This document shows, piece by piece, positions 1 to 64,000 of a stretch of DNA of 64,000 nt. The position numbers were made by a program, and so were the translations under genes. The DNA is taken from contig NZ_LVYD01000058.1 in NCBI RefSeq assembly GCF_002077945.1, positions 248,001 to 312,000 of the forward strand. Reading direction: 5' to 3'. This DNA comes from Niastella vici. GTDB taxonomy: Bacteria > Bacteroidota > Bacteroidia > Chitinophagales > Chitinophagaceae. The first letter of the stretch is position 1, and every line of letters starts with the position of its first letter. The notes beneath the pieces were generated by a model that saw nothing but the letters and a program-made list of their open reading frames with translations, was not told where the DNA came from and searched no databases.

Positions 1-542
1 GTGTGGCCGTTGTAACCCCCAAATCGGTTTCAACCAAGCCAGCAGAAGCCAAGAATGTGGTGGAGATCCTTATGGATAAAGATGGGAAAGTATACTTTTC
101 GGTTGGCGACGATAATATTAGTCAAAAGCAGGACATTATCGATATGATAGACCAGGGCAAAAACCTTGGGTTAAGCGCCAAAGAAAAAGCTGCATTTGCA
201 AAAGCCGGCTCATATGTAGGGGTTCCTTTTTCAATGCTGAAGTCGTATTTGCAATTGACGCCCGAGCAGGTGAAAACCTACAAAGCTCCGGGTATTCCCA
301 TCGATACGGCTAATAACGAATTGAGTATGTGGATGAACGCTGCCACCCGCGCCTTCTCAGGTAAAACAATGACCCTGCTGGTAAAAGGTGACAACAGCGC
401 TAAATATCCTACATTCAAAGGGGTGATCGACGCATTCAAAAAGAATGAAATATTTAAGTTCTCGATGGTGACCGATCCCGAGGGTGTTCCCGAAGGTACT
501 GCCCTGGCTGCTAAAAGAGCTGCCGGAAAAAAAGAGGAATAG
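1..542 (+). CDS. exbD: ExbD-family biopolymer transport protein, 5' end cut by the window
   Basis: The visible 179 codons look like the periplasmic part of a Bacteroidota ExbD-like protein; the N-terminal membrane helix expected of the family lies before the window. The frame is open from base 1, so the GTG at base 3 is probably an internal codon and not the start. ExbD works with ExbB to use proton-motive force to energise TonB at the inner membrane. A second exbD follows 36 bp downstream and tonB genes come next, the usual Bacteroidota exbB-exbD-exbD-tonB order, so exbB is expected just upstream. The C-terminus is Lys/Glu rich. Assignment rests mostly on the neighbours, because the diagnostic membrane segment is missing. 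Confidence 0.7.
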   Translation, partial: VAVVTPKSVSTKPAEAKNVVEILMDKDGKVYFSVGDDNISQKQDIIDMIDQGKNLGLSAKEKAAFAKAGSYVGVPFSMLKSYLQLTPEQVKTYKAPGIPIDTANNELSMWMNAATRAFSGKTMTLLVKGDNSAKYPTFKGVIDAFKKNEIFKFSMVTDPEGVPEGTALAAKRAAGKKEE

Positions 543-578
543 AGCGAATCAAATTCTTAACTTAAAAAAAAGTGCGAT

Positions 579-1121
579 ATGGCAGAAATGGATACCTCCT
601 CCGGGGGGGGACATAAAAAAGGCCCAGGCGTTAAGAAAGGGAAGAAACTTTCTACACGCGTTGACCTTACGCCAATGGTGGATCTGGGATTCCTGCTGAT
701 AACCTTCTTCATATTCACCACAACCATGAGCCAGCCTACTGCCCTGAAGCTTTTCCTGCCGAAAGACACGGATAAGCCTGAAGAGCAGAATAAGGTAAAA
801 GCGTCTGGCGCTTTGACCATTATGCTGGGTAAAAGCGATGGGGTGTATTATTATGAAGGGGAGTTATTACCAGATGGTTCCAACTTCAAATCAAGCAACT
901 TTAAAGAGATCCGTGAGGAGATCATCAATAAAAAGAAATCAACCAATCCCCAGGATTTTGTAGTGGTTATTAAACCCGGCCCCGAGGCTACCTACAAAAA
1001 CACCGTTGACATTCTTGATGAAATGACCATCAATGATGTTAAGCGCTATGCGATGGTAGATATTTTTGATGTTGAAATTCAGCTGATGAAAGCTACCGAA
1101 GCCAGCCAGGGGATAAAATAA
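579..1121 (+). CDS. exbD: ExbD-family biopolymer transport protein
   Basis: A 180-residue protein with the ExbD plan: a basic cytoplasmic N-terminus (about residues 1-27, Gly/Lys rich), the segment STRVDLTPMVDLGFLLITFF that carries the conserved Asp at the start of the single membrane helix (about residues 27-48), and a periplasmic domain to the end. In ExbD this membrane Asp is needed for proton coupling. The gene lies between a partial exbD and a tonB gene (57 bp to the tonB start chosen here), consistent with one operon. It should act in the inner membrane with ExbB and TonB to energise outer-membrane receptors. The ATG start leaves a normal short cytoplasmic tail. Confidence 0.9.
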   Translation: MAEMDTSSGGGHKKGPGVKKGKKLSTRVDLTPMVDLGFLLITFFIFTTTMSQPTALKLFLPKDTDKPEEQNKVKASGALTIMLGKSDGVYYYEGELLPDGSNFKSSNFKEIREEIINKKKSTNPQDFVVVIKPGPEATYKNTVDILDEMTINDVKRYAMVDIFDVEIQLMKATEASQGIK

Positions 1122-1178
1122 AAGTTGCTTTATGGAAATTTGCATTCAAAGCATCTAATTACAAAGATATTTTTTAAT

Positions 1179-2015
1179 ATGGAAGCCAATAAAATATTAA
1201 GCGCTGATGTTCTTGACATCATCTTCGAGGGCCGGAATAAGGACTACGGTGCTTATGACTTGCGCAAAACCTATAACAAGCGATTGATAACATCGCTTCT
1301 TACAGTTGCCGCAATTTGTCTTCTGCTTTTCCTTGGATACCTGGTATCCAGCTTACTGGAAAAAAATGCAGAATCAAAGAGCGTGGTGGTGCAGGACGTT
1401 CAGCTCGAAGAAATAAAACAGGAAGAGAAAAAGGAGGAGCCACCGCCACCTCCACCACCAAAACCACCAGAACCACCCAAAGTGGAAATGGCAAAATTCA
1501 CCCCACCCAAGATCGTAAAGGATGAAGAGGTGAAAGAAGAGGAGAAACCACCAGAAGTAGAAAAACTGGAAGAGACCAAGATCGGTACAATGAACCAGGA
1601 AGGTCAAAAAGACGAGGGTATTGTGGCCCCGCCAGTTGAAGATGCCGGAAAAGGAGTTGTGGAAGCACCCAAAAAAGACGATGAAGACTGGGATAAAACC
1701 TTTACCAAGGTAGAAATTGAGTCGGAGTACCCCGGTGGAGCAGCTGCCTGGCAGCGCTACCTGAACAGGAACCTCCGCTATCCCCAGGAAGCTATCGATA
1801 ACGAAGTACAGGGTGCTGTAGTTGTACAGTTCATTGTGGACAAAGAAGGTAATGTGAGTGATGTTGAAGCCATCAGCGGACCGCAGGAATTGCGTTCAGA
1901 AGCTGTACGGGTTATCAAGAAGAGTGGTAAATGGACACCAGCTGTACAAAACGGACGCCAGGTTAAATCGTACAAGAAGCAACCGATCGTGTTCCGTCTC
2001 GAATCTGAAGGATAA
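1179..2015 (+). CDS. tonB: TonB protein, copy 1 of 3
   Basis: Energy-transducing TonB protein of 278 residues. The N-terminus reads MEANKILSADVLDIIFEGRN, the cytoplasmic motif usual in Bacteroidota TonB, followed by a membrane helix (about residues 40-60), a Pro/Glu/Lys-rich periplasm-spanning stretch with runs of Pro (about 85-110), and a C-terminal TonB domain (about 185-275, YPGG...WQRYL...VVQFIVDKEGNVSDVE). A longer frame from 1125 exists, but the ATG at 1179 matches the N-termini of the two paralogues downstream and follows an A/T-rich leader. It transmits ExbB/ExbD energy to TonB-dependent receptors such as SusC-type proteins. It is followed by a strong terminator at 2040-2069. Confidence 0.92.
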   Translation: MEANKILSADVLDIIFEGRNKDYGAYDLRKTYNKRLITSLLTVAAICLLLFLGYLVSSLLEKNAESKSVVVQDVQLEEIKQEEKKEEPPPPPPPKPPEPPKVEMAKFTPPKIVKDEEVKEEEKPPEVEKLEETKIGTMNQEGQKDEGIVAPPVEDAGKGVVEAPKKDDEDWDKTFTKVEIESEYPGGAAAWQRYLNRNLRYPQEAIDNEVQGAVVVQFIVDKEGNVSDVEAISGPQELRSEAVRVIKKSGKWTPAVQNGRQVKSYKKQPIVFRLESEG

Positions 2016-2039
2016 TTCATCTCAATAAAAAGATTCTAA

Positions 2040-2069
2040 ATCCTCTCCAGAAATTGGGGAGGATTTTTT
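2040..2069 (+). terminator. Rho-independent terminator after tonB copy 1
   Basis: Arms ATCCTCTCC (2040-2048) and GGGGAGGAT (2056-2064) pair with one G-T wobble and are followed by a T run to 2069. It sits 25 bp after the first tonB stop codon. Confidence 0.8.
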
Positions 2070-2226
2070 GTTTTTAAAGGGGTGAACAAATAATTACCCG
2101 GGATTTATGGAAAAGGGTGAAGGGATACATCTTAGTAATAGCGTATAGCCTTGAAAAGATCAACCCATTCTAATATTGTTCATCAGGAAAGTACCGTAAG
2201 CAACGCAGTTTAACGAATGAGTTTAC

Positions 2227-2254
2227 ATCCTCCCGATACATCGGGAGGATTTTT
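2227..2254 (+). terminator. Second hairpin terminator in the tonB1-tonB2 gap
   Basis: A perfect 10-bp stem, ATCCTCCCGA (2227-2236) and TCGGGAGGAT (2241-2250), has a 4-base loop and a T run. Together with the hairpin at 2040-2069 it occupies the 345-bp gap 2016-2360, where I see no gene. The same arm sequences recur at 3272-3295 after copy 2, so the hairpin appears to have been duplicated with its gene. Confidence 0.8.
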
Positions 2255-2360
2255 ATTTTATATTATTATAACGGTACAATATAAGTGTAGTTGATAAACA
2301 AATACCCGCATAAGTAGTATGGAAACTATCAATAGTTACATCTTATTATAAAATGTAGCC

Positions 2361-3191
2361 ATGGAAAGTTCAACCATTTTAACCGCAGACGTACTCGACA
2401 TTATCTTTGAGGGACGCAACAAAGAGTATGGCGCTTATGATCTGCGACGCACGTACAGTAAACGATTAACCGTATCCATTACTGTTATGTTATCGGCGAT
2501 TGGCATTGTGACTATGAGCTTTGCCTTTACCGGTAAAAAAACAAAAACAGATGCGGATCTCCCTGAGAAAGTCATTGAGTTAGCGAGCGTAGAACAGCCA
2601 CAGCGACCAGTAGAGCCGCCGCCACCACCACCGGTAAAGCCTCCGGCCCCGCCTGCCCAGGTAAAGATGGCAATTTTTGTTGCACCAGTAATTGTCCAGG
2701 ATGATCAGGTAAAACCCGATGAAATGCCACCTGCCAACGAAACACTGGAGAATTTAAAGATCGGTAACAAAAATGTACCCAATGGGGTAGAGGATGATGG
2801 AACCATAATGGCGCCTCCCGGCGATGGTAATGTGGTAACATTGCCACAGAAGGAAGAAGAAGACTGGGAAGGAACCTGGACCAAAGTTGAAATTCCTTCG
2901 GAGTATCCTGGTGGGCCAGCTGCCTGGCAGCGCTACCTGAACAGAAATCTTCACTTTTCGCAGGAAGCGATAGATAACGAGGTAGAGGGTACAGTTGAGG
3001 TACAGTTCATTGTGGATAAGGAAGGGAATGTTAGTGATGTAGAAGCTATCAACGGGCCCATGGAATTACGCGCAGAAGCCGTACGGGTTATTAAGAAAAG
3101 CGGCAGATGGACACCAGCCATTCAAAATGGTCATCAGGTAAAAACGCTTAAAAAGCAACCGATCATTTTCCGTCTTGAAAAAGAAGGATAA
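2361..3191 (+). CDS. tonB: TonB protein, copy 2 of 3
   Basis: A 276-residue paralogue of the gene at 1179. It starts MESSTILTADVLDIIFEGRN, has a membrane helix at about residues 37-57, a Pro-rich spacer (about 70-100) and a TonB C-terminal domain (YPGGPAAWQRYLNRNL...VQFIVDKEGNVSDVEAINGP). The ends of the three tonB products are close to identical, while the Pro-rich middle differs in length and composition, as expected for tandem duplication followed by drift in the spacer. A terminator lies on each side, so this copy may be transcribed on its own. It presumably energises the same or a different subset of outer-membrane receptors. Confidence 0.9.
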   Translation: MESSTILTADVLDIIFEGRNKEYGAYDLRRTYSKRLTVSITVMLSAIGIVTMSFAFTGKKTKTDADLPEKVIELASVEQPQRPVEPPPPPPVKPPAPPAQVKMAIFVAPVIVQDDQVKPDEMPPANETLENLKIGNKNVPNGVEDDGTIMAPPGDGNVVTLPQKEEEDWEGTWTKVEIPSEYPGGPAAWQRYLNRNLHFSQEAIDNEVEGTVEVQFIVDKEGNVSDVEAINGPMELRAEAVRVIKKSGRWTPAIQNGHQVKTLKKQPIIFRLEKEG

Positions 3192-3271
3192 CAGCCGCCG
3201 TAGGTATGTTACCCTCCTGAAATTGGAACAATGGCTCGCCATTGCGCTCTACAAGCGGCAAATTATTCAGG

Positions 3272-3301
3272 ATCCTCCCGAGGTATCGGGAGGATTTTTT
3301 T
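3272..3301 (+). terminator. Hairpin terminator after tonB copy 2
   Basis: Stem ATCCTCCCGA (3272-3281) and TCGGGAGGAT (3286-3295), 4-base loop, then a T run. The arms are the same as those of the hairpin at 2227-2250. Confidence 0.8.
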
Positions 3302-3400
3302 TATTTCTAACGGTATACAACGTATGTAAATGGATCAAACAAATATTCATTAATAGTATGGAAAGTATTTGATACCGCATCTTAGTAATAAATGATAGCC

Positions 3401-4228
3401 ATGGAAAGTTCAACCATTCTAACCGCAGACGTGCTCGATATTATCTTTGAAGGACGCAACAAAGATTACGGCGCATATGATCTGCGACGCTCATACAACC
3501 GGCGATTAAAAGTATCCATCACTGTTATGTTATCGGTGATCTGTATGCTATCGCTCGGTTTTGTTTTTGCCGGCAAAAGAAAAAAAGTAGATCCTGCTTT
3601 GCTGGCCATGAAAGACATTGAGTTAGCTGCTGTAAAACCTGAGCAACCTGTTGAACCGCCGCTACCGCCACCCCCACCGAAGCCCCCGGCCCCGCCTGTA
3701 CAGGTGCAAATGCGACAGTTCACGACCATCAAAATCGTACAGGAAGTGAAGCCTGAAGAAATGCCTCCTGAGACCAAAGAACTGGAAGATGTTACGATCG
3801 GAAAAATGAACAAAGACGGTGTTAAAGATGATGGTATAGTGGCGCCGCCTATTGATGTTGCCGGTACAGGCGTAATTGAAGGGCCCAAAAAGGAGGAGGA
3901 AGACAAAGATCACATATTTGTCTCAGTTCAAATTGAATCAGAGTTTCCCGGTGGACCAGCAGCCTGGCAGCGGTTCCTGCACAAGAACCTGAATTACCCG
4001 CAGGAAGCCCAGGATAACGGCATACAGGGGTATGTAACGGTTCAGTTCATTGTTGACGAGTTTGGAAATGTAAGTAATGTGGTGGTATTAAGCGGTCCCG
4101 AAGAATTGCGCGCAGAAGCGATACGGGTAATTAAGAAAAGTGGCAAATGGACACCCGCCGTACAAAATGGCCGTAACGTAAAATCGTACAAAAAGCAGCC
4201 CCTCGGGTTCAAATTGAATGACGAGTAG
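3401..4228 (+). CDS. tonB: TonB protein, copy 3 of 3
   Basis: Third tandem TonB, 275 residues from the ATG at 3401. An upstream ATG at 3392 would add three residues, but 3401 matches the start of copy 2, including the preceding bases (agccatggaaagttc). The layout is again N-terminal cytoplasmic motif, membrane helix (about 38-58), Pro-rich spacer (about 78-105) and TonB C-terminal domain (FPGGPAAWQRFLHKNLNYPQ...). Its C-terminal domain is the most divergent of the three (YVTVQFIVDEFGNVSNVVVL). It is followed by its own terminator, then mnmE. Confidence 0.9.
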   Translation: MESSTILTADVLDIIFEGRNKDYGAYDLRRSYNRRLKVSITVMLSVICMLSLGFVFAGKRKKVDPALLAMKDIELAAVKPEQPVEPPLPPPPPKPPAPPVQVQMRQFTTIKIVQEVKPEEMPPETKELEDVTIGKMNKDGVKDDGIVAPPIDVAGTGVIEGPKKEEEDKDHIFVSVQIESEFPGGPAAWQRFLHKNLNYPQEAQDNGIQGYVTVQFIVDEFGNVSNVVVLSGPEELRAEAIRVIKKSGKWTPAVQNGRNVKSYKKQPLGFKLNDE

Positions 4229-4264
4229 GACCCCCCAACCCCCTAAAGGGGGAGTTACAAGGAA

Positions 4265-4303
4265 CAGTGCCACGTTTACAAAGCGTGGCATTGTTGTTTT
4301 TTT
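4265..4303 (+). terminator. Hairpin terminator after tonB copy 3
   Basis: Arms CAGTGCCACG (4265-4274) and CGTGGCATTG (4284-4293) pair with one wobble, followed by a T-rich run to 4303. It separates the tonB block from mnmE. Confidence 0.75.
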
Positions 4304-4378
4304 ACTTACCTCTTGCTTCCCGCTTCGCCTGCCTTTTACCAACCCGGCATCAATAAAAACACACTCGTTGCCTTTTCG

Positions 4379-4386
4379 TACTTTTG
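4379..4386 (+). promoter_or_regulatory. Bacteroidota-type -7 promoter element for mnmE
   Basis: TACTTTTG matches the TAnnTTTG consensus of the Bacteroidota primary sigma factor and lies 20 bp before the mnmE ATG. I do not see a clear TTG at the expected -33 distance, so the call rests on the -7 match and position. Confidence 0.5.
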
Positions 4387-4406
4387 CTGCCGTTTAAATA
4401 CATTGT

Positions 4407-5792
4407 ATGCAGGGAAAATCAATCGGCTGGGAAGATACCATTGTAGCACTGGCAACCGCGCAGGGAATTGGCGCTATTGGCGTTATCCGCCTCAGCGGCA
4501 GGCAGTCATTCGGGATCATCAACCGGTTGTTCCCCGCGAAAGACCTTACCAAACAGGCTTCCCATACCCTGCATGTAGGTTATTTGAAAGAGAATGGCAA
4601 GGTGCTCGATGAAGTGGTTGTATCGCTGTTTAAAGGCCCAAAATCGTACACGGGCGAAGATGTGGTAGAGATCTCAGGCCACGGCTCGCCATTCGTTTTA
4701 CAGCAAATAATACAGGCATGCGTGAACCAGGGCGCCCGCCTGGCCAAACCGGGCGAATTTACCCAACGCGCCTTTTTAAATGGCAAGCTCGACCTGGCGC
4801 AGGCCGAAGCCGTGGCCGACCTTATTGCCAGTAATACCGAAGCCTCGCGCAAAACGGCCCTGCACAATATTCGCGGCGGTTTTTCAGAACGGTTGAAAGA
4901 CCTGCGCGAACGGCTCATTAAATTCTCAGCACTCATAGAACTGGAGCTCGACTTCTCCCAGGAAGACGTGGAATTTGCCGACCGCACCCAGTTATTCGAG
5001 CTGCTGGCCGAAGCGCAGCAAACCACCCAGCAGCTGGCCAACAGTTTTCAGCTGGGCAATGTGATCAAGAATGGCGTAAGCGTGGCGATCATCGGTAAAC
5101 CCAATGCCGGCAAATCGACCCTGCTCAATACCCTGTTGAACGAGAACCGTGCCATCGTAAGTGATATTGCCGGTACCACCCGCGATACCATTGAAGAAGT
5201 GCTGAATATCGATGGCATCCTGTTCCGCCTCATCGATACGGCCGGTATACGCGAGCATACGCACGATGTAATAGAAAGCATCGGCATGGAAAAAGCCCTG
5301 GCCAAAATGCAACAGGCCGATGTGGTGATCTATTTGTTCGATGTAAACGAGATCACCATTGCCGGGTTGCAATCCATCGTTGACGAACTGAACGCCAAAA
5401 AACTGAAATACATCCTGGTCGGAAATAAAGCCGATATGGCGCCGGAGGCCTCGCTACGTGAAAAGTTCAGCACGATCCCCGGTATAATATTCATTTCTGC
5501 AAAGGCCCAACAGCATACCGAAGTATTAAAAGAGAAATTAGTCGACCTGGTACTACAGGGCAAAATACAAACCGACGATACCATCATTACCAATGCCCGG
5601 CATTACCATGCCCTGCAGGAAGTATTACAATCACTGATCGATATCCGTAATGGGTTCGAGAACAAGGTGCCCGGGGACCTGGTGGCGCTCGACATCCGCC
5701 GCTGCCTGCATTATTTAGGTGAGATCACTGGTGAGATCACAACGGAGGATCAGTTGGATTATATATTTAGTAAGTTTTGTATTGGGAAATAG
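4407..5792 (+). CDS. mnmE: tRNA modification GTPase MnmE
   Basis: A 461-residue MnmE (TrmE/ThdF). With MnmG it makes the 5-carboxymethylaminomethyl group at U34 of certain tRNAs. Visible features are the N-terminal folate-binding domain (about 1-125, starting DTIVALATAQGIGAIGVIRL), a central helical domain, an inserted G domain with P-loop GKPNAGKSTLLN (about 226-237), switch sequence DTAGIREH and GNKAD, and the invariant C-terminus FCIGK whose Cys is essential in the family. Length is normal. The last codons, encoding FCIGK-stop, form one copy of the att-like 18-mer at 5775-5792, which recurs at 27297-27314; the gene itself stays intact, as is typical when an element integrates at a gene's 3' end. 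Confidence 0.97.
   Translation: MQGKSIGWEDTIVALATAQGIGAIGVIRLSGRQSFGIINRLFPAKDLTKQASHTLHVGYLKENGKVLDEVVVSLFKGPKSYTGEDVVEISGHGSPFVLQQIIQACVNQGARLAKPGEFTQRAFLNGKLDLAQAEAVADLIASNTEASRKTALHNIRGGFSERLKDLRERLIKFSALIELELDFSQEDVEFADRTQLFELLAEAQQTTQQLANSFQLGNVIKNGVSVAIIGKPNAGKSTLLNTLLNENRAIVSDIAGTTRDTIEEVLNIDGILFRLIDTAGIREHTHDVIESIGMEKALAKMQQADVVIYLFDVNEITIAGLQSIVDELNAKKLKYILVGNKADMAPEASLREKFSTIPGIIFISAKAQQHTEVLKEKLVDLVLQGKIQTDDTIITNARHYHALQEVLQSLIDIRNGFENKVPGDLVALDIRRCLHYLGEITGEITTEDQLDYIFSKFCIGK
5775..5792 (+). other. att-like site at the mnmE 3' end
   Basis: TTTTGTATTGGGAAATAG encodes the Cys-Ile-Gly-Lys-stop end of MnmE. It is close to the 18-bp SGI1 repeat as I recall it (TTCTGTATTGGGAAGTAA). 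A near-identical copy lies outside any mnmE gene at 27297-27314. Confidence 0.6.
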
Positions 5793-5958
5793 GGCCTTTC
5801 TTTTACTTTTCCTTGTTTTCATCAGCTTTCTTAATGTAATGCTTATCAGGACTGTATTCTAACAGATTCCTTTAATTTTCCTGCGTTTTTTTTGTTGGAC
5901 GATTTCTGTTAATTTCGGATAGCAGGTGCGAGGTACAATATTTAAAGATTTTGGAGAA

Positions 5959-6002
5959 ATTATTGCACTAAGATGCTCTTTAGTGCTTTCTAATGCAATA
6001 AT
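5959..6002. promoter_or_regulatory. Nested inverted repeat before the left zinc-ribbon gene
   Basis: Outer arms ATTATTGCA (5959-5967) and TGCAATAAT (5994-6002) and inner arms GCACTAA (5965-5971) and TTAGTGC (5980-5986) are all perfect. It lies 35 bp before the small gene's ATG. An operator or recombinase accessory site is possible; function is inference. Confidence 0.45.
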
Positions 6003-6036
6003 GGATACCTCAACGCACCAGCACAAATCGTAAGAA

Positions 6037-6255
6037 ATGAGCAGTAATATCAGAATACAGAGAGTTTATTTGCATTGTAAAAAGATGTTTACGGCCAAGA
6101 CCACCGTAACAAAATTCTGTTCAGATGATTGCGCAAAGCGTAATTACAAACTACGTATGAAGGGGCAGAAGGTAGAGGCATCAGTAAGCGAAGCCAGGAG
6201 TGAAATGGATCATAACCTGTGGCATATACGAGCAAATTTCGCCCCCCTGACCTGA
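6037..6255 (+). pseudogene. Truncated zinc-ribbon/HTH protein of an integrative element, left copy
   Basis: A 72-codon frame starting MSSNIRIQRV. The first 53 residues resemble the N-terminus of Bacteroidota element proteins that, as I recall them, pair a short Cys ribbon (CxHC...CxxxC) with a C-terminal MerR/excisionase-like helix-turn-helix and sit next to a tyrosine recombinase. Here the first ribbon Cys is Tyr (VYLHCKK; the right copy has VCLHCKK), and after VEASVSEA the frame runs into unrelated codons and stops, so the DNA-binding half is missing. It is probably non-functional. The family assignment is from memory of the motif. Confidence 0.6.
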
Positions 6256-6264
6256 TTTCGATGC

Positions 6265-6489
6265 GGAAACAAAAAAAGCATTTCGCCTCCTGATTCCTAC
6301 AATGGTAACGGAAAATGGTACATAATTGCCAATTGTCTTGGTTCATCTGAATATTGCCTCAATGCTTATAAAAAAGGCGAATTATTTGTACCTGTAGATT
6401 CCGTTTTTTCAGGCATAGACATTGAAGCATTTTTTCACAGGTCATTCAGAATTTTATTTCGATTGATTAAGGTCGAAGACTTTCCATAA
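6265..6489 (+). pseudogene. Possible gene fragment without a start
   Basis: An open frame of 74 codons ending TAA at 6487-6489, with no plausible start and preceded in frame by TGA. The translation has protein-like composition (for example NGNGKWYIIANCLGSSEYC, then GELFVPVDSVFSGIDIEAFF). I do not recognise the family. It looks like the 3' remnant of a gene broken when the island decayed, but it could be chance. Confidence 0.3.
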
Positions 6490-6852
6490 CTAAAAATTGG
6501 CAGGCGGCTTTTATTTTCATAAGCAAACAGTCAGTGAATATTTAACCGTTAATGTATATGATTATGTTTGCACTGGATCGGGGTTCCAATTGGTATTGAT
6601 ATTTATTGGATGATATGTCAGCATCAGGCCACAACATTTAATAATGAAGTCGGTGAGACTATTAATTTTATTGTGCGGTAAATGAACCAGGGAAACGTCC
6701 AAAGGTTTAACTGATACCTGGCACTGGGAAAAGTATGTATACGTTACTGTATGTGACTTATGGCTGTAGCTGTTCTTATGGGAAAAAGTGGTATCTTCGA
6801 TTAATTCGGTACTTTAAACACTGAAGATAAGTATTTAAACCTCCTTCTTTCT
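6490..6852. other. Non-coding stretch inside the island edge
   Basis: A 363-bp AT-rich interval with stop codons in all frames and no hairpin or promoter match that I could support. Confidence 0.5.
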
Positions 6853-7344
6853 ATGAAACAAAGAACTAACTTGCTTCCAGTCATTTTATGCTTGAGCTTA
6901 ATTGTAAATTGTGCCTGCAAATCAGCAAAAGTATCTAAGGGACAACCTTCTAACAATATTCAAACCGCAGCAAGTGGTAAGTGCGACCAGGTAATTAAAT
7001 ATTACTCGGAAAAGGCAACGGGAAAAGACGGAAACGAGACCACTTTTAATACAGAAATTATTATTGATCCTTCAGCTAAAGTGATCAGTCTGGCCAGCAG
7101 CCCTCCAAATCAGGAGCCTGTAAAATTTAATATGAAAATAGAAAGTATTGATTGCAATTTGAGCCCCGACCTAACAACTGGGCAGTCAATTTATAAGGTT
7201 TATATTAATAAACCCGATGGCACTACAACACTGGAGATAATCAGGTTAGAGGCAAAAGATGGATATATTACCATTTCAGGTGATCCCGAGAAGGAAAGCG
7301 CAATGATTATAATAGTATCAAAATGGGAAGTTGTACGGTCGTAA
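6853..7344 (+). CDS. Hypothetical lipoprotein
   Basis: A 163-residue protein of unknown family. It starts MKQRTNLLPVILCLSLIVNC with a basic n-region, a hydrophobic core and Cys in a lipobox-like context (IVNCACK), suggesting export and lipid attachment. The mature part is short and mainly beta-prone, with a single Cys pair-like CDQ/DCN (about residues 44 and 98). It stands alone between the island edge and the convergent TolC-like gene. I see no catalytic motif and do not assign a function. Codon use is AT-rich like the rest of the island. Confidence 0.7.
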   Translation: MKQRTNLLPVILCLSLIVNCACKSAKVSKGQPSNNIQTAASGKCDQVIKYYSEKATGKDGNETTFNTEIIIDPSAKVISLASSPPNQEPVKFNMKIESIDCNLSPDLTTGQSIYKVYINKPDGTTTLEIIRLEAKDGYITISGDPEKESAMIIIVSKWEVVRS

Positions 7345-7399
7345 GCCCTGCTTAAGCAACTTATATAATTTTAAGGTTTGTTGAAATTGATCATACTGT

Positions 7400-8872
7400 T
7401 TATTGAAAAAGATGATCAGTAATCTGAAGCGGTTTATTACTTTCAAAATTGAAAAGCGTTAATCGCCTGATCAGGTAATATAAAGACCAGTAGCTGCGTA
7501 AATTATTTATATAATCAGTAACGGCCCGGTCTTTATCGAGTTGTGCATTATTAAAATCAGTATAATTAAGACTGCCTACAGAATATTTTTGTAAAGCGAT
7601 GTCATAACGTTGTTGTGACAGATGGCTTGCTTCTTTGGAAATTTCCATTTGCTCTTTTTGCATACTCCATTTCATGATCTGGTAATTTACTTCCTGCTCG
7701 GCAGAGAGCAGTTGTTGGGTAATTGTATTCTTCTCAAGCTCAAGATTTGCCAGTGCCCGTTTTCGGTTAGATTTATTTACTCCCCAATCTACAAGGGGAA
7801 CATTGAACCCAATAGTTATTGATTGGTTTCTTAGCGGGTCGGAGTAGGATTGCTGAAATGTATTACCTGTTTGCGTTAGACCAATGTTGGCGTTGAGGCT
7901 TATGGATGGACCTGTTTCTGATTTAGTAGCGGCGACCGCTTGTTCTGCTTCAAGCCGCCTTCGCTGAAATTCAATGATAAATTTTCTGTTGCTTTTCACT
8001 TTTTCCAACGCAGCGGCCGGACTTACATCAAAAAAAGTTATAGAATCAGGCAGCTCAATTTCCAACTCTTCAACCTTTTCAAGATTTAAAAAGCGTATGA
8101 GGTTTTGTTGGGCGGTTTGCAATGAAAGCAAAGAATTAGCAACCGCTTTCTTTGCATTCAGTAAACTGACTTTTGATTGAAGAACATCATTAAGTTGTAC
8201 TGTGCCAATTTCAAACCGGGCCTGGGTGGTTTTTATAAGTGTATCAATATTCCTCAGGTTTTGTTGATCCAGTTTAAGCTGAATATCTGCAAATAATAAG
8301 TTGAAATAATAGTTTACAGTATTATAGGAGATATCTTCCAGGTTTTCAAGATACTCCCGTTGTGCTTCCTTCAATCTCAATGGTTCAATCTTTTTCTGCC
8401 ACTTGATATAATTATAAAACAAATTGTTTTGGCGATAGCTTATTGTCAATGGAACTGAGGTATATAAAGTGTTTTTAAAGTTTCCGAAATTATCTATTCT
8501 TCGAAGAGATGAACCCACTGATATGTTGCCACCAGTTAGCCCTATATTCTGCGACAGATTCAGGTTAATGCCTGAGTTTGCGACGTTCTGACTTACAAAG
8601 TTATTTTGACCATTGGGCAAAGTGATTGAATTAATAGTCCTGTAATAATCCGGCAAAGTTCCGTTCAGTGATAGCTTAGGTAAAAAGCCCGCTTTATAGC
8701 TTTCATAATTCCAGTAAGAGGACCGTGCTCTGTTTACTGCAATTTTATAGTCAAGCGAGTTTTCCAATGCAATATGTATTGCTTCTTTAAGAGTTAACCT
8801 ACTTGTAGATTGTGCATTGGCATAAGAGAAAAGTATGGAAAAGATAACAATAAGGGGCAATCGTTTTTTCAT
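7400..8872 (-). CDS. TolC-family outer-membrane efflux protein
   Basis: A 490-residue protein with a cleavable signal (MKKRLPLIVIFSILFSYANA) and the long-helix/beta architecture of TolC-like proteins: TLKEAIHIALENSLDYKIAV near the N-terminus is the conserved opening helix, repeated in a second half (LEKVKSNRKFIIEFQRRRLEAE onward) that ends with the usual YxxALxKYxxGxxxYxDF-like helix (QRYDIALQKYSVGSLNYTDF). TolC proteins form trimeric outer-membrane channels for RND or ABC pumps. It is divergent from the plus-strand operon that begins at 9226 and ends with an RND adaptor and two RND permeases, so it is a good candidate for the channel of that system. Confidence 0.9.
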   Translation of the reverse strand: MKKRLPLIVIFSILFSYANAQSTSRLTLKEAIHIALENSLDYKIAVNRARSSYWNYESYKAGFLPKLSLNGTLPDYYRTINSITLPNGQNNFVSQNVANSGINLNLSQNIGLTGGNISVGSSLRRIDNFGNFKNTLYTSVPLTISYRQNNLFYNYIKWQKKIEPLRLKEAQREYLENLEDISYNTVNYYFNLLFADIQLKLDQQNLRNIDTLIKTTQARFEIGTVQLNDVLQSKVSLLNAKKAVANSLLSLQTAQQNLIRFLNLEKVEELEIELPDSITFFDVSPAAALEKVKSNRKFIIEFQRRRLEAEQAVAATKSETGPSISLNANIGLTQTGNTFQQSYSDPLRNQSITIGFNVPLVDWGVNKSNRKRALANLELEKNTITQQLLSAEQEVNYQIMKWSMQKEQMEISKEASHLSQQRYDIALQKYSVGSLNYTDFNNAQLDKDRAVTDYINNLRSYWSLYYLIRRLTLFNFESNKPLQITDHLFQ

Positions 8873-9225
8873 TAATTCAGTGAATAAGGGTAATGAATTT
8901 CAGGCAATCAATAGTAACACAAAAGGCTATAACTAAAAGTGAAAGTACAATTTTTGTAGACAAAAAAAATGCATCAATTGATATTAGATAATAAAATATT
9001 TGTGTCCTTTATTTGGTTGGGTGATTTTTTTATTTAAACTTGTCATAGTTACAGTTAACCAACCAACCTTTAAACGTATGCATGACATTTATCAGTTCCA
9101 CCGCGCAATACCCATTTACCCCAATCGATGTATTGGTTCTCTTCCCTGATATATCCTACATATAGACATACTTTACTGATCATGCTTTTGCAATAAGCAA
9201 GCTTTCCCAATTATAACGATTACAT
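8873..9225. other. Divergent intergenic region between the TolC-like and FAD-protein genes
   Basis: A 353-bp AT-rich interval from which both transcription units should start. I found no exact TAnnTTTG element with a partner TTG on either strand and no open frame, so promoter positions cannot be given. Confidence 0.5.
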
Positions 9226-10644
9226 ATGAAAATAGCAGTAATTGGGGCTGGCGCTGCAGGAATGACAGCTGCTTACTCTTTAGTGAAAAAGAACGTGAGT
9301 GTAGATATCTATGAGGCAAGTTCTGACATTGGCGGTCTGGCCCGTACTCTTTCCTTATGGAACCAAAAAGTAGATATTGGTCCCCATCGTTTTTTTAGTA
9401 ATGACAAACGTGTCAATGCGCTTTGGCTGGAAGTGATAGGTAGTGATTATGAGATGGTGAACCGGCTTACACGCATACATTACAAGAATGATTTCTATAG
9501 TTATCCTTTAAGTATATTCAATGTCCTCAGGAATCTCGGAATTGGAGAAACAACCCGTTGTTTGCTTAGTTATTTGGCCGAGCAGTTCAGGCCAACGAAA
9601 CAGGACGGATCTTTTGAAGCATGGGTACAGAGAAGATTTGGCAAACGTTTGTTTGAGATCTTCTTCAAAACGTACACCGAAAAGCTTTGGGGAATAAAAT
9701 GTACCGAGCTGGATGCTGACTTCGCCGCCCAACGGATCAAGAAGCTCTCACTATATGAAGCAATTAAAAATGCCGCTTTACAAGGAAAAGGTAATAAACA
9801 CAAAACACTTGTTGATCAGTTTGCTTACCCGCTCGATGGTACTGGAGTAGTGTATGAAAGGATGGCCAGGTTCATAAAGGAATCAGGGAATAACATTTAT
9901 CTGAATACGCCGGTTTACAGGGTTACCACTTCTAATGGGGCTGTAAATGGCATAGAACTGAAAGATGGTACCGGCAGGCAATATGACCATGTTATATCAT
10001 CTATGCCCTACACACTAATGGTGGGCCGCTTGCCGGAAGCGCCGGTGGAAATTAAGTCGTTGGCGCAGAAATTAAAATACAGGAATACTGTTATTGTTTA
10101 CCTCCTGGTCAATGCTGTTGATATTTTCCCCGACAACTGGATCTATATTCATTCTTCGGATCTGAAAATGGGAAGAATAACTAATTTCAGAAACTGGGTG
10201 CCAGATCTTTATGGCGACAAAAAGAAAACTATTCTTGCGATTGAATATTGGTGTAATGATGACGATGAAATATGGAAATCCACCGACAGCAGTTTTATTC
10301 AGCTGGCATCAACTGAAATATTGAAGACTCAATTATTGAAACAGGGTATGCTAGAAAGTGGTTATGTACATCGCATACCCCGGTCATATCCGGTATACAG
10401 TAAAGGCTATAAAGAAATTTTAAAGCCAATAGAGGAATATCTTTCTTCAATACAAAACCTTTCGGCTATAGGCAGGTATGGTGCTTTCAAATACAATAAT
10501 CAGGACCATAGTATTCTTATGGGGTTATTGGCTGCGGAAAATATTGCGGATGGCGCGGGTCATAAGTTAAGTGAAATCAATACCGACTATGAAACGTATC
10601 AGGAATCATATATCATTACAAAATCAGGATTGCTCAAACAATGA
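9226..10644 (+). CDS. FAD-dependent oxidoreductase, UDP-galactopyranose mutase/amine-oxidase-like
   Basis: A 472-residue flavoprotein of the superfamily that includes UDP-galactopyranose mutase, protoporphyrinogen oxidase and phytoene desaturase. The N-terminus has the dinucleotide fold (VIGAGAAGMTAAYSL, residues 4-18) followed by the acidic end of beta-2 (YEASSDIGGLAR) and a conserved DIGPHRFFS. The central part resembles relatives found in polysaccharide and lipid-sugar clusters (KLWGIKCTELDADFAAQRIK). Substrate is not clear. It overlaps the next gene by 4 bp (ATGA), and the operon holds GT-C-like proteins and a GT2, so a role in modifying a sugar or lipid-linked precursor is plausible but inferred. 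Confidence 0.8.
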   Translation: MKIAVIGAGAAGMTAAYSLVKKNVSVDIYEASSDIGGLARTLSLWNQKVDIGPHRFFSNDKRVNALWLEVIGSDYEMVNRLTRIHYKNDFYSYPLSIFNVLRNLGIGETTRCLLSYLAEQFRPTKQDGSFEAWVQRRFGKRLFEIFFKTYTEKLWGIKCTELDADFAAQRIKKLSLYEAIKNAALQGKGNKHKTLVDQFAYPLDGTGVVYERMARFIKESGNNIYLNTPVYRVTTSNGAVNGIELKDGTGRQYDHVISSMPYTLMVGRLPEAPVEIKSLAQKLKYRNTVIVYLLVNAVDIFPDNWIYIHSSDLKMGRITNFRNWVPDLYGDKKKTILAIEYWCNDDDEIWKSTDSSFIQLASTEILKTQLLKQGMLESGYVHRIPRSYPVYSKGYKEILKPIEEYLSSIQNLSAIGRYGAFKYNNQDHSILMGLLAAENIADGAGHKLSEINTDYETYQESYIITKSGLLKQ

Positions 10645-12005
10645 TAAAGACCAGCACATATATAAAATGGAAAACCATTGTTTCCGATTGTTTGCAAAGC
10701 CCGCTGTTTTGGTTATTACTGATATGTTTTACTTTCAGGAATTTTTATGAACATTTATATGTTCCTGAGATCAACTATTATTCAGATACTGTAACCTATT
10801 ATTATGCCGCGCAGCATATTTTTAATGGCATTGTAGATGCATTCAGAACTCCTGTTTATCCGATAATCATTAAGGTTATTCAGGCGATAGATGAGCGTAG
10901 TGTTTTTAATAACATAGTTTACTTTCAGAGAACCGTTTCCTTTATCAGCATTATTCCCTTCTATCTTTTTTGCAAAAGGTGGTTACAGGCAAAATATTTG
11001 CAGTTCACGGCAACCCTTATTTATGGCTGTATGCCGGCTATCCTTTATTATAACGTTGGGATTTTTCCGGAATCGTTGCTTTTATCCTCACTAACATTCT
11101 TGTTGTATTTCTTTTCAGAATATATACGGCAACCAGGTCCTGGTAAGGCAATAATGTTGAACTTATTCATTCTTTACCTTGTTTTATTAAAGCCTGGTTG
11201 TATTTATTTATATGGGGTGCTGGGCATGATCTGGATATTGAAGCTGTTTTATGAAAAGGGCAGAACACACTTCAAATATGAGATCGCGGGTTTCATTGTA
11301 AGTATCTTATTGGTGTTTGGTTACTGCCTGTTGAACAAAAAGCAAAATGGCATTTTGGGATTATCTACAGTTAACCACGATAATAATTTTGCGAATATAA
11401 TTTTAAGCAACGCATACAAAAATATTTCCGATAAAAGATTTGTTGCTGCAATTGATAGTGCTAAAGGCAAGGGGCATTATTACAGTGTATATTATTTAAA
11501 CAACGATTTCTACCGGTACCAGAAGTGTTACAAAAGTTTTCCTGCATTTTACCCATTTACAGAAGATATGACCGGGGTTTCTAAAGTGCCGCCAAATAAT
11601 TATGGGTATACAAGAGCGCAATTAGATGCATATATAAAGGAGGCAATGCTGTCCAAAACATATTGGCAATACATTGTCAGCGAATTTGAAACGTTTACTC
11701 ACTTCAGGCTGCTATTTATTAGCGGGTATATGCTTTATCTGCTTTTTCTGATTGAGTTGGTATTAATACTTCAGTTGGTAATACGCCGGAAAAAAATATC
11801 ATGGATACATCTTTTTTGCTTTCTCGTGCTGGCTGGCATAATAGGCACAACTTTAATCGGGGGTATTGATGATGGTACCAGAAGCAGGGTGTTAATGCCT
11901 GTAGCCCCATTCCTGATTATTTTCATAATTGGATTTATTGATAGGTTACAGATCACAATTTTTAATAAGAATGGATTTAGGAAAATGCTGAATTATTACT
12001 CATAA
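10641..12005 (+). CDS. Polytopic membrane protein, GT-C (ArnT/PMT-like) glycosyltransferase candidate
   Basis: A 454-residue protein with about 9-11 predicted membrane segments. The first periplasmic loop has acidic residues and a pattern seen in GT-C enzymes (YYSDTVTYYYAAQHIFNG, then RTPVYPIIIK), where an Asp in loop 1 is catalytic and polyprenyl-phosphate sugars are donors. The middle loop is large and soluble (about residues 230-330), and a late GGIDDGTRSRVLMPVAPFLI resembles the C-terminal GT39-type segment. It is translationally coupled to the FAD protein upstream. Family membership is inferred from topology and motifs. Confidence 0.65.
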   Translation: MIKTSTYIKWKTIVSDCLQSPLFWLLLICFTFRNFYEHLYVPEINYYSDTVTYYYAAQHIFNGIVDAFRTPVYPIIIKVIQAIDERSVFNNIVYFQRTVSFISIIPFYLFCKRWLQAKYLQFTATLIYGCMPAILYYNVGIFPESLLLSSLTFLLYFFSEYIRQPGPGKAIMLNLFILYLVLLKPGCIYLYGVLGMIWILKLFYEKGRTHFKYEIAGFIVSILLVFGYCLLNKKQNGILGLSTVNHDNNFANIILSNAYKNISDKRFVAAIDSAKGKGHYYSVYYLNNDFYRYQKCYKSFPAFYPFTEDMTGVSKVPPNNYGYTRAQLDAYIKEAMLSKTYWQYIVSEFETFTHFRLLFISGYMLYLLFLIELVLILQLVIRRKKISWIHLFCFLVLAGIIGTTLIGGIDDGTRSRVLMPVAPFLIIFIIGFIDRLQITIFNKNGFRKMLNYYS

Positions 12006-12020
12006 ACCTTTTTTCCACCG

Positions 12021-13133
12021 TTGAAAAAGTTACTATTGATACTCCAAAATGTTATAGGAAAGGTTTGGACCTCTCTAATTGGCTTGCCCTGGAGAAGATA
12101 TCTCAGATATGTTGCCAGGAAAGCCGTATACCTGCTTTTGATTTTTATTTTGATTGTGGTTTTGCGTGTTTTCGTATTCGAGTTCTATAGCGTTGATTCG
12201 AATAGCATGGAAGGTACCTTACTTAATGGGGACCTTATAATGGTTAACAAGATTTGTTATGGAGCAAGATTACCACGTAAACCAAACGAAATGCCTTTTG
12301 TGGAAGCTGCTGCTTACTTACTTGGCTTTCAATCATGGGCACAGGACGAGAGTTGGAGTTATCGCCGGATGCCGGGAACGGGTGGCGTAAAGCGTAATGA
12401 TATCATCGTTTTCATGCATCCGGAAAATGAAAAATATATTGTTAAACGCTGCATCGGTTTACCCGGAGATACGCTTCAGATCAGCCATAACTGCAGGTAT
12501 ATAAATGGCATAATTCAACCAGAGTCTCAGGAGGCAAAATTCTCCTACAATGTTAAATCAAAAGCAGAAAATCTTCCAGTCGATTCATTAAAAGAATATG
12601 GAATTACCAACAAGGATTTTCTATGGAGGTACAAAAGCTATTTCCATATGTCAATGACGGATAGTGCCGCGGTTTCTTTAAAAAACTGTAGCCTCATTGA
12701 TACTGTTGCTATTGATGATATGCCGGTAGGTACAAATGGGCCGGCTTTGTTTCCGCCGCATTATGATGTAAAATTTACGAGGGAGAACTATGGGCCGGTT
12801 ATTATACCTGCAAAAAACAAAACCATCCTGCTTAATACCAGCAATGTGGCTTTTTATATTGATGTTATTACTAAGTATGAAAGCAACTTGTTGAACATTT
12901 CAGGTAATAAGATCTATATAAATGATAAAGAAACTGATCGATATACATTTAAGATGAATTATTATTTCATGGCAGGAGATAACCGCTACCATTCTATAGA
13001 TTCCCGGTATTGGGGATTTGTGCCTGAGAACCTGCTTATTGGTAAAGTGTCGTTTATGTTTTTTTCATTAGACCCTGAACAAAGCGGCTTCAAAAAATTT
13101 CGTATGAACAGGATGTTTAAAAGTATAAATTAA
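12021..13133 (+). CDS. lepB: Signal peptidase I
   Basis: A 370-residue type I signal peptidase starting at TTG (no other start precedes the first motif). It has an N-terminal anchor (about residues 33-50), then box B with the catalytic Ser (DSNSMEGTL, Ser62), box D with the catalytic Lys (VKRCIGLPGD, Lys142), and box E (AGDNRYHSIDSRYWGFV) near the C-terminus. A long insert between boxes D and E (about 160-300) is usual for Bacteroidota enzymes. The box B Pro (SMxPT in most) is Gly (SMEGT). Being inside the island with an NVEALA-type peptide and export genes, it may be a dedicated peptidase and not the housekeeping one; that is inference. Confidence 0.9.
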   Translation: MKKLLLILQNVIGKVWTSLIGLPWRRYLRYVARKAVYLLLIFILIVVLRVFVFEFYSVDSNSMEGTLLNGDLIMVNKICYGARLPRKPNEMPFVEAAAYLLGFQSWAQDESWSYRRMPGTGGVKRNDIIVFMHPENEKYIVKRCIGLPGDTLQISHNCRYINGIIQPESQEAKFSYNVKSKAENLPVDSLKEYGITNKDFLWRYKSYFHMSMTDSAAVSLKNCSLIDTVAIDDMPVGTNGPALFPPHYDVKFTRENYGPVIIPAKNKTILLNTSNVAFYIDVITKYESNLLNISGNKIYINDKETDRYTFKMNYYFMAGDNRYHSIDSRYWGFVPENLLIGKVSFMFFSLDPEQSGFKKFRMNRMFKSIN

Positions 13134-13138
13134 GAGAA

Positions 13139-14509
13139 ATGAATAGAAATATTTTATTGGTGATCATCGGAGCCGTTATACTTTGTTTCGTAGCGTTGGA
13201 TAATAAATTTCCAGTACTAACGCAGGATACAGGAAGTTATATAAACTCGGGTTTTACCAGGGATGTTCCCTTCGACAGACCGGTTTTGTATGGCTTGTTT
13301 ATTAGTCATGCCAGTTGGGGGAGTTCTTTGTGGCTGGTTGTTTTCAGCCAGGCACTTATTCTTTCCATTGTATTATTCTATTATTTCCGTTATTTCTCTG
13401 CAAACATTTATTTCAATTTTTTTTATCTGGCCTGTTTGTTCTTTATAACTTTTTGCATGACCGGCTCATTAGCTGCAAGCAAGATCGCACCCGGTGTGTT
13501 TGGTGGTATTACTTTATTAGGTACGGGACTCATGTTATTTGCGAAAGACCTTACGCAACGCGATTACTGGATTATCCTGTCCATAACGGTCATCAGCGCC
13601 GGAATGGATGTAGCTTATCTGATAACACTGGTATTGCTTGTGATAATTTATGGAGTTGCAGCATTAATTAAAGGAAAAGGTCAGGTTCCGCATGTAATCA
13701 GTGTAAATAGAAAAAGAGTATTACATACAGGAGTAATGGCGGTTGTTGCCTGGCTGTTGATCTCAATGATACATTTCCTGCTCGGGGCAGGTTTTGGCAT
13801 CACCCGTGATAAGCATATTTCCGTTTTTCCCCGCTTAATTAATACTGGTTTGGCGAAAGAATACCTTGATCAACATTGTGAAAAAGGGCAGCCTGGTATT
13901 TGCGCTTATAAAGACAGTTTAAATAAGCTGATTACGGTGAACAGCAGACTTGTTAACGCAGCTTTAACCGATGCACAGATCAAAGCATTCAGGGAAATAG
14001 TTCCTGAGATCATTTCACAAAACGGATTTGCGCGTAAAATAGTGAAAAGATCAGTCATCGATTTTTTCTTACAGATACCTAAGATCAGAACTGCTAAATA
14101 TACACAGCTCCATGAGCGTTCGGTAACATATACATCTATTTATAAATGGTATAACAGTTCAGTGAGAGAGACCTATCTCTCGCGGCAAATGGCCAGATGG
14201 TTGGATTTCTGGTACCTGAATTACTCTCAGATAATTTCTGTTATATGTTGTTTAGGAGTTTTTATACTGGTTTTCTTTAATAAAGTAGCATCGCGGCAAC
14301 AGCCTTTATTTATGTATGTATTTATTGCATACATGGTGTATGCTTTCGCAGGTGCGCTTTTATATGGAAGCAGAAACGATTTTCAAAGCGATATCGTTTG
14401 GGTATTGTGTGTTCCGGTTTTTATTTATCTGTCTGAAGCCGGGTTTAAGAATAGTGCTCAAAAGTCCGGCAAGGGTTTAACTTCTCCACAGGAAAGTCTT
14501 TTAATTTAA
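13139..14509 (+). CDS. Polytopic membrane protein, GT-C-like, paralogue A
   Basis: A 456-residue protein with about 10 membrane segments and a soluble loop at about residues 230-330. The first extracytoplasmic loop reads TQDTGSYINSGF...RPVLYGLF, matching the same position of the next gene (NCDSAMYIEAAN...RPILYGLF), so the two are paralogues. An Asp in this loop and a following Arg/Pro are reminiscent of GT-C glycosyltransferases. It lies 5 bp after lepB and 16 bp before its paralogue. No assigned family; a lipid-linked sugar transferase or related surface-glycan protein is the best guess. Confidence 0.6.
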   Translation: MNRNILLVIIGAVILCFVALDNKFPVLTQDTGSYINSGFTRDVPFDRPVLYGLFISHASWGSSLWLVVFSQALILSIVLFYYFRYFSANIYFNFFYLACLFFITFCMTGSLAASKIAPGVFGGITLLGTGLMLFAKDLTQRDYWIILSITVISAGMDVAYLITLVLLVIIYGVAALIKGKGQVPHVISVNRKRVLHTGVMAVVAWLLISMIHFLLGAGFGITRDKHISVFPRLINTGLAKEYLDQHCEKGQPGICAYKDSLNKLITVNSRLVNAALTDAQIKAFREIVPEIISQNGFARKIVKRSVIDFFLQIPKIRTAKYTQLHERSVTYTSIYKWYNSSVRETYLSRQMARWLDFWYLNYSQIISVICCLGVFILVFFNKVASRQQPLFMYVFIAYMVYAFAGALLYGSRNDFQSDIVWVLCVPVFIYLSEAGFKNSAQKSGKGLTSPQESLLI

Positions 14510-14525
14510 AAATTGATAGCCGAAA

Positions 14526-15935
14526 ATGAATAAACAAATAACACCTACATACAAAAACATATTAGCTATCATTACAGCTACTGTGGTATTATGTTTCATG
14601 GCATTCCATAATAGATATCCGCTTATTTTCAACTGCGATTCGGCTATGTACATAGAAGCTGCCAATATGGGAATGGTAAGGGCAGACCGCCCTATATTAT
14701 ATGGTCTTTTCGTTATGTTTATGAGTCTCCATAAATCGTTGTGGCTTGTGGTGGTTGTACAGGCTATGATAGTTGCTTTTGTTGTTAATTGTTATTTCCG
14801 GTACTTTACTTCCGCGGCGAACTATATTCCTTATTATCTGAGCTTTATTGTATTGATTTCCTTTTTTATGGGCGGCTCATTTGTAACAAGCTGGTTAATG
14901 CCCGATGTTTTTACGCCTCTCTCAATTTTATGCATAGGCCTGTTATTATTCATCGAAAAATTAAAGCTCGCGGAGTTAATTGTTATATCAATACTCACTG
15001 TTGTAAGCATTGCTATGCATAATTCGCATTTCTTCATCTGCTTAAGCTTTACATTATTGTTACTGGCAGGCTTTGCTTTCAGGCAAATAAGATATAAATA
15101 TCAGGCAGCCGGCATTCAAATAAAACGGCTGCTATTCACCATTGTTCTTGTTGTTGTGAGCAATGTTTTTTTATCGGCTGTTCATTACAAATACAGTGGC
15201 GAATTTAAAGCCTCCCGGGGCGGCCCTATTTTTCTGATGGGCAGTTTTATAGAAATGGGTGTTGTTGATACCTACCTGGCTGAGAACTGTGGGCGAAAAA
15301 ATTATAAGTTATGTCAATACAGAAAAGCTTTGCCTAATAATTTTATGTGGGCAAGTAAAAGCCCCATTCATAAAACAGGAGGATGGGAGGGAAATGAATT
15401 AGAGTACTCAGCTATTATTAAGGATATACTCACCACTCCGGCGTATTTGAAAACGGTGGTTTATAATTCCATTATACTAACAAGTAAACAGTTCTTTCAT
15501 TTTGAAACAGGGGAAGCCGGTGTGCCGCTTGAAACAGTAGTTAATGTTATACAAGACTATTATCCCAATGAAGCTTTAAGGTTTATGAATGCACGGCAAA
15601 GCAATGGCACACTTCATTTTGAATTTATAAATCATACTCAAACTCTGATTGTTGGGATTTGTCTTTTTCTTTTTTTATTGGTTTTCATATACGGAAAGTT
15701 AACTGTAAGGTTCCGGTTATTGATCATTTTTATATTAACAGCGTTGCTTCTTAATGCCTGGTTCTGTGGTACTTTTTCAGGTGTGTATCCCAGGTACCAG
15801 GACCGCCTCGTGTGGCTGCTCCCTTTACCGCTTTTTCTCTATGCGATGGAGCTGGCTGTAACCGATAATCTTTTTTATTCGATTAAGAAGAAATTGAATT
15901 TGTTATATGTCGAAAAGAGAGGAATAACAGATTAA
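14526..15935 (+). CDS. Polytopic membrane protein, GT-C-like, paralogue B
   Basis: A 469-residue paralogue of the preceding gene with the same layout: N-terminal helix, loop with CDSAMYIEAANMGMVRADRP, about 10 membrane segments, and a soluble loop (about 235-330) containing a Cys pair (ENCGRKNYKLC) that is also present in paralogue A (QHCEKGQPGIC). The conserved Cys pair suggests a disulphide on the periplasmic side, of interest because a thioredoxin-like CxxC protein is encoded downstream. Function is inferred only from topology. Confidence 0.6.
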   Translation: MNKQITPTYKNILAIITATVVLCFMAFHNRYPLIFNCDSAMYIEAANMGMVRADRPILYGLFVMFMSLHKSLWLVVVVQAMIVAFVVNCYFRYFTSAANYIPYYLSFIVLISFFMGGSFVTSWLMPDVFTPLSILCIGLLLFIEKLKLAELIVISILTVVSIAMHNSHFFICLSFTLLLLAGFAFRQIRYKYQAAGIQIKRLLFTIVLVVVSNVFLSAVHYKYSGEFKASRGGPIFLMGSFIEMGVVDTYLAENCGRKNYKLCQYRKALPNNFMWASKSPIHKTGGWEGNELEYSAIIKDILTTPAYLKTVVYNSIILTSKQFFHFETGEAGVPLETVVNVIQDYYPNEALRFMNARQSNGTLHFEFINHTQTLIVGICLFLFLLVFIYGKLTVRFRLLIIFILTALLLNAWFCGTFSGVYPRYQDRLVWLLPLPLFLYAMELAVTDNLFYSIKKKLNLLYVEKRGITD

Positions 15936-15959
15936 AAATAAATTAAGACGATAATTGTC

Positions 15960-17120
15960 ATGGAATTTACAATCTTAATGCCTTGCCTGAATGAGGCGGA
16001 AACTTTAAAGTCCTGCATACAGAAAGCTAAGAATGGTATAGCGCATAACAATCTGGTAGCGGAGATCCTTGTAGCCGACAATGGAAGTACCGATGGTTCT
16101 ATTGATATGGCACTACATTTGGGAGCCCGCGTTATACATGTTGATGACAAAGGTTATGGAAATGCATTGAGGGCAGGGATTGAACATGCAAAAGGTAAAT
16201 ACATCATTATGGGTGATTCTGATGATAGTTATGATTTTGAAGATATCTCTTTATTCGTAGCCAAATTAAGGGAAGGTAACGACCTTGTTATGGGAAATAG
16301 GTTTAAGGGTGGAATAATGAAAGGCGCAATGCCTTTTTTGCACAGATATCTTGGAAACCCCGTATTGTCATTTATCGGAAGACTATTTTTCAAGATAAAG
16401 ATTGGTGACTTCCATTGCGGACTGCGGGGGTTTAACCGAAATGCCATATTGGATATCGGATTAAATTCAACAGGGATGGAATTTGCATCGGAAATGGTGG
16501 TAAGATCTTCATTAAATAATTTGAAAATTTCAGAGGTGCCGACGACGTTACAACCCGACGGCAGATCTAGACCACCGCATTTGCGAACATGGCGGGATGG
16601 CTGGCGTCATCTGCGATTCCTTTTAATGTATAGTCCTAAATGGTTGTTCTTATATCCCGGAGCAATACTCACCATTACAGGACTTATAATAACAGCTATC
16701 CTTTTTGGGGGACCTGTGCAAATTAAGTCGGTAACATTCGACATTCACACAATGCTCTATTCGTCTATTATGATAATAATAGGCTTTCAGGTGCTTACAT
16801 TTTATTTCCTTTCGAAGATTTATGCCATTAAGGCCGGACTGGATAATAATAAAAAGTGGTTAGGCAGCTTTGATAAATTTTTCTCTTTGGAAAGAGCATT
16901 AATATCGGGAGGGCTGGTTTTTATGGCAGGTTTGTTTCTCACCATTTACAGTATCGGGGTATGGAATAGCAAATCATTCGGGAATTTAGATCCGGTACAA
17001 ACCTTCCGGTTCGTAATACCATCATCTACCTTCCTGGTATTGGGAATACAAATGGTTTTTAACAGTTTTTTTACCAGCATTCTGAACATGCAGGCGCGTG
17101 GAACTATAAAGTATAGTTGA
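15960..17120 (+). CDS. Family 2 glycosyltransferase with C-terminal membrane segments
   Basis: A 386-residue GT2 of the dolichol-phosphate-mannose-synthase type. The N-terminal GT-A domain (about 1-215) has the opening strand TILMPCLNEAETL, DNGSTDGS, and the DxD-like metal site GDSDDSYDF. Helices after residue 225 include four membrane segments. Such enzymes transfer a sugar from a nucleotide donor to polyprenyl phosphate, which then feeds GT-C transferases like those encoded just upstream. This makes a coherent periplasmic glycosylation set. The gene has its own 24-bp spacer and normal length. Confidence 0.85.
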   Translation: MEFTILMPCLNEAETLKSCIQKAKNGIAHNNLVAEILVADNGSTDGSIDMALHLGARVIHVDDKGYGNALRAGIEHAKGKYIIMGDSDDSYDFEDISLFVAKLREGNDLVMGNRFKGGIMKGAMPFLHRYLGNPVLSFIGRLFFKIKIGDFHCGLRGFNRNAILDIGLNSTGMEFASEMVVRSSLNNLKISEVPTTLQPDGRSRPPHLRTWRDGWRHLRFLLMYSPKWLFLYPGAILTITGLIITAILFGGPVQIKSVTFDIHTMLYSSIMIIIGFQVLTFYFLSKIYAIKAGLDNNKKWLGSFDKFFSLERALISGGLVFMAGLFLTIYSIGVWNSKSFGNLDPVQTFRFVIPSSTFLVLGIQMVFNSFFTSILNMQARGTIKYS

Positions 17121-17168
17121 TTTTTTAATAGACAACTCTTTTTTTTCATTCACTTAAATCAAAATTCC

Positions 17169-17609
17169 ATGCAAAGAAAAATGGTGTTTAAAGTAGCGGC
17201 GGCCCTACTTGTGGCTGGCCTTATGTTTCTTAATGTTGTCGTTGTTTCGAAGGACAAGGCAACTGCTCACCTGGAGGTGAGTTCTATTTACAAGGTGCTG
17301 GCAGAAGGTGAATCGGCCGGATCTGCCGACGGTGGCACAAGCGCTGCTGGAATGTTTCAATACGGCACTGACAACGATATTACTGACTGTCCCATCGAAA
17401 CTATAACAGGTGTGAGATGGGAGGGGGTATCCGGAAGTGTGCAGGTGGGTACCGTTATTAAGGGGGCAACTGTTCAGCTGAATGCCAGTGGTGAAAAGGG
17501 TTACTATGAAAGTTACACTAAAACGACAGATGGTAAAGGGACGCAGAGAACGTGTCACACTGTCCCTATTCTTTGGTATTGTACTCCAAGTAGAACATGT
17601 TACCATTAA
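17169..17609 (+). CDS. Small exported peptide, NVEALA-type
   Basis: A 146-residue protein with a basic start and hydrophobic segment (MQRKMVFKVAAALLVAGLMF) followed by SSIYKVLAEGESAGSADGG, resembling the conserved leader boundary of the Bacteroidota NVEALA family (a family of small exported proteins of unknown function). The C-terminal half holds four of its five Cys or Cys-like positions (DCP..., RTCHTV..., WYCTPSRTCYH), suggesting disulphides. It is followed by a strong hairpin and then by a 6-bladed propeller lipoprotein, a partnership common for NVEALA proteins. The nearby signal peptidase, thioredoxin-like protein and RND system could process, oxidise or export it; this link is inference. 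Confidence 0.6.
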   Translation: MQRKMVFKVAAALLVAGLMFLNVVVVSKDKATAHLEVSSIYKVLAEGESAGSADGGTSAAGMFQYGTDNDITDCPIETITGVRWEGVSGSVQVGTVIKGATVQLNASGEKGYYESYTKTTDGKGTQRTCHTVPILWYCTPSRTCYH

Positions 17610-17667
17610 TTAGATGGCTTTTATCTGTAAAAAGTAGCATGCGTTTAATCTGAAACAAATGTGAAAA

Positions 17668-17704
17668 AACTCCGGAACAGGTGTTTGAACCTGGTTCCGG
17701 AGTT
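17668..17704. terminator. Strong hairpin between the NVEALA-type and propeller genes
   Basis: Arms AACTCCGGAACAGGT (17668-17682) and ACCTGGTTCCGGAGTT (17689-17704) pair over 15 bp with one bulged C. No good T run follows on the plus strand, though an A run precedes it. It may act as a partial terminator or as a 3' stabilising structure that sets peptide mRNA above the downstream genes. Confidence 0.6.
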
Positions 17705-17740
17705 ATATTGATAATAATATTATTTAATTATTCTTAAGAA

Positions 17741-19033
17741 ATGCAATTGAAAGTATTTAGAGAAAGCTGTAAAGCCATATTGTTAGGTGTATCTTTACTA
17801 TCAGTAGCTTGTGGCAACAAGGAGCAAGGAGAAGCAAGAGCGAAACGTTTTTTTAAAGGATATGAAGATGTTGCAGGCAGATCGACCAATGTACCCTCTG
17901 TTTTAATAGAAAACAACGGCGCCCCCACAATAAAAATAGATAAGAAGAGTATTGCTGAATTATTTCTAATGCAGGATATTGTTGACTCTATCCGGTATGT
18001 TAAGCTGGAAACGAATAACTATAACCTGATTGGAAGGATAGATGAACTGTATTTTGACGATGGGCTTATTTTTGTTGTAGACAAGGAGATTGCATCTTCT
18101 GTATTCATTTTTGACAAAGAAGGGAAAATTATTTCTAAAATACACAATGTCGGTAAAGGGCCGGGAGAATATTTGGGTGTCAATAATGTGGCCATTGATC
18201 GCCGTCATAAAAGAATATTGTTATATGATATGTATTCAAGAAAGATCAATTATTATGACTATAAAGGGAGGTTCCTGAAAGAAGAAAGAACAATGATCTA
18301 TTTTTCAGATATTAAGATTCACCCGAAAACCGGCGAGTATGTTTTTGCAACATACGGCATCCCGAATCTACATATTCCATCATTAGCATACAATTATTTA
18401 ATTGTAGGTGACTCAACAAAAAAGTTTAACCATAAAGGCATCCCCTTTACACCAGAATTGTCTGTTTTGTCGCTATGGGGTAATTTCGGTTTAAATGATA
18501 ATAATAACTTAATTGGTTATACGCCACGATTTTCGGATAGCATACTTGCTTTTAATGTCGCGGCTGACAAGTTGTTAGTTAAGTATATATTCGACTGTGG
18601 CGCCAACGGGCTGAAATATGAGAATAAATATACTATGGATACCAAAGAATTGTATACCTATTTAAATAAGAAAGAATTACTTTATTTCAACGGAAAATAT
18701 ATAGAGACAAACAAATACTTATATTTTACTCTTGTAACGGAAAATAAGATTGTGCATGGGTTGTATGAAAAAGGCACGCAGCAATTAGTTGTAACATCTG
18801 GGGTAGGAAATGACAATTATACGGTACCGGTTTTTGCAATGCCGGTAACAAATTTTGATGATTGGTTCGTTGGTGTTGTGCCTGTTTCGCGTTTTATTTG
18901 GAACAAAAATAATTTTAACGCCAGAATGAAGGATGATCCGGGGTTTGCCAAACTGATCAATACTACTCAGGAAAACGACAATCCGGTATTGGCATTTTAT
19001 AAATTTAAAAGTCTTAAAGATCTAGGCAAATGA
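17741..19033 (+). CDS. 6-bladed beta-propeller lipoprotein
   Basis: A 430-residue protein with a lipoprotein signal ending in LLSVACGN. After a linker the sequence enters repeats of the Bacteroidota 6-bladed beta-propeller family: VDSIRYVKLETN, GRIDELYFDDGLIFVVDKE, FIFDKEGKIISKIHNVGKGPGEY, then NNVAIDRRHKRILLYDMYSRKINYY. The family is surface-exposed or periplasmic with no known enzymatic role and commonly sits beside NVEALA peptides. It overlaps the thioredoxin-like gene by 4 bp. Translation starts at ATG 17741, 37 bp after the hairpin. Confidence 0.8.
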   Translation: MQLKVFRESCKAILLGVSLLSVACGNKEQGEARAKRFFKGYEDVAGRSTNVPSVLIENNGAPTIKIDKKSIAELFLMQDIVDSIRYVKLETNNYNLIGRIDELYFDDGLIFVVDKEIASSVFIFDKEGKIISKIHNVGKGPGEYLGVNNVAIDRRHKRILLYDMYSRKINYYDYKGRFLKEERTMIYFSDIKIHPKTGEYVFATYGIPNLHIPSLAYNYLIVGDSTKKFNHKGIPFTPELSVLSLWGNFGLNDNNNLIGYTPRFSDSILAFNVAADKLLVKYIFDCGANGLKYENKYTMDTKELYTYLNKKELLYFNGKYIETNKYLYFTLVTENKIVHGLYEKGTQQLVVTSGVGNDNYTVPVFAMPVTNFDDWFVGVVPVSRFIWNKNNFNARMKDDPGFAKLINTTQENDNPVLAFYKFKSLKDLGK

Positions 19034-19650
19034 AAATTGTTGCAATTGTTTTGATAATTATATTATCGATCGTAAACGTTCTTCTTTTAGGGCATATTCA
19101 TGCGTATAAGAAAGAGGTATCGCTTGATGAGAAATATTTAAGGGATGATAAAAATATACTTGAAAACAGGGTCATATTCCAGGTTAAAAGCAGTAATGAC
19201 CGGGTAGCCACAACTGCCATGTTGAAAGACGAGAACAGGAACACCCATGCGTTGTCTGATATTATTAATAATAAGGATAAGTTTGTACTAAGGTTTACTG
19301 AAAACAATTGTCATAGTTGTGTTGAGTCAATGTTTCGGCAATTGAGCGAACCTGCTATAGGATTAAAAAAAGAAGATGTAATTATCCTGGTTAGCTATTC
19401 AAATATGAATAGCCTTAAACATCTGCTTGAAAAGTACCGATTTGATGGGCATATCTATAATATTGATGAAAAAGAGATGGCTGATAATTTTGCTGAAAAG
19501 CTGAATGTACCGTATTTTTTTGTCATAAAGGCGGATGGTACAGAAAGGATGGCTTTTTTCCCTGAGGGTCCCATATTATATGATCTGACGGAGGAATATT
19601 TGAAGATTGTTTCTGAAACGCTGCATAAACAAGCGGCAGGTAGTCAATAG
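19030..19650 (+). CDS. Membrane-anchored thioredoxin-like protein
   Basis: A 206-residue protein with an N-terminal uncleaved anchor (residues 1-22) and a thioredoxin-like fold in which FTENNCHSCVESMF carries a CxxC (Cys94, Cys97), followed by KLNVPYFFVIKADG with the conserved cis-Pro region. The active site CHSC is unusual compared with CGPC or CPHC. It is coupled to the propeller gene by an ATGA overlap. A periplasmic thiol-disulphide role on Cys-containing neighbours (the small peptide, the paired GT-C-like proteins) is plausible, not shown. Confidence 0.75.
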   Translation: MKIVAIVLIIILSIVNVLLLGHIHAYKKEVSLDEKYLRDDKNILENRVIFQVKSSNDRVATTAMLKDENRNTHALSDIINNKDKFVLRFTENNCHSCVESMFRQLSEPAIGLKKEDVIILVSYSNMNSLKHLLEKYRFDGHIYNIDEKEMADNFAEKLNVPYFFVIKADGTERMAFFPEGPILYDLTEEYLKIVSETLHKQAAGSQ

Positions 19651-19684
19651 CAGGCGAAAACTGTTTTAATTTAATTCTTTACTT

Positions 19685-20758
19685 ATGAAGGGGCTAATAG
19701 TGCTTATTTTCTTACTCTCTGCAGTTGCTCTTCAATCGTGCGAAAGCAGGAGTAATGAGCCTGCAGATCCAGACAATGCAGCGAAGAATATATTTAAAAA
19801 AGAGGCTGCGGTTGTAACTGTAGCCAAAGCCAGGCTCGGGAATTTTGATCTCGAAATAAATTGTAACGGAAATGTATATGCAATAAACAATGCTGAGATA
19901 AAATTTCCTTTTTCTGAAAAAATAAGTGCAGTACTGGTTAAGAACGGAGAAGTAGTGAAAAAGGGGCAAGTGCTGGCCAGCCTGGATGAGACTGAGCTGG
20001 CTAAAAGACTGGCAAGAAGCAGAGAAGCTTTTGGTAAAGCGCTGATAGATCTGGATGACCGTTTGATAGATTATGGATACCGTTTGAAAGATTCAGTCAG
20101 TATACCTACAGACATTATGCGAATGGCAAGGATAAAAAGTGGTTATAACAGTGCTCAATACGATTATGCCGATGCAGAAACGGCATTAAATAAAACCAGG
20201 ATTTTAGCGCCGTTTTCAGGTAAAATAGCCAATTTGGAAGCCCGTGAATTTAATACCTCAGAGAATTTTCGCAGGCTTTGCACCCTTATTGATGATAGCA
20301 AAATGCGGGTTGAGTTTAATGTGCTTGAAAGCGAATACCGGTTTCTTTCCAAAGGTTCGCCTATAGAAATAGTGCCTTACGGTGATGGCGCATCGATAAG
20401 AGGAGTGGTGAACCAGATCAACCCTTTGGTGGATGCGAACGGAATGATTAAAATTATCGGAATGATTGACAACCAAGCAGGACATTTGCTGGATGGAATG
20501 AGTGTGAAAGTAGTTGTCAGAAAATCGGTGCCCGGTAAATTATTCATTCCAAAAGACGCTGTTCTGCAACGTCAGGATAGGGAAGTGGTATTTACTTATA
20601 ATAATGGACGGGCAAAATGGAATTATGTGCAAACAGATCTGCAGAATAGTAAGTATGTGAGCATTAAGGATGGCTTGCGGGAGGGTGAGCAGGTCATCAC
20701 CAGCAATAATATAAATCTTGCACACGATTTGGAAGTAAAAATTGACAAAAATAATTAG
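19685..20758 (+). CDS. RND efflux periplasmic adaptor (HlyD/MFP family)
   Basis: A 357-residue membrane-fusion protein with a lipobox (VALQSCES). The order is barrel-sandwich half 1 with lipoyl-like segment (SAVLVKNGEVVKKGQVLASLDETELAKRL), helical hairpin (about 95-160), barrel half 2 (TRILAPFSGKIANLEAREF), beta-barrel and membrane-proximal domain ending VSIKDGLREGEQVITSN. It links inner-membrane RND pumps to a TolC channel. Its stop is immediately followed by the TTG start of the first permease, so expression is coupled. The expected channel partner is the TolC-like protein at 7400-8872. Confidence 0.92.
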   Translation: MKGLIVLIFLLSAVALQSCESRSNEPADPDNAAKNIFKKEAAVVTVAKARLGNFDLEINCNGNVYAINNAEIKFPFSEKISAVLVKNGEVVKKGQVLASLDETELAKRLARSREAFGKALIDLDDRLIDYGYRLKDSVSIPTDIMRMARIKSGYNSAQYDYADAETALNKTRILAPFSGKIANLEAREFNTSENFRRLCTLIDDSKMRVEFNVLESEYRFLSKGSPIEIVPYGDGASIRGVVNQINPLVDANGMIKIIGMIDNQAGHLLDGMSVKVVVRKSVPGKLFIPKDAVLQRQDREVVFTYNNGRAKWNYVQTDLQNSKYVSIKDGLREGEQVITSNNINLAHDLEVKIDKNN

Positions 20759-23700
20759 TTGTTGAATCATTCTAGTAAGCGTATAAAACTTCCTTTACCG
20801 CCTTTTACTATTATTACCTTGTTTGCGGCGTTAATGATCGCAGGGGTGGCTTTTGTGCCTTTGTTGTCTTTTCAATTGGAACCTTCGCCCGACGTTAATA
20901 ATATTACGGTAAGCTTTAGCTGGCAAGGAGCATCCGCCGAATTGCTTGAGCAGGAAGTGACTTCGAAGATTGAAGGTGTTTTGTCTACGGTGAAAGGAGT
21001 AAAAAATATCCGGTCTGTTTCTTCCAATGGCTATGGATTTGTGCAAACAGCTTTAGATGAAGGCGTAAATATTAACCAGGTAAGATTTGAGATCGCGATG
21101 TTAATGAGGCAGGTTTACGCTGGTTTCCCGGGTGGTGTTTCTTATCCTATGGTTTCTGCGAATCAGCCATCGCGAAACGGTACTAAGTCTATCCTCTCTT
21201 ATGTTATTAATGGCCCGGGAAGCGCTTCTGCAATACAGCAACTGGCAGAAAAGAGTATCAAACCGAAATTAGTACAGATAAAAGGTGTATACGAAATTAA
21301 TATTTATGGAGCGCCGCCTTTAGGGTGGGAACTTAGTTATGATCCGCATGAACTCGAACGCTGCCATGTTTCTATAAACGATATCCGGTCATGTATCGGC
21401 AATTATTTCAGAGAGTATGAACTGGGAAAGGCTTACGATGTACCGCTTACCCGGCCAAGCCGTTCCTCATACAGCTATCTTACTCTAAAAACCAACGGAA
21501 GCAGGCAAATTGACCTGGCTAAAATACCGGTTAAGAAGATCGGCAACAGAAATATTTATTTAAGCGATCTTGTTAAAATGAGTTATAAAGAGCAGGACGC
21601 TTATTCGTATTATCGCATTAATGGATTTAATACGGTGAATATAGAGATCGTTGCAGATAAGAACACCAATTACCTGACCCTCTCCAAAACAATTAAGGAA
21701 CAAATACAAAATATTCAGCAGCACCTTCCCCCGCAGCATGCTATAATGCTGGCATATGATGCAACCGATTACCTGCAAAAAGAGCTGAACAAGATCACAT
21801 GGCGTACTGTAGCCACGCTTATAATATTGCTTCTATTTGTTTTGTTGGTGAGCAAACAGATAAGGTATTTACTGCTCATCACCATATCATTAATAAGTAA
21901 CCTGCTGCTGTCGTGTATTCTGTATTATTTTTTTAAACTGAAGCTCCACCTGTTCTCACTGGCCGGTATCACCGTTTCAATGGGTATGATCATTGATAAC
22001 AGTATTGTGGTGATTGAGCATATTCGCTACAGAAAAAACATGCGGGTGTTACTTGCAGTTGCAGGCGCTACCTTGTGTACTATTGGTGCTGTATGTATTG
22101 TTTTCTTTTTAGATAAGGAGCAGCAGATGAAACTGATCGACTTTGCCTGCATAATGATCATTAATCTGGGTGTTTCATTATTGATAGCATTGCTTTTTAT
22201 CCCCGCATTAATGAACTGGTTGCCATTGAAGGTGCATGCATTATCAAAACAGATCAGGCGCAAGAAAAGGGTTGTTCACTGGAACAGATTTTATTTACGT
22301 CTGATCACTTTTTGCAGCCGTTTCAGGATACTGCTGGTCCCCGTTATTATTTTGTTATTTGGTATCCCGGTTTTTATGCTTCCGGAGAAAATTGAAAGTG
22401 ATAGCCGGTGGGCCAATACATATAATGCTACCATTGGAAGTGAATTTTATAATAAGTCTTTGAGATCATGGGTAGATAAGGGGCTTGGCGGAACGCTGCG
22501 TTTATTTTTAACAGATGCAGAGCAGTTCTCTTATGACGATATACCCCTGGAAAGAACATGCTTAAAAGTTACTATTCATATGCCTAAAGGCGCCAACCTT
22601 GAGCAAATGAACGACCTGGTGGTTGAGTGGGAAAGTTATCTGAGCGGTTTCAACGAAGTGGCGCAATACCAAAGCAGGGTATACAACGGACAGTATGCGG
22701 ATATAGAGATCCTTTTTAAAAAGCAATTTGAAGAGAGCAGTTTCCCAATTACGCTTAAAAATCAATTGGAAACCAAAGCTGCCTTTACAGGGCTGGCTGA
22801 GTTTAATATCACCGGAGTAGGAATTGGGTTTAACAATGAATTACATACAGAAACAACTAACTATGGATTAGAACTTAATGGATACAATTATGACCGGCTT
22901 CGTGAATTGGCCGAGCAGGTTAAAACCCTGTTAAAGGCGAATCCAAGGGTAGAAAAGATAAGTATTACAAGCACAGAAGATCAGAAAGGAGAAAGAAGCA
23001 ACTATGAATATGTTTTTCGCGTTCATAGTCAGGATAAATTGCTGTTGCATTATCTATCCCCCCATATGATCAGTAATGCGCTTACAACGCTTTCCGGAGA
23101 AAAAAGAAGAATAAGCGATGTATTGTACCATGGAAATTATGTGCCCGTTATTTTATCCCCTGTTAATAAAACGGCAGATATATGGGAAGTTATGAATGGC
23201 GCTGTGCGTTCAGATTCCGGTACGTATGTTCGTTTAAAGGAATTTGCCGATATGGAAAAAGAAAAAGAGGGGGATCAGATACTGCGGGAAAACAAGCAGT
23301 ATCAACTGGTGGTCAATTATAATTTCATTGGGGACCTTAATTTGGGTGAAATAGTGTCAGAACGCATAATCAAACAGGTAAGTGCCGACCTGCCTTTGGG
23401 CTATAGTCTTAAAGAAACCAAACATAATTTCTGGAGGGGGGCAAAGAAAAAACTTACGTGGGCCATATTGCTCACTATAGGTATTGTATTTGTTATTTGC
23501 TCAGTGTTGTTGAACGATTGTAAGCAGCCGCTCGCCATTATAGCAATGATACCCATATCGTTTATTGGCGTTTTCTTAAGTGCTTATTTTTTCAGGTATA
23601 AGTTTGATGAAGGAGGGTATGCAGGAATGATCATGTTATGCGGTGTTGTTGTAAACGCTGCCTTATTTATATTGAATGATTATAATAATTTACTCAGGGA

Positions 23701-23935
23701 TTATCCGGCCGTACCACGCAGGCGATTGTACATTAAGGCTTATAATTCGAAGATCGTACCGGTTATGCTGAGTATTACATCTATGACGCTTGGACTGACA
23801 CCATTCATTGTATATTCAAAAGATGAAACGTTCTGGTATCCTTTGGCAATGACTGTAACAGGCGGGCTGCTTTTTTCTGTTATAGCTATTCTGATATTTC
23901 TTCCATTGTTTTTAAAGAGAACGTGTAAAAAATAG
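20759..23935 (+). CDS. RND transporter permease 1
   Basis: A 1058-residue RND permease beginning with TTG directly after the adaptor stop. It has the two-fold RND plan: membrane helix 1 (about 18-38), a porter domain (DVNNITVSFSWQGASAELLE...GVKNIRSVSSNGYGFVQ), helices 2-6 with the TM4 motif AGITVSMGMIIDNSIVVIEH, then a second half with its own helix 7, porter domain and helices 8-12. One Asp is present in the TM4 motif (IIDNS) where AcrB has two. Together with the next gene it suggests a heteromeric pump as in MdtBC. Substrate unknown; context suggests the island's peptide or glycan product. Confidence 0.9.
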   Translation: MLNHSSKRIKLPLPPFTIITLFAALMIAGVAFVPLLSFQLEPSPDVNNITVSFSWQGASAELLEQEVTSKIEGVLSTVKGVKNIRSVSSNGYGFVQTALDEGVNINQVRFEIAMLMRQVYAGFPGGVSYPMVSANQPSRNGTKSILSYVINGPGSASAIQQLAEKSIKPKLVQIKGVYEINIYGAPPLGWELSYDPHELERCHVSINDIRSCIGNYFREYELGKAYDVPLTRPSRSSYSYLTLKTNGSRQIDLAKIPVKKIGNRNIYLSDLVKMSYKEQDAYSYYRINGFNTVNIEIVADKNTNYLTLSKTIKEQIQNIQQHLPPQHAIMLAYDATDYLQKELNKITWRTVATLIILLLFVLLVSKQIRYLLLITISLISNLLLSCILYYFFKLKLHLFSLAGITVSMGMIIDNSIVVIEHIRYRKNMRVLLAVAGATLCTIGAVCIVFFLDKEQQMKLIDFACIMIINLGVSLLIALLFIPALMNWLPLKVHALSKQIRRKKRVVHWNRFYLRLITFCSRFRILLVPVIILLFGIPVFMLPEKIESDSRWANTYNATIGSEFYNKSLRSWVDKGLGGTLRLFLTDAEQFSYDDIPLERTCLKVTIHMPKGANLEQMNDLVVEWESYLSGFNEVAQYQSRVYNGQYADIEILFKKQFEESSFPITLKNQLETKAAFTGLAEFNITGVGIGFNNELHTETTNYGLELNGYNYDRLRELAEQVKTLLKANPRVEKISITSTEDQKGERSNYEYVFRVHSQDKLLLHYLSPHMISNALTTLSGEKRRISDVLYHGNYVPVILSPVNKTADIWEVMNGAVRSDSGTYVRLKEFADMEKEKEGDQILRENKQYQLVVNYNFIGDLNLGEIVSERIIKQVSADLPLGYSLKETKHNFWRGAKKKLTWAILLTIGIVFVICSVLLNDCKQPLAIIAMIPISFIGVFLSAYFFRYKFDEGGYAGMIMLCGVVVNAALFILNDYNNLLRDYPAVPRRRLYIKAYNSKIVPVMLSITSMTLGLTPFIVYSKDETFWYPLAMTVTGGLLFSVIAILIFLPLFLKRTCKK

Positions 23936-23938
23936 GGT

Positions 23939-26900
23939 ATGGTTAAATTCCTGATTCATAGGCCGGTGGCTGTTATTATGGTGTTTGTTGCATTGATACT
24001 GTTGGGTATTATTGCAGTTGAACGTATCCCTGTTTCGTCTTTGCCCGATATTGACATACCGGAAATCACCGTGCATGTAGATAAAAAAAATACATCATCC
24101 AAAGAACTGGAAAGTACAATAGTGCGAACCCTGCGTGCGCAACTATTGCAGGTACCCGACCTTAGTGATATACATAGTGAAACAAGGGACGGTTATTCAA
24201 ACATTCGTCTGCGTTTTAATTATGGGGCGGATATCAATTACGCTTTTATAGAGGTCAACGAGAAAATTGATCTCTCCATGAATAGTTTTCCCAGGGATAT
24301 GGAAAGGCCCAGGGTGATCAAAGCCAGTGCTACAGACATTCCGGCGTTTTATATCAACATGAGCTTAAGGGATACAGTAGGGTCGGCCGATAACATGTCG
24401 CGTTTTATTGAGTTAAGCGAGTTTGCACGCGAGGTGATCAAACGGAGGCTCGAACAATTACCCGAAATATCTTTTGTAGATATCACCGGTGTTGTGTATC
24501 CGGAAATTTATATTATACCTGATATGGCAGCCATGTCGGCCCTTAATTTAAAGGAAGAAGACTTTAGGCGCATCATTGAAACTAATAACCTGCTTTATGG
24601 TAATGTGTCGGCTATGGACGGCGCATTGAAGTATAATATCCGTTTTGCCTCAGTAAAACCCATTTCTGTTGATGACATCAGGAATATCAGGTTCAAATAT
24701 TATGACAGAATATTTAAGTTAGGCGATATTGCCACCATTGGCCAGCGCCGGCAGGATCTGAAAGGTTGCTTTATCGCGAATAGTCAACCAGCTATAAACC
24801 TGGCTATTATTAAACAGCCTGCCGCTAAAATGAGCGACCTACGCAACCAGATAAAGGGAACACTGGAACAGTTTACGCGGGATTATCCGAATATAAGGTT
24901 TGAACAAACACAGGACCAAACAGAATTATTAGAATATTCAATCGGTAACCTGAAACAGGATCTTTTGATTGGCAGCGCATTAGCCTTTGTGTTAATGTTT
25001 TTCTTTCTGAAGAATATCAGGTCTCCTTTGTTAATAGGAATTGCCATTCCGGTATGCCTGATATTAAGTATCCTGTTTTTCAGTTTGATCCATCTCAGCA
25101 TCAATATTATTTCACTTTCAGGCCTGGTGTTGGGCGTTGGATTAATGATCGATAATTCCATCATTGTTATTGATAATATTTCTCAGTGTCAGGAACGAGG
25201 CATGGAGCTTTCTTTGGCTTGTAGTAAGGGTACAACTGATTTAATAAGACCACTTCTTTCTTCTGCAATGACCACCTGCTCGGTTTTTGTGCCGTTGATT
25301 TTTCTGAGTGGTATTTCAGGGGCGCTATTTTACGATCAGGCAATGGCTATTACAATTGGTTTATGTGTATCTCTTATAGTTTCAGTAACACTATTACCTA
25401 CGCTTTACCGGTTGTTCCATAACGGGAAAAGGAAATCAGGTTCAATTGAGCATGACTTTTTTGAAAAATATGGTATCGTTTTTTTTGAAAGGATGTATGA
25501 AGCCGGATTTCATTGGGTGTTCAGATACAAAGTAATTTCCTTAATTATTGTAATTATCCTGATTGCTGCCAATGCGGTTTTATTTGTCCGTTTAAAAAAA
25601 GAAAAACTTCCTGCCTTTGAGCAAACGGAGCTCGTTACGAATATTGATTGGAATCAGAACATTACCATTGAAGAGAATAAGAAAAGAATAGTTGAACTGG
25701 TTATAAGTATGGGTGATGAACTATCTCAATCAAATGGAATGATCGGGGAACAGCAATATTTGCTGGATAAAGAGAAGGAGTTATCATCTTCACAGGCACA
25801 ACTTTATTTGAAAGCAAAAAATAGCAGGTCTGTTGAAAAGATCAAGAATAAAATAAAGCATTATCTCAATGAATATTTTCCTGAATCCAGCTTGAAGATC
25901 AACGTTCCTAAAACTATTTTTCAGAAGGTGTTTGGAGATGATGAACCAACTCTTGTTGTGAAAATTACGCAATCAGGAGATGAAATATTACCCTATAAGA
26001 AAGACGTAGATAACGTATCTCTGCTAATTAATAACACTTTTAACGGCGCTAATATCTCACCCGTTGCAATGCAGCGAACCACTGCGCTGAGTGTAGACCC
26101 TGATAAGCTTTTATTATATGATGTGTCGATGGATGCTATATATAATAAGTTGAAAAGTGGATTGAATGCCAGTGAGATCGGCAGCTTACAGACCGGACAA
26201 AAACGGGTGCCTATAGTAGTAAGTGACCAAAATAATTATTTAGATCATATTTTCAGAACAGGATCTGTAATAAACAGTAAAGGATCACCTGTTCCTTTAT
26301 CAGCGCTTTTAGAGATGAGCCGGGAGGAAACCTATAAAACTATTGAAGGAGACAAAAATGGCAACTTTATTCCTTTGGCCATGGAGTCTGATAAGCCGGA
26401 ACAGGTCATTGAATATCTTAATAAAAAGGTCAGGGGAAACGGTAATTTTGAGATCTCTTTTGCCGGCAGTTATTTCTCTAACAAACAACTTATTAAAGAA
26501 ATGACTATTGTGCTGGGTGTGGCTATACTTTTATTGTATTTTATTCTTGCAGCGCAATTCGAATCGATGATCCAGCCTTTAATTGTATTGCTCGAGTTGC
26601 CGATAAGTATGTGGGGGGCTTTAATAATGCTGTATGTGTTTAATTCATCCATAAACTTGATCTCATTGATTGGGCTGGTGGTTATGTGTGGAATTATTAT
26701 TAATGACTCTATTTTGAAAATTGATACGGTAAACCAATTAAGGTGGAAAGAAGGATATAAATTGATGGATGCTATACATACTGCAGGAGTAAGAAGGTTA
26801 AAATCAATTATTATGACTGCTATGACTACCATTCTCTCTGTAGCGCCGTTTTTATTTGGTTCCGATATGGGATCGGTACTCCAGCGACCTTTATCTCTGG

Positions 26901-27013
26901 CGCTTATCGGGGGGATGGTAATTGGTACTCCTGTGAGCCTTTATTTTATTCCTTTGCTTTACTGGTTCTATTATAGAAAATCAGAGAGCAAGCAGGAAGT
27001 AAAGGTGGCTTAA
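23939..27013 (+). CDS. RND transporter permease 2
   Basis: A 1024-residue RND permease 3 bp after the first. It opens MVKFLIHRPVAVIMVFVALI, has the porter signature SSLPDIDIPEITVHV, the TM4 motif LVLGVGLMIDNSIIVIDNIS, and the second-half helices with LAAQFESMIQPLIVLLELPI, a hallmark of the family. As in permease 1, the TM4 motif has Asp-Asn instead of Asp-Asp. The two permeases are only distantly alike, so a heterotrimer or two pumps sharing one adaptor are both possible. It is the last intact gene before the second att-like copy. Confidence 0.92.
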   Translation: MVKFLIHRPVAVIMVFVALILLGIIAVERIPVSSLPDIDIPEITVHVDKKNTSSKELESTIVRTLRAQLLQVPDLSDIHSETRDGYSNIRLRFNYGADINYAFIEVNEKIDLSMNSFPRDMERPRVIKASATDIPAFYINMSLRDTVGSADNMSRFIELSEFAREVIKRRLEQLPEISFVDITGVVYPEIYIIPDMAAMSALNLKEEDFRRIIETNNLLYGNVSAMDGALKYNIRFASVKPISVDDIRNIRFKYYDRIFKLGDIATIGQRRQDLKGCFIANSQPAINLAIIKQPAAKMSDLRNQIKGTLEQFTRDYPNIRFEQTQDQTELLEYSIGNLKQDLLIGSALAFVLMFFFLKNIRSPLLIGIAIPVCLILSILFFSLIHLSINIISLSGLVLGVGLMIDNSIIVIDNISQCQERGMELSLACSKGTTDLIRPLLSSAMTTCSVFVPLIFLSGISGALFYDQAMAITIGLCVSLIVSVTLLPTLYRLFHNGKRKSGSIEHDFFEKYGIVFFERMYEAGFHWVFRYKVISLIIVIILIAANAVLFVRLKKEKLPAFEQTELVTNIDWNQNITIEENKKRIVELVISMGDELSQSNGMIGEQQYLLDKEKELSSSQAQLYLKAKNSRSVEKIKNKIKHYLNEYFPESSLKINVPKTIFQKVFGDDEPTLVVKITQSGDEILPYKKDVDNVSLLINNTFNGANISPVAMQRTTALSVDPDKLLLYDVSMDAIYNKLKSGLNASEIGSLQTGQKRVPIVVSDQNNYLDHIFRTGSVINSKGSPVPLSALLEMSREETYKTIEGDKNGNFIPLAMESDKPEQVIEYLNKKVRGNGNFEISFAGSYFSNKQLIKEMTIVLGVAILLLYFILAAQFESMIQPLIVLLELPISMWGALIMLYVFNSSINLISLIGLVVMCGIIINDSILKIDTVNQLRWKEGYKLMDAIHTAGVRRLKSIIMTAMTTILSVAPFLFGSDMGSVLQRPLSLALIGGMVIGTPVSLYFIPLLYWFYYRKSESKQEVKVA

Positions 27014-27082
27014 GTTGAATTATAACGTTGTTCGAGGGTTTATTATTCCCGCTTACAGATAGGAGAAAAATGGGAGAAATAA

Positions 27083-27205
27083 TTTGCAAAAGAGGTGCCT
27101 GTCTTGTTAGTAAACTCCGGAGCTGTGATACTAGAGGAACCAGCTATACCATCGGTAGCATCAGAAACGCATAATCGCTTTATGGAGATGCCTTTCAGGC
27201 GTTAA
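27083..27205 (+). pseudogene. Possible coding remnant before the right repeat
   Basis: A 40-codon open frame (after a TAA, ending TAA at 27203-27205) translating to protein-like sequence such as VPVLLVNSGAVILEEPAIPS and ETHNRFMEMPFRR. No start codon context supports a gene. The rest of 27014-27291 shows nothing recognisable. It may be the tail of a gene lost with the integrase region, or chance. Confidence 0.2.
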
Positions 27206-27296
27206 CGTAAAGCAAGAAGCGAAAAATGTGGAGATAGGCATGGCCGTGGATTGTACCTCTTAATATGCAAATGTTTGAAAGTCAAAGGAATGTAAA

Positions 27297-27314
27297 TTCT
27301 GTATTGGGAAGTAG
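27297..27314 (+). other. att-like site, right copy
   Basis: TTCTGTATTGGGAAGTAG differs from the mnmE end (5775-5792) at two positions and is nearer than that site to the SGI1 att core as I recall it. No mnmE reading frame precedes it, so it is best explained as an attachment-site duplicate. Confidence 0.6.
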
Positions 27315-27482
27315 GGCCTTTCTTTTACTTTTCCTTGTTTTTATCAGCTTTCTTAACGTAATGCTTATCAGGACTGTAGTCTAACAGATTCCTTTAATTT
27401 TCCTGCGTTTTTTTTGTTGGACGATTTCCTGTTAATTTCGGATAGCAGGTGCGAGGTACAATATTTAAAGATTTTGGAGAAA

Positions 27483-27524
27483 TTATTGCACTAATATGCT
27501 CTTTAATGCTTTGTTGTGCAATAA
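27483..27524. promoter_or_regulatory. Inverted repeat before the right zinc-ribbon gene
   Basis: TTATTGCAC (27483-27491) and GTGCAATAA (27516-27524) are perfect inverted arms at the place equivalent to 5959-6002. The arm register is shifted by one base relative to the left copy while perfect pairing is kept. It lies 35 bp before the ATG at 27560. Confidence 0.45.
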
Positions 27525-27559
27525 AGGAGACCCTAACGCATCAGCACAAATCGTACGAA

Positions 27560-27736
27560 ATGAGCAGTAATATCAGAATACAGAAAGTTTGTTTGCATTG
27601 TAAAAAGGTGTTTACGGCCAAGATCACCGTAACAAAATTCTGTTCCGATGATTGTGCAAAGCGCAATTATAAACTGCGTATTAAGGTGAAGAAGGTAGAG
27701 GCATCTGTAAGCGAAGCCATGCTGTCAATTAAATAA
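27560..27736 (+). pseudogene. Truncated zinc-ribbon/HTH protein of an integrative element, right copy
   Basis: A 58-residue frame from the ATG at 27560, with all four ribbon Cys kept (VCLHC and FCSDDC). It matches the left copy for 53 residues, then ends MLSIK-stop, again without the C-terminal helix-turn-helix domain. A longer frame from 27449 is the untranslated leader read through. Its end lies 6 bp from the convergent methyltransferase gene, so the break point is also the border to the biosynthetic cluster. Confidence 0.6.
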
Positions 27737-27742
27737 TAGTTT

Positions 27743-28333
27743 TTATGCTTTAGGAAGAATCGACCCTTTTAAATAGACCTGGCAATACCAGGAACCCCGT
27801 TGATTGGTTGATACCTGTTGCTCCCTGATCGAATAATTCATCCCGATGGAATTTAGTAGCCGCCGATTTTCTTCCGTATCATAGATGGAGAGGATCATAT
27901 GCCCTCCCTGTTTTAAGAAATGCGCGTACTGCACCAGCAGTTTCACAGGTTCCCTGGCATAGTACAGTGATTCATTAAAAATGATCACATCAAACCTACT
28001 TTTTGGGATATAAGTTTCCATGTCGGCCCGCACATACTGTGTAGTTTGATCACATAGCCTTCCGGCTTTTTTAATAGCTACCTCTGAAATATCAATGCCC
28101 AGGTAACTTGAATAACTTCCTGGTGGCATCCTTGATTGTAATATACCTTCACCACATCCTACCTCCAGGATATATCCATTGCGTCCATAGGCCTGCACCG
28201 CCTGGATGATCGCATCATATCGTTGTGCTTCAAGGTCGTCGTTCAAATAATCCCACATGCCTTTACGGTACTGGTCGTTCCAATCGGATCTTCTGCGGCC
28301 GGCCAGACTTTTTTTCAGGAATTTCAAAATCAT
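27743..28333 (-). CDS. Class I SAM-dependent methyltransferase, NodS-like
   Basis: A 196-residue methyltransferase with motif I ILEVGCGEGILQSRM (about 53-67), the acidic motif II YLGIDISEVAIKKA, and post-motif sequence FDVIIFNESLYYAREP. The opening WNDQYRKGMWDYLNDD and the FNESLYY segment recall NodS-type and related small methyltransferases found in saccharide clusters. It is last in a minus-strand set (response regulator, large methyltransferase, this gene; 24-bp gap upstream). It is a candidate for N- or O-methylation of the cluster product, including the O-methyl of a methoxymalonyl unit; the substrate cannot be read from the sequence. Confidence 0.8.
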   Translation of the reverse strand: MILKFLKKSLAGRRRSDWNDQYRKGMWDYLNDDLEAQRYDAIIQAVQAYGRNGYILEVGCGEGILQSRMPPGSYSSYLGIDISEVAIKKAGRLCDQTTQYVRADMETYIPKSRFDVIIFNESLYYAREPVKLLVQYAHFLKQGGHMILSIYDTEENRRLLNSIGMNYSIREQQVSTNQRGSWYCQVYLKGSILPKA

Positions 28334-28357
28334 AATAATTGAAGATTGACATTAAAA

Positions 28358-29635
28358 CTATACAGCTGCCAGAAGGAAGGGATACCCCGACGTGGTCAAT
28401 TTTATCCGGATCTCATTCACCTCATAAAAATCGTCTCTTACCTTCAATTGGTGCAGAATATCCTTCATTTTAATTCCGGGATGGGCGGCCTGGTATATTC
28501 TCCTGATCAAATTATCAGTAATAGTGGCGGGTATAGGAAATTTCAGCGGTTTCTCATTCAATAAATACCCTTTGTTGTTGTCCAGATAATATGTGTTCAA
28601 CAGCATGGAAGATTTGGAAAAACTTGTTTCCAGGAATTCACTGCAGATTGACTCTTCGCTGCTTCTTTTTATTGTTGCATCTTTTCTCTGCAAATAGAAC
28701 CACAGCATCGGCGAGTTGTTCATCATTAATAAATTCGATATCTGCCAGCGTTTAACATCCGGTAAAGCGTTGTATTGAGCCTTCAGGTATTCATCTGTAA
28801 ATTTCATATTCCATGTAACCCTGCCAGCGTCTATATCAAATTGATTCTGGCAGGGCTGTAAGTATTGCAGGTTGCAATTTTCCAATAATTCTCCCAGCGA
28901 TTCAACCGTATAGCTGTATTCATTCGGTTGAATAAGCTGATCGACCATCTGTGCTTCGGGCATGTTGACATGTGCAGACAGATAACTCTTCATTAAGCCA
29001 TCATATTGAAAATCGGCCAGCAATTTTTTGATCAGCGTAAGTTCGAGGTCGAGGTCGATGGTGGAACTGGTGTCATAAAAATTACGGATCGCCTTTTGAC
29101 AAGCCACCGATGCTATCCGGTGATAGAAATTATATACCATGAATTCCATGATGCCATTTTTCTTCAGCGCCCTGGATATCCTGTTCAGGGTGATCTCAGG
29201 ATTTGCATTATGGTGAACTACTCCCGTGCAAATGATATAATCGAACTCCTCTTCATAGTCAACCTGGTTTAAACTTTTTTCTTCCAGCACCAGGTTCTTA
29301 ACGCCAATCTGATCTGCATTTTTTCTACAGGTATTGATCGACTGGGTTGACAGATCTGTTCCATATACCTGGGCCTGCGGGAATTTCAACGCCGTCAAAA
29401 GCGCCTGGTTGGTGCCGCAGCCGGCAACCCATATTTTAAGATCCGTTGGAATTCGTTGATGCTCCCAGTTACCTATATCCTGGTTCAGGAACAGGGTAGT
29501 AACATCCGCAGGATATGAATGAATAACAGAAGGAGGCCATGGATAATTAAATCTGCCGTAGAATTTTTTATTGATCTGATCAATTTCTTCATTGGAATCG
29601 ATAAGGGTTAGGTTAAAAACATCTGTGTTGCTCAT
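28358..29635 (-). CDS. Class I SAM-dependent methyltransferase, large form
   Basis: A 425-residue protein with a methyltransferase domain in the N-terminal half: motif I IWVAGCGTNQALLTAL (about 68-83), motif II VYGTDLSTQSINTC, and motif IV DYIICTGVVHHNANP. The N-terminal FYGRFNYPWPP motif belongs to a subgroup common near biosynthetic genes. The C-terminal 200 residues include a segment (YLLNEKPLKFPIPATITDN onward) that may be a separate small domain of unknown role. It probably shares a transcript with the gene at 27743-28333. Target unknown. Confidence 0.8.
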   Translation of the reverse strand: MSNTDVFNLTLIDSNEEIDQINKKFYGRFNYPWPPSVIHSYPADVTTLFLNQDIGNWEHQRIPTDLKIWVAGCGTNQALLTALKFPQAQVYGTDLSTQSINTCRKNADQIGVKNLVLEEKSLNQVDYEEEFDYIICTGVVHHNANPEITLNRISRALKKNGIMEFMVYNFYHRIASVACQKAIRNFYDTSSTIDLDLELTLIKKLLADFQYDGLMKSYLSAHVNMPEAQMVDQLIQPNEYSYTVESLGELLENCNLQYLQPCQNQFDIDAGRVTWNMKFTDEYLKAQYNALPDVKRWQISNLLMMNNSPMLWFYLQRKDATIKRSSEESICSEFLETSFSKSSMLLNTYYLDNNKGYLLNEKPLKFPIPATITDNLIRRIYQAAHPGIKMKDILHQLKVRDDFYEVNEIRIKLTTSGYPFLLAAV

Positions 29636-29753
29636 ACGTTTGGTATTTGAAAGTAAAATAGTGTTTATGGTTTGGATGAAAATGGCGGTAAATACTCATG
29701 TTATACTTTCGGGTAGATTCCGCCAACCGAATGCTGTTCGATATCACATGATG

Positions 29754-30431
29754 TCATTGCATTGCCAGCGTTGTTTGGATGGATATGATCCCGTTTTTAA
29801 GCGCATGTTTGAAGAGCCCGATAATTGACTTTACCTCAAGTCTTTCTTTCAACTCCTGTTTCAATTTCTCGACGGAGCTAACACTTAAATACACGGCAGA
29901 TGCGATCTCCTGGTTACTTTTTTCTTCCCATAATAACTGGACGATCTTTTTTTCCCTCTCTGTTAAAATGTAGGCGGGGCTTTTCAATTGCCTGTTGATC
30001 TTTTGTTCTTTGTCGATATAAAGCGCCTCGGTGAACAACTTGTTCCTGTAAATCCTGTTTTCAGATGCCGCCACAATAGCCTGCAGAAGATTGGCTGGCT
30101 CGTCTGCCTTGGACAGATAGGCATAAATGCCCAGGTCCAGTAGTCCGCTGATGATCTTCAGGTCAGTACACAGGGATACGATGATGATCTTGATATCAGG
30201 AAATTCATTTCGCAGGATAGTAACGGTGTCAATACCGTTCATTCCCGGCATGAACAGATCGAGCAGAACAATGTCGACCGGGACCTTTTTCAACTTGCTT
30301 AATAATTCGAATGCATCTCCTGTCTCCAGGTTGATGGAAAGGTTTTTTTTTTCAGAAAGAAAATCCACCAGGAGCTTTCTAAATAGAGCGTGGTCATCGG
30401 TAATGGCCACATTGATAGGTTTAAGAATCAT
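29754..30431 (-). CDS. LuxR-family response regulator 1
   Basis: A 225-residue NarL/FixJ-type regulator. The receiver domain (about 1-125) has the acidic pair DD (residues 12-13), the phosphoacceptor in LLDLFMPGMNG, and the Lys in SKADEP. The LuxR-type helix-turn-helix (about 152-215) reads LTEREKKIVQLLWEEKSNQE. It is a paralogue of the divergent gene at 30745. No histidine kinase is encoded in the window, so the partner kinase must lie elsewhere. It is first in the minus-strand set with two methyltransferases (118-bp gap). Confidence 0.9.
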   Translation of the reverse strand: MILKPINVAITDDHALFRKLLVDFLSEKKNLSINLETGDAFELLSKLKKVPVDIVLLDLFMPGMNGIDTVTILRNEFPDIKIIIVSLCTDLKIISGLLDLGIYAYLSKADEPANLLQAIVAASENRIYRNKLFTEALYIDKEQKINRQLKSPAYILTEREKKIVQLLWEEKSNQEIASAVYLSVSSVEKLKQELKERLEVKSIIGLFKHALKNGIISIQTTLAMQ

Positions 30432-30744
30432 GATAAAAGAATTTGGTTGGGTGAACCGGCATGGGCCCTGGTTCCATCATTGTAATTTAAATAGCTATCG
30501 ATATTTATTTTTTACGGATAACCAGAAAGTATTTTATGGCAGCGCTCAATTATACTCGTAACCATGTCTCTATTTTTGAGAACGGACCCGGGCATAGATT
30601 TGTTGAGTCGAAATGTGAATACGTGAAGAACGTAGACCGGTGTTAAGTCACACGAACATGTACACACAAACATAATTGTATGAGTGTATATATACGAGTA
30701 ATGGTAATGAAAACAAAATGTTAAATCCTTTTTAACATCCAGGC
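30432..30744. other. Divergent control region between the two response regulator genes
   Basis: 313 bp without a gene. It contains the palindrome GTATATATAC (30686-30695) and the inverted repeat GTTAAA/TTTAAC (30720-30725 and 30731-30736) just before the ATG at 30745. Both are candidate regulator sites; AT-rich palindromes also arise by chance. I found no clear consensus promoter. Confidence 0.35.
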
Positions 30745-31434
30745 ATGCGAATGCAAACTATTAATTTGGCTATTGTCGATCATCATACGCTGTTCAGAAA
30801 AGTACTGAAGAATTATCTTTCGGGGCAGGACAATATTTTTGTCACGATACAAGTACGCACGATGACTGAACTGTTGGAAGAACTTAAATACAAACCCGTT
30901 GATATCCTTCTGATGGATCTGTTCATGCCCGGGTTGAACGGACTTGAAGCTGCCGAAAGGATCAGGCGGGAATATCCGGCTATTAAAATATTGATCTTAT
31001 CCGTAAGTATGGATATGGATCTTATCAGCGACCTCATCGATGTTGGCATCGATGGATTTGTATCGAAATCGGATGAGCCGGAAGAATTGATGCACGCCAT
31101 TTACGACATTGCGAATAACAGGGTCTGCAGGAGCCGGTGGTTCACAGAGGCGTTGTACTGGAATAAACAAATTACTATCAAAATAAATATGAACGGCGGC
31201 CGTAGCATTCTGAGCGACCGTGAAAAAAAGATCCTTCAATTGCTATGGGAGGAAAAAAGCAATAAGGAAGTGGCGGAGGAACTTTTCCTCGGCATTCGAA
31301 CCGTGGAAAGGATCAGGCAGGAAATGAAGGAGAAGGTCGGGGCCAGTTCAACAGTGGGGCTCATCAAATTCGGACTCGAACAAAAGATCATCAGGACGCT
31401 AATGAATACTGCTGAACGATTCTTTATCAGTTAG
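30745..31434 (+). CDS. LuxR-family response regulator 2, altered acidic pocket
   Basis: A 229-residue paralogue of the regulator at 29754-30431, divergently transcribed. The receiver keeps the phosphoacceptor (LLMDLFMPGLNG) and the Lys (SKSDEP), but the acidic pair is Asp-His (IVDHHTLFRK, residues 12-13) where the paralogue has Asp-Asp, which should weaken Mg binding and phosphorylation. The HTH domain LSDREKKILQLLWEEKSNKE is intact. It lies directly before the extender-unit cassette and is a likely cluster-situated regulator. A second in-frame ATG at 30751 is an alternative start. Confidence 0.88.
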   Translation: MRMQTINLAIVDHHTLFRKVLKNYLSGQDNIFVTIQVRTMTELLEELKYKPVDILLMDLFMPGLNGLEAAERIRREYPAIKILILSVSMDMDLISDLIDVGIDGFVSKSDEPEELMHAIYDIANNRVCRSRWFTEALYWNKQITIKINMNGGRSILSDREKKILQLLWEEKSNKEVAEELFLGIRTVERIRQEMKEKVGASSTVGLIKFGLEQKIIRTLMNTAERFFIS

Positions 31435-31491
31435 AAATACTACCGTTGAACGAACCTAACACCCACTATTAATAATATTAAAGCTGCTGTA

Positions 31492-32349
31492 ATGACAGGC
31501 AACAAAAAGATCGCAGTCATTGGTGCGGGCACCATGGGTACAGGGCTGGCGCTGAACCTTGCTATTTTCGAATACGAAGTTATATTGATCGACGCCGATC
31601 CCCAGGCGTTGCAAAGGGCTGAAGCAAAGATACCCGGTGATCTGCGCTTATTCAGGATGATGAATTCCGAAAAAAAATGGCCCACATCGGCAGAACTGTT
31701 GGCACGCATCGTATTCACCACCGAATACAAAGAACTGGAAGATGTACGTATCGTTATAGAGAATATCCCTGAGGATTGGAACAAAAAGGAAGCCCTTTAC
31801 AGGAATATCAGGGGTGTATTTGATCCGGAGACGCTGTTCGCCATCAACACGAGTTGTATAGCAATAACCAGGGCTGCAGCCTGTTTTCATCGGCCGCAGA
31901 ATGTTATAGGAACGCATTTTATGAACCCGGTACCATTAAAAAATTTTGTAGAAGTAATAACAGGTTATCATACATCGGAGCATACGGTAAACACTATAAA
32001 GACGTTCCTGGCCTCTTTCGGAAAGAAGTGTGTGGTGGTAAAAGACTACCCGGGTTTTGTATCGAACCGTCTTTCTCATTTATTTATGAACGAGGCTGCT
32101 TTTTTGTTGCAAGACCAGGTGGCTTCTCCCAGGGACATTGACCTCATTTTCACAGAGGGGTATGGGCATGCCATGGGACCGCTGGCTACGGCCGATCTCA
32201 TTGGCCTGGATACAGTGGTGAACTCCCTGGAAATTTTGTGCAATAGTTATCAGGACCCTAAGTTCAGGTGCTGTCCGCTTCTGGTAAAAATGGTGCAGGC
32301 GGGTATGCTTGGCAGAAAGACAGGACAGGGTTTTTTTAAATACACGTGA
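31492..32349 (+). CDS. 3-hydroxyacyl-CoA dehydrogenase-like protein, FkbK type
   Basis: A 285-residue NAD-dependent dehydrogenase. It has the N-terminal Rossmann motif IAVIGAGTMGTGLAL (about 7-21), the acidic ILIDAD, the catalytic-loop sequence GTHFMNPVPLKNFVEVI with the conserved His, and a C-terminal helical domain ending GMLGRKTGQGFFKY. In FK520-type pathways FkbK oxidises glyceryl-ACP to the aldehyde stage on the way to hydroxymalonyl-ACP. The next three genes are the matching FkbH-, FkbJ- and FkbI-like partners in tight order, which supports this over a role in fatty-acid beta-oxidation. Confidence 0.85.
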   Translation: MTGNKKIAVIGAGTMGTGLALNLAIFEYEVILIDADPQALQRAEAKIPGDLRLFRMMNSEKKWPTSAELLARIVFTTEYKELEDVRIVIENIPEDWNKKEALYRNIRGVFDPETLFAINTSCIAITRAAACFHRPQNVIGTHFMNPVPLKNFVEVITGYHTSEHTVNTIKTFLASFGKKCVVVKDYPGFVSNRLSHLFMNEAAFLLQDQVASPRDIDLIFTEGYGHAMGPLATADLIGLDTVVNSLEILCNSYQDPKFRCCPLLVKMVQAGMLGRKTGQGFFKYT

Positions 32350-32359
32350 AAAAGAATTT

Positions 32360-33427
32360 ATGAATGAGAAAGAGCAACGACACAGCAAGGATGTAAAATG
32401 TCTTATATGGGACCTGGATGATACGTTGTGGCATGGAACCTTGTCTGAGAACCCACAGGTAATTCTTAAACCAGGGATCACCGAAGTATTGGAAAGCCTG
32501 GATCACCGCGGCATTCTGCTTTCCATTGCCAGTAAGAACAATTTCGACGACTGCTGGAGAAAACTGGAAGAGCTGCGCGTGGCGCATTATTTCCTTTATC
32601 CGCAGATCAGTTGGAATGCGAAATCCGCCGCGGTAGACATCATCGGAAAAAAAATGAATATCGGTCTCGATACGATCGCCTTTATAGACGACCAGCCTTT
32701 TGAAAGGGAGGAGGTTGGCAGCACACACAGCGAAATACAATGTATTGATGCGGGCGATTATCTTAACCTGCTGAACTACCCGCGGTTTAATCCGAGGTTT
32801 GTGACCGAAGACTCGGCCCGGCGAAGGGAGATGTACCAGCAGGATATCCGGCGTAACGAGCATGAACAACAATTCTCAGGGCCGAAGGAAGCGTTTCTGG
32901 CAACGCTGAATATGGTGTTTCAAATATCAGACGCCGGGGAGTTTGATCTACAGCGTGCAGAAGAGCTGACGGTTAGAACAAACCAACTGAATGCCACGGG
33001 AGTTACTTACAGCTTCGAGGAATTGCATTTTTTCAGCAACTCTGACAAGCATGACCTGCTGGTTTGTGAATTGACAGATAAATATGGTTCCTACGGAAAG
33101 ATCGGCCTGGCATTGGTAGAGAAGCGCGTAGATGCCTGGCAGTTACGCATGATGTTGATGTCGTGCCGGGTGATGTCCCGGGGGGTAGGAACTGTTCTGT
33201 TAGCCTATATTATGAATGAAGCCCGGCGAAATGGTGTAAAGCTGCGCGCCGACTTCAGGATGACTGACCGGAACAGAATGATGTATGTCACCTATAAGTT
33301 TTGCAATTTCTATGAGATATCCAATGATGGAACAGGCAATATAGTCTTTGAGAACGAACTTTTGCAAATACCGGAGTATCCCGATTACATAGATCTTAGA
33401 ATAAACAGAAATGCAATATGGAAGTAA
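32360..33427 (+). CDS. FkbH-like HAD-IIIC glyceryl transferase/phosphatase
   Basis: A 355-residue FkbH-like protein. The HAD nucleophile motif is CLIWDLDDTLWHGTL near the N-terminus, followed by SIASKNNFDDC, and a C-terminal domain with SCRVMSRGVGTVLL resembling an acetyltransferase-like fold. FkbH enzymes take 1,3-bisphosphoglycerate, remove phosphate and load glyceryl on a stand-alone ACP. A longer frame from 32309 overlaps the upstream gene; the ATG at 32360, 10 bp after its stop, is preferred. It overlaps the ACP gene by 10 bp. Confidence 0.9.
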   Translation: MNEKEQRHSKDVKCLIWDLDDTLWHGTLSENPQVILKPGITEVLESLDHRGILLSIASKNNFDDCWRKLEELRVAHYFLYPQISWNAKSAAVDIIGKKMNIGLDTIAFIDDQPFEREEVGSTHSEIQCIDAGDYLNLLNYPRFNPRFVTEDSARRREMYQQDIRRNEHEQQFSGPKEAFLATLNMVFQISDAGEFDLQRAEELTVRTNQLNATGVTYSFEELHFFSNSDKHDLLVCELTDKYGSYGKIGLALVEKRVDAWQLRMMLMSCRVMSRGVGTVLLAYIMNEARRNGVKLRADFRMTDRNRMMYVTYKFCNFYEISNDGTGNIVFENELLQIPEYPDYIDLRINRNAIWK

Positions 33428-33678
33428 GAGAAAAAATCCGACACTTCATAACTGCCAATTTTATTATTTCAAATGAAGAGGCCGATGTGTCATTTGAAGA
33501 CCATGAAAATATTTTTTCGCTCGGTTTTGTAAACTCAATGTTTGCCATGAAGCTGCTGAATTATATCGAGAGCGAGTTTGGGTTCAGGGTTGATAACGAC
33601 GATATTAACATCAACAACTTCAAGAGTGTAGATAATATGGTGTTACTGGTCAATAAAATGAGAGGGGCACTGACATGA
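33418..33678 (+). CDS. Stand-alone acyl carrier protein, FkbJ type
   Basis: An 86-residue carrier protein. The phosphopantetheine attachment Ser is in FSLGFVNSMFAMKLL, where the more usual DS is NS, as in other FkbJ-like carriers. It overlaps both neighbours (10 bp upstream, 4 bp downstream), so the cassette is translationally coupled. It should carry glyceryl, then hydroxymalonyl, units for the PKS acyltransferase. Confidence 0.88.
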   Translation: MEVREKIRHFITANFIISNEEADVSFEDHENIFSLGFVNSMFAMKLLNYIESEFGFRVDNDDININNFKSVDNMVLLVNKMRGALT

Positions 33679-34808
33679 TAACTGAAGTAGCCGGTCTCAT
33701 TGATGAGGCAAGGGCCTTTGCTGCAATGGAAATACGGCCGTATGCTGCCACATTCGACGAAGAACAGCAAATCTCCGCCGGCCTGATCCGGAAGATGGCG
33801 GATAAGGGATACCTGGGAGCCAGTTTTCCGGCAATGTACAATGGTTTGGCATTGGATGCAGTGAGCTATGGTTTGCTGACCGAGCAGATCGGAAAGGCAT
33901 GCGCGTCGACGCGATCGCTGCTGACCGTGCATACATCCCTGGTGGGGGAAGCGATCCTCCGGTTTGGAACAGAAAGCCAGAGAATGAACTGGCTACCCGA
34001 AATGGCCGCTGGCAATAAGATAGGCGCTTTCGCCCTGACTGAGCCGGGCGCCGGATCAGATGCCAGAAGCATCGTGACTGCCTACCGGCGGCATAAAGAC
34101 AAATATGTAATCAATGGTCGAAAGAAATGGATATCCTTTGCCGCCATCGCCGATTTTTTCCTTGTGATTGCGAGGAACGGAACAGACATATCGGCATTTA
34201 TTGTAGATGCGAAGAGCCCTGGCGTTTCTGTAGTTCCCATGAAGGGGCTTTTGGCCAACCGGGCAGCACACCTGGCAGAGATCGAATTCTGTGAGGTTGA
34301 AGTTCCGGAAGAGAACAGGTTGGGAAAAGAGGGATTCGGTTTTACTTATATTGTCAATACTGCACTTGATCATGGTCGATATAGCATTGCCTGGGCAGGG
34401 CTTGCGCTTGCGCAGGAAGCGCTCGAGGCAATGAATGCCTATTCAATTCAAAGAAAACAGTTCGGCCGGAAGATATTCCTGCATGCTCCGGTACAGGCTA
34501 TCATTGCCGAAGCGACCACCGGCGTGCATGCAGCAAGGTCATTGTGCCTGCGGGCCGGCAGCATGCGGCAGACAAAGCATAAAGATGCGCTGATGGAGAC
34601 GATCATCGCGAAGTGTTTTACCGCTAAATTGGCAATGAAAGTGACTACAGATGCGGTGCAGGTGCATGGCGGTAATGGCTGTAGCAAAGAATACCCGGTA
34701 GAGCGTCTTTTCAGGGAAGCCAAGATCCTTGAGATCATAGAAGGAACTACTCAGATACACCAGGAGGCCATTGCTGAATTCAGTGTGCGCCAATATGGAA
34801 TGAGATAA
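33675..34808 (+). CDS. Acyl-CoA dehydrogenase-like protein, FkbI type
   Basis: A 377-residue flavin acyl dehydrogenase. It shows the N-terminal helical domain, the FAD-binding strand segment GAFALTEPGAGSDARSI, a central beta domain (YVINGRKKWISFAAIADFF) and the C-terminal bundle ending QVHGGNGCSKEYPVERLFREAKILEI...GTTQI. In methoxymalonyl-ACP pathways FkbI acts on the ACP-bound intermediate after FkbH and FkbK. Its place directly after the ACP gene with an ATGA overlap supports this; a primary-metabolism acyl-CoA dehydrogenase would be unlikely here. Confidence 0.88.
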   Translation: MITEVAGLIDEARAFAAMEIRPYAATFDEEQQISAGLIRKMADKGYLGASFPAMYNGLALDAVSYGLLTEQIGKACASTRSLLTVHTSLVGEAILRFGTESQRMNWLPEMAAGNKIGAFALTEPGAGSDARSIVTAYRRHKDKYVINGRKKWISFAAIADFFLVIARNGTDISAFIVDAKSPGVSVVPMKGLLANRAAHLAEIEFCEVEVPEENRLGKEGFGFTYIVNTALDHGRYSIAWAGLALAQEALEAMNAYSIQRKQFGRKIFLHAPVQAIIAEATTGVHAARSLCLRAGSMRQTKHKDALMETIIAKCFTAKLAMKVTTDAVQVHGGNGCSKEYPVERLFREAKILEIIEGTTQIHQEAIAEFSVRQYGMR

Positions 34809-34823
34809 AATAACTCGAATAAT

Positions 34824-35558
34824 ATGAATGCAAAAAAGATAAAACTTTTTTGTTTGCCCTATGCAGGAGGCACGGCTGCTTATTATGATAAATGGAAGCC
34901 ATTACTGTTTCCATGCATTGAAATGATACCGGTGGAGCTGGCAGGCAGAGGTAAGCGTATGCATGAGCCTTTCTCTGATGATGTATCAGTTATGGTGGAA
35001 GATGTGGTTGCCAGAGTCAGTACAGAGATTAATGATTCAGCGCCTTACGCATTTTTCGGCCATAGTATGGGAGGCCTGCTGGCCTACCTGGTTGCCTGCC
35101 GGCTGGAAGAGACGAGGGGCACAACCGCTGCGCATCTGTTCATTTCTGCCAAGGGGGCGCCACACATTCAACGACCCGACAGAACACCTTATCATTCGTT
35201 GCCCCGGGAGGAGTTTGTTTCGGCAATTGTAAAACTGGGAGCCACACCGGCTGAGGTATTTGAGTATGATGAGCTGTTGGATCTTTTCATGCCGTTGCTG
35301 CGATGTGATTTCAGGATCGGTGAAACCGTGTTGGCCGAAAAAGATATCAGGCAGCTGAGTTCGGATATAACCATTCTCACCGGCAGCAATGACGATATTT
35401 TACAGGAGCAGGTAGAAGGATGGAAAAGCTACACCCGGAAGAAGTATAATATACATGTATTTGACGGCGGTCATTTTTTCATCAATGAACATGTGAAAAG
35501 TGTAACGGATCTTATCAATGATCAGTTTAAAAGATGCAGCCGGTGCCAGCTTCATTAG
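34824..35558 (+). CDS. Type II thioesterase
   Basis: A 244-residue alpha/beta hydrolase of the external thioesterase (TEII) family. It opens KIKLFCLPYAGGTAAYYDKW, has the nucleophile elbow FFGHSMGGLLAYL, a lid region, and the catalytic His in DGGHFFINEH. TEIIs clear wrong or stalled acyl groups from carrier domains. It is the only thioesterase in the window, so it could also assist release, since neither the PKS nor the completed NRPS ends in a TE. A hairpin with a T run follows at 35589-35611. Confidence 0.9.
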   Translation: MNAKKIKLFCLPYAGGTAAYYDKWKPLLFPCIEMIPVELAGRGKRMHEPFSDDVSVMVEDVVARVSTEINDSAPYAFFGHSMGGLLAYLVACRLEETRGTTAAHLFISAKGAPHIQRPDRTPYHSLPREEFVSAIVKLGATPAEVFEYDELLDLFMPLLRCDFRIGETVLAEKDIRQLSSDITILTGSNDDILQEQVEGWKSYTRKKYNIHVFDGGHFFINEHVKSVTDLINDQFKRCSRCQLH

Positions 35559-35588
35559 CGTATAATCCGCCATAAAATGGCTGGTTAT

Positions 35589-35611
35589 AACAAACAGCGT
35601 TTTGTTTTTTT
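35589..35611 (+). terminator. Weak terminator before the NusG-paralogue gene
   Basis: AACAAA (35589-35594) and TTTGTT (35601-35606) form a short stem followed by a T run to 35611. The stem is weak, so it may be a partial terminator or part of a leader. The gap 35559-35757 otherwise shows no gene. Confidence 0.45.
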
Positions 35612-35757
35612 AAAATAATTTGAATAGCATTTCCCGCTCGGGAGATCTGTTCCTGAAAATTTCCTGACCTTTTATTTTCCTTTTTTTTTGCAGAGAAGTC
35701 CTGTTACTTACTGTAGCGATAGCCTTATTCTTTACTCAACCTTAATCCTGTTTCCGC

Positions 35758-36264
35758 ATGAATGGTTTTAATACCGGCTGGTACCTGATCTATACCCGGC
35801 CACGCCATGAGAAGAAAGTATACGGTCAACTTATTGAACGGAGCATCAATTCCTATCTTCCTTTAAAGAAAACGCTCAAGACCTGGCACGACCGGAAAAA
35901 ATATGTCGACGAACCATTGTTTCCCTCTTATGTCTTTGTTCAACTTGAAAATGGTGAAGATTATTACCGGTGTATGCAAACAGACGGGTATCTGTATTAT
36001 GTCAGGTCTGGCAAGAGCGTAGCGCGGATCAATGACGCGTTGATAAATAATCTAAAGCTTACAGTAAATGATGAAAATGAGATCCAGGTGTCGGAACGCT
36101 ATTTCGAACCAGGCAAACAATTGACCATTACCCGTGGTGTGCTCGCGGGTCTTTCCTGCGAGGTGGTGAGGCATGATGGCAAAGAAAAATTACTGGTGCG
36201 TGTAGAGCTCCTGAACAGGAGCGTTCTTATGACATTACCCGAAAAAAATTTAATAGCTATTTAA
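35758..36264 (+). CDS. NusG/RfaH-family transcription antiterminator, UpxY-like
   Basis: A 168-residue NusG paralogue. The NGN domain (about 5-105) opens TGWYLIYTRPRHEKKVYGQL and includes EPLFPSYVFVQL; the C-terminal KOW-like domain (about 120-168) has FEPGKQLTITRGVLAGLSCE. It is shorter than housekeeping NusG and fits the specialised UpxY/RfaH/LoaP group, which ride on polymerase to let it read very long operons. The stop overlaps the PKS ATG by 1 bp (TAATG), placing it at the head of the run of synthase genes, as expected for an operon-specific antiterminator. Confidence 0.9.
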   Translation: MNGFNTGWYLIYTRPRHEKKVYGQLIERSINSYLPLKKTLKTWHDRKKYVDEPLFPSYVFVQLENGEDYYRCMQTDGYLYYVRSGKSVARINDALINNLKLTVNDENEIQVSERYFEPGKQLTITRGVLAGLSCEVVRHDGKEKLLVRVELLNRSVLMTLPEKNLIAI

Positions 36265-39200
36265 TGAAAAATAAAAATAACAATAGTGGTTTGGAGATCG
36301 CTATCGTGGGTATCAGCTGCCGCCTGCCGGGAGCAGATAACTGGCGGCAGTACTGGGACAATCTGAAGAAGGGCATAGAATCGGTAGAGTTCCTGTCGGA
36401 TCAGGAACTGATCGATGCGGGGGTAGACCCTGGTATGATGGCGCGTAAAAATTATGTGCCTGTAAGAGCTGCCATGAGAAAGAAAGACCAGTTTGACGCG
36501 TCCTTTTTTGGATACCGGCCAGATGAAGCAACCCTCATGCATCCTATGAACCGCATTTTTCACGAATGTGTGTGGGAAGCTTTTGAAGATGCGGGTTATG
36601 ACCCCAGGCAGGTAAATGGCCCAATAGCATTGTTTACCGGCGGGGGAGATGATCTGAACTGGAGGATCCATTCGCATTTAAAAAATTCGCAGTTGCAGAT
36701 AGATGGCCTTACGCTCAACCAGATCAATAATAAGGATTACCTGGGTCCGCTGCTGGCCTATAAATTTAACTTCAAAGGGCCGGTGGTAACGTTGCATACC
36801 GCATGTTCCACCTCGTTAGTTTCCGTTAACCTGGCCTGTAAAGCCTTGTTATTCGGTGAAGCAAAGATGGCCGTTGCGGGTGGGGTACATGCAGCTACCA
36901 CCCGGGATGGAGGTTATTTATACCAGGAGGGAATGGCCAACTCGATTGATGGTCATTGCCGTGCTTTTGACAAAGATGCCAACGGAGCGGTCAGCGGTGA
37001 GGGTTCATGCGTCGTTGTTCTTAAACGGCTCGCAGATGCCATCGAAGAGGGAGATCATATTTACGCTGTTATCAAGGGCAGTTTCGTCAACAGTGATGGT
37101 GATAGAAGAGCTGGATTTACTGCGCCCAGTGTGGAAGGACAGGCTGAATGCATCAGGCGGGCGTATGCTTTTGCCAAAGTAACCCCTGATACCATCGGTT
37201 ATGTAGAAACGCATGGTACGGCAACCCGCCTGGGCGACCCGATCGAGATCGAAGCGCTGAATATTGCTTTTAACAGGGCAACAGAAAAACATTGCGCCAT
37301 CGGGTCGGTGAAATCGAATTTAGGACATCCCGATACGTCCGCAGGAGTGGCTGGTCTTATCAAGGCCTGTCTCTCCCTGAAATATAAACTAATACCTCCC
37401 AGCCTGCATTTCAATTCGCCCAATCCGGCTATTGATTTTGCAGGAGGGCCTTTCTATGTGAATACGGAACTGAAAGAATGGAACAGGAACGGAACGATGC
37501 CTCTTCGCGCTGCAGTAAGCTCCATGGGTATGGGCGGTACCAATGCGCATGTAATACTGGAGGAGGCTCCGGAAGAAACAGCATACGAACAGGGGTGGCC
37601 TTTCCGGATACTAACCTTATCGGCCAGAACGGACCAGTCATTAGCAAGATACACGAACGATCTGAAGACGTTTGTGCTAGAACATGAAGATATCAATATC
37701 GACGATCTTGCATTCACTTTACAAACGGGTCGCCGGCACTTTCCCAGCCGGTATGCCGGGGTGTTTTCAACCAGAGAGCAGTTGCTGTCCCTTTTGGATG
37801 CACAAGCCGGGAAACAATCTTCCGGTAAGATCATGGAAAAGCAATCGAGGCTGGTCTTTATGTTCCCCGGCGTAGGCTCGCAATACCTCAATATGGGAAA
37901 GGAGCTCTATCAGTCGGTGCCTGCATTCAGAACGGAAATGGATCTTGGATTTTCACTGATCAACCGGCTGATGGGTATTGATATCAGGGAAACGATCTAT
38001 CCTACTGGCCGGGCAAAAGGGTTGCTCGATGAATCGCTGTATAATTATCCCCTGATCTTCCTGTTCGAATATGCGCTAGCGAAATGGCTGATGTCGACAG
38101 GAGTAATACCCGACTACATGATCGGGCATAGCCTGGGAGAATATGTTGCTGCCGTGATCAGCGGGATATTCACTTTCGAAGATGCGATGATGCTGATCCT
38201 CAAAAGGGCTGAAATAGTGATGAAACTTCCTGAGGGCGTAATGCTAAGTGTGGCAGCGGGGGAAGACGCTGCGGGTGGATATATCAGGGAAGGCGTTTCT
38301 CTCGCTGCGATAAACGGTCCGGGTCAGATAGTGCTGTCTGGAGAGCCGCAGGCCATGAACAGGCTGGCCGCTGAACTTGACCAGTGCAACACCGACTATG
38401 TGAAGCTGCGCACGGCACAGGCTTACCATTCTCATATGCTCGATCCATTCCTGGATGAATACAGGCAGCAGTTGGAAAAGGTACAATTTCATACACCCAA
38501 AATACCTATTATCTCGAATATGACCGGGGAGTTCGTTGAGCCGGAAGTTGCTGCCTCCCCCACATACTGGTTACGCCATATGCGTAATACCGTTAGGTTT
38601 TCTCAGGGGATCAAAACGCTGCTTAACCGGGATGAGGAGATGTTGTTTGTGGAGGTTGGTGCGGGCAACTCGCTCACCAGTTTGCTGAAGCAACACCAGG
38701 ATGACGGCAGGGATATCTTTTCCCATTACCTGGTGCGGTCGCTGTGGGAAGAAAACAGTGATCTTCGGTTGGTATCGGCAACCCTGGCATCTTTATGGTC
38801 GCGGGGGTTAGAGGTAAACTGGAAGGCATTTCATGCGCATGAAAAAAGGAAGAAGATGCCATTACCTACCTATTCTTTTGAACCTGTTCGTTTTGATCAT
38901 AAGGCTGATCTTTCCGCCGGTGCAGGCATGCTTGCCCTTCCGGGTAAAAGGTCCCTGGAAAACTGGCTGTATTATCCATCCTGGATGCAGTCAGCTACAT
39001 TCCACCACATAGGCAGAAAAGATAAAGGGACATATCTCTTTTTTTCCCCTGGCAGGGAATTTTCCGGCTATTTTACAGGCCTGCTTGTGGCAAACGGTTG
39101 CCGGGTCATCGAAGTGTATACCGGTGAAGAATATTCTAAGACGTCTCCTGACTCATATATTATAAATCCCCATTCGCCAAACGATCTGCGAATACTGGTC

Positions 39201-40691
39201 GAAGATTGCCATCATGCCCGGGAGAACATTACTGACATCATTTATGCAGGGCATGAAGGTAATTTTTATACGCCTTTTTGGAAGGCTATTCAGGCCTTTT
39301 TGCAGGCCGGCCGCCTGGAAGGAAAGAGGATATTCCTTTTAACCGACAGGCTGTATAAGGTTTCCGGAACAGAGATGTTTTCAGCAGATGCTTCGCTGAT
39401 GCCGGGCATACTGTCTGTTCTGCCCCAGGAGCAAGCGGTTACCTGTATGAATATCGATATAGATGTAAGCGCAGACCCGGCAACTTTTGCTGAAGCAGTA
39501 GTGGCCGAACTGCTGTGCGCCCGACAAATAAAACAACCATCCATTGCCGTCCGGGGCGGTCAGCGATGGGAGCTCGTTTACCGCAGGCTTCCCGGTATTG
39601 CGGATCATGAAAGAAAAATAATTAAGAAAGAAGGATGCTACCTCGTTACGGGTGGTTTGGGAGAACTGGGCCTTTTGCTCGCAACGTATTTATTAAAACA
39701 ATACCAGGCAAGGATCATAGTGACCGGCGGGGAGGAACTCACCGGCGCCGGCATGAAAGACAAACTCCGCAGGCTGCAGAAGTTGAAGGAAATGGGAGGA
39801 AGTGTACAATACGTAAATACGAATATTGCAGACCGGGAGTCTTTCGAATCTGTGGTCACAATGATAGAAAAGGAACATGGACGCATTGATGGATTGATCC
39901 ATACGGCGGCGATTATCGACAGAGCCCATGTTGAATTGGTAGAAGATCTTACTGAACAACGGGTACAGGAGATCTTGGTCCCGGTAGTAACAGCAGCAAA
40001 AAATATCTACGATGTTTTTAAGCACAAAAAACCTGACTTCGTATGGATCGCCAGCAGCCTGGTAGCTGCTGTGGGCGGACTGGGGTACAGCACTTATGCA
40101 GCAGCGTGTAGCTGGGTGCATCATTTCATAGCGTCGAAGTCTTCCGAATTACCTTCCTGGAAATGTGTGGGGTTGGGTGAGATGGCTTTTGATGAGATGG
40201 AATCTAATCCTGCTGTGCTGCATCCTTCAGAGATCAGGGGTTTGTTCGAGCGCACATTACAGTATAACAATTGCCCTGTCGTGTTCGAAACCATCACCGA
40301 CCTGATGCAAAGAATAGAGGCTGTGAATAGTGCTGAAAATATTGCAGGTGCGGGAGAAGCTGTTGCAGAAATTGCGGCTGCAAAGACCGAGCGTCCCAGT
40401 TTAGAAACTAACTATATCTCCCCTGAAACAACTACGGAAAAAGAGGTGGTTAGCCTGATCGAAGGATTTTTTGGGATAGATGGAGTGGGTGTAGAAGACA
40501 GTTTCTTCGACCTTGGAGGCGACTCGCTGAAGGCAATGGTTTTCCTGCGATCAGTAAGAAAGAAGTTCATGGTCGATCTATCATTGAAAGCCTTCTTTCA
40601 GTTGAAGAATGTTCGTCAGCTGGCATTGGAAATAGATGATATCTGCTGGATCAATAGCAAGAAAGAAAAACAATTTGTCGTAGACATTTAA
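36264..40691 (+). CDS. Type I polyketide synthase module: KS-AT-KR-ACP
   Basis: A 1475-residue single module. KS (about 9-430) has the active Cys181 (TACSTS), His317 (ETHGTAT) and His355 (NLGHPDT). AT (about 530-830) has Ser623 (GHSLGEY) and the specificity region QAYHSH at 719-724, which is neither the standard HAFH nor YASH. KR (about 930-1330) keeps the nucleotide loop TGGLGELG (1129-1136), a Ser pair (1264-1265) and Tyr1278, but the conserved Lys position is Val1241 (VPVV for APKV) and the Asn four residues after Tyr is Cys1282. The ACP Ser is 1421 (GGDSL). No DH, ER or TE. With the FkbH cassette upstream, a hydroxy- or methoxymalonyl extender is likely. Confidence 0.95.
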   Translation: MKNKNNNSGLEIAIVGISCRLPGADNWRQYWDNLKKGIESVEFLSDQELIDAGVDPGMMARKNYVPVRAAMRKKDQFDASFFGYRPDEATLMHPMNRIFHECVWEAFEDAGYDPRQVNGPIALFTGGGDDLNWRIHSHLKNSQLQIDGLTLNQINNKDYLGPLLAYKFNFKGPVVTLHTACSTSLVSVNLACKALLFGEAKMAVAGGVHAATTRDGGYLYQEGMANSIDGHCRAFDKDANGAVSGEGSCVVVLKRLADAIEEGDHIYAVIKGSFVNSDGDRRAGFTAPSVEGQAECIRRAYAFAKVTPDTIGYVETHGTATRLGDPIEIEALNIAFNRATEKHCAIGSVKSNLGHPDTSAGVAGLIKACLSLKYKLIPPSLHFNSPNPAIDFAGGPFYVNTELKEWNRNGTMPLRAAVSSMGMGGTNAHVILEEAPEETAYEQGWPFRILTLSARTDQSLARYTNDLKTFVLEHEDINIDDLAFTLQTGRRHFPSRYAGVFSTREQLLSLLDAQAGKQSSGKIMEKQSRLVFMFPGVGSQYLNMGKELYQSVPAFRTEMDLGFSLINRLMGIDIRETIYPTGRAKGLLDESLYNYPLIFLFEYALAKWLMSTGVIPDYMIGHSLGEYVAAVISGIFTFEDAMMLILKRAEIVMKLPEGVMLSVAAGEDAAGGYIREGVSLAAINGPGQIVLSGEPQAMNRLAAELDQCNTDYVKLRTAQAYHSHMLDPFLDEYRQQLEKVQFHTPKIPIISNMTGEFVEPEVAASPTYWLRHMRNTVRFSQGIKTLLNRDEEMLFVEVGAGNSLTSLLKQHQDDGRDIFSHYLVRSLWEENSDLRLVSATLASLWSRGLEVNWKAFHAHEKRKKMPLPTYSFEPVRFDHKADLSAGAGMLALPGKRSLENWLYYPSWMQSATFHHIGRKDKGTYLFFSPGREFSGYFTGLLVANGCRVIEVYTGEEYSKTSPDSYIINPHSPNDLRILVEDCHHARENITDIIYAGHEGNFYTPFWKAIQAFLQAGRLEGKRIFLLTDRLYKVSGTEMFSADASLMPGILSVLPQEQAVTCMNIDIDVSADPATFAEAVVAELLCARQIKQPSIAVRGGQRWELVYRRLPGIADHERKIIKKEGCYLVTGGLGELGLLLATYLLKQYQARIIVTGGEELTGAGMKDKLRRLQKLKEMGGSVQYVNTNIADRESFESVVTMIEKEHGRIDGLIHTAAIIDRAHVELVEDLTEQRVQEILVPVVTAAKNIYDVFKHKKPDFVWIASSLVAAVGGLGYSTYAAACSWVHHFIASKSSELPSWKCVGLGEMAFDEMESNPAVLHPSEIRGLFERTLQYNNCPVVFETITDLMQRIEAVNSAENIAGAGEAVAEIAAAKTERPSLETNYISPETTTEKEVVSLIEGFFGIDGVGVEDSFFDLGGDSLKAMVFLRSVRKKFMVDLSLKAFFQLKNVRQLALEIDDICWINSKKEKQFVVDI

Positions 40692-40702
40692 CATACGTTT
40701 CT

Positions 40703-43700
40703 ATGAATGTAAAAGAAGTACTGCGGGAGCTGAAGGAGAATAAGATCGACATCGCCCTGCACAATGGTGATATCCGGCTCAGCAGCGATAATCCGGAGAT
40801 TCCTGCAGCGATGATCCGGCAGATCAGGGAGATGAAAAAGGAGGTGATCGATTATCTGAAGCAACATATTAGTGATGATGCGGTCATAGATGCTATTCCT
40901 TTGTTACCGCCTCAGGAGGATTATGTATTGTCATCTTCCCAAATGCGTTTGTGGATGGTGACCCAACTGGCGGAAGGAGGCACTGCCTACAATATGAACG
41001 GGGTGTATATTTTCAAGGGCCAGGTAGATGAACTTGCACTGGAATATGCATTCAATATCCTTATGGCGCGACATGAGAGCCTGCGGACTATATTCCGTAA
41101 TAATACATCCGGGGAAGTACGGCAGGTGATCGTGCCCCTGAATGAGTTGGAATTTTCCCTTGGCCGCATAGACCTTCGGGACCGGGCCGACAGGAAGGAG
41201 CATGTAAGACAACTGCTTGATGCTGCATTCAGAAAACCGTTCGATCTTTTAAAAGGGCCGCTCATCAGGGCCTGTATTTACCGGTTGGAGGATGATGAAT
41301 GGGTATTCTCCTATACCATGGATCACATCATCACAGACGGCTGGTCAATGGATATTTTGTTCGGGGAATTACAACTGTTGTACAATGCCCGTATTAGTGG
41401 TAAAGAGAATCCCTTATCCCCTTTGCGGATCCAATACAAGGATTATGCTTCATGGCAGCAGCGGTGGTTCCAGAAGCCTTCGCTGAAAAGACAACGGGAA
41501 TACTGGATGCAGCAGTTTGCCGACAATGTGCCGGTACTGGAGATGCCTGTTGACAAGCCGCGCCCCATGGTGAAAAGTTTCAGGGGGGGAGAGATGCGCA
41601 GATACATCAGTGCGGAGAAAACAAGTGCTCTGAGAGATCTGTGCCAGGCAGAAGGAAGTACGCTGTTCATGGGATTGCTGGCTGTTATAAATACCCTGAT
41701 ATACCGTTATTCGGAACAGGAAGATATTGTTATTGGAAGCCCCATTGCAGGAAGGGTTCACCCCGACCTGGAAGATCAGATAGGATTTTATGTAAATACA
41801 CTGGCGTTACGAACACGCATTTCAGGTAAGGATACTTTCCGGCAGCTGTTGACTACCGTTAGAGATATTACGCTCGGGGCCTATCAAAACCAGGAATTCC
41901 CTTTTGATGAGCTGGTAGCCAACCTGCCTATACAAAGGGACATGAGCCGTAACCCTTTATTTGATGTGGTGGTAGCATTGCTCAATCATGAGATCAATGG
42001 AGCCAGGAAAAAGCAAAGACCAGCGAATTTTGAAGCGACCCCCTGGAAGACCAATGAATATAAGATAAGCAAGTTTGACCTGAGCTTTGTGTTTACCGAA
42101 ACGGAGAATGGCCTTACCGCCTATATCGAATATAACACCGACGTTTATCTCGAGGATTCCATTCGCCAAATGTCGGGCTACTTTGAAAATTTACTGGACG
42201 CTATTTTGAGTCAGCCTGACCAGTCCATCGGCCTGTTACCTTTGCTCAATGAGCAGCAGCAAAAAGAATTGCTGATATCACTCCAGGCTCCCATGGTGGC
42301 TGTTCAGGAAGAGGGGACGCGGCCAGGCGAAGAGGCGGCGACGGAAAAGACCGTCGTGAGGTTGTTTGAGGAGCAGGTGAATAAAACGCCTGATGCCATT
42401 GCATTGATCTTTGAAGAGAACAGCTTAACCTATAAGGAATTGAATGAGCAGGCCAACCGGGTAGCACATTACCTAAGAGAGTCGTGTGCTATTGTTCCGG
42501 ATGACCTGGTAGGGGTGCGACTGCAACGTAGTCATCGGATGATCGTCGCGCTGTTGGGTATTCTGAAAGCAGGGGGCGCCTATGTGCCCATCGACCCGGA
42601 ATATCCTGATGAAAGGGTACAGTATATCCTTTCAGACAGCAGGTGTACACTGCTGCTGGAAGAAGCAGAACTTAAAAAAGCTTTAACAGGGGAATATAGC
42701 GGGGAGAACCCAACGGCTGTTAATATTCCTTCCCACCTGGCTTATGTAATATATACTTCGGGATCAACGGGATTGCCGAAAGGTGTCATGGTAGAGCACA
42801 AGAGCATTGTGCGGTTGGTGAAGCCCGGTGATTTTGTTCCGCTGACCGGGCGGGAGACGTTGTTGTCAACCGGCTCCCTTTCTTTTGATGCAACCATTTT
42901 TGAATTCTGGGGCATGCTGCTCAACGGTGGGCGGTTGATATTATGCACGGCCCAAACACTGTTGAATGGCACTGTGCTGGAGCAGCTGATCAGGCGTTGG
43001 GGTGTAGATACGATGTGGTTTACAGTGAGCTTTTTCAATCAGCTGGTGAGCAGGAACATTAGTGTATTCTCCGGCCTGAAGACTATTCTTATAGGTGGTG
43101 AAAAGCTATCGGCTGAATATATCCGCATTTTAAAGGATCGGTACCCGCACGTGAAGATCATCAATGGGTATGGCCCAACGGAGAACACCGTTTTTACCCT
43201 GACCTGTGAAATACATTCGGCCGGCTATATTCCCATAGGAAAACCAATGCGGAATACATATGCCTATGTCCTGAACAGGAAGGGACAGTTGCAACCTCCG
43301 GGCATGATGGGTGAAATTTGCGCGGGCGGTTTGGGGGTTGCCAGGGGCTATTTGTACAGGCCGGAATTGACGGCGGAAAAATTTGTCGATGATCCATACC
43401 TCCCGGGCGCACGGCTTTACCGTACCGGAGATCTGGGAAGGCTGCTGCCAGACGGAAATTTTGAATTTCTGGGGCGCAGGGATGACCAGCTAAAGATCAG
43501 GGGATTCCGTATTGAACCCGGAGAGATCGAAAGTGTGTTGTTGCGGCATAAGGCTGTGAAGGGGGCTGTGGTAGTTGCTGTGCCGAACAGAATGGGAGAA
43601 AAGGAGCTGGCTGCCTATCTCGTTAGTGAGGAAGTGCTCCATGTATCGGAACTGCGATCCTGGCTCTCGGAAGCGTTACCCTCGTACATGCTGCCTGTTC

Positions 43701-46700
43701 ATTATGTTCAGTTATCTGAATTGCCGCTGACGGCTAATGGAAAGGTCGACAAACGGGCCCTGCCTCATCCGGAAGGGATGGAAATGGCAACCGGAAAAAA
43801 ATATGTTGCTCCACGTAATGAAATAGAAACAAAGCTGGTTGCCATCTGGCAGGAAATGCTGAGCAGGGAAAGGATCAGTGTGAATGACGATTTTTTCGAG
43901 CTGGGTGGCCATAGCCTGAAAGTATTCCGGCTGGCCAGTGTACTGGATAAAGAATTTGGCGTTAAGCTAAAGATGCGCGACCTGTTTATGCATGTAGAGC
44001 TTGGCGCGCAGGCAATGTTGATAGAGCGGGCACAAAAGGGGATCGATGCCCCCGGCCAGCAGGTGGAAGGAACAGACGGCATTAAACACGAAACACCGGT
44101 TGTTGTTCCCATTGAGAACATTCCGTTGACACCGGATTATATTTTATCCTCGGGCCAACACCGGCTTTGGGTATTGCAACGGTTTTCAGAAGACAGTGTT
44201 GCATATAATGTACCTTATGCCTACACGCTGCGCGGAAAAATTGAGGAAGACCTGCTTGAGCGGGCGCTTGGAATGATCGTTGAAAGACACGAGATATTAC
44301 GAACAGTTTTCAGGGAAGACGGTTCCGGAGAAGTGCGGCAGTTGGTGCTTCCTGCAAACGCTTCCGGCTTTATAACTGTGCGGGAAGACGTACGTGACAG
44401 AATAGATAAACGGGAATATATAAAGCATAGGGTTGAACGAATGTTCCATGAGGCATTCGATCTGGCAAAAGGACCATTGGTAAGAACAGGTTTGTTCAGA
44501 GTGGAAGACAATGAATGGGTGTTTTGTTATGTGATGCATCATATCATCGTTGATGGGTGGTCAATGGCCGTTCTTATAAGAGAATTCAGTCAGCTGATGA
44601 CTGAGCACAGCGGACAGGTGATGGCAGGGATCAATCCACTGCCACCGCTGCGTATCCAATACAAAGATTATGCACATTGGCAGCAGGAGCAACTTGCCGG
44701 ACAGGTGATGAAAGCGCACCGGGACTACTGGATGCGACAATTCGAAGGAGAGTTGCCTGTACTTGAGCTCACCGGTTCCGGTTTGCGCAGACAGCTGAAA
44801 AGCTACCGGGGCGGTAAAGTACGCCGCGAGTTAGGAACTGCAGAACTGGCTGTATTGAAAAAATTCTGCCGGGAAGAAGGCGGCACTTTGTTTATGGGAC
44901 TATTGTCAGTCCTGAATATGCTGCTTTACAGGTATTCGGGCCAACAAGATATTATAGTCGGCAGCCCAATAGCCGGCAGGGACAATGCTGACCTGGAGGA
45001 TCAGGTCGGGTTCTATGTGAATACGCTGGCGTTGCGCAACAGGTTCGAAGGAACAGATGATTTCAGGCAGCTATTGCAAAAAGTGAAGAAGACCACTCTG
45101 GAAGCTTACGAGCATCATCCTTACCCTTTTGATCAGCTGGTGAATGCGCTTCCCTTGCAAAGGGGTATGGGCAGAAACCCTTTATTCGACGTACTGATCG
45201 ACTTCTCGAACCTGAATGAAACAATACATACACAGATGCAGCAGCGGTGGTTTAAGGATTTCGAATTAGAAAAATTCGGGGCTGTTGCACCGTCGATCAG
45301 TAAGGTGGACCTGACTTTTTTTCTGGAAGAGAATAACGGGGCTTTGTCCCTGTCAATAGAATATGATTCAGATCTGTACAGTAAGGAATGGGTAGAGCGG
45401 ATGTGCGTACATTACCAACAGCTGCTCGAGGCTGTGAGTGCTGATCCCTCAAGGCCCATTGAGCAGATAGATATCCTGGACGACCTGGAAAAACAGATAC
45501 TGAAAGACTTTAACAAACCATCATCAGCGGCGCCAGGGTACACCAACGTTGTGACCTTGTTTAACAGGCAGGCTGCAGCGACGCCAGAGGCCGTGGCCGT
45601 GGAGTTTGGCGAGCACCGGCTAACGTACCGTGAGTTGAATGAAAGGTCAGATGCATTGGCGGCTTATTTTGCCGATGAGTATTCAATACGGCCCGGCGAC
45701 CTTATCGGGATCATGCTGCCCCGTTCGGAAAAACTCATCGTCGCTATACTTGCTACGCTCAAGCTGGGTTGTGCATTCGTGCCGCTGGATCCTGAATATC
45801 CTGCCACGCGGAAAAAGTTTATCATAGAGGACACAGGTGTTAAGCTGATGGTTATACAGGCAGATGAACTCGCAACGCTCGATTATTACGAAGGTCAGGT
45901 CTTCGCCATCGACATTCAGCTCGATGCCATTGTGCCGGCAACACCATTTGCCATGCCACACATTTTGCCCGGCAACACCGCATATCTTATTTATACATCG
46001 GGTTCTACCGGGAAGCCAAAGGGCTGTGAGATCGCACATCAAAGCTTTGCTAATTACATTCAATGGGCCAACCGTTATTATTTCCCCGAAGGGCTGATCC
46101 CGAATTTCAGCTTGTTTACGCCGGTGACCTTCGACCTTACTATTACAAGTATCTTCTGTACGTTGACGAGTGGGGGCACATTGGGCATTTATTCACAACA
46201 TGCCGACATTACGGAGATACTTGCTAACTGTATGTCCGGCAGATTTTCTGCCAATTGCGTTAAGCTAACGCCGTCCCATGTCGACATGCTGAGCCAGCTT
46301 GGCCTTGGCAGTTCACCGGTGGTTTGCGTGATCCTGGGCGGTGAGCCGGTTGACAGGCGGCACGTTCACTTCCTTAAGGAGTTGAACCCCGATATGCGGA
46401 TCTATAACGAATACGGGCCAACGGAGGCAACGGTAGGCTGTACAGTTGCGCTGCTGTCGGCAGATGAGCCGGTACTGATTGGTAAGCCGATTGCCAATAC
46501 ACACATCTATATCACCAATGCCGCAGGCGTTTTGCAACCAGCGGGTATCGAGGGAGAAATATGGATAGGGGGAACAGGAGTTGCCAAAGGTTATTTAAAC
46601 CGTCCTGATCTGACGAATGAAAAATTTGTAATGGATCCTTTTTTTCCCGGCGGCCGAATTTACAAAACGGGCGATCGTGGGCGTTGGTTAAAGAATGGAA

Positions 46701-48679
46701 ACCTGGAATACTTGGGACGAATAGACGAACAGGTAAAAATACGGGGCCACCGGATCGAGCCGGCCGAGATAGAAACTGCCTTACAGCTGCATCCGGATAT
46801 AGATGCTGCGTTAGTGACGGCTACATCCGGCGCTGCCAACGAAAAAGAATTGATAGCTTACCTCGTTACGCAAAAGGAGCCTGCCGTTGCGGACTTACGC
46901 GCGTACCTCAAAGGACTGCTGCCTGCCTATATGCTGCCGCAGCATTATGTATGCCTGGACGCTTTTCCCCTATCGGCCAACGGCAAAGTGGACAGGAAAA
47001 AACTGCCTGACCCGATGGTTAAAGGAGGGCGTAGTGCAGAGCAATATGTGGCTCCTGTCAGTGATACGGAAAAAAGACTGGCTGCAATCTGGCAAAAAGT
47101 GCTGGGGGCCGAACAGGTAGGCCTGAACGATGATTTTTTTGAAATGGGCGGGCATTCTTTTCTTGCCTTGAAGATCGGCATCGAGATCAACAGTGCGTTT
47201 AATACGAACATTGAAGTAAAACATCTGCTGCAGTATACAACCATCCGTACGCTGGCGGAATTTGTAACGGCACTTACTGCCGACGAACCGGGCAATGGCC
47301 ATCCGGGAGCTCCGCATGACGAGGCAGACCTTTCAGGGCCACATTACGAAGTGACAACCACGCAGGTTTATTGGCTGAACGATGAGATCGATAGTGAATA
47401 CAAGTTGACGGATCCCATGCACAGTTCCGGCGTTATGATATATGAGCTGCAGGGAGAATTGGACCTTGACATGCTGAAAAAAGCGCTGTACGACCTTATG
47501 CGCCGTCACGAGAGCCTGAATGCTTCTTTTCACAAAATGAACGGGCGGTTTGTGATGAAGGTGAACGAAGTAGACCCCGCTAAACTGCCTCTTCAGGTTC
47601 TGGAACAAAAGAATGGCGGGGCGGTCAATGCAGCAGACGCCGAAAAATTCCTGGCGTTCAACGACCATATATTGAAAACGACAAGAGCGCCTCTCTTCCT
47701 GATTCGGGTCGTTCGGCACAATGCCGGCTATTTTACTTTTTCATTGAACATCCATCACGTCATTGCCGATGGCTGGGCGCTCGACATCCTGATGAGAGAC
47801 CTGGTTGCTTTATACAATGCGCATAAGACAAACACACCGGTCAATTTGCCGGAATTAAAATATCAGCTAAAAGAACATTTCGGGTTCATTAATAAACATA
47901 AAGCATTGAATTATGATACCCACAAAGCATATTGGCAGGGGCTTTACAATGACCTGCCGGCAAGGCTTACGCTGCCAGGTTGCAATGAAAAACGTACGGC
48001 GCTGAAAGATAAGATATGCAAAGAGGTGACATATTCTTTTACAGACCGGCATGCGGATAACCTGAATGTACTGGTGAGAGAGCATAGGGTTAACCTGTTT
48101 ATTGTTTTACAGGCGACGTTCAAATCTTTTCTTTTCTATACCACAGGCCAAAAGGACCTCCTTATAGGCACCTACGTGTTGGGGCGGGATATCCCCGATT
48201 CGGAGAACCAGATAGGCTGCCTGGCGAATACAAAACTCATTAGAACAATATTGAACGGGAACGATACAGTCAGAGAAGCCATAAGGAAAGTACAGAAGTC
48301 AAATGAGGATATGAACACGTATAATGCCTATACGTTGAACGACCTGTTCTCTGCAATGCTGCCGGCCAATGAATCGCTGACAGACGGGTATTGGAAGATA
48401 AACATGCAGTATGTCACCGTCAAAGAAGAGACCTTAAGTAACAGCTATTCCGGCAGCGGTGATCTCATGGTAAAAAAGAGGCCTGCTGAAACGGATGCCG
48501 TTATTCCCATCGACATGCAGCTTCAATTCCGTGGTTCTTATAAAAATCTGAAAGTGGATGTAACGTATGACAGCAGCCGCTATCAGGAAGATGCCATACA
48601 ACGGCTAATGTCCGGTTATTTCAACTACCTGGAAAAAATGACAGGTTCCGGGAATATTTTAAATCCTGATAAGATATAA
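40703..48679 (+). CDS. Nonribosomal peptide synthetase: TubC-C-A-T-C-A-T-C
   Basis: A 2658-residue NRPS. Residues 1-55 are a TubC-type docking domain. C1 has MDHIITDG (catalytic His208; the preceding His is Asp). A1 core YTSGSTG starts at 684, T1 Ser is 1071 (GGHSL). C2 has MHHIIVDG (His1279-1280). A2 core starts at 1764, T2 Ser is 2152 (GGHSF). A final C domain has IHHVIADG (His2351-2352) and ends the protein. By alignment to GrsA by eye, A1 reads DAFWLGGVFK (close to Val codes) and A2 DLTKIGEVGK (an Asn-type code). No epimerase, methyltransferase or thioesterase domain. It starts 11 bp after the PKS stop and probably accepts its polyketide. Confidence 0.95.
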   Translation: MNVKEVLRELKENKIDIALHNGDIRLSSDNPEIPAAMIRQIREMKKEVIDYLKQHISDDAVIDAIPLLPPQEDYVLSSSQMRLWMVTQLAEGGTAYNMNGVYIFKGQVDELALEYAFNILMARHESLRTIFRNNTSGEVRQVIVPLNELEFSLGRIDLRDRADRKEHVRQLLDAAFRKPFDLLKGPLIRACIYRLEDDEWVFSYTMDHIITDGWSMDILFGELQLLYNARISGKENPLSPLRIQYKDYASWQQRWFQKPSLKRQREYWMQQFADNVPVLEMPVDKPRPMVKSFRGGEMRRYISAEKTSALRDLCQAEGSTLFMGLLAVINTLIYRYSEQEDIVIGSPIAGRVHPDLEDQIGFYVNTLALRTRISGKDTFRQLLTTVRDITLGAYQNQEFPFDELVANLPIQRDMSRNPLFDVVVALLNHEINGARKKQRPANFEATPWKTNEYKISKFDLSFVFTETENGLTAYIEYNTDVYLEDSIRQMSGYFENLLDAILSQPDQSIGLLPLLNEQQQKELLISLQAPMVAVQEEGTRPGEEAATEKTVVRLFEEQVNKTPDAIALIFEENSLTYKELNEQANRVAHYLRESCAIVPDDLVGVRLQRSHRMIVALLGILKAGGAYVPIDPEYPDERVQYILSDSRCTLLLEEAELKKALTGEYSGENPTAVNIPSHLAYVIYTSGSTGLPKGVMVEHKSIVRLVKPGDFVPLTGRETLLSTGSLSFDATIFEFWGMLLNGGRLILCTAQTLLNGTVLEQLIRRWGVDTMWFTVSFFNQLVSRNISVFSGLKTILIGGEKLSAEYIRILKDRYPHVKIINGYGPTENTVFTLTCEIHSAGYIPIGKPMRNTYAYVLNRKGQLQPPGMMGEICAGGLGVARGYLYRPELTAEKFVDDPYLPGARLYRTGDLGRLLPDGNFEFLGRRDDQLKIRGFRIEPGEIESVLLRHKAVKGAVVVAVPNRMGEKELAAYLVSEEVLHVSELRSWLSEALPSYMLPVHYVQLSELPLTANGKVDKRALPHPEGMEMATGKKYVAPRNEIETKLVAIWQEMLSRERISVNDDFFELGGHSLKVFRLASVLDKEFGVKLKMRDLFMHVELGAQAMLIERAQKGIDAPGQQVEGTDGIKHETPVVVPIENIPLTPDYILSSGQHRLWVLQRFSEDSVAYNVPYAYTLRGKIEEDLLERALGMIVERHEILRTVFREDGSGEVRQLVLPANASGFITVREDVRDRIDKREYIKHRVERMFHEAFDLAKGPLVRTGLFRVEDNEWVFCYVMHHIIVDGWSMAVLIREFSQLMTEHSGQVMAGINPLPPLRIQYKDYAHWQQEQLAGQVMKAHRDYWMRQFEGELPVLELTGSGLRRQLKSYRGGKVRRELGTAELAVLKKFCREEGGTLFMGLLSVLNMLLYRYSGQQDIIVGSPIAGRDNADLEDQVGFYVNTLALRNRFEGTDDFRQLLQKVKKTTLEAYEHHPYPFDQLVNALPLQRGMGRNPLFDVLIDFSNLNETIHTQMQQRWFKDFELEKFGAVAPSISKVDLTFFLEENNGALSLSIEYDSDLYSKEWVERMCVHYQQLLEAVSADPSRPIEQIDILDDLEKQILKDFNKPSSAAPGYTNVVTLFNRQAAATPEAVAVEFGEHRLTYRELNERSDALAAYFADEYSIRPGDLIGIMLPRSEKLIVAILATLKLGCAFVPLDPEYPATRKKFIIEDTGVKLMVIQADELATLDYYEGQVFAIDIQLDAIVPATPFAMPHILPGNTAYLIYTSGSTGKPKGCEIAHQSFANYIQWANRYYFPEGLIPNFSLFTPVTFDLTITSIFCTLTSGGTLGIYSQHADITEILANCMSGRFSANCVKLTPSHVDMLSQLGLGSSPVVCVILGGEPVDRRHVHFLKELNPDMRIYNEYGPTEATVGCTVALLSADEPVLIGKPIANTHIYITNAAGVLQPAGIEGEIWIGGTGVAKGYLNRPDLTNEKFVMDPFFPGGRIYKTGDRGRWLKNGNLEYLGRIDEQVKIRGHRIEPAEIETALQLHPDIDAALVTATSGAANEKELIAYLVTQKEPAVADLRAYLKGLLPAYMLPQHYVCLDAFPLSANGKVDRKKLPDPMVKGGRSAEQYVAPVSDTEKRLAAIWQKVLGAEQVGLNDDFFEMGGHSFLALKIGIEINSAFNTNIEVKHLLQYTTIRTLAEFVTALTADEPGNGHPGAPHDEADLSGPHYEVTTTQVYWLNDEIDSEYKLTDPMHSSGVMIYELQGELDLDMLKKALYDLMRRHESLNASFHKMNGRFVMKVNEVDPAKLPLQVLEQKNGGAVNAADAEKFLAFNDHILKTTRAPLFLIRVVRHNAGYFTFSLNIHHVIADGWALDILMRDLVALYNAHKTNTPVNLPELKYQLKEHFGFINKHKALNYDTHKAYWQGLYNDLPARLTLPGCNEKRTALKDKICKEVTYSFTDRHADNLNVLVREHRVNLFIVLQATFKSFLFYTTGQKDLLIGTYVLGRDIPDSENQIGCLANTKLIRTILNGNDTVREAIRKVQKSNEDMNTYNAYTLNDLFSAMLPANESLTDGYWKINMQYVTVKEETLSNSYSGSGDLMVKKRPAETDAVIPIDMQLQFRGSYKNLKVDVTYDSSRYQEDAIQRLMSGYFNYLEKMTGSGNILNPDKI

Positions 48680-48690
48680 ATGGGATAATT

Positions 48691-49830
48691 ATGACTTGTT
48701 CTGATATTGTTCAAGGGACAAAACTCAAGTGGTACAACAACGGGCTTGAAATGAAGAAGGATATATGTTTACTTGTTCCCCAATTCAATGAGGGTGGCAG
48801 AGAGAACTTCCTGGGAAGGCTGGATTATTTCAGGGAACTGGCCAGGGAATTCAAAGACCATCTCGACATTATCCTTATAGACGACGGCTCTACTGATGGC
48901 AGCTTTGCGAAGATAGATGGCTACCTGGGATCTCATCCAGATGCATTTTTCTTTGCTTCCGTGTCCCCGAATGCCAATAAGGTAGGGGCGCTGAGCCAGG
49001 TTGCCTTATCGGTGTCGCATGAATTCATTATTCTTTCTGATTTCGATACCAACCTCGACGGGCTGAAGGACCTCTTGTCAAAGATCGATCTCTGGCGTGC
49101 GAACGATTCTCATATGGGTTATTTTTTCAGGCTGGTGCCATTCGAAGGCTCAGGGAAGATCTTCCAGTACCAGCAGCTGGAATACTGCCTGGCGCGTGTA
49201 AGATATAAATTTCACCAGAGGGTGTACACCGTACCGGTAATGCCCGGAGCAGGTTGTTGCTTCAAGCGGGATATATTGAATACGATCTATTCCCGCCACA
49301 GTGGCCTTAGGAACGGGGAAGACAGGGAGGCTACGATGATCGGCAGGCGGCTGGGTTATTCGGTGTCCTATCTGAAGAATGTACAGGCCCTGACACGCAC
49401 ACCGCTTACAATGAGGGCATTGATAAAACAGCGCGTTCGCTGGAACCTCGGTTACCTGGAGACGGTATATTTCGAACGGCGGCAGTACTGGCGGGAGATT
49501 CAATCGTTCAGCGTGCTGGGTATGCGCACCCTGTTAGATATGTTTTCTGTCTTCTTTATTCTGGCACTGCCCTTTATTCTGTTGATCATCGGCATGAATG
49601 GGCTACTTCACCTGGCGCTCCTTTCCACGCTCTATATCGGATTCGTATCCTGGTGCTACGCGTTGCTGCAGGTAGAACCGGAAGAATGTGCAGAGTTCAG
49701 GCCTAAGCTGATCCCGATGTTGCTGCTCTTTCCTTTGATCAAGCTTTGTATCGACTACACCGCCTGGTTAGGCGCCTTCAGGCAGTTCGCAAAGAACAAA
49801 TATTCCGGATTTGGGAGCAGGTATGTTTAA
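48691..49830 (+). CDS. Processive family 2 glycosyltransferase
   Basis: A 379-residue GT2 with C-terminal membrane segments. Visible are the opening ICLLVPQFNEGG, IDDGSTDGS, the metal site LSDFDTN, and QRVRW (Gln247-Trp251 from this start), the signature of processive synthases such as NodC, hyaluronan and PNAG synthases. Membrane helices follow (about 270-315 and 345-365). The ATG at 48751 (MKKDICLLVPQFN) is an alternative start giving a more typical N-terminus. Within an NRPS operon that also has a NodB-like deacetylase, it may add one or more amino-sugar units to the product; substrate not known. Confidence 0.88.
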   Translation: MTCSDIVQGTKLKWYNNGLEMKKDICLLVPQFNEGGRENFLGRLDYFRELAREFKDHLDIILIDDGSTDGSFAKIDGYLGSHPDAFFFASVSPNANKVGALSQVALSVSHEFIILSDFDTNLDGLKDLLSKIDLWRANDSHMGYFFRLVPFEGSGKIFQYQQLEYCLARVRYKFHQRVYTVPVMPGAGCCFKRDILNTIYSRHSGLRNGEDREATMIGRRLGYSVSYLKNVQALTRTPLTMRALIKQRVRWNLGYLETVYFERRQYWREIQSFSVLGMRTLLDMFSVFFILALPFILLIIGMNGLLHLALLSTLYIGFVSWCYALLQVEPEECAEFRPKLIPMLLLFPLIKLCIDYTAWLGAFRQFAKNKYSGFGSRYV

Positions 49831-49857
49831 TTGAATATTACAAAAAAGATTTAAGCC

Positions 49858-51495
49858 ATGAACGGAAAAAAAGTTTATTTAAAACCCAACGTGGTATTGG
49901 AGCCATTGGTCATGAACTGGTATGCCTGGCCGCATCTTATTTCGCCGGCCACGCTGGCTATGAATATTGTCGGAAGGCATCTTAAAATAATGAATTCATA
50001 TATACGGTCGCCGGAGATACATCGCAAGGCGACGCTGGATCCCAAAATGAGGGGTGGGCCCTTTATGGATTACAAGGAGTCTCGTCAGCAGGAGATACGG
50101 CAGCTGAAACAGGAGACCATTGTGCAGCAATCCAGGCAGATAGAGCTGGCAGAGGCTATCGTTGAATTGGATGAAATGATCAGGAGGAATGCGAAAGGGG
50201 CTTCGATGGAAAGTCTTTATGAAAAGGTGCCTGATCTGCTGAAAGGATATGTGGAGCTGGTGTATGACCTCAACAACAACGCATCGTTCAGGCTGTTTGA
50301 ATCGCTGTTGTATAACAGTGAATTTTACAACAAGTCTTTCCAAAGCATTGCGCTCTGGACCACCTGCAATGATGAGCGTCCATTTTGTTTAAGTGTGGCG
50401 AGGCTTGAAGAGCCGGGTGTGCTTCAATTGAATATCCCTTTCGAGCATGAAGGGGTAGATGCCTTGAGCCGGATGAAGAAAGAAGCAGCGCCGCTGGAAG
50501 AGATTGCTGCGCTATTGAATGTTCCGGCGGAGAAGAGACCCTTGTTCAACAGTTTATTTACAGAAGAACAACCCCCGGCCTACAACAGGTATTCAGGTGA
50601 TAAGGCCAGGATGCGGTATTTCGGGCATGCCTGCATCCTGATAGAAACCTCCGAGATCAGTATCCTGGTAGACCCGGTGATCAGCTATTATGGATATGAT
50701 TACAGCGTTGACAGGTTCACCGATGCAGACCTGCCTGATCACATCGATTTTGTATTGATCACCCATAATCACCAGGACCATATCCTGTTCGAGACCTTAC
50801 TTCCTTTGCGGCACCGGATCGGAACCATCATTGTGCCGAAGACGACAAGCGGGGCCTTACAGGACCCCGACCTGAAAAAAATGTTCAATGCAATAGGCTT
50901 TAAGAATGTGGTTGAAATTGACGACATGGAGAAGCTTGAATTTGGCGAGGTGGCCGTCAGGGGTATTCCATTTACTGGCGAGCACAGCGATCTGAATATC
51001 CGCACTAAAAGCTGTTATCATGTAGCTGTTGAAAAGTTTACTTTTCTTTTAATGGCCGACTCGCGCATCGTTGAACCGCGTTTGTACGGGCACGTTCATG
51101 ATCTTATTGGCGACGTGGACGTGCTGTTCCTGGGAATGGAATGCGACGGCGCGCCCCTGTCGTGGCTGTACGGACCGCTGCTGACGGAAGAACTGTCACG
51201 TGACAAGGATCAGTCGAGAAGACTGTCAGGGTCGGATTGTAAAAAGGGAATGGCGCTTGTTGATATCTTTCGCCCTGCCGAAGTATATGTATATGCCATG
51301 GGGCAGGAGCCGTGGATAGAATTTATCAGCAGTATAAAGTATACACCTGAATCGAACCCCATTATCCAGTCTGATAAGCTCATAGCAGAGTGTACCGCAC
51401 AAGGCCGTGTTGCCGAAAGGCTGTTCGGCGAGAAAGAATTATTGTATAGTTACCGTAACCGGCAGGTTTCAAAATTACAGCATTATGAAAAGTAG
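49858..51495 (+). CDS. CmlA-like diiron beta-hydroxylase acting on carrier-bound amino acids
   Basis: A 545-residue protein with an N-terminal helical domain and a C-terminal metallo-beta-lactamase-fold oxygenase domain. The metal ligands fit CmlA with a constant offset of two residues as I recall its numbering: His303, His305, Asp307, His308 (HNHQDH), Glu375 (GEHSDL, where hydrolases have His), Asp401 (MADSR) and Glu428 (MECDG). CmlA hydroxylates the beta carbon of an amino acid on its NRPS carrier; FrsH does so on Leu. It lies 27 bp after the GT2 gene in the same run and would act on the Val-like or Asn residue of the upstream NRPS, or on one loaded by the second NRPS. Confidence 0.88.
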   Translation: MNGKKVYLKPNVVLEPLVMNWYAWPHLISPATLAMNIVGRHLKIMNSYIRSPEIHRKATLDPKMRGGPFMDYKESRQQEIRQLKQETIVQQSRQIELAEAIVELDEMIRRNAKGASMESLYEKVPDLLKGYVELVYDLNNNASFRLFESLLYNSEFYNKSFQSIALWTTCNDERPFCLSVARLEEPGVLQLNIPFEHEGVDALSRMKKEAAPLEEIAALLNVPAEKRPLFNSLFTEEQPPAYNRYSGDKARMRYFGHACILIETSEISILVDPVISYYGYDYSVDRFTDADLPDHIDFVLITHNHQDHILFETLLPLRHRIGTIIVPKTTSGALQDPDLKKMFNAIGFKNVVEIDDMEKLEFGEVAVRGIPFTGEHSDLNIRTKSCYHVAVEKFTFLLMADSRIVEPRLYGHVHDLIGDVDVLFLGMECDGAPLSWLYGPLLTEELSRDKDQSRRLSGSDCKKGMALVDIFRPAEVYVYAMGQEPWIEFISSIKYTPESNPIIQSDKLIAECTAQGRVAERLFGEKELLYSYRNRQVSKLQHYEK

Positions 51496-52699
51496 CCGCA
51501 CAAATATATTGATTGGCACATTGGCCGTCATCTCCGTATACATATCCGGAGATGTAAAGGCCCAGCAAAACAATGGCATGCCTGATCGCATGGTCGATGA
51601 ACGCTGGACAAAGCGCGAAGTGATCGGCAAGGCCCGGATGATCAGTGAAAGCATAGAGAATAAGAAGATTTTTGATAGTGTTGAGCGGCGCCTGCTTCGC
51701 CACATGCGTGCACTTCGTATCCCTGGTATGCAGGTGGCTGTGGTAAAAGGTGGAAAGATCATTTGCCTTAAGGCGTTAGGCATTGCCAATGTAGAAGATT
51801 CGATAGCCGTATCTGACCAAACGGTGTTTCCTGTTCATGGTGTTACCCGGGCCATCATAAGCGTATCCATCATGCAACTGGTTGAACAGGGCAGGCTTGA
51901 TATATATGGTCCTATATCAAGGTATCTCGACGATCTTCCGCGCGACTGGCAAAAAGTGACTATCCTTCATTTGCTTACCAACAGCTCCGGATTACCCGAC
52001 TGCTGGGACCCTATCGATCGCGTGCCTGACCATGACGACGATGTTTCCTGGGCAAAAACCCTGGGCACTTCCATATTGTTTGAGCCAGGTGGAAAATTCC
52101 TGCTTTCGCAAACTAATTATGCGTTGTTGGGTAAAATTATTGAAAGGGTCAGCGGAATGCCATTCGCTCAATTCATATCCACGCGTCAATTCAATGTCGC
52201 CGGAATGAAGTGCAGCGGATTTGGAGATGCGCGTGATGTTATACCACATTTATCCAGGGATTATTGCTTTTACCGGGAAATTCACGATCACAGGGAAGAT
52301 ACAAACAGGCTTCAGGTGGCTGCACGTAACTGGCCTGAATTTGTATGGCCGTCCGTGGGTTTAAATACGTCCGCAAAGGACCTGGCGCAATGGACCATTG
52401 CGCTACAGGAAGGCAGGCTTATAGGGAAAAATGCAATGGCGCAAATGTGGAAACCGGTGGTCGGATGGGAGTCATCCATGGAAAAAAATGGTTTAAAAGA
52501 AGGATATAGCTGCGGCTGGGAGGAGACAACCTTTGAGAAACGCAGGGTTCACGCTATCACCGGCGGGGGTAAAGCGGCGATCTATTTCTTTCCGGATGAT
52601 GATCTTACCATTATTGTGTCGGCCAACCTGGGGGTTCATGCTGAGCCAGACAGGATGGCTGAGGCTATAGCGACTATCATAAATAATTATAATCCCTGA
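51485..52699 (+). CDS. Exported beta-lactamase-fold protein with all catalytic motifs altered
   Basis: A 404-residue protein with a signal peptide (MKSSRTNILIGTLAVISVYI) and a class C beta-lactamase/DD-peptidase-like fold (IMQLVEQGRLDIYGPISRYL, NYALLGKIIERVSG, GWEETTFEKRR). The Ser-x-x-Lys site is Gly-Val-Thr-Arg (119-122), the Tyr-x-Asn site is Leu-Ser-Gln (207-209) and the Lys-Thr-Gly site is Ile-Thr-Gly (358-360). It is therefore a probable pseudoenzyme. Start 51485 overlaps the preceding gene by 11 bp; a longer frame from 51407 lacks a signal at its start. The stop overlaps the ABC gene (ATGA). Confidence 0.85.
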   Translation: MKSSRTNILIGTLAVISVYISGDVKAQQNNGMPDRMVDERWTKREVIGKARMISESIENKKIFDSVERRLLRHMRALRIPGMQVAVVKGGKIICLKALGIANVEDSIAVSDQTVFPVHGVTRAIISVSIMQLVEQGRLDIYGPISRYLDDLPRDWQKVTILHLLTNSSGLPDCWDPIDRVPDHDDDVSWAKTLGTSILFEPGGKFLLSQTNYALLGKIIERVSGMPFAQFISTRQFNVAGMKCSGFGDARDVIPHLSRDYCFYREIHDHREDTNRLQVAARNWPEFVWPSVGLNTSAKDLAQWTIALQEGRLIGKNAMAQMWKPVVGWESSMEKNGLKEGYSCGWEETTFEKRRVHAITGGGKAAIYFFPDDDLTIIVSANLGVHAEPDRMAEAIATIINNYNP

Positions 52700-54426
52700 T
52701 GAATACAGGACTTTGGCGCTTTGTGAAACCCTATTGGCACCTGATCGGGATGTTGATTGTGCTAATGCTGGCAGCCAACGCCATGAGCTTATGGATACCC
52801 GCTATTGTATCACAAGCCATCGATGCCTACGGCAAAGGCGGGTTTCATGCAGGGGCGGTAATTTTAAAATTCTCCGTCGCTGCTGTGGCCATCGTGGTAC
52901 TGGCCTGCGTTCAGGGCGCGGTGCAAGCCCTTTTTTCGGAGCGGGTTGCAAGAGACCTGCGCAGGAAACTGTCAGATAACATTGCCCATCAAAGCTATGA
53001 ATGGATGGAAGACACCGACCCCGACAGGCTGTTGACACATTTGACCATTGACGTTGACGCCATCAAAACATTCATATCCCAGGCTGTTTTCACCATTGCA
53101 TCTGCCATCTTTGTCGTCATCAGTTGCAGTGTGATCATGCTGTTCATCAATTGGCAGCTGGCCCTGTGCGTAATGGCGATGGTCTTTGCCATCGGCATAG
53201 CGAATTTTACCATGCTGCACAAGATAAAAATATTATCCAGGGGTAGCAGGGAGATAATTGACCGGCTAAATAAGGTGATCAGCGAGAATATTACAGGCGC
53301 AGCATTGATAAGGCTGGTTCATGCCGGGCATGAAGAGCAAGGGAAGTTTATAAAGGCCAATGAAAAAGCAAAAGGCCTGGGGTTGGCAACGGTGAACCTG
53401 TTATCGAAGTTCATGCCGGTGACCCCCTTTGCTACCAATATAGCAGCCCTGACTATTCTGGTGCTTGGTGGGTATTTTGTTATCACGGGCAACATGAGCC
53501 TGGGTAATTTTGCGGCATTCAACAGCTATCTATCCATGCTGGTGATACCCGTCCTTCAGATCGCATCCATGTCGGGAGTGATTGCCGGGGCTACTACCTC
53601 ATACGAAAGGATCAAAAATATTCTTGAAGCCCCTCCACCGGCTGAAGCAGGCACACTGGAAGGTCCCTTGCAGGGAGCGATAGGACTGGAGAAGATACAG
53701 GTGGCTTATGGGCCAACTACCGTATTGAAAAACATTTCCCTTTCCATAAAAGCCGGGTCCAGAACGGCCATCATCGGTCCTACCGGCGCCGGCAAAACGA
53801 AGCTGTTGTACCTGTTGACCGGCCTGATAAGGCCACAAACAGGATCGCTGAAATTCGACGGCGTGGATATAGAAAAATATTGCGCGGCCTCATTTCAATC
53901 CCAGCTGGGCTTTGTTTTCCAGGACAGTATTATTTTTAACATGACTATTCGCGACAACATTGCCTTCAGCGCCTGCGTAACAGCTCAGTCCCTCGAAAAG
54001 GCCATCGCGACTGCAGAGTTAAAGGATCTCATTGATTCTTTCCCCAACGGATTGGATACGGTGATCTCGGAAAGAGGTACCACCCTTTCGGGTGGGCAGA
54101 AGCAACGGCTTATGCTTGCCCGTGCTTTGGTGATCAACCCGAAGATCCTGCTCCTCGATGATTTTACCGCCCGGGTCGACAAGAATACAGAACAAAAGAT
54201 ATTGTGCAATATCGAGCGGAATTATCCGGAGCTGACCCTGGTGTCGGTAACACAAAAGATCAGTTCTGTGAAGCATTACGACCAGATCGTACTGCTGATG
54301 GAAGGGGAGCTGCTGGCTATGGGAACGCATGAACAGTTGATGCGCGTCAGCCCTGAATATGTTCAGTTTTTTTTCTCACAGGAAAATGTGGACAATTATG
54401 AATTACGACCTGAACAAGCTGGCTGA
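52699..54426 (+). CDS. ABC exporter half-transporter with a degenerate ATP site
   Basis: A 575-residue TMD-NBD protein. About six helices occupy residues 10-300. The NBD has Walker A GPTGAGKTKL, signature LSGGQKQR and Walker B LLLDDFTARVD, where the catalytic Glu is Asp, and the H-loop His is Gln (SVTQKIS). These two changes mark the non-canonical half of heterodimeric exporters. It overlaps the next ABC gene by 29 bp and starts on the pseudo-hydrolase stop codon. Probable role: export of the lipopeptide-polyketide across the inner membrane. Confidence 0.92.
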   Translation: MNTGLWRFVKPYWHLIGMLIVLMLAANAMSLWIPAIVSQAIDAYGKGGFHAGAVILKFSVAAVAIVVLACVQGAVQALFSERVARDLRRKLSDNIAHQSYEWMEDTDPDRLLTHLTIDVDAIKTFISQAVFTIASAIFVVISCSVIMLFINWQLALCVMAMVFAIGIANFTMLHKIKILSRGSREIIDRLNKVISENITGAALIRLVHAGHEEQGKFIKANEKAKGLGLATVNLLSKFMPVTPFATNIAALTILVLGGYFVITGNMSLGNFAAFNSYLSMLVIPVLQIASMSGVIAGATTSYERIKNILEAPPPAEAGTLEGPLQGAIGLEKIQVAYGPTTVLKNISLSIKAGSRTAIIGPTGAGKTKLLYLLTGLIRPQTGSLKFDGVDIEKYCAASFQSQLGFVFQDSIIFNMTIRDNIAFSACVTAQSLEKAIATAELKDLIDSFPNGLDTVISERGTTLSGGQKQRLMLARALVINPKILLLDDFTARVDKNTEQKILCNIERNYPELTLVSVTQKISSVKHYDQIVLLMEGELLAMGTHEQLMRVSPEYVQFFFSQENVDNYELRPEQAG

Positions 54427-56152
54427 GCAACGGCGGCGCAATGGATCCATTGCCGGCCTCGGCGGATTCATTGCGTTTTTTTCCCGTGAGCGGAAAATCC
54501 TGTGGCTGGCGATACCTGCCATATTAACAAATGCTGCGTTGAACCTTGCAGGTTCATTCCTGATCGGCTATTCCGTGGATCAATTTATTCAGCGCAGACC
54601 ATTGCACGAAGTTTGGAAATTTCCGGCTGTCTTGCTCATAGTTTACCTGGCGGCGTCGATGACCAGTTACTTACAAACGCGGCTTATGGGTACCGCGGGG
54701 CAACGGATCCTGTTCTCGCTGAGAAATACCGTCTTTCAAAAATTGCAGACTTTGCCAGTTGACTTCTTCCATGCCAACAGAGCAGGGGATATCGTAGCGA
54801 GGGTCAACAATGATACGGAAAGCCTGAACCATTTTATTTCGGGGTTGCTGACCATGATGATCGCCTGCCTGGCTGCTGTTATCGGGGCATGTATCTGTAT
54901 GCTGTTCATTAACTTCAGGCTCGGCCTCGCCGGCCTGGTACCCGCAGTGTTGTATGTTCTTTTTGTATGGGTAATTTCTCCTTTGGTAAAAAGGAAAAAT
55001 GCCGCCTGGTTGGAGATGGCAGGACAAATGAGCGCCGCCGCGCTGGAAAACTTTAAGAATTTCAAATTTTTTGTGGCCCACAAACGCAGGGATTATTTCA
55101 GGAAGAGAATGAATAGCGTACTGTCCCAAAATTACACGGTAGCCATGGAGGCAGGAGCGCTTAATAATATCTTTTTTTCTGTGTATGCCTTTTTTTCGGC
55201 GTTCGGTCAGCTAATCGTGCTGGTGTACGGTTTATCGATGGTTGCTGCCGGCGGATTTTCTACCGGACTGCTGATAAGTTATCTTATTTATTCAGCTTAC
55301 TTATACAATGCATTGCGGATAGTAGCTTCCTTTTGGCCCAGTTTACAAATTGCCCTGGCGGCCTGGGACAGAGTCAACGTTATACTTTCTATCGATGAAG
55401 CCTCAACGCACGCATCTGAAGAACGGGGCGATACTTCCGGTGCGTTGGTGGAATTCAGGAATGTTCATTTTACCTATGAGGGCGGGAAAGAGGTCTTGCG
55501 GAATGTATCCTTCCGGCTTCAGCGCGGCAAGAACTATGCTTTCGTGGGACCTACCGGTGGTGGAAAAACAACTACCGCCTCGCTCATCGCCAGGCTGTAT
55601 GATCCAACCCGGGGATCTGTATGGCTCAATGGAAGGGATATACGCAATTATGCCGGGGAAGAGCGATGCCGGAAAATAGGTTTCATTTTACAGGAGCCAG
55701 TCCTGTTCACAGGTACTGTGCGGGAGAATATCTCTTATGGCAACCCGTATATATTAGCCGGTAAATTGCTGGAAGAGCTGCTTGAAGAGTGCCGCCTAAC
55801 GGACCTCCTCAATGTTTTCAAAAACGGCCTCGACACGGAAATTTCGCCCGGCAGCGACAGCATCAGTCTTGGCCAGCGGCAGCTGGTATCATTCATCCGG
55901 GCAGTGCTGCGTAATCCTGAAGTTCTTATACTGGACGAAGCAACAGCCAATATCGACCCGGTTACGGAGCGCCTATTGGAAACAATACTCGACCGTTTGC
56001 CTGGGGAAACCACCCGAATTACCATCGCGCACCGGTTGAACACTATAAAAAATGCAGATGAGGTGTTCTTTATCAACGCCGGGGAAATCTATCGTGCATC
56101 TTCCTTCAATGACGCGGTGAACAAGCTGCTCACTGAAACAAGAGTGAGCTGA
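54398..56152 (+). CDS. ABC exporter half-transporter, canonical half
   Basis: A 584-residue TMD-NBD protein from ATG 54398 (MNYDLNKLAEQRRRN); the frame is open from 54359 inside the preceding gene. The NBD has Walker A GPTGGGKTTT, a signature-position ISLGQRQ, Walker B VLILDEATANID with the catalytic Glu, and the H-loop IAHRL with His. It pairs with the preceding protein, whose Glu and His are replaced, to make an asymmetric heterodimer. The signature starts with Ile-Ser-Leu where the consensus is Leu-Ser-Gly. Confidence 0.92.
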   Translation: MNYDLNKLAEQRRRNGSIAGLGGFIAFFSRERKILWLAIPAILTNAALNLAGSFLIGYSVDQFIQRRPLHEVWKFPAVLLIVYLAASMTSYLQTRLMGTAGQRILFSLRNTVFQKLQTLPVDFFHANRAGDIVARVNNDTESLNHFISGLLTMMIACLAAVIGACICMLFINFRLGLAGLVPAVLYVLFVWVISPLVKRKNAAWLEMAGQMSAAALENFKNFKFFVAHKRRDYFRKRMNSVLSQNYTVAMEAGALNNIFFSVYAFFSAFGQLIVLVYGLSMVAAGGFSTGLLISYLIYSAYLYNALRIVASFWPSLQIALAAWDRVNVILSIDEASTHASEERGDTSGALVEFRNVHFTYEGGKEVLRNVSFRLQRGKNYAFVGPTGGGKTTTASLIARLYDPTRGSVWLNGRDIRNYAGEERCRKIGFILQEPVLFTGTVRENISYGNPYILAGKLLEELLEECRLTDLLNVFKNGLDTEISPGSDSISLGQRQLVSFIRAVLRNPEVLILDEATANIDPVTERLLETILDRLPGETTRITIAHRLNTIKNADEVFFINAGEIYRASSFNDAVNKLLTETRVS

Positions 56153-56186
56153 TATCACTTTAAACTTATCTAAAACTTTTACCTGT

Positions 56187-56891
56187 ATGGAGAAACAATT
56201 TCGACCCGGAGCCAGCTACGGCAAAGCCGGCTATTTTTTCCTTCCCTTTATCGTTTTGATCATGTTCGGCTTTTATAAGTCGTATATAGGCATATTCCCT
56301 TCTTTTAAAGCTACCGTACATGATCATTTCATGATACATTTTCACGCCGCCCTGTCCATGATATGGGTGATCCTTTTGATCGTGCAGCCTCTTTTGATCC
56401 GATTTAAAAAGGTCAGAATACACCGCTTATTGGGGAAAATGACATATGTTGTTGCGCCGCTGCTTATCTTTTCTTTTATTGGCCTTATTATCTCCTATTG
56501 GAAGCAGGAGAATGTTTCAACCTGGCCCTTTTTTGAGATTGCCCTTCATTACTATTTCCAGGTAATGCACATCATTTTCTTTACAACATTTTATATTCTG
56601 GCGGTCATTAACCGGAAAAAAACGGCGCGGCATGCGGCATTCATGATCGGCACCGGATTGATCTTTATTAACCCCATCGTTCGCCGGGTGTTCAGTAATG
56701 CATTTGGGTATTCCTTTACCGTAGCAGAGACAATAGCGCTGGCTGTTACAGACATAGCTCTTGTAAGCCTGCTCATATATGCGAAGAGACGGAATCTGAA
56801 CCATAAGATTTATTATCTCATTATGGGCATGTTCGTCTTCTACCAGGTACCTATGTTCCTTATCCTGTATTACTTTTTTCCGGGTCAGTAA
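56187..56891 (+). CDS. Small polytopic membrane protein, DUF2306-like, copy 1
   Basis: A 234-residue protein with about seven membrane helices. It has His residues at conserved points: HFHAALSMIWV in helix 2, HRLLGKMTY after helix 2, and HYYFQVMHII in helix 4. The layout resembles DUF2306/cytochrome-b561-like proteins, in which membrane His bind haem, but that is a guess. It is a clear paralogue of the gene at 59625-60296 (both share an HFHA...QPLLI...LHRxLGKxTYV pattern). It is 11 bp before the deacetylase gene. Function unknown. Confidence 0.7.
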   Translation: MEKQFRPGASYGKAGYFFLPFIVLIMFGFYKSYIGIFPSFKATVHDHFMIHFHAALSMIWVILLIVQPLLIRFKKVRIHRLLGKMTYVVAPLLIFSFIGLIISYWKQENVSTWPFFEIALHYYFQVMHIIFFTTFYILAVINRKKTARHAAFMIGTGLIFINPIVRRVFSNAFGYSFTVAETIALAVTDIALVSLLIYAKRRNLNHKIYYLIMGMFVFYQVPMFLILYYFFPGQ

Positions 56892-56902
56892 AAGCATTAC
56901 CC

Positions 56903-57592
56903 ATGTTCACAGTCGATCAACTTTATGGCGGGCACCTGAGCGCTCATACCTTGTCCCTGACTTTCGACGACGGGCCTGGGCCGAAGACGTACGCGCTTGC
57001 CGAATACCTCAATAAGCAAAATATCCCTGCTACTTTTTTTATGGTGGGGAAGCATTTGGAGGAATACCCGGAAGCGCCTGAGCGGCTACGTGCGCTGGGC
57101 CATCTTGCAGGCAACCATACTTACAACCATTTTGACCTTACGGACAACCGCCTTTCGGGTAACGAGCTGGTTAATGAGGTAGAGCATACCACGACCTTGC
57201 TGCATACCCGGCCCGAGGACAAGACGGTTTTTTTTCGTGCACCCTATGGGTACTGGAACGAACAGGTAGCCACCTGTTTGAACAGTAAACTCGATAAAGT
57301 GCGCCGTTACCGCGGACCTTATTATTGGGATGTTGATGCCCGTGACTATTTATTCTGGCAACATGGCCAACAGTCAGCGGCTTGCGCGAACGCCTATCTA
57401 AACGATATTCAAAAAGTGGGACGGGGTATCGTCCTGATGCACGACAGCTGTGCCGACAATGAGGTTATAAAAAAGAACAACCTGACCTTCGAAGCCATCA
57501 AAATAATGGTGCCGCGATTGAAAGAGCTGGGCTACAGATTCGTCAGGCTTGATACAATTACAAACAATACATATGAGCCAGTCAAAGCATGA
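56903..57592 (+). CDS. Polysaccharide deacetylase, NodB-like
   Basis: A 229-residue carbohydrate esterase 4 protein with the NodB motifs: TFDDGPG (Asp22, Asp23), the metal-binding HTYNH (His72, His76), RAPYGYWN and a late MHDSCADN. It removes N-acetyl groups from amino sugars in the family. No signal peptide, so it probably acts in the cytoplasm on a tethered or freshly made substrate, unlike the secreted peptidoglycan deacetylases. It overlaps the FAAL gene by 20 bp. With the NodC-like GT2 in the same run, it suggests a deacetylated amino sugar on the product. Confidence 0.9.
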   Translation: MFTVDQLYGGHLSAHTLSLTFDDGPGPKTYALAEYLNKQNIPATFFMVGKHLEEYPEAPERLRALGHLAGNHTYNHFDLTDNRLSGNELVNEVEHTTTLLHTRPEDKTVFFRAPYGYWNEQVATCLNSKLDKVRRYRGPYYWDVDARDYLFWQHGQQSAACANAYLNDIQKVGRGIVLMHDSCADNEVIKKNNLTFEAIKIMVPRLKELGYRFVRLDTITNNTYEPVKA

Positions 57593-59612
57593 ATGTTTTT
57601 CGAGCAGATCGACTATTATCGACCGGTTGCAATTACACGCATCCGTGAGTCCCGACAGAAAACTGTTTCGGTTTCTCGACGACCAGGGGATGGGCAGCGA
57701 ATGGGCATTTTCCGATGTATGGCGAAACGTTGCCGCACTTTCGCAGTACCTATCCACCTTACACTTAAAGAGTCAGCGGGCGCTCCTTGTATACCGGGAT
57801 GCGGGACAGTTTATCATTCCTTTTCTGGCTTGCCTCCATGAAGGCATTGTAGCTGTACCTGTGCCTTTTCCCCGGGGCACCAAACAATTATCAAGGATGG
57901 TAGGCATATTCATGGATGCGGAAGCAACAGCGGTCATGTGCTGTTCAGGTGACTTTCATTTGATCGGTGCTATCCTGGCAGATAAGTCGGAAAACAGCCG
58001 GCCGGAGATCATTTTTACCGATGGGGAGCGAGCTACCGGAAATTATGCCGGGCTGGAGCAAAAGGACAATGAGACGGCATTCATACAATACACCTCAGGC
58101 TCCACGGCAGAACCAAAGGGTGTGGTCATCGGCCAGGGACAGATCATGCACAACCAGCAGTTGATCACCCAGGCCTTCGGATGCGACGGAGATTCGGTGA
58201 TCCTGTCCTGGCTCCCTTTTCATCATGATATGGGGCTGATCGGGAACATCCTTCATGCGGTGTATACTGGTTGTTGCTGTGTACTGATGCCTCCGATGAG
58301 CTTTATACAACGGCCTTTATTGTGGTTGGAAAATATTTCCCGGCTGGGCGTAACGCACAGCGGGGGGCCAAATTTCGCCTATGACCTTTGCCTGGAAAAG
58401 ATCAGTGCTGAGGAAAGGGATAAGCTCAATCTTTCACGCTGGCGGGTAGCCTACAATGGATCGGAGCCGGTGAGGGAATCTACCATTCGGCGTTTTACCG
58501 ATTTTTTTGAACCTGCAGGTTTTGAACCGGGTGCATTCTATCCCTGTTACGGCCTTGCTGAAGCCACCCTTATCGTCTCTGGAAGTAAAGAGCATAGGGC
58601 GCCTGGTTTTCTTACCATCGGGCAGGGCCGGGAGAAAGAAAAGATAGCCTTTGCAGATAAGCCCGCACCGCTGACCAGAACAGTCGTCAGTGCAGGAAAG
58701 ATATTGGATGGAATGGAGGTAAAGCTGCTGTCGGACGGTGGTGGAACGGTTTCCAGCGATCTGGAGGAGGGAGAGATCTGTATCTCGGGAAACAGTGTTT
58801 CCCCGGGGTATTGGAATAAAGACAACCAGTCCTGCTATTATTTTGAAGGGCATCGCCGTTTTTTCAGAACAGGTGATCAGGGATTCATCTATAATAATGA
58901 ATTGTTTATCACCGGTAGAATAAAGGAAATGTTGATCATCCGGGGTAAAAACTTTTTCCCTTATGATATAGAATATGCGATAGCCTGTTGTGATCCGCGC
59001 ATCGAGGGTAATGGAGTAGCCGTATTTAGCATCGAGACTGATCAGTTGCCGGTAGCTGTAGTCGAAGTAAAGCGTACTTCGGTAGCAGGCCTGGATGCTG
59101 CACAATTGGTTGGTGTAATAAACGATGAGATCGTAGCCGTTTTTGGTTTCTCACCTTATGATATAGTGCTGGTGCCTCCCCGCGAATTACCCAGAACTAC
59201 CAGCGGCAAGATCAGGAGAACGCTGTGCAGGGAACTTTATGAAGAAAAAAGCTTCATGCAACTGGGGTCCTGGCAACAGTTGATGAATAGTCGTGAAGAA
59301 GATAACAGGCATTTGCTGAATATGGTTATGACCAGGAGGGATGAAGAATCTGTTAGAAATTATTTGCTTGATCTTATAGGTCGAAAGACAGAGGTCAGCA
59401 AAGACGCATTTGATGGTGAAACGGAACTGGCGGCCCTTGGTATAGACTCCATAGGCACCATCGAGCTGGTAAACAGGATCAATACACAGCTGCATATCAA
59501 CCTGGATGTAGCAGACCTGTTCAGGGCTAGAACGCTGAATGGGATGGTGAACCTCATAGAAAAGGTGCTTTGGTTGAAGTCTGCCGGCCAGGGTAATGAA
59601 ATAACAATTTAA
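57573..59612 (+). CDS. Fatty acyl-AMP ligase fused to an acyl carrier protein
   Basis: A 679-residue FAAL-ACP. The adenylation domain (about 1-575) has QYTSGSTAEPKGVV, the FAAL motif WLPFHHDMGLIGNI, and CYGLAEATLIVSG. The C-terminal subdomain contains TGRIKEMLIIRGKNFFPYDIE. The ACP (about 590-670) has ALGIDSIGTIEL. It forms an acyl-AMP from a free fatty acid and transfers it to its own ACP to prime an NRPS. The frame is open from TTG 57549, but ATG 57573 (MSQSKHECFSS) is preferred. The TubC-C NRPS 700 bp downstream is the natural acceptor. Confidence 0.93.
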   Translation: MSQSKHECFSSRSTIIDRLQLHASVSPDRKLFRFLDDQGMGSEWAFSDVWRNVAALSQYLSTLHLKSQRALLVYRDAGQFIIPFLACLHEGIVAVPVPFPRGTKQLSRMVGIFMDAEATAVMCCSGDFHLIGAILADKSENSRPEIIFTDGERATGNYAGLEQKDNETAFIQYTSGSTAEPKGVVIGQGQIMHNQQLITQAFGCDGDSVILSWLPFHHDMGLIGNILHAVYTGCCCVLMPPMSFIQRPLLWLENISRLGVTHSGGPNFAYDLCLEKISAEERDKLNLSRWRVAYNGSEPVRESTIRRFTDFFEPAGFEPGAFYPCYGLAEATLIVSGSKEHRAPGFLTIGQGREKEKIAFADKPAPLTRTVVSAGKILDGMEVKLLSDGGGTVSSDLEEGEICISGNSVSPGYWNKDNQSCYYFEGHRRFFRTGDQGFIYNNELFITGRIKEMLIIRGKNFFPYDIEYAIACCDPRIEGNGVAVFSIETDQLPVAVVEVKRTSVAGLDAAQLVGVINDEIVAVFGFSPYDIVLVPPRELPRTTSGKIRRTLCRELYEEKSFMQLGSWQQLMNSREEDNRHLLNMVMTRRDEESVRNYLLDLIGRKTEVSKDAFDGETELAALGIDSIGTIELVNRINTQLHINLDVADLFRARTLNGMVNLIEKVLWLKSAGQGNEITI

Positions 59613-59624
59613 AACGACACGTAT

Positions 59625-60296
59625 ATGATCAAAATGTATAAAAATATCGGGTTTGTTTTTCTAATCCTTCTTGCTTTTGTGATGGCGGGATTTTTCAAAA
59701 CATACTGGGTCTTTCTTCCTCACCTGAATTTTCCTGCGACGGCCACTGCCGTCACTCACTTTCATGCCATGGTCATGAGCCTGTGGGTGTTGTTACTGAT
59801 TGGCCAGCCGTTGCTCATCAAATACAAAAAAACACAGCTTCATCGTATACTCGGCAAAGTGACATATGTTCTTGCCCCTCTTGTAGTGGCCTCTGTCATT
59901 GGATTGCTGATAAGGAATTATCATAGGGATAATATGCGCATCTGGCCTTTCTGGGATCAGATGCAGGGTGTTTATTTCGGCGCAATACATTCGCTGCAAT
60001 TCATCGTGTTCTATATACTGGCCCTCATTTACAGGCGGAATACAGCACTTCACGGAGGGTTCATGATAGCTACCGGGGTCGTATTGATCAATCCCGCCGT
60101 GGTACGGATCTGGCTGCATTTGTTCCACCTGCCATTCTCTATTGCGCAAACGATCACCTGCTCTACAACTTTTACGGCTATGTTGTTATTAGTGCTGGCG
60201 GCCCGTCGCAGACAAATGGATTACCGGTTTTTGCTGGTGATCTGGTCTACCTTCCTGTTGTATGACATACCGATGCTTTACCTTATTTGGGCATAG
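59625..60296 (+). CDS. Small polytopic membrane protein, DUF2306-like, copy 2
   Basis: A 223-residue paralogue of 56187-56891, with about seven membrane helices and the same His spacing (THFHAMVMSLW, LHRILGKVTY, IHSLQFIVFY). It lies between the FAAL-ACP gene (12-bp gap) and the second NRPS (19-bp gap), so it is a stable part of the biosynthetic run and not a stray gene. Role unknown; a membrane redox, lipid or export-accessory function would suit the setting. Confidence 0.7.
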   Translation: MIKMYKNIGFVFLILLAFVMAGFFKTYWVFLPHLNFPATATAVTHFHAMVMSLWVLLLIGQPLLIKYKKTQLHRILGKVTYVLAPLVVASVIGLLIRNYHRDNMRIWPFWDQMQGVYFGAIHSLQFIVFYILALIYRRNTALHGGFMIATGVVLINPAVVRIWLHLFHLPFSIAQTITCSTTFTAMLLLVLAARRRQMDYRFLLVIWSTFLLYDIPMLYLIWA

Positions 60297-60315
60297 ATAA
60301 AAAAGGAACAGTTTT

Positions 60316-63300
60316 ATGCAAATTGCCGAGATCATTGATAAGCTAAAAAAATATGGCGCCGTACCTCGCCTGGAAGGTGATATGGTTAAGCTGACAGGCG
60401 CTGTGGAAAATATACCATCCTTTATTCTGGACGCGATAAGAAGCGAAAAGCAGGCGTTGATTGAGTATCTGAAGGAATCGCACAGGAAGATGAACGCTGT
60501 GCAGATACCACTTGCTGCCAAAAGAACGTATTATCCCTGCACGGCTGCGCAAAGACGTATGTGGTTCCTGTGTCAGCTCGATAATGGCTCTGCGGCCTAT
60601 CACATCGTTACCCGGCTGAAGCTGGGCAACGATATCGATCTGGCATTATTGGAAGAGGCTTTCAGACTGTCTGTCAAAAAACATGAGATCCTGCGTACAG
60701 TATTTAAAGACATCGATGGTGCTCCGTTCCTGGAGATCCTGGACGATGTTCCTTTTGCAATCAACAGAGAACAGCCGTCTCTTGATGAAGATTTGCCTGA
60801 GCCTGTTCTTTTCGACCTGGATAAAGGTCCTCTTTTTCATGTCCGGTTGATGACACCGGGCAATAAAGACTATGAGATGATTTTTACGATCCATCACATA
60901 ATAAGTGACGGATGGTCCATCCAGGTATTGATGAAAGAAGTGATGGATAATTATCAACGTCTCCTGCGCAAGGAAACGCAGGCGCAGGAAATGTTGAAGA
61001 TACAATACAAGGACTATGCACACTGGATGGAACAACGGCTGGCGGGTGAATGGGGACAGCGCGGGATCGGGTTTTGGCAGCGGCAATTTCCATCGGCTCC
61101 TTCCGTTTTATCCCTGCCCTACGACATTCCGCGCACCGGGACCGTTGAATTTAAAGGAGCCACCGAGCGGTTTTCTTTCCAGCGGCAGCAGTACCTCGAT
61201 ATGCAGGCGCTTTGCAGGGAAGAAAAGGCGACACTCTTTAATTTTCTGCGTGCTGTGCTTAGTATATTACTTGGCAGATTCTCCCAACAAAACGAATTTG
61301 TAATAGGTGCTCCGGTATCGGGCCGCACCCATCATGAGTTGGCAGATCAGCTTGGACTTTATGTAAATACTTTGCCCCTCGCTGTACATATCGAAGGGAA
61401 CCTGCATTTCAAGGAATTTTTGAAGGAGGTATCTGCCTCAACGCGGGATGTATTCGAGTTTCAGGATATCCCGCTGGACACCATTATTGATAAGATTGCT
61501 GTCAATAGGGAAGTGGGCAGACATCCGCTGTTTGATGTGATCATGGTTTTTCAGAATCCTGTTACAACAAACGAACCGGCCGCCTGGAGCAGACTGGATA
61601 TTCATGCGCAAGGTGTCGCAAAATTCGATCTCACCTTTAACTTCGACTATACTGCTGATGGGTTATTTTACCTGGATATCGAATATGCTACCGGGCTATT
61701 TGCTGCCTATACCATCAAAAGATTATTTACCGCCCTGCAACAGATAATAGAACAGGTATTGAAGACGCCTGATATAAAACTTAACCAGATTGACCTGTTG
61801 ACAGCGGAAAAAAGGCGTGAGTTGCTTTATGAACGTAATCCGCTGGTGTCTGACATTCATACACCAAATATCCTTCAACTGCTCAACCAGGCCTTTGATC
61901 AATGGAAGAACAGGATAGCGGTGATCTTCGAAAACAAAAAAGTAAGTTATGGCGAACTGAACAGTTATTCCACCAGCCTTGGCCATCGTCTGGATATTGA
62001 GCTGAACGGTGACACCGAATTGGTGGGACTGCTCACCGCGCGTAATGAATGCACCATAGGCATCATGCTGGGTATATGGAGATCGGGCCGGGCATACGTT
62101 CCCATTGACCCATCCTACCCGGTGCAAAGGATCAGGTATATTATCGCCGATGCAGGTTTGAAAGTGTTGGTCATAGACAGGCAGTATTCAGCATTGGTCC
62201 CTGACGATTTGAAAATAACGATCCTGTTCACAGATGAATTGGACGCTAACACTGCTGCAGACAATTCGGCTGTTATTACTACCGACTTCAGGGAAAAGCT
62301 GGCTTATGTGATCTATACTTCAGGGTCAACCGGAAGTCCGAAAGGCGTGGGCATTTGTCACAGAAATGTGATAGCCTTCCTCCAGTGGGCAAAGCGGGAA
62401 TTTGCGGCGACTCCTTTTTCTATACTGTATGCAGCAACATCTTATTGTTTTGATCTCTCAATATTCGAATTTTTTGCTCCCTTGTTGCTTGGAAAAAGCA
62501 TCAGGATGCTGCCCTCCGCGTTGTCGATACCGGAATATGCACATTCGGAAGAGGGGCTTTTTATAAATACGGTGCCCTCGGTAGTACATAGCCTGCAGGA
62601 AAGCGGAATGAACTGGGATAATGTGACTGCGTTGAACATTGCAGGTGAACCGTTAAGTGGAAACATGCTCAGCGGGTTGAACATTGACAAAATAGAGATC
62701 CGCAATCTGTACGGGCCAACGGAAGATACCACTTACAGTACCGTATACAGAGTGACCGGGCAGTTGACAGCCGCCGTCCCAATCGGCAAACCTATCGATG
62801 ACACCCGGTTGTATATACTCGACGGGAACCATTGTCCGGTTCCGGAAGGTATGGCCGGAGAAATATACCTTTCCGGGCATGGCGTGGCAAAAGGATATAT
62901 CAATCAACGGCAGCTGACAACCGAAAGATTTCTTAATAACCCATTCGTGCCCGGTACTGTTATGTATAAGACCGGTGATATTGGCAAATGGCTGGGGGAT
63001 GGCAATGTGGAATTCATCGGGCGTGCTGATCTGCAAGTGAAGATCCGGGGACATCGCATTGAACCGGGAGAGATTGAACATACGCTGGAACAATATCCTT
63101 TGGTGAACCGTGGTTTAGTGACGATCTTTCGCGATGGAGGGGAATTCAGGATCGCTGCTTACTACACGGGTTTGGGATTGATTGACTTAGTGGGCCTGCA
63201 GGAATTCTGCCGCCGGCAATTACCTTCCTGGATGATCCCTGATTGTTGGATGCAATTAGACGCTTTCCCGCTAACTACTAATGGAAAAATAGATCGCAGC

Positions 63301-64000
63301 CGGCTGCCTTCGCCGGAGCTGTTCTCACAGTCTGACAGCGTTATTGAAAAGCCATCCACACTGCTCGAAGAACGGCTGTTGGATATATGGCGCGAACTGT
63401 TAGATAAAAAAGACATTGGCATCAATCAGTCTTTTTTCGAGGCTGGTGGCAACAGCCTGATGGCGATGCGGCTTAAATTCCTGGTGGAGTCACGTTTGTA
63501 CAAACAATTATCCCTAAGCGAGCTCTTTATTCATTCAACCATCCGGCAACAGGCGCAATTGGTTGAACAACGGCCGCAGATGGTGATGTCAAAAATTGAA
63601 CGGGCGAAGGACGGTCCCTTGTTCCCGGTATCGCACGTACAGGAAAGGCTCTGGGTACTCACCAGGTTTGAAGAAGCATCCGTAGCCTATAATATGCCTG
63701 CTGTCTTCCGCATAAATGGCGTCTTGGATATACCGCTGTTGAAGCAGGCTTTCCGGTTATCTATAGAAAGGCACGAAGCATTAAGAACAATTTTTTTCGA
63801 AGAGGATGGGCGGCAGATGCAAAAGATTCTGACGCCGTCAGCAATGACCTTTTCAGTCTTGGTGGAAGATTATGAAGATGAGGCTGCCTGGATCCAAAAG
63901 CATGTTACGCTGCCTTTCAATGCCCAAACAGGCCCATTGATCAGGTGTGCGGTGCTGCGAAGAAGGTCGGCAGACATCCTGTTGTTTAATGTGCACCATC
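60316..64000 (+). CDS. Nonribosomal peptide synthetase, 3' end beyond the window: TubC-C-A-T-C...
   Basis: An open frame from ATG 60316 (preceded by AAAAGGA) runs to the window edge, 1228 codons. Residues 1-55 are a TubC-type docking domain. C1 has IHHIISDG (His193-194). A1 core YTSGSTG starts at 667 and the T Ser is 1047 (GGNSL). A second C domain begins at about residue 1105 and is cut. The A1 specificity residues read DLFNNALTYK by eye alignment to GrsA, which I recall as an Ala-type code with only moderate certainty. C1 follows a FAAL-ACP gene and is a likely starter C domain that acylates the first residue. Confidence 0.93.
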   Translation, partial: MQIAEIIDKLKKYGAVPRLEGDMVKLTGAVENIPSFILDAIRSEKQALIEYLKESHRKMNAVQIPLAAKRTYYPCTAAQRRMWFLCQLDNGSAAYHIVTRLKLGNDIDLALLEEAFRLSVKKHEILRTVFKDIDGAPFLEILDDVPFAINREQPSLDEDLPEPVLFDLDKGPLFHVRLMTPGNKDYEMIFTIHHIISDGWSIQVLMKEVMDNYQRLLRKETQAQEMLKIQYKDYAHWMEQRLAGEWGQRGIGFWQRQFPSAPSVLSLPYDIPRTGTVEFKGATERFSFQRQQYLDMQALCREEKATLFNFLRAVLSILLGRFSQQNEFVIGAPVSGRTHHELADQLGLYVNTLPLAVHIEGNLHFKEFLKEVSASTRDVFEFQDIPLDTIIDKIAVNREVGRHPLFDVIMVFQNPVTTNEPAAWSRLDIHAQGVAKFDLTFNFDYTADGLFYLDIEYATGLFAAYTIKRLFTALQQIIEQVLKTPDIKLNQIDLLTAEKRRELLYERNPLVSDIHTPNILQLLNQAFDQWKNRIAVIFENKKVSYGELNSYSTSLGHRLDIELNGDTELVGLLTARNECTIGIMLGIWRSGRAYVPIDPSYPVQRIRYIIADAGLKVLVIDRQYSALVPDDLKITILFTDELDANTAADNSAVITTDFREKLAYVIYTSGSTGSPKGVGICHRNVIAFLQWAKREFAATPFSILYAATSYCFDLSIFEFFAPLLLGKSIRMLPSALSIPEYAHSEEGLFINTVPSVVHSLQESGMNWDNVTALNIAGEPLSGNMLSGLNIDKIEIRNLYGPTEDTTYSTVYRVTGQLTAAVPIGKPIDDTRLYILDGNHCPVPEGMAGEIYLSGHGVAKGYINQRQLTTERFLNNPFVPGTVMYKTGDIGKWLGDGNVEFIGRADLQVKIRGHRIEPGEIEHTLEQYPLVNRGLVTIFRDGGEFRIAAYYTGLGLIDLVGLQEFCRRQLPSWMIPDCWMQLDAFPLTTNGKIDRSRLPSPELFSQSDSVIEKPSTLLEERLLDIWRELLDKKDIGINQSFFEAGGNSLMAMRLKFLVESRLYKQLSLSELFIHSTIRQQAQLVEQRPQMVMSKIERAKDGPLFPVSHVQERLWVLTRFEEASVAYNMPAVFRINGVLDIPLLKQAFRLSIERHEALRTIFFEEDGRQMQKILTPSAMTFSVLVEDYEDEAAWIQKHVTLPFNAQTGPLIRCAVLRRRSADILLFNVHH

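Follow-up and report, generated by a model that had tools for sequence, protein, structure and literature searches.

The gene at positions 49858-51495 of the window (the whole stretch of 64,000 nucleotides that was analyzed) encodes a member of the CmlA/FrsH family by all of the sequence and fold features that we examined. The protein is very probably a non-heme diiron monooxygenase that adds a β-hydroxyl group to an amino acid bound to an NRPS carrier of its own PKS/NRPS line; in this description the iron, the activation of O2, the β-position and the carrier-bound state of the substrate are what we infer. The predicted enzyme would act in trans on the amino acid thioester at an NRPS carrier domain, with Asn or Val on NRPS1 the residues most likely to receive the hydroxyl group. 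Few enzymes of the CmlA family have been assayed to date, and the main interest of the find lies in the cluster that surrounds the gene.

Sequence and fold of the encoded protein

49858-51495, + strand: candidate CmlA/FrsH-type diiron β-hydroxylase gene; 545 aa, ATG start; H303, H305, D307, H308, E375, D401, E428

Residues 7-237 of the 545-residue protein match the Pfam family CmlA_N (PF18456) with 296.7 bits (E 1.3e-88, cut-off 25), and the C-terminal half has an MBL fold that matches Lactamase_B_2/_3, so the protein has the domain order of the family at close to its typical length of ~530 residues. Among solved structures, phmmer places FrsH (8a90, 1.6e-142) and CmlA (4jo0/5kik, 1.2e-119) first, each near full length; the identities are 41% to 8a90 and 40% to 4jo0, and no other solved protein ranks closer in sequence. 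The same two proteins lead the fold comparison of a predicted structure model that was built from 14 sequences (mean pLDDT 82.4, falling below 50 in the stretch 377-380 that adjoins E375). FrsH scores Z 42.2 over 516 residues and CmlA Z 39.9 over 506 residues, with the next family at Z 21.2. The CmlA-type assignment made in the first-pass annotation is thus borne out by the CmlA_N match and by the rank of FrsH and CmlA in both sequence and fold. That annotation had also expected general annotation to call the protein an MBL-fold hydrolase; no NCBIfam model reaches its cut-off in a search of the protein, in keeping with this expectation, but Pfam explicitly names the CmlA N-terminal domain.

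Metal ligands

All seven register positions of the CmlA family are metal ligands, Asp403 and Glu430 of CmlA among them. In the phmmer alignment, His303, His305, Asp307, His308, Glu375, Asp401 and Glu428 of the window protein pair with 4jo0 chain positions 307, 309, 311, 312, 379, 405 and 432, an offset that is constant at 4 for all seven residues. The Glu at chain position 379 reads Asp in the sequence of 5kil, which is titled 'CmlA beta-hydroxylase E377D mutant', and the offset is therefore 2 in published numbering. The HxHxDH motif and the equivalents of Glu377, Asp403 and Glu430 of CmlA are all in register, and the uniform two-residue offset that had been proposed from the sequence holds in this alignment. 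A CmlA-type gene with its ligand positions in register is far beyond chance, and we regard the observation as confirmed.

The seven residues and His376 are identical in 94/94 distinct sequences, the window's included, which were picked by similarity alone from 108 scanned loci; four of these loci (L005, L017, L019 and L020), which hold weak metallo-lactamase pieces only, yielded no match in the count, and 80 came from a scan baited with THNHQDH or RY[FY]GHAC[IV], a possible source of bias. Loci retrieved with CmlA_N or with the whole protein are free of this motif-bait bias and agree on the ligand residues. One CmlA_N protein (L009) carries THGHHDH in place of THNHQDH and retains all eight compared positions.

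These data bear on whether the protein could instead be an ordinary zinc MBL-fold hydrolase that serves, for instance, in the editing or release of acyl thioesters. Such an enzyme would share the MBL fold and the Lactamase_B_2/_3 matches of the C-terminal half, and hydrolases reach Z ~21 over ~214-250 residues. We consider this reading highly improbable, because the entire N-terminal domain is CmlA_N, FrsH and CmlA score Z ~40 over ~500 residues, the Glu at position 375 is present in all 94 sequences, and a type-II thioesterase is already encoded in the cluster.

The surrounding PKS/NRPS cluster

A and C domains of a PKS/NRPS line surround the CmlA gene, as the claim of an NRPS context had supposed. 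The features of the window are as follows.

31492-34808, + strand: 3HCDH, FkbH-domain protein, ACP (33418-33678) and acyl-CoA dehydrogenase; probable ACP-linked extender unit set
34824-35558: type-II thioesterase
35758-36264: UpxY-family antiterminator immediately 5' of PKS1 (NCBIfam, 130 bits, cut-off 100)
36264-40691, + strand: PKS1, KS-AT-KR-ACP (Pfam)
40703-48679, + strand: NRPS1, C-A(Val-like)-T-C-A(Asn-like)-T-C; nearest upstream NRPS and likely substrate carrier
42356-43762, + strand: NRPS1 A1, code DAFWLGGVF, Val-like
45551-47005, + strand: NRPS1 A2, code DLTKIGEVG
47315-48670, + strand: unpaired, divergent terminal C domain of NRPS1; HHxxxDG intact (HHVIADG)
48691-49830, + strand: GT2 glycosyltransferase with weak PgaC/NodC resemblance (below NCBIfam cut-offs), 27 bp upstream of the CmlA gene
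51485-52699, + strand: PF00144 beta-lactamase/PBP-like protein; its start overlaps the end of the CmlA gene
Between the PF00144 gene (51485) and the NodB-like deacetylase (56903): two ABC transporter genes
56187-56891 and 59625-60296: two small membrane proteins, similar by eye, without Pfam match
56903-57592: NodB-like deacetylase (below NCBIfam cut-offs)
57549-59612, + strand: fatty-acyl-AMP-ligase-like protein with ACP, probable lipid starter (NCBIfam matches below cut-offs)
60316-64000, + strand, running off the window to 66819: NRPS2, C-A-T-C-A-T; codes DLFNNALTY and DVWNVAMVH

Only the GT2 gene separates NRPS1 from the CmlA gene. Codes of the form DAFW/DAIW.GGTF stand at Val modules in both the cryopeptin and the chitinopeptin line, in agreement with the Val-like reading of NRPS1 A1. 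We take DLTKIGEVG to be an Asn code, and DLFNNALTY of NRPS2 A1 presumably specifies Ala. The AT domain of PKS1 has the motif GHSLG, which is described as a CoA-type motif (PMC4207774). Because a NodC/PgaC-like glycosyltransferase and a NodB-like deacetylase share one lipopeptide-type cluster, a deacetylated amino sugar may form part of the product. An Rfam search gave no match above gathering scores, and a promoter and terminator scan near the CmlA gene found no more than in shuffled sequences.

The PF00144 protein is likely a pseudo-enzyme: by eye, its expected SxxK reads GVTR and the canonical Y-x-N is absent at its place. As this immediate neighbor looks catalytically dead, decay in the cluster is possible, and the CmlA-type protein might likewise be a catalytically altered or decayed homolog without a hydroxylase role. 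We assign this very little probability, since the frame is intact, all ligand positions are kept, conservation is strong throughout and the genes are tightly spaced.

Beyond the window, the assembly line continues for ~18 kb and holds a TauD-type oxygenase and four further NRPS modules (one read as Asp, one as Asn and two with the codes DVWNVAMVH and DVWNMAMVF, to which we assign no residue). We located these on same-contig stretches and number them in continued (extended) coordinates.

66822-70208: NRPS3, Asp module, code DLTKLGHIG
70211-71194: TauD-family gene adjoining the Asp module (PF02668, 2e-40)
71204-74611: NRPS4, code DVWNMAMVF
74648-77278: PKS2, KS and carrier
77307-80741: NRPS5, second Asn-type module, code DLTKIGEVG
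Up to 82526: transporter genes (by eye)
87098-92073, - strand: second putative extender set (within L036), ORFs read by eye

The readings of Asp and Val codes were calibrated on product-known modules; the last one or two letters of the A-domain codes vary with alignment mode in the comparison with cryopeptin and chitinopeptin. Pfam finds no acyltransferase in PKS2, where an AT-like remnant is visible by eye. We saw no epimerization domain among the eight C-type domains of the window cluster, and none of the NRPSs in the line was seen to end in a thioesterase domain (partly by eye). The gene at 70211-71194 carries the TauD Pfam domain of Fe/α-ketoglutarate hydroxylases, and its predicted product is a second candidate hydroxylase in the cluster, one that may serve the Asp of the adjoining module.

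Association of the enzyme with NRPS genes

The host genome (10.06 Mb, 134 contigs) contains one CmlA_N only by profile search, and 8/10 of its condensation-domain matches fall in the CmlA cluster. In the genus sample, 7/10 genomes have a full-length CmlA homolog (8 loci, 54-100% identity), not counting an eighth genome that holds only a 62-residue piece. These seven are the genomes with 10-41 condensation matches, against 0, 0 and 1 in the remaining three. More widely, CmlA_N scores above its cut-off in 4/395 genomes of the phylum sample and 9/244 of the family sample, counting the genome of the window.

A scan of named genomes returned at least 463 relatives among 582 candidate stretches, of which we retained the best 80, from Bacteroidota. 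Within the fetched stretches (up to 10 kb on each side), an A or C domain of an NRPS is present for 72 of these best 80, a number that rises to 79 when best hits to PKS, type-II TE or PPTase are counted; the remaining relative (L051) has an ORF whose best hit, at 54%, is NRPS5. Best hits to the window's type-II thioesterase occur at 42 of the same 80 loci and UpxY-like best hits at 8. No orthologous cluster was seen around the best 80 of the at least 463 named loci or around seven genus loci. In the enzyme tree, the window protein falls in a set of 32 rows (SH-aLRT 97) with mixed codes and no resolution inside the set.

In several near relatives, an NRPS with a terminal C-type domain directly precedes the CmlA gene. 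We considered the terminal C domain of NRPS1 as a docking ('interface') domain for the CmlA protein and dropped the idea, as the terminal C domains of the relatives are by eye of different kinds. When it is aligned with the terminal C domains of seven relatives, the NRPS1 domain shares 21% identity with the first row of that alignment, and it reaches at most 30% with any other among the matches listed (70 of 186 BLAST rows).

Comparison with known systems

FrsH of FR900359 biosynthesis and CmlA of chloramphenicol biosynthesis (4jo0/5kik/5kil) resemble the window protein over their full length; FrsH has the same seven residues and also belongs to an NRPS cluster. The differences lie in the substrate. 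FrsH adds its hydroxyl group to carrier-bound Leu, and the formation of side chains from L-Ile and D-Leu is reported as well (PMC7794379), whereas no Leu-type code is read in the extended window cluster. CmlA acts on p-aminophenylalanine (PMC5061366), whereas no aromatic code is read in the window line. The FrsH report names CmlA as the sole family enzyme assayed before it (PMC7794379). Set beside the window by description only, the kasumigamide system also pairs a CmlA-like enzyme, KasD, with a PKS/NRPS line ending in a C domain; it differs in its proposed substrate, Phe (PMC5061366).

Publications on the chitinopeptins (PMC9248904) and the cryopeptins (PMC12181424) already describe members of the family in NRPS clusters of Bacteroidota, and the two clusters serve among Bacteroidota genomes as product-known anchors for the residue choice of the CmlA family. 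The chitinopeptin cluster of Chitinophaga eiseniae DSM 22224 (G404:C24, ~542-603 kb) has 14 A domains in three genes, upstream of which lie genes for UpxY, a thioesterase, CmlA (L128) and an SbnA-like protein (327 bits to SbnA, just under cut-off). The product contains three β-OH Asp residues, a β-OH Phe and a β-OH Ile, for which the authors point to the CmlA-like protein (PMC9248904). The L128 enzyme is 64.9% identical to the window protein, comes from the same phylum and accompanies an NRPS line with Asp modules; unlike the window protein, it belongs to the other large tree set, and no TauD or other second oxygenase appears among the four neighbors scanned by Pfam (SbnA-like, subtilase, universal stress protein and SDR). 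In the third chitinopeptin gene (L133-L136), we read the A-domain order as Leu-Asp-Leu-Asp-Ile, with Leu at positions 10 and 12, unlike the published text, which places L-Leu at position 13 (PMC9248904).

The second anchor, in Pedobacter cryoconitis DSM 14825 (L106), combines CmlA with five modules, two of which have Val codes. By strain, gene order and codes, we matched L106 to CrpA of the cryopeptin cluster. Cryopeptin contains two dehydrovalines, and hydroxylation of Val is proposed as the first step toward them (PMC12181424). CrpA is 63% identical to the window protein, and its line has Val modules of the DAFWxGG type. Judging from these product structures, the CmlA relatives in Bacteroidota would be linked with Asp, Phe, Ile and Val.

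The cryopeptin precedent raises the alternative that the window enzyme is of the same class and that its hydroxyl group is an intermediate on the way to a dehydro-amino acid. The Val-like module of the window line fits this alternative, as does the presence of a CmlA in a cluster whose two Val modules yield dehydrovaline. In contrast, the two C domains that follow the Val modules of the cryopeptin line form their own clade (SH-aLRT 100, HHAMxDG motifs), which none of the eight C domains of the window cluster joins (quick tree, with a long-branch warning). Because this C-domain type is absent among the eight, a retained hydroxyl group is the better guess; dehydration is not predicted, and we judge it unlikely. 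A +16 shift on the product nevertheless need not persist, since the cryopeptin residue linked to the CmlA homolog ends as dehydrovaline (PMC12181424).

Candidate residues

The first-pass annotation had predicted a Val-like, Asn or Ala-like residue, which fits the codes DAFWLGGVF, DLTKIGEVG and DLFNNALTY within the window; the list proves too short for the whole line, which has further modules (Asp and a second Asn) and a TauD beyond the window. Ala is an unlikely substrate.

We compared residue classes between 10 CmlA-plus and 18 CmlA-minus NRPS regions of related genomes, using A domains with a readable carrier (20/84 plus and 21/94 minus domains were dropped for an unread carrier). Each region was cut to 20 kb or less or was joined from several cuts and does not represent a whole cluster; some of the minus contigs are short (12.6 kb for L146, 27 kb for L152). 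Asx modules make up 17/64 domains in the CmlA-plus regions versus 8/73 in the CmlA-minus regions and occur in 9/10 versus 5/18 regions (cluster permutation p 0.015). Ser is also enriched (8/64 versus 2/73, p 0.035), and the aromatic, Val/Ile and Thr classes show no difference. The Asx count was 15/64 versus 8/73 (Fisher 0.043) before the class rule was widened and has a Fisher value of 0.016 after it. Taking one gapped minus code as Asn gives 17 versus 9 (0.028) or 15 versus 9 (0.069), and over all A domains the count is 20/84 versus 11/94 (0.027), with Asx in 10/10 versus 8/18 regions. As five classes were tested and these countings give Fisher p values of 0.016-0.069, the moderate enrichment of Asx in CmlA-plus clusters is suggestive.

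TauD loci among the best 80 of the at least 463 relatives carry Asx codes in 2/2 cases (Fisher p 0.054), and TauD and CmlA occur together in four clusters (the window, G402, G403 and L107), 4/4 with Asx codes; both samples are too few. Because all four clusters hold Asx codes, TauD is itself a candidate for an Asx.

From the position of NRPS1, the Asx enrichment, the co-occurrence of TauD with Asx and the C-domain tree, we rank Asn before Val, each on NRPS1, by proximity, precedents and a weak statistic. The most probable substrate is Asn or Val of NRPS1, or more generally the residue of an Asx module: Asn/Asp is somewhat favored overall, Val is a possible but clearly less probable choice, and any other residue is rather unlikely.

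We also looked for a carrier-domain signature. In the chitinopeptin and cryopeptin lines, three positions set the T domains of seven hydroxylated or dehydrated modules apart from the remaining 11 that could be read (6/7, 6/7 and 7/7 versus 0/11). These positions were chosen after inspection, the T domain of chitinopeptin module 1 was unreadable, and Asp13 was counted among the hydroxylated residues. The rule was noted once 157 T domains of CmlA loci had been surveyed descriptively, and it was then applied unchanged to 64 T domains of the 10 CmlA-plus regions versus 73 of the 18 CmlA-minus regions. The counts of 11/64 versus 8/73, 11/64 versus 7/73 and 10/64 versus 6/73 (p 0.21, 0.14 and 0.14) leave the signature unsupported, and it was not used for the residue choice.

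A more elaborate arrangement, which we put forward as speculative and doubtful, would have two unrelated O2-activating hydroxylases sharing the line, the CmlA type acting on NRPS1, possibly on Val (as a retained tertiary β-hydroxyvaline) as well as Asn, and the TauD type on Asp, beside two apparent ACP-linked extender-unit gene sets. This division of labor is directly testable because the cluster brings together two aliphatic/amide modules and another oxygenase of an unrelated kind.

The putative extender set at 87098-92073 comprises a free-standing A domain that has a Ser-type code, together with acyl-CoA-dehydrogenase-like, ACP-like, 3HCDH-like and PPTase-like ORFs. In gene content, this set and the one at 31492-34808 recall the gene sets for hydroxymalonyl- and aminomalonyl-ACP of zwittermicin A. 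Both ACP-linked units are described as extender units of that compound (PMC4207774).
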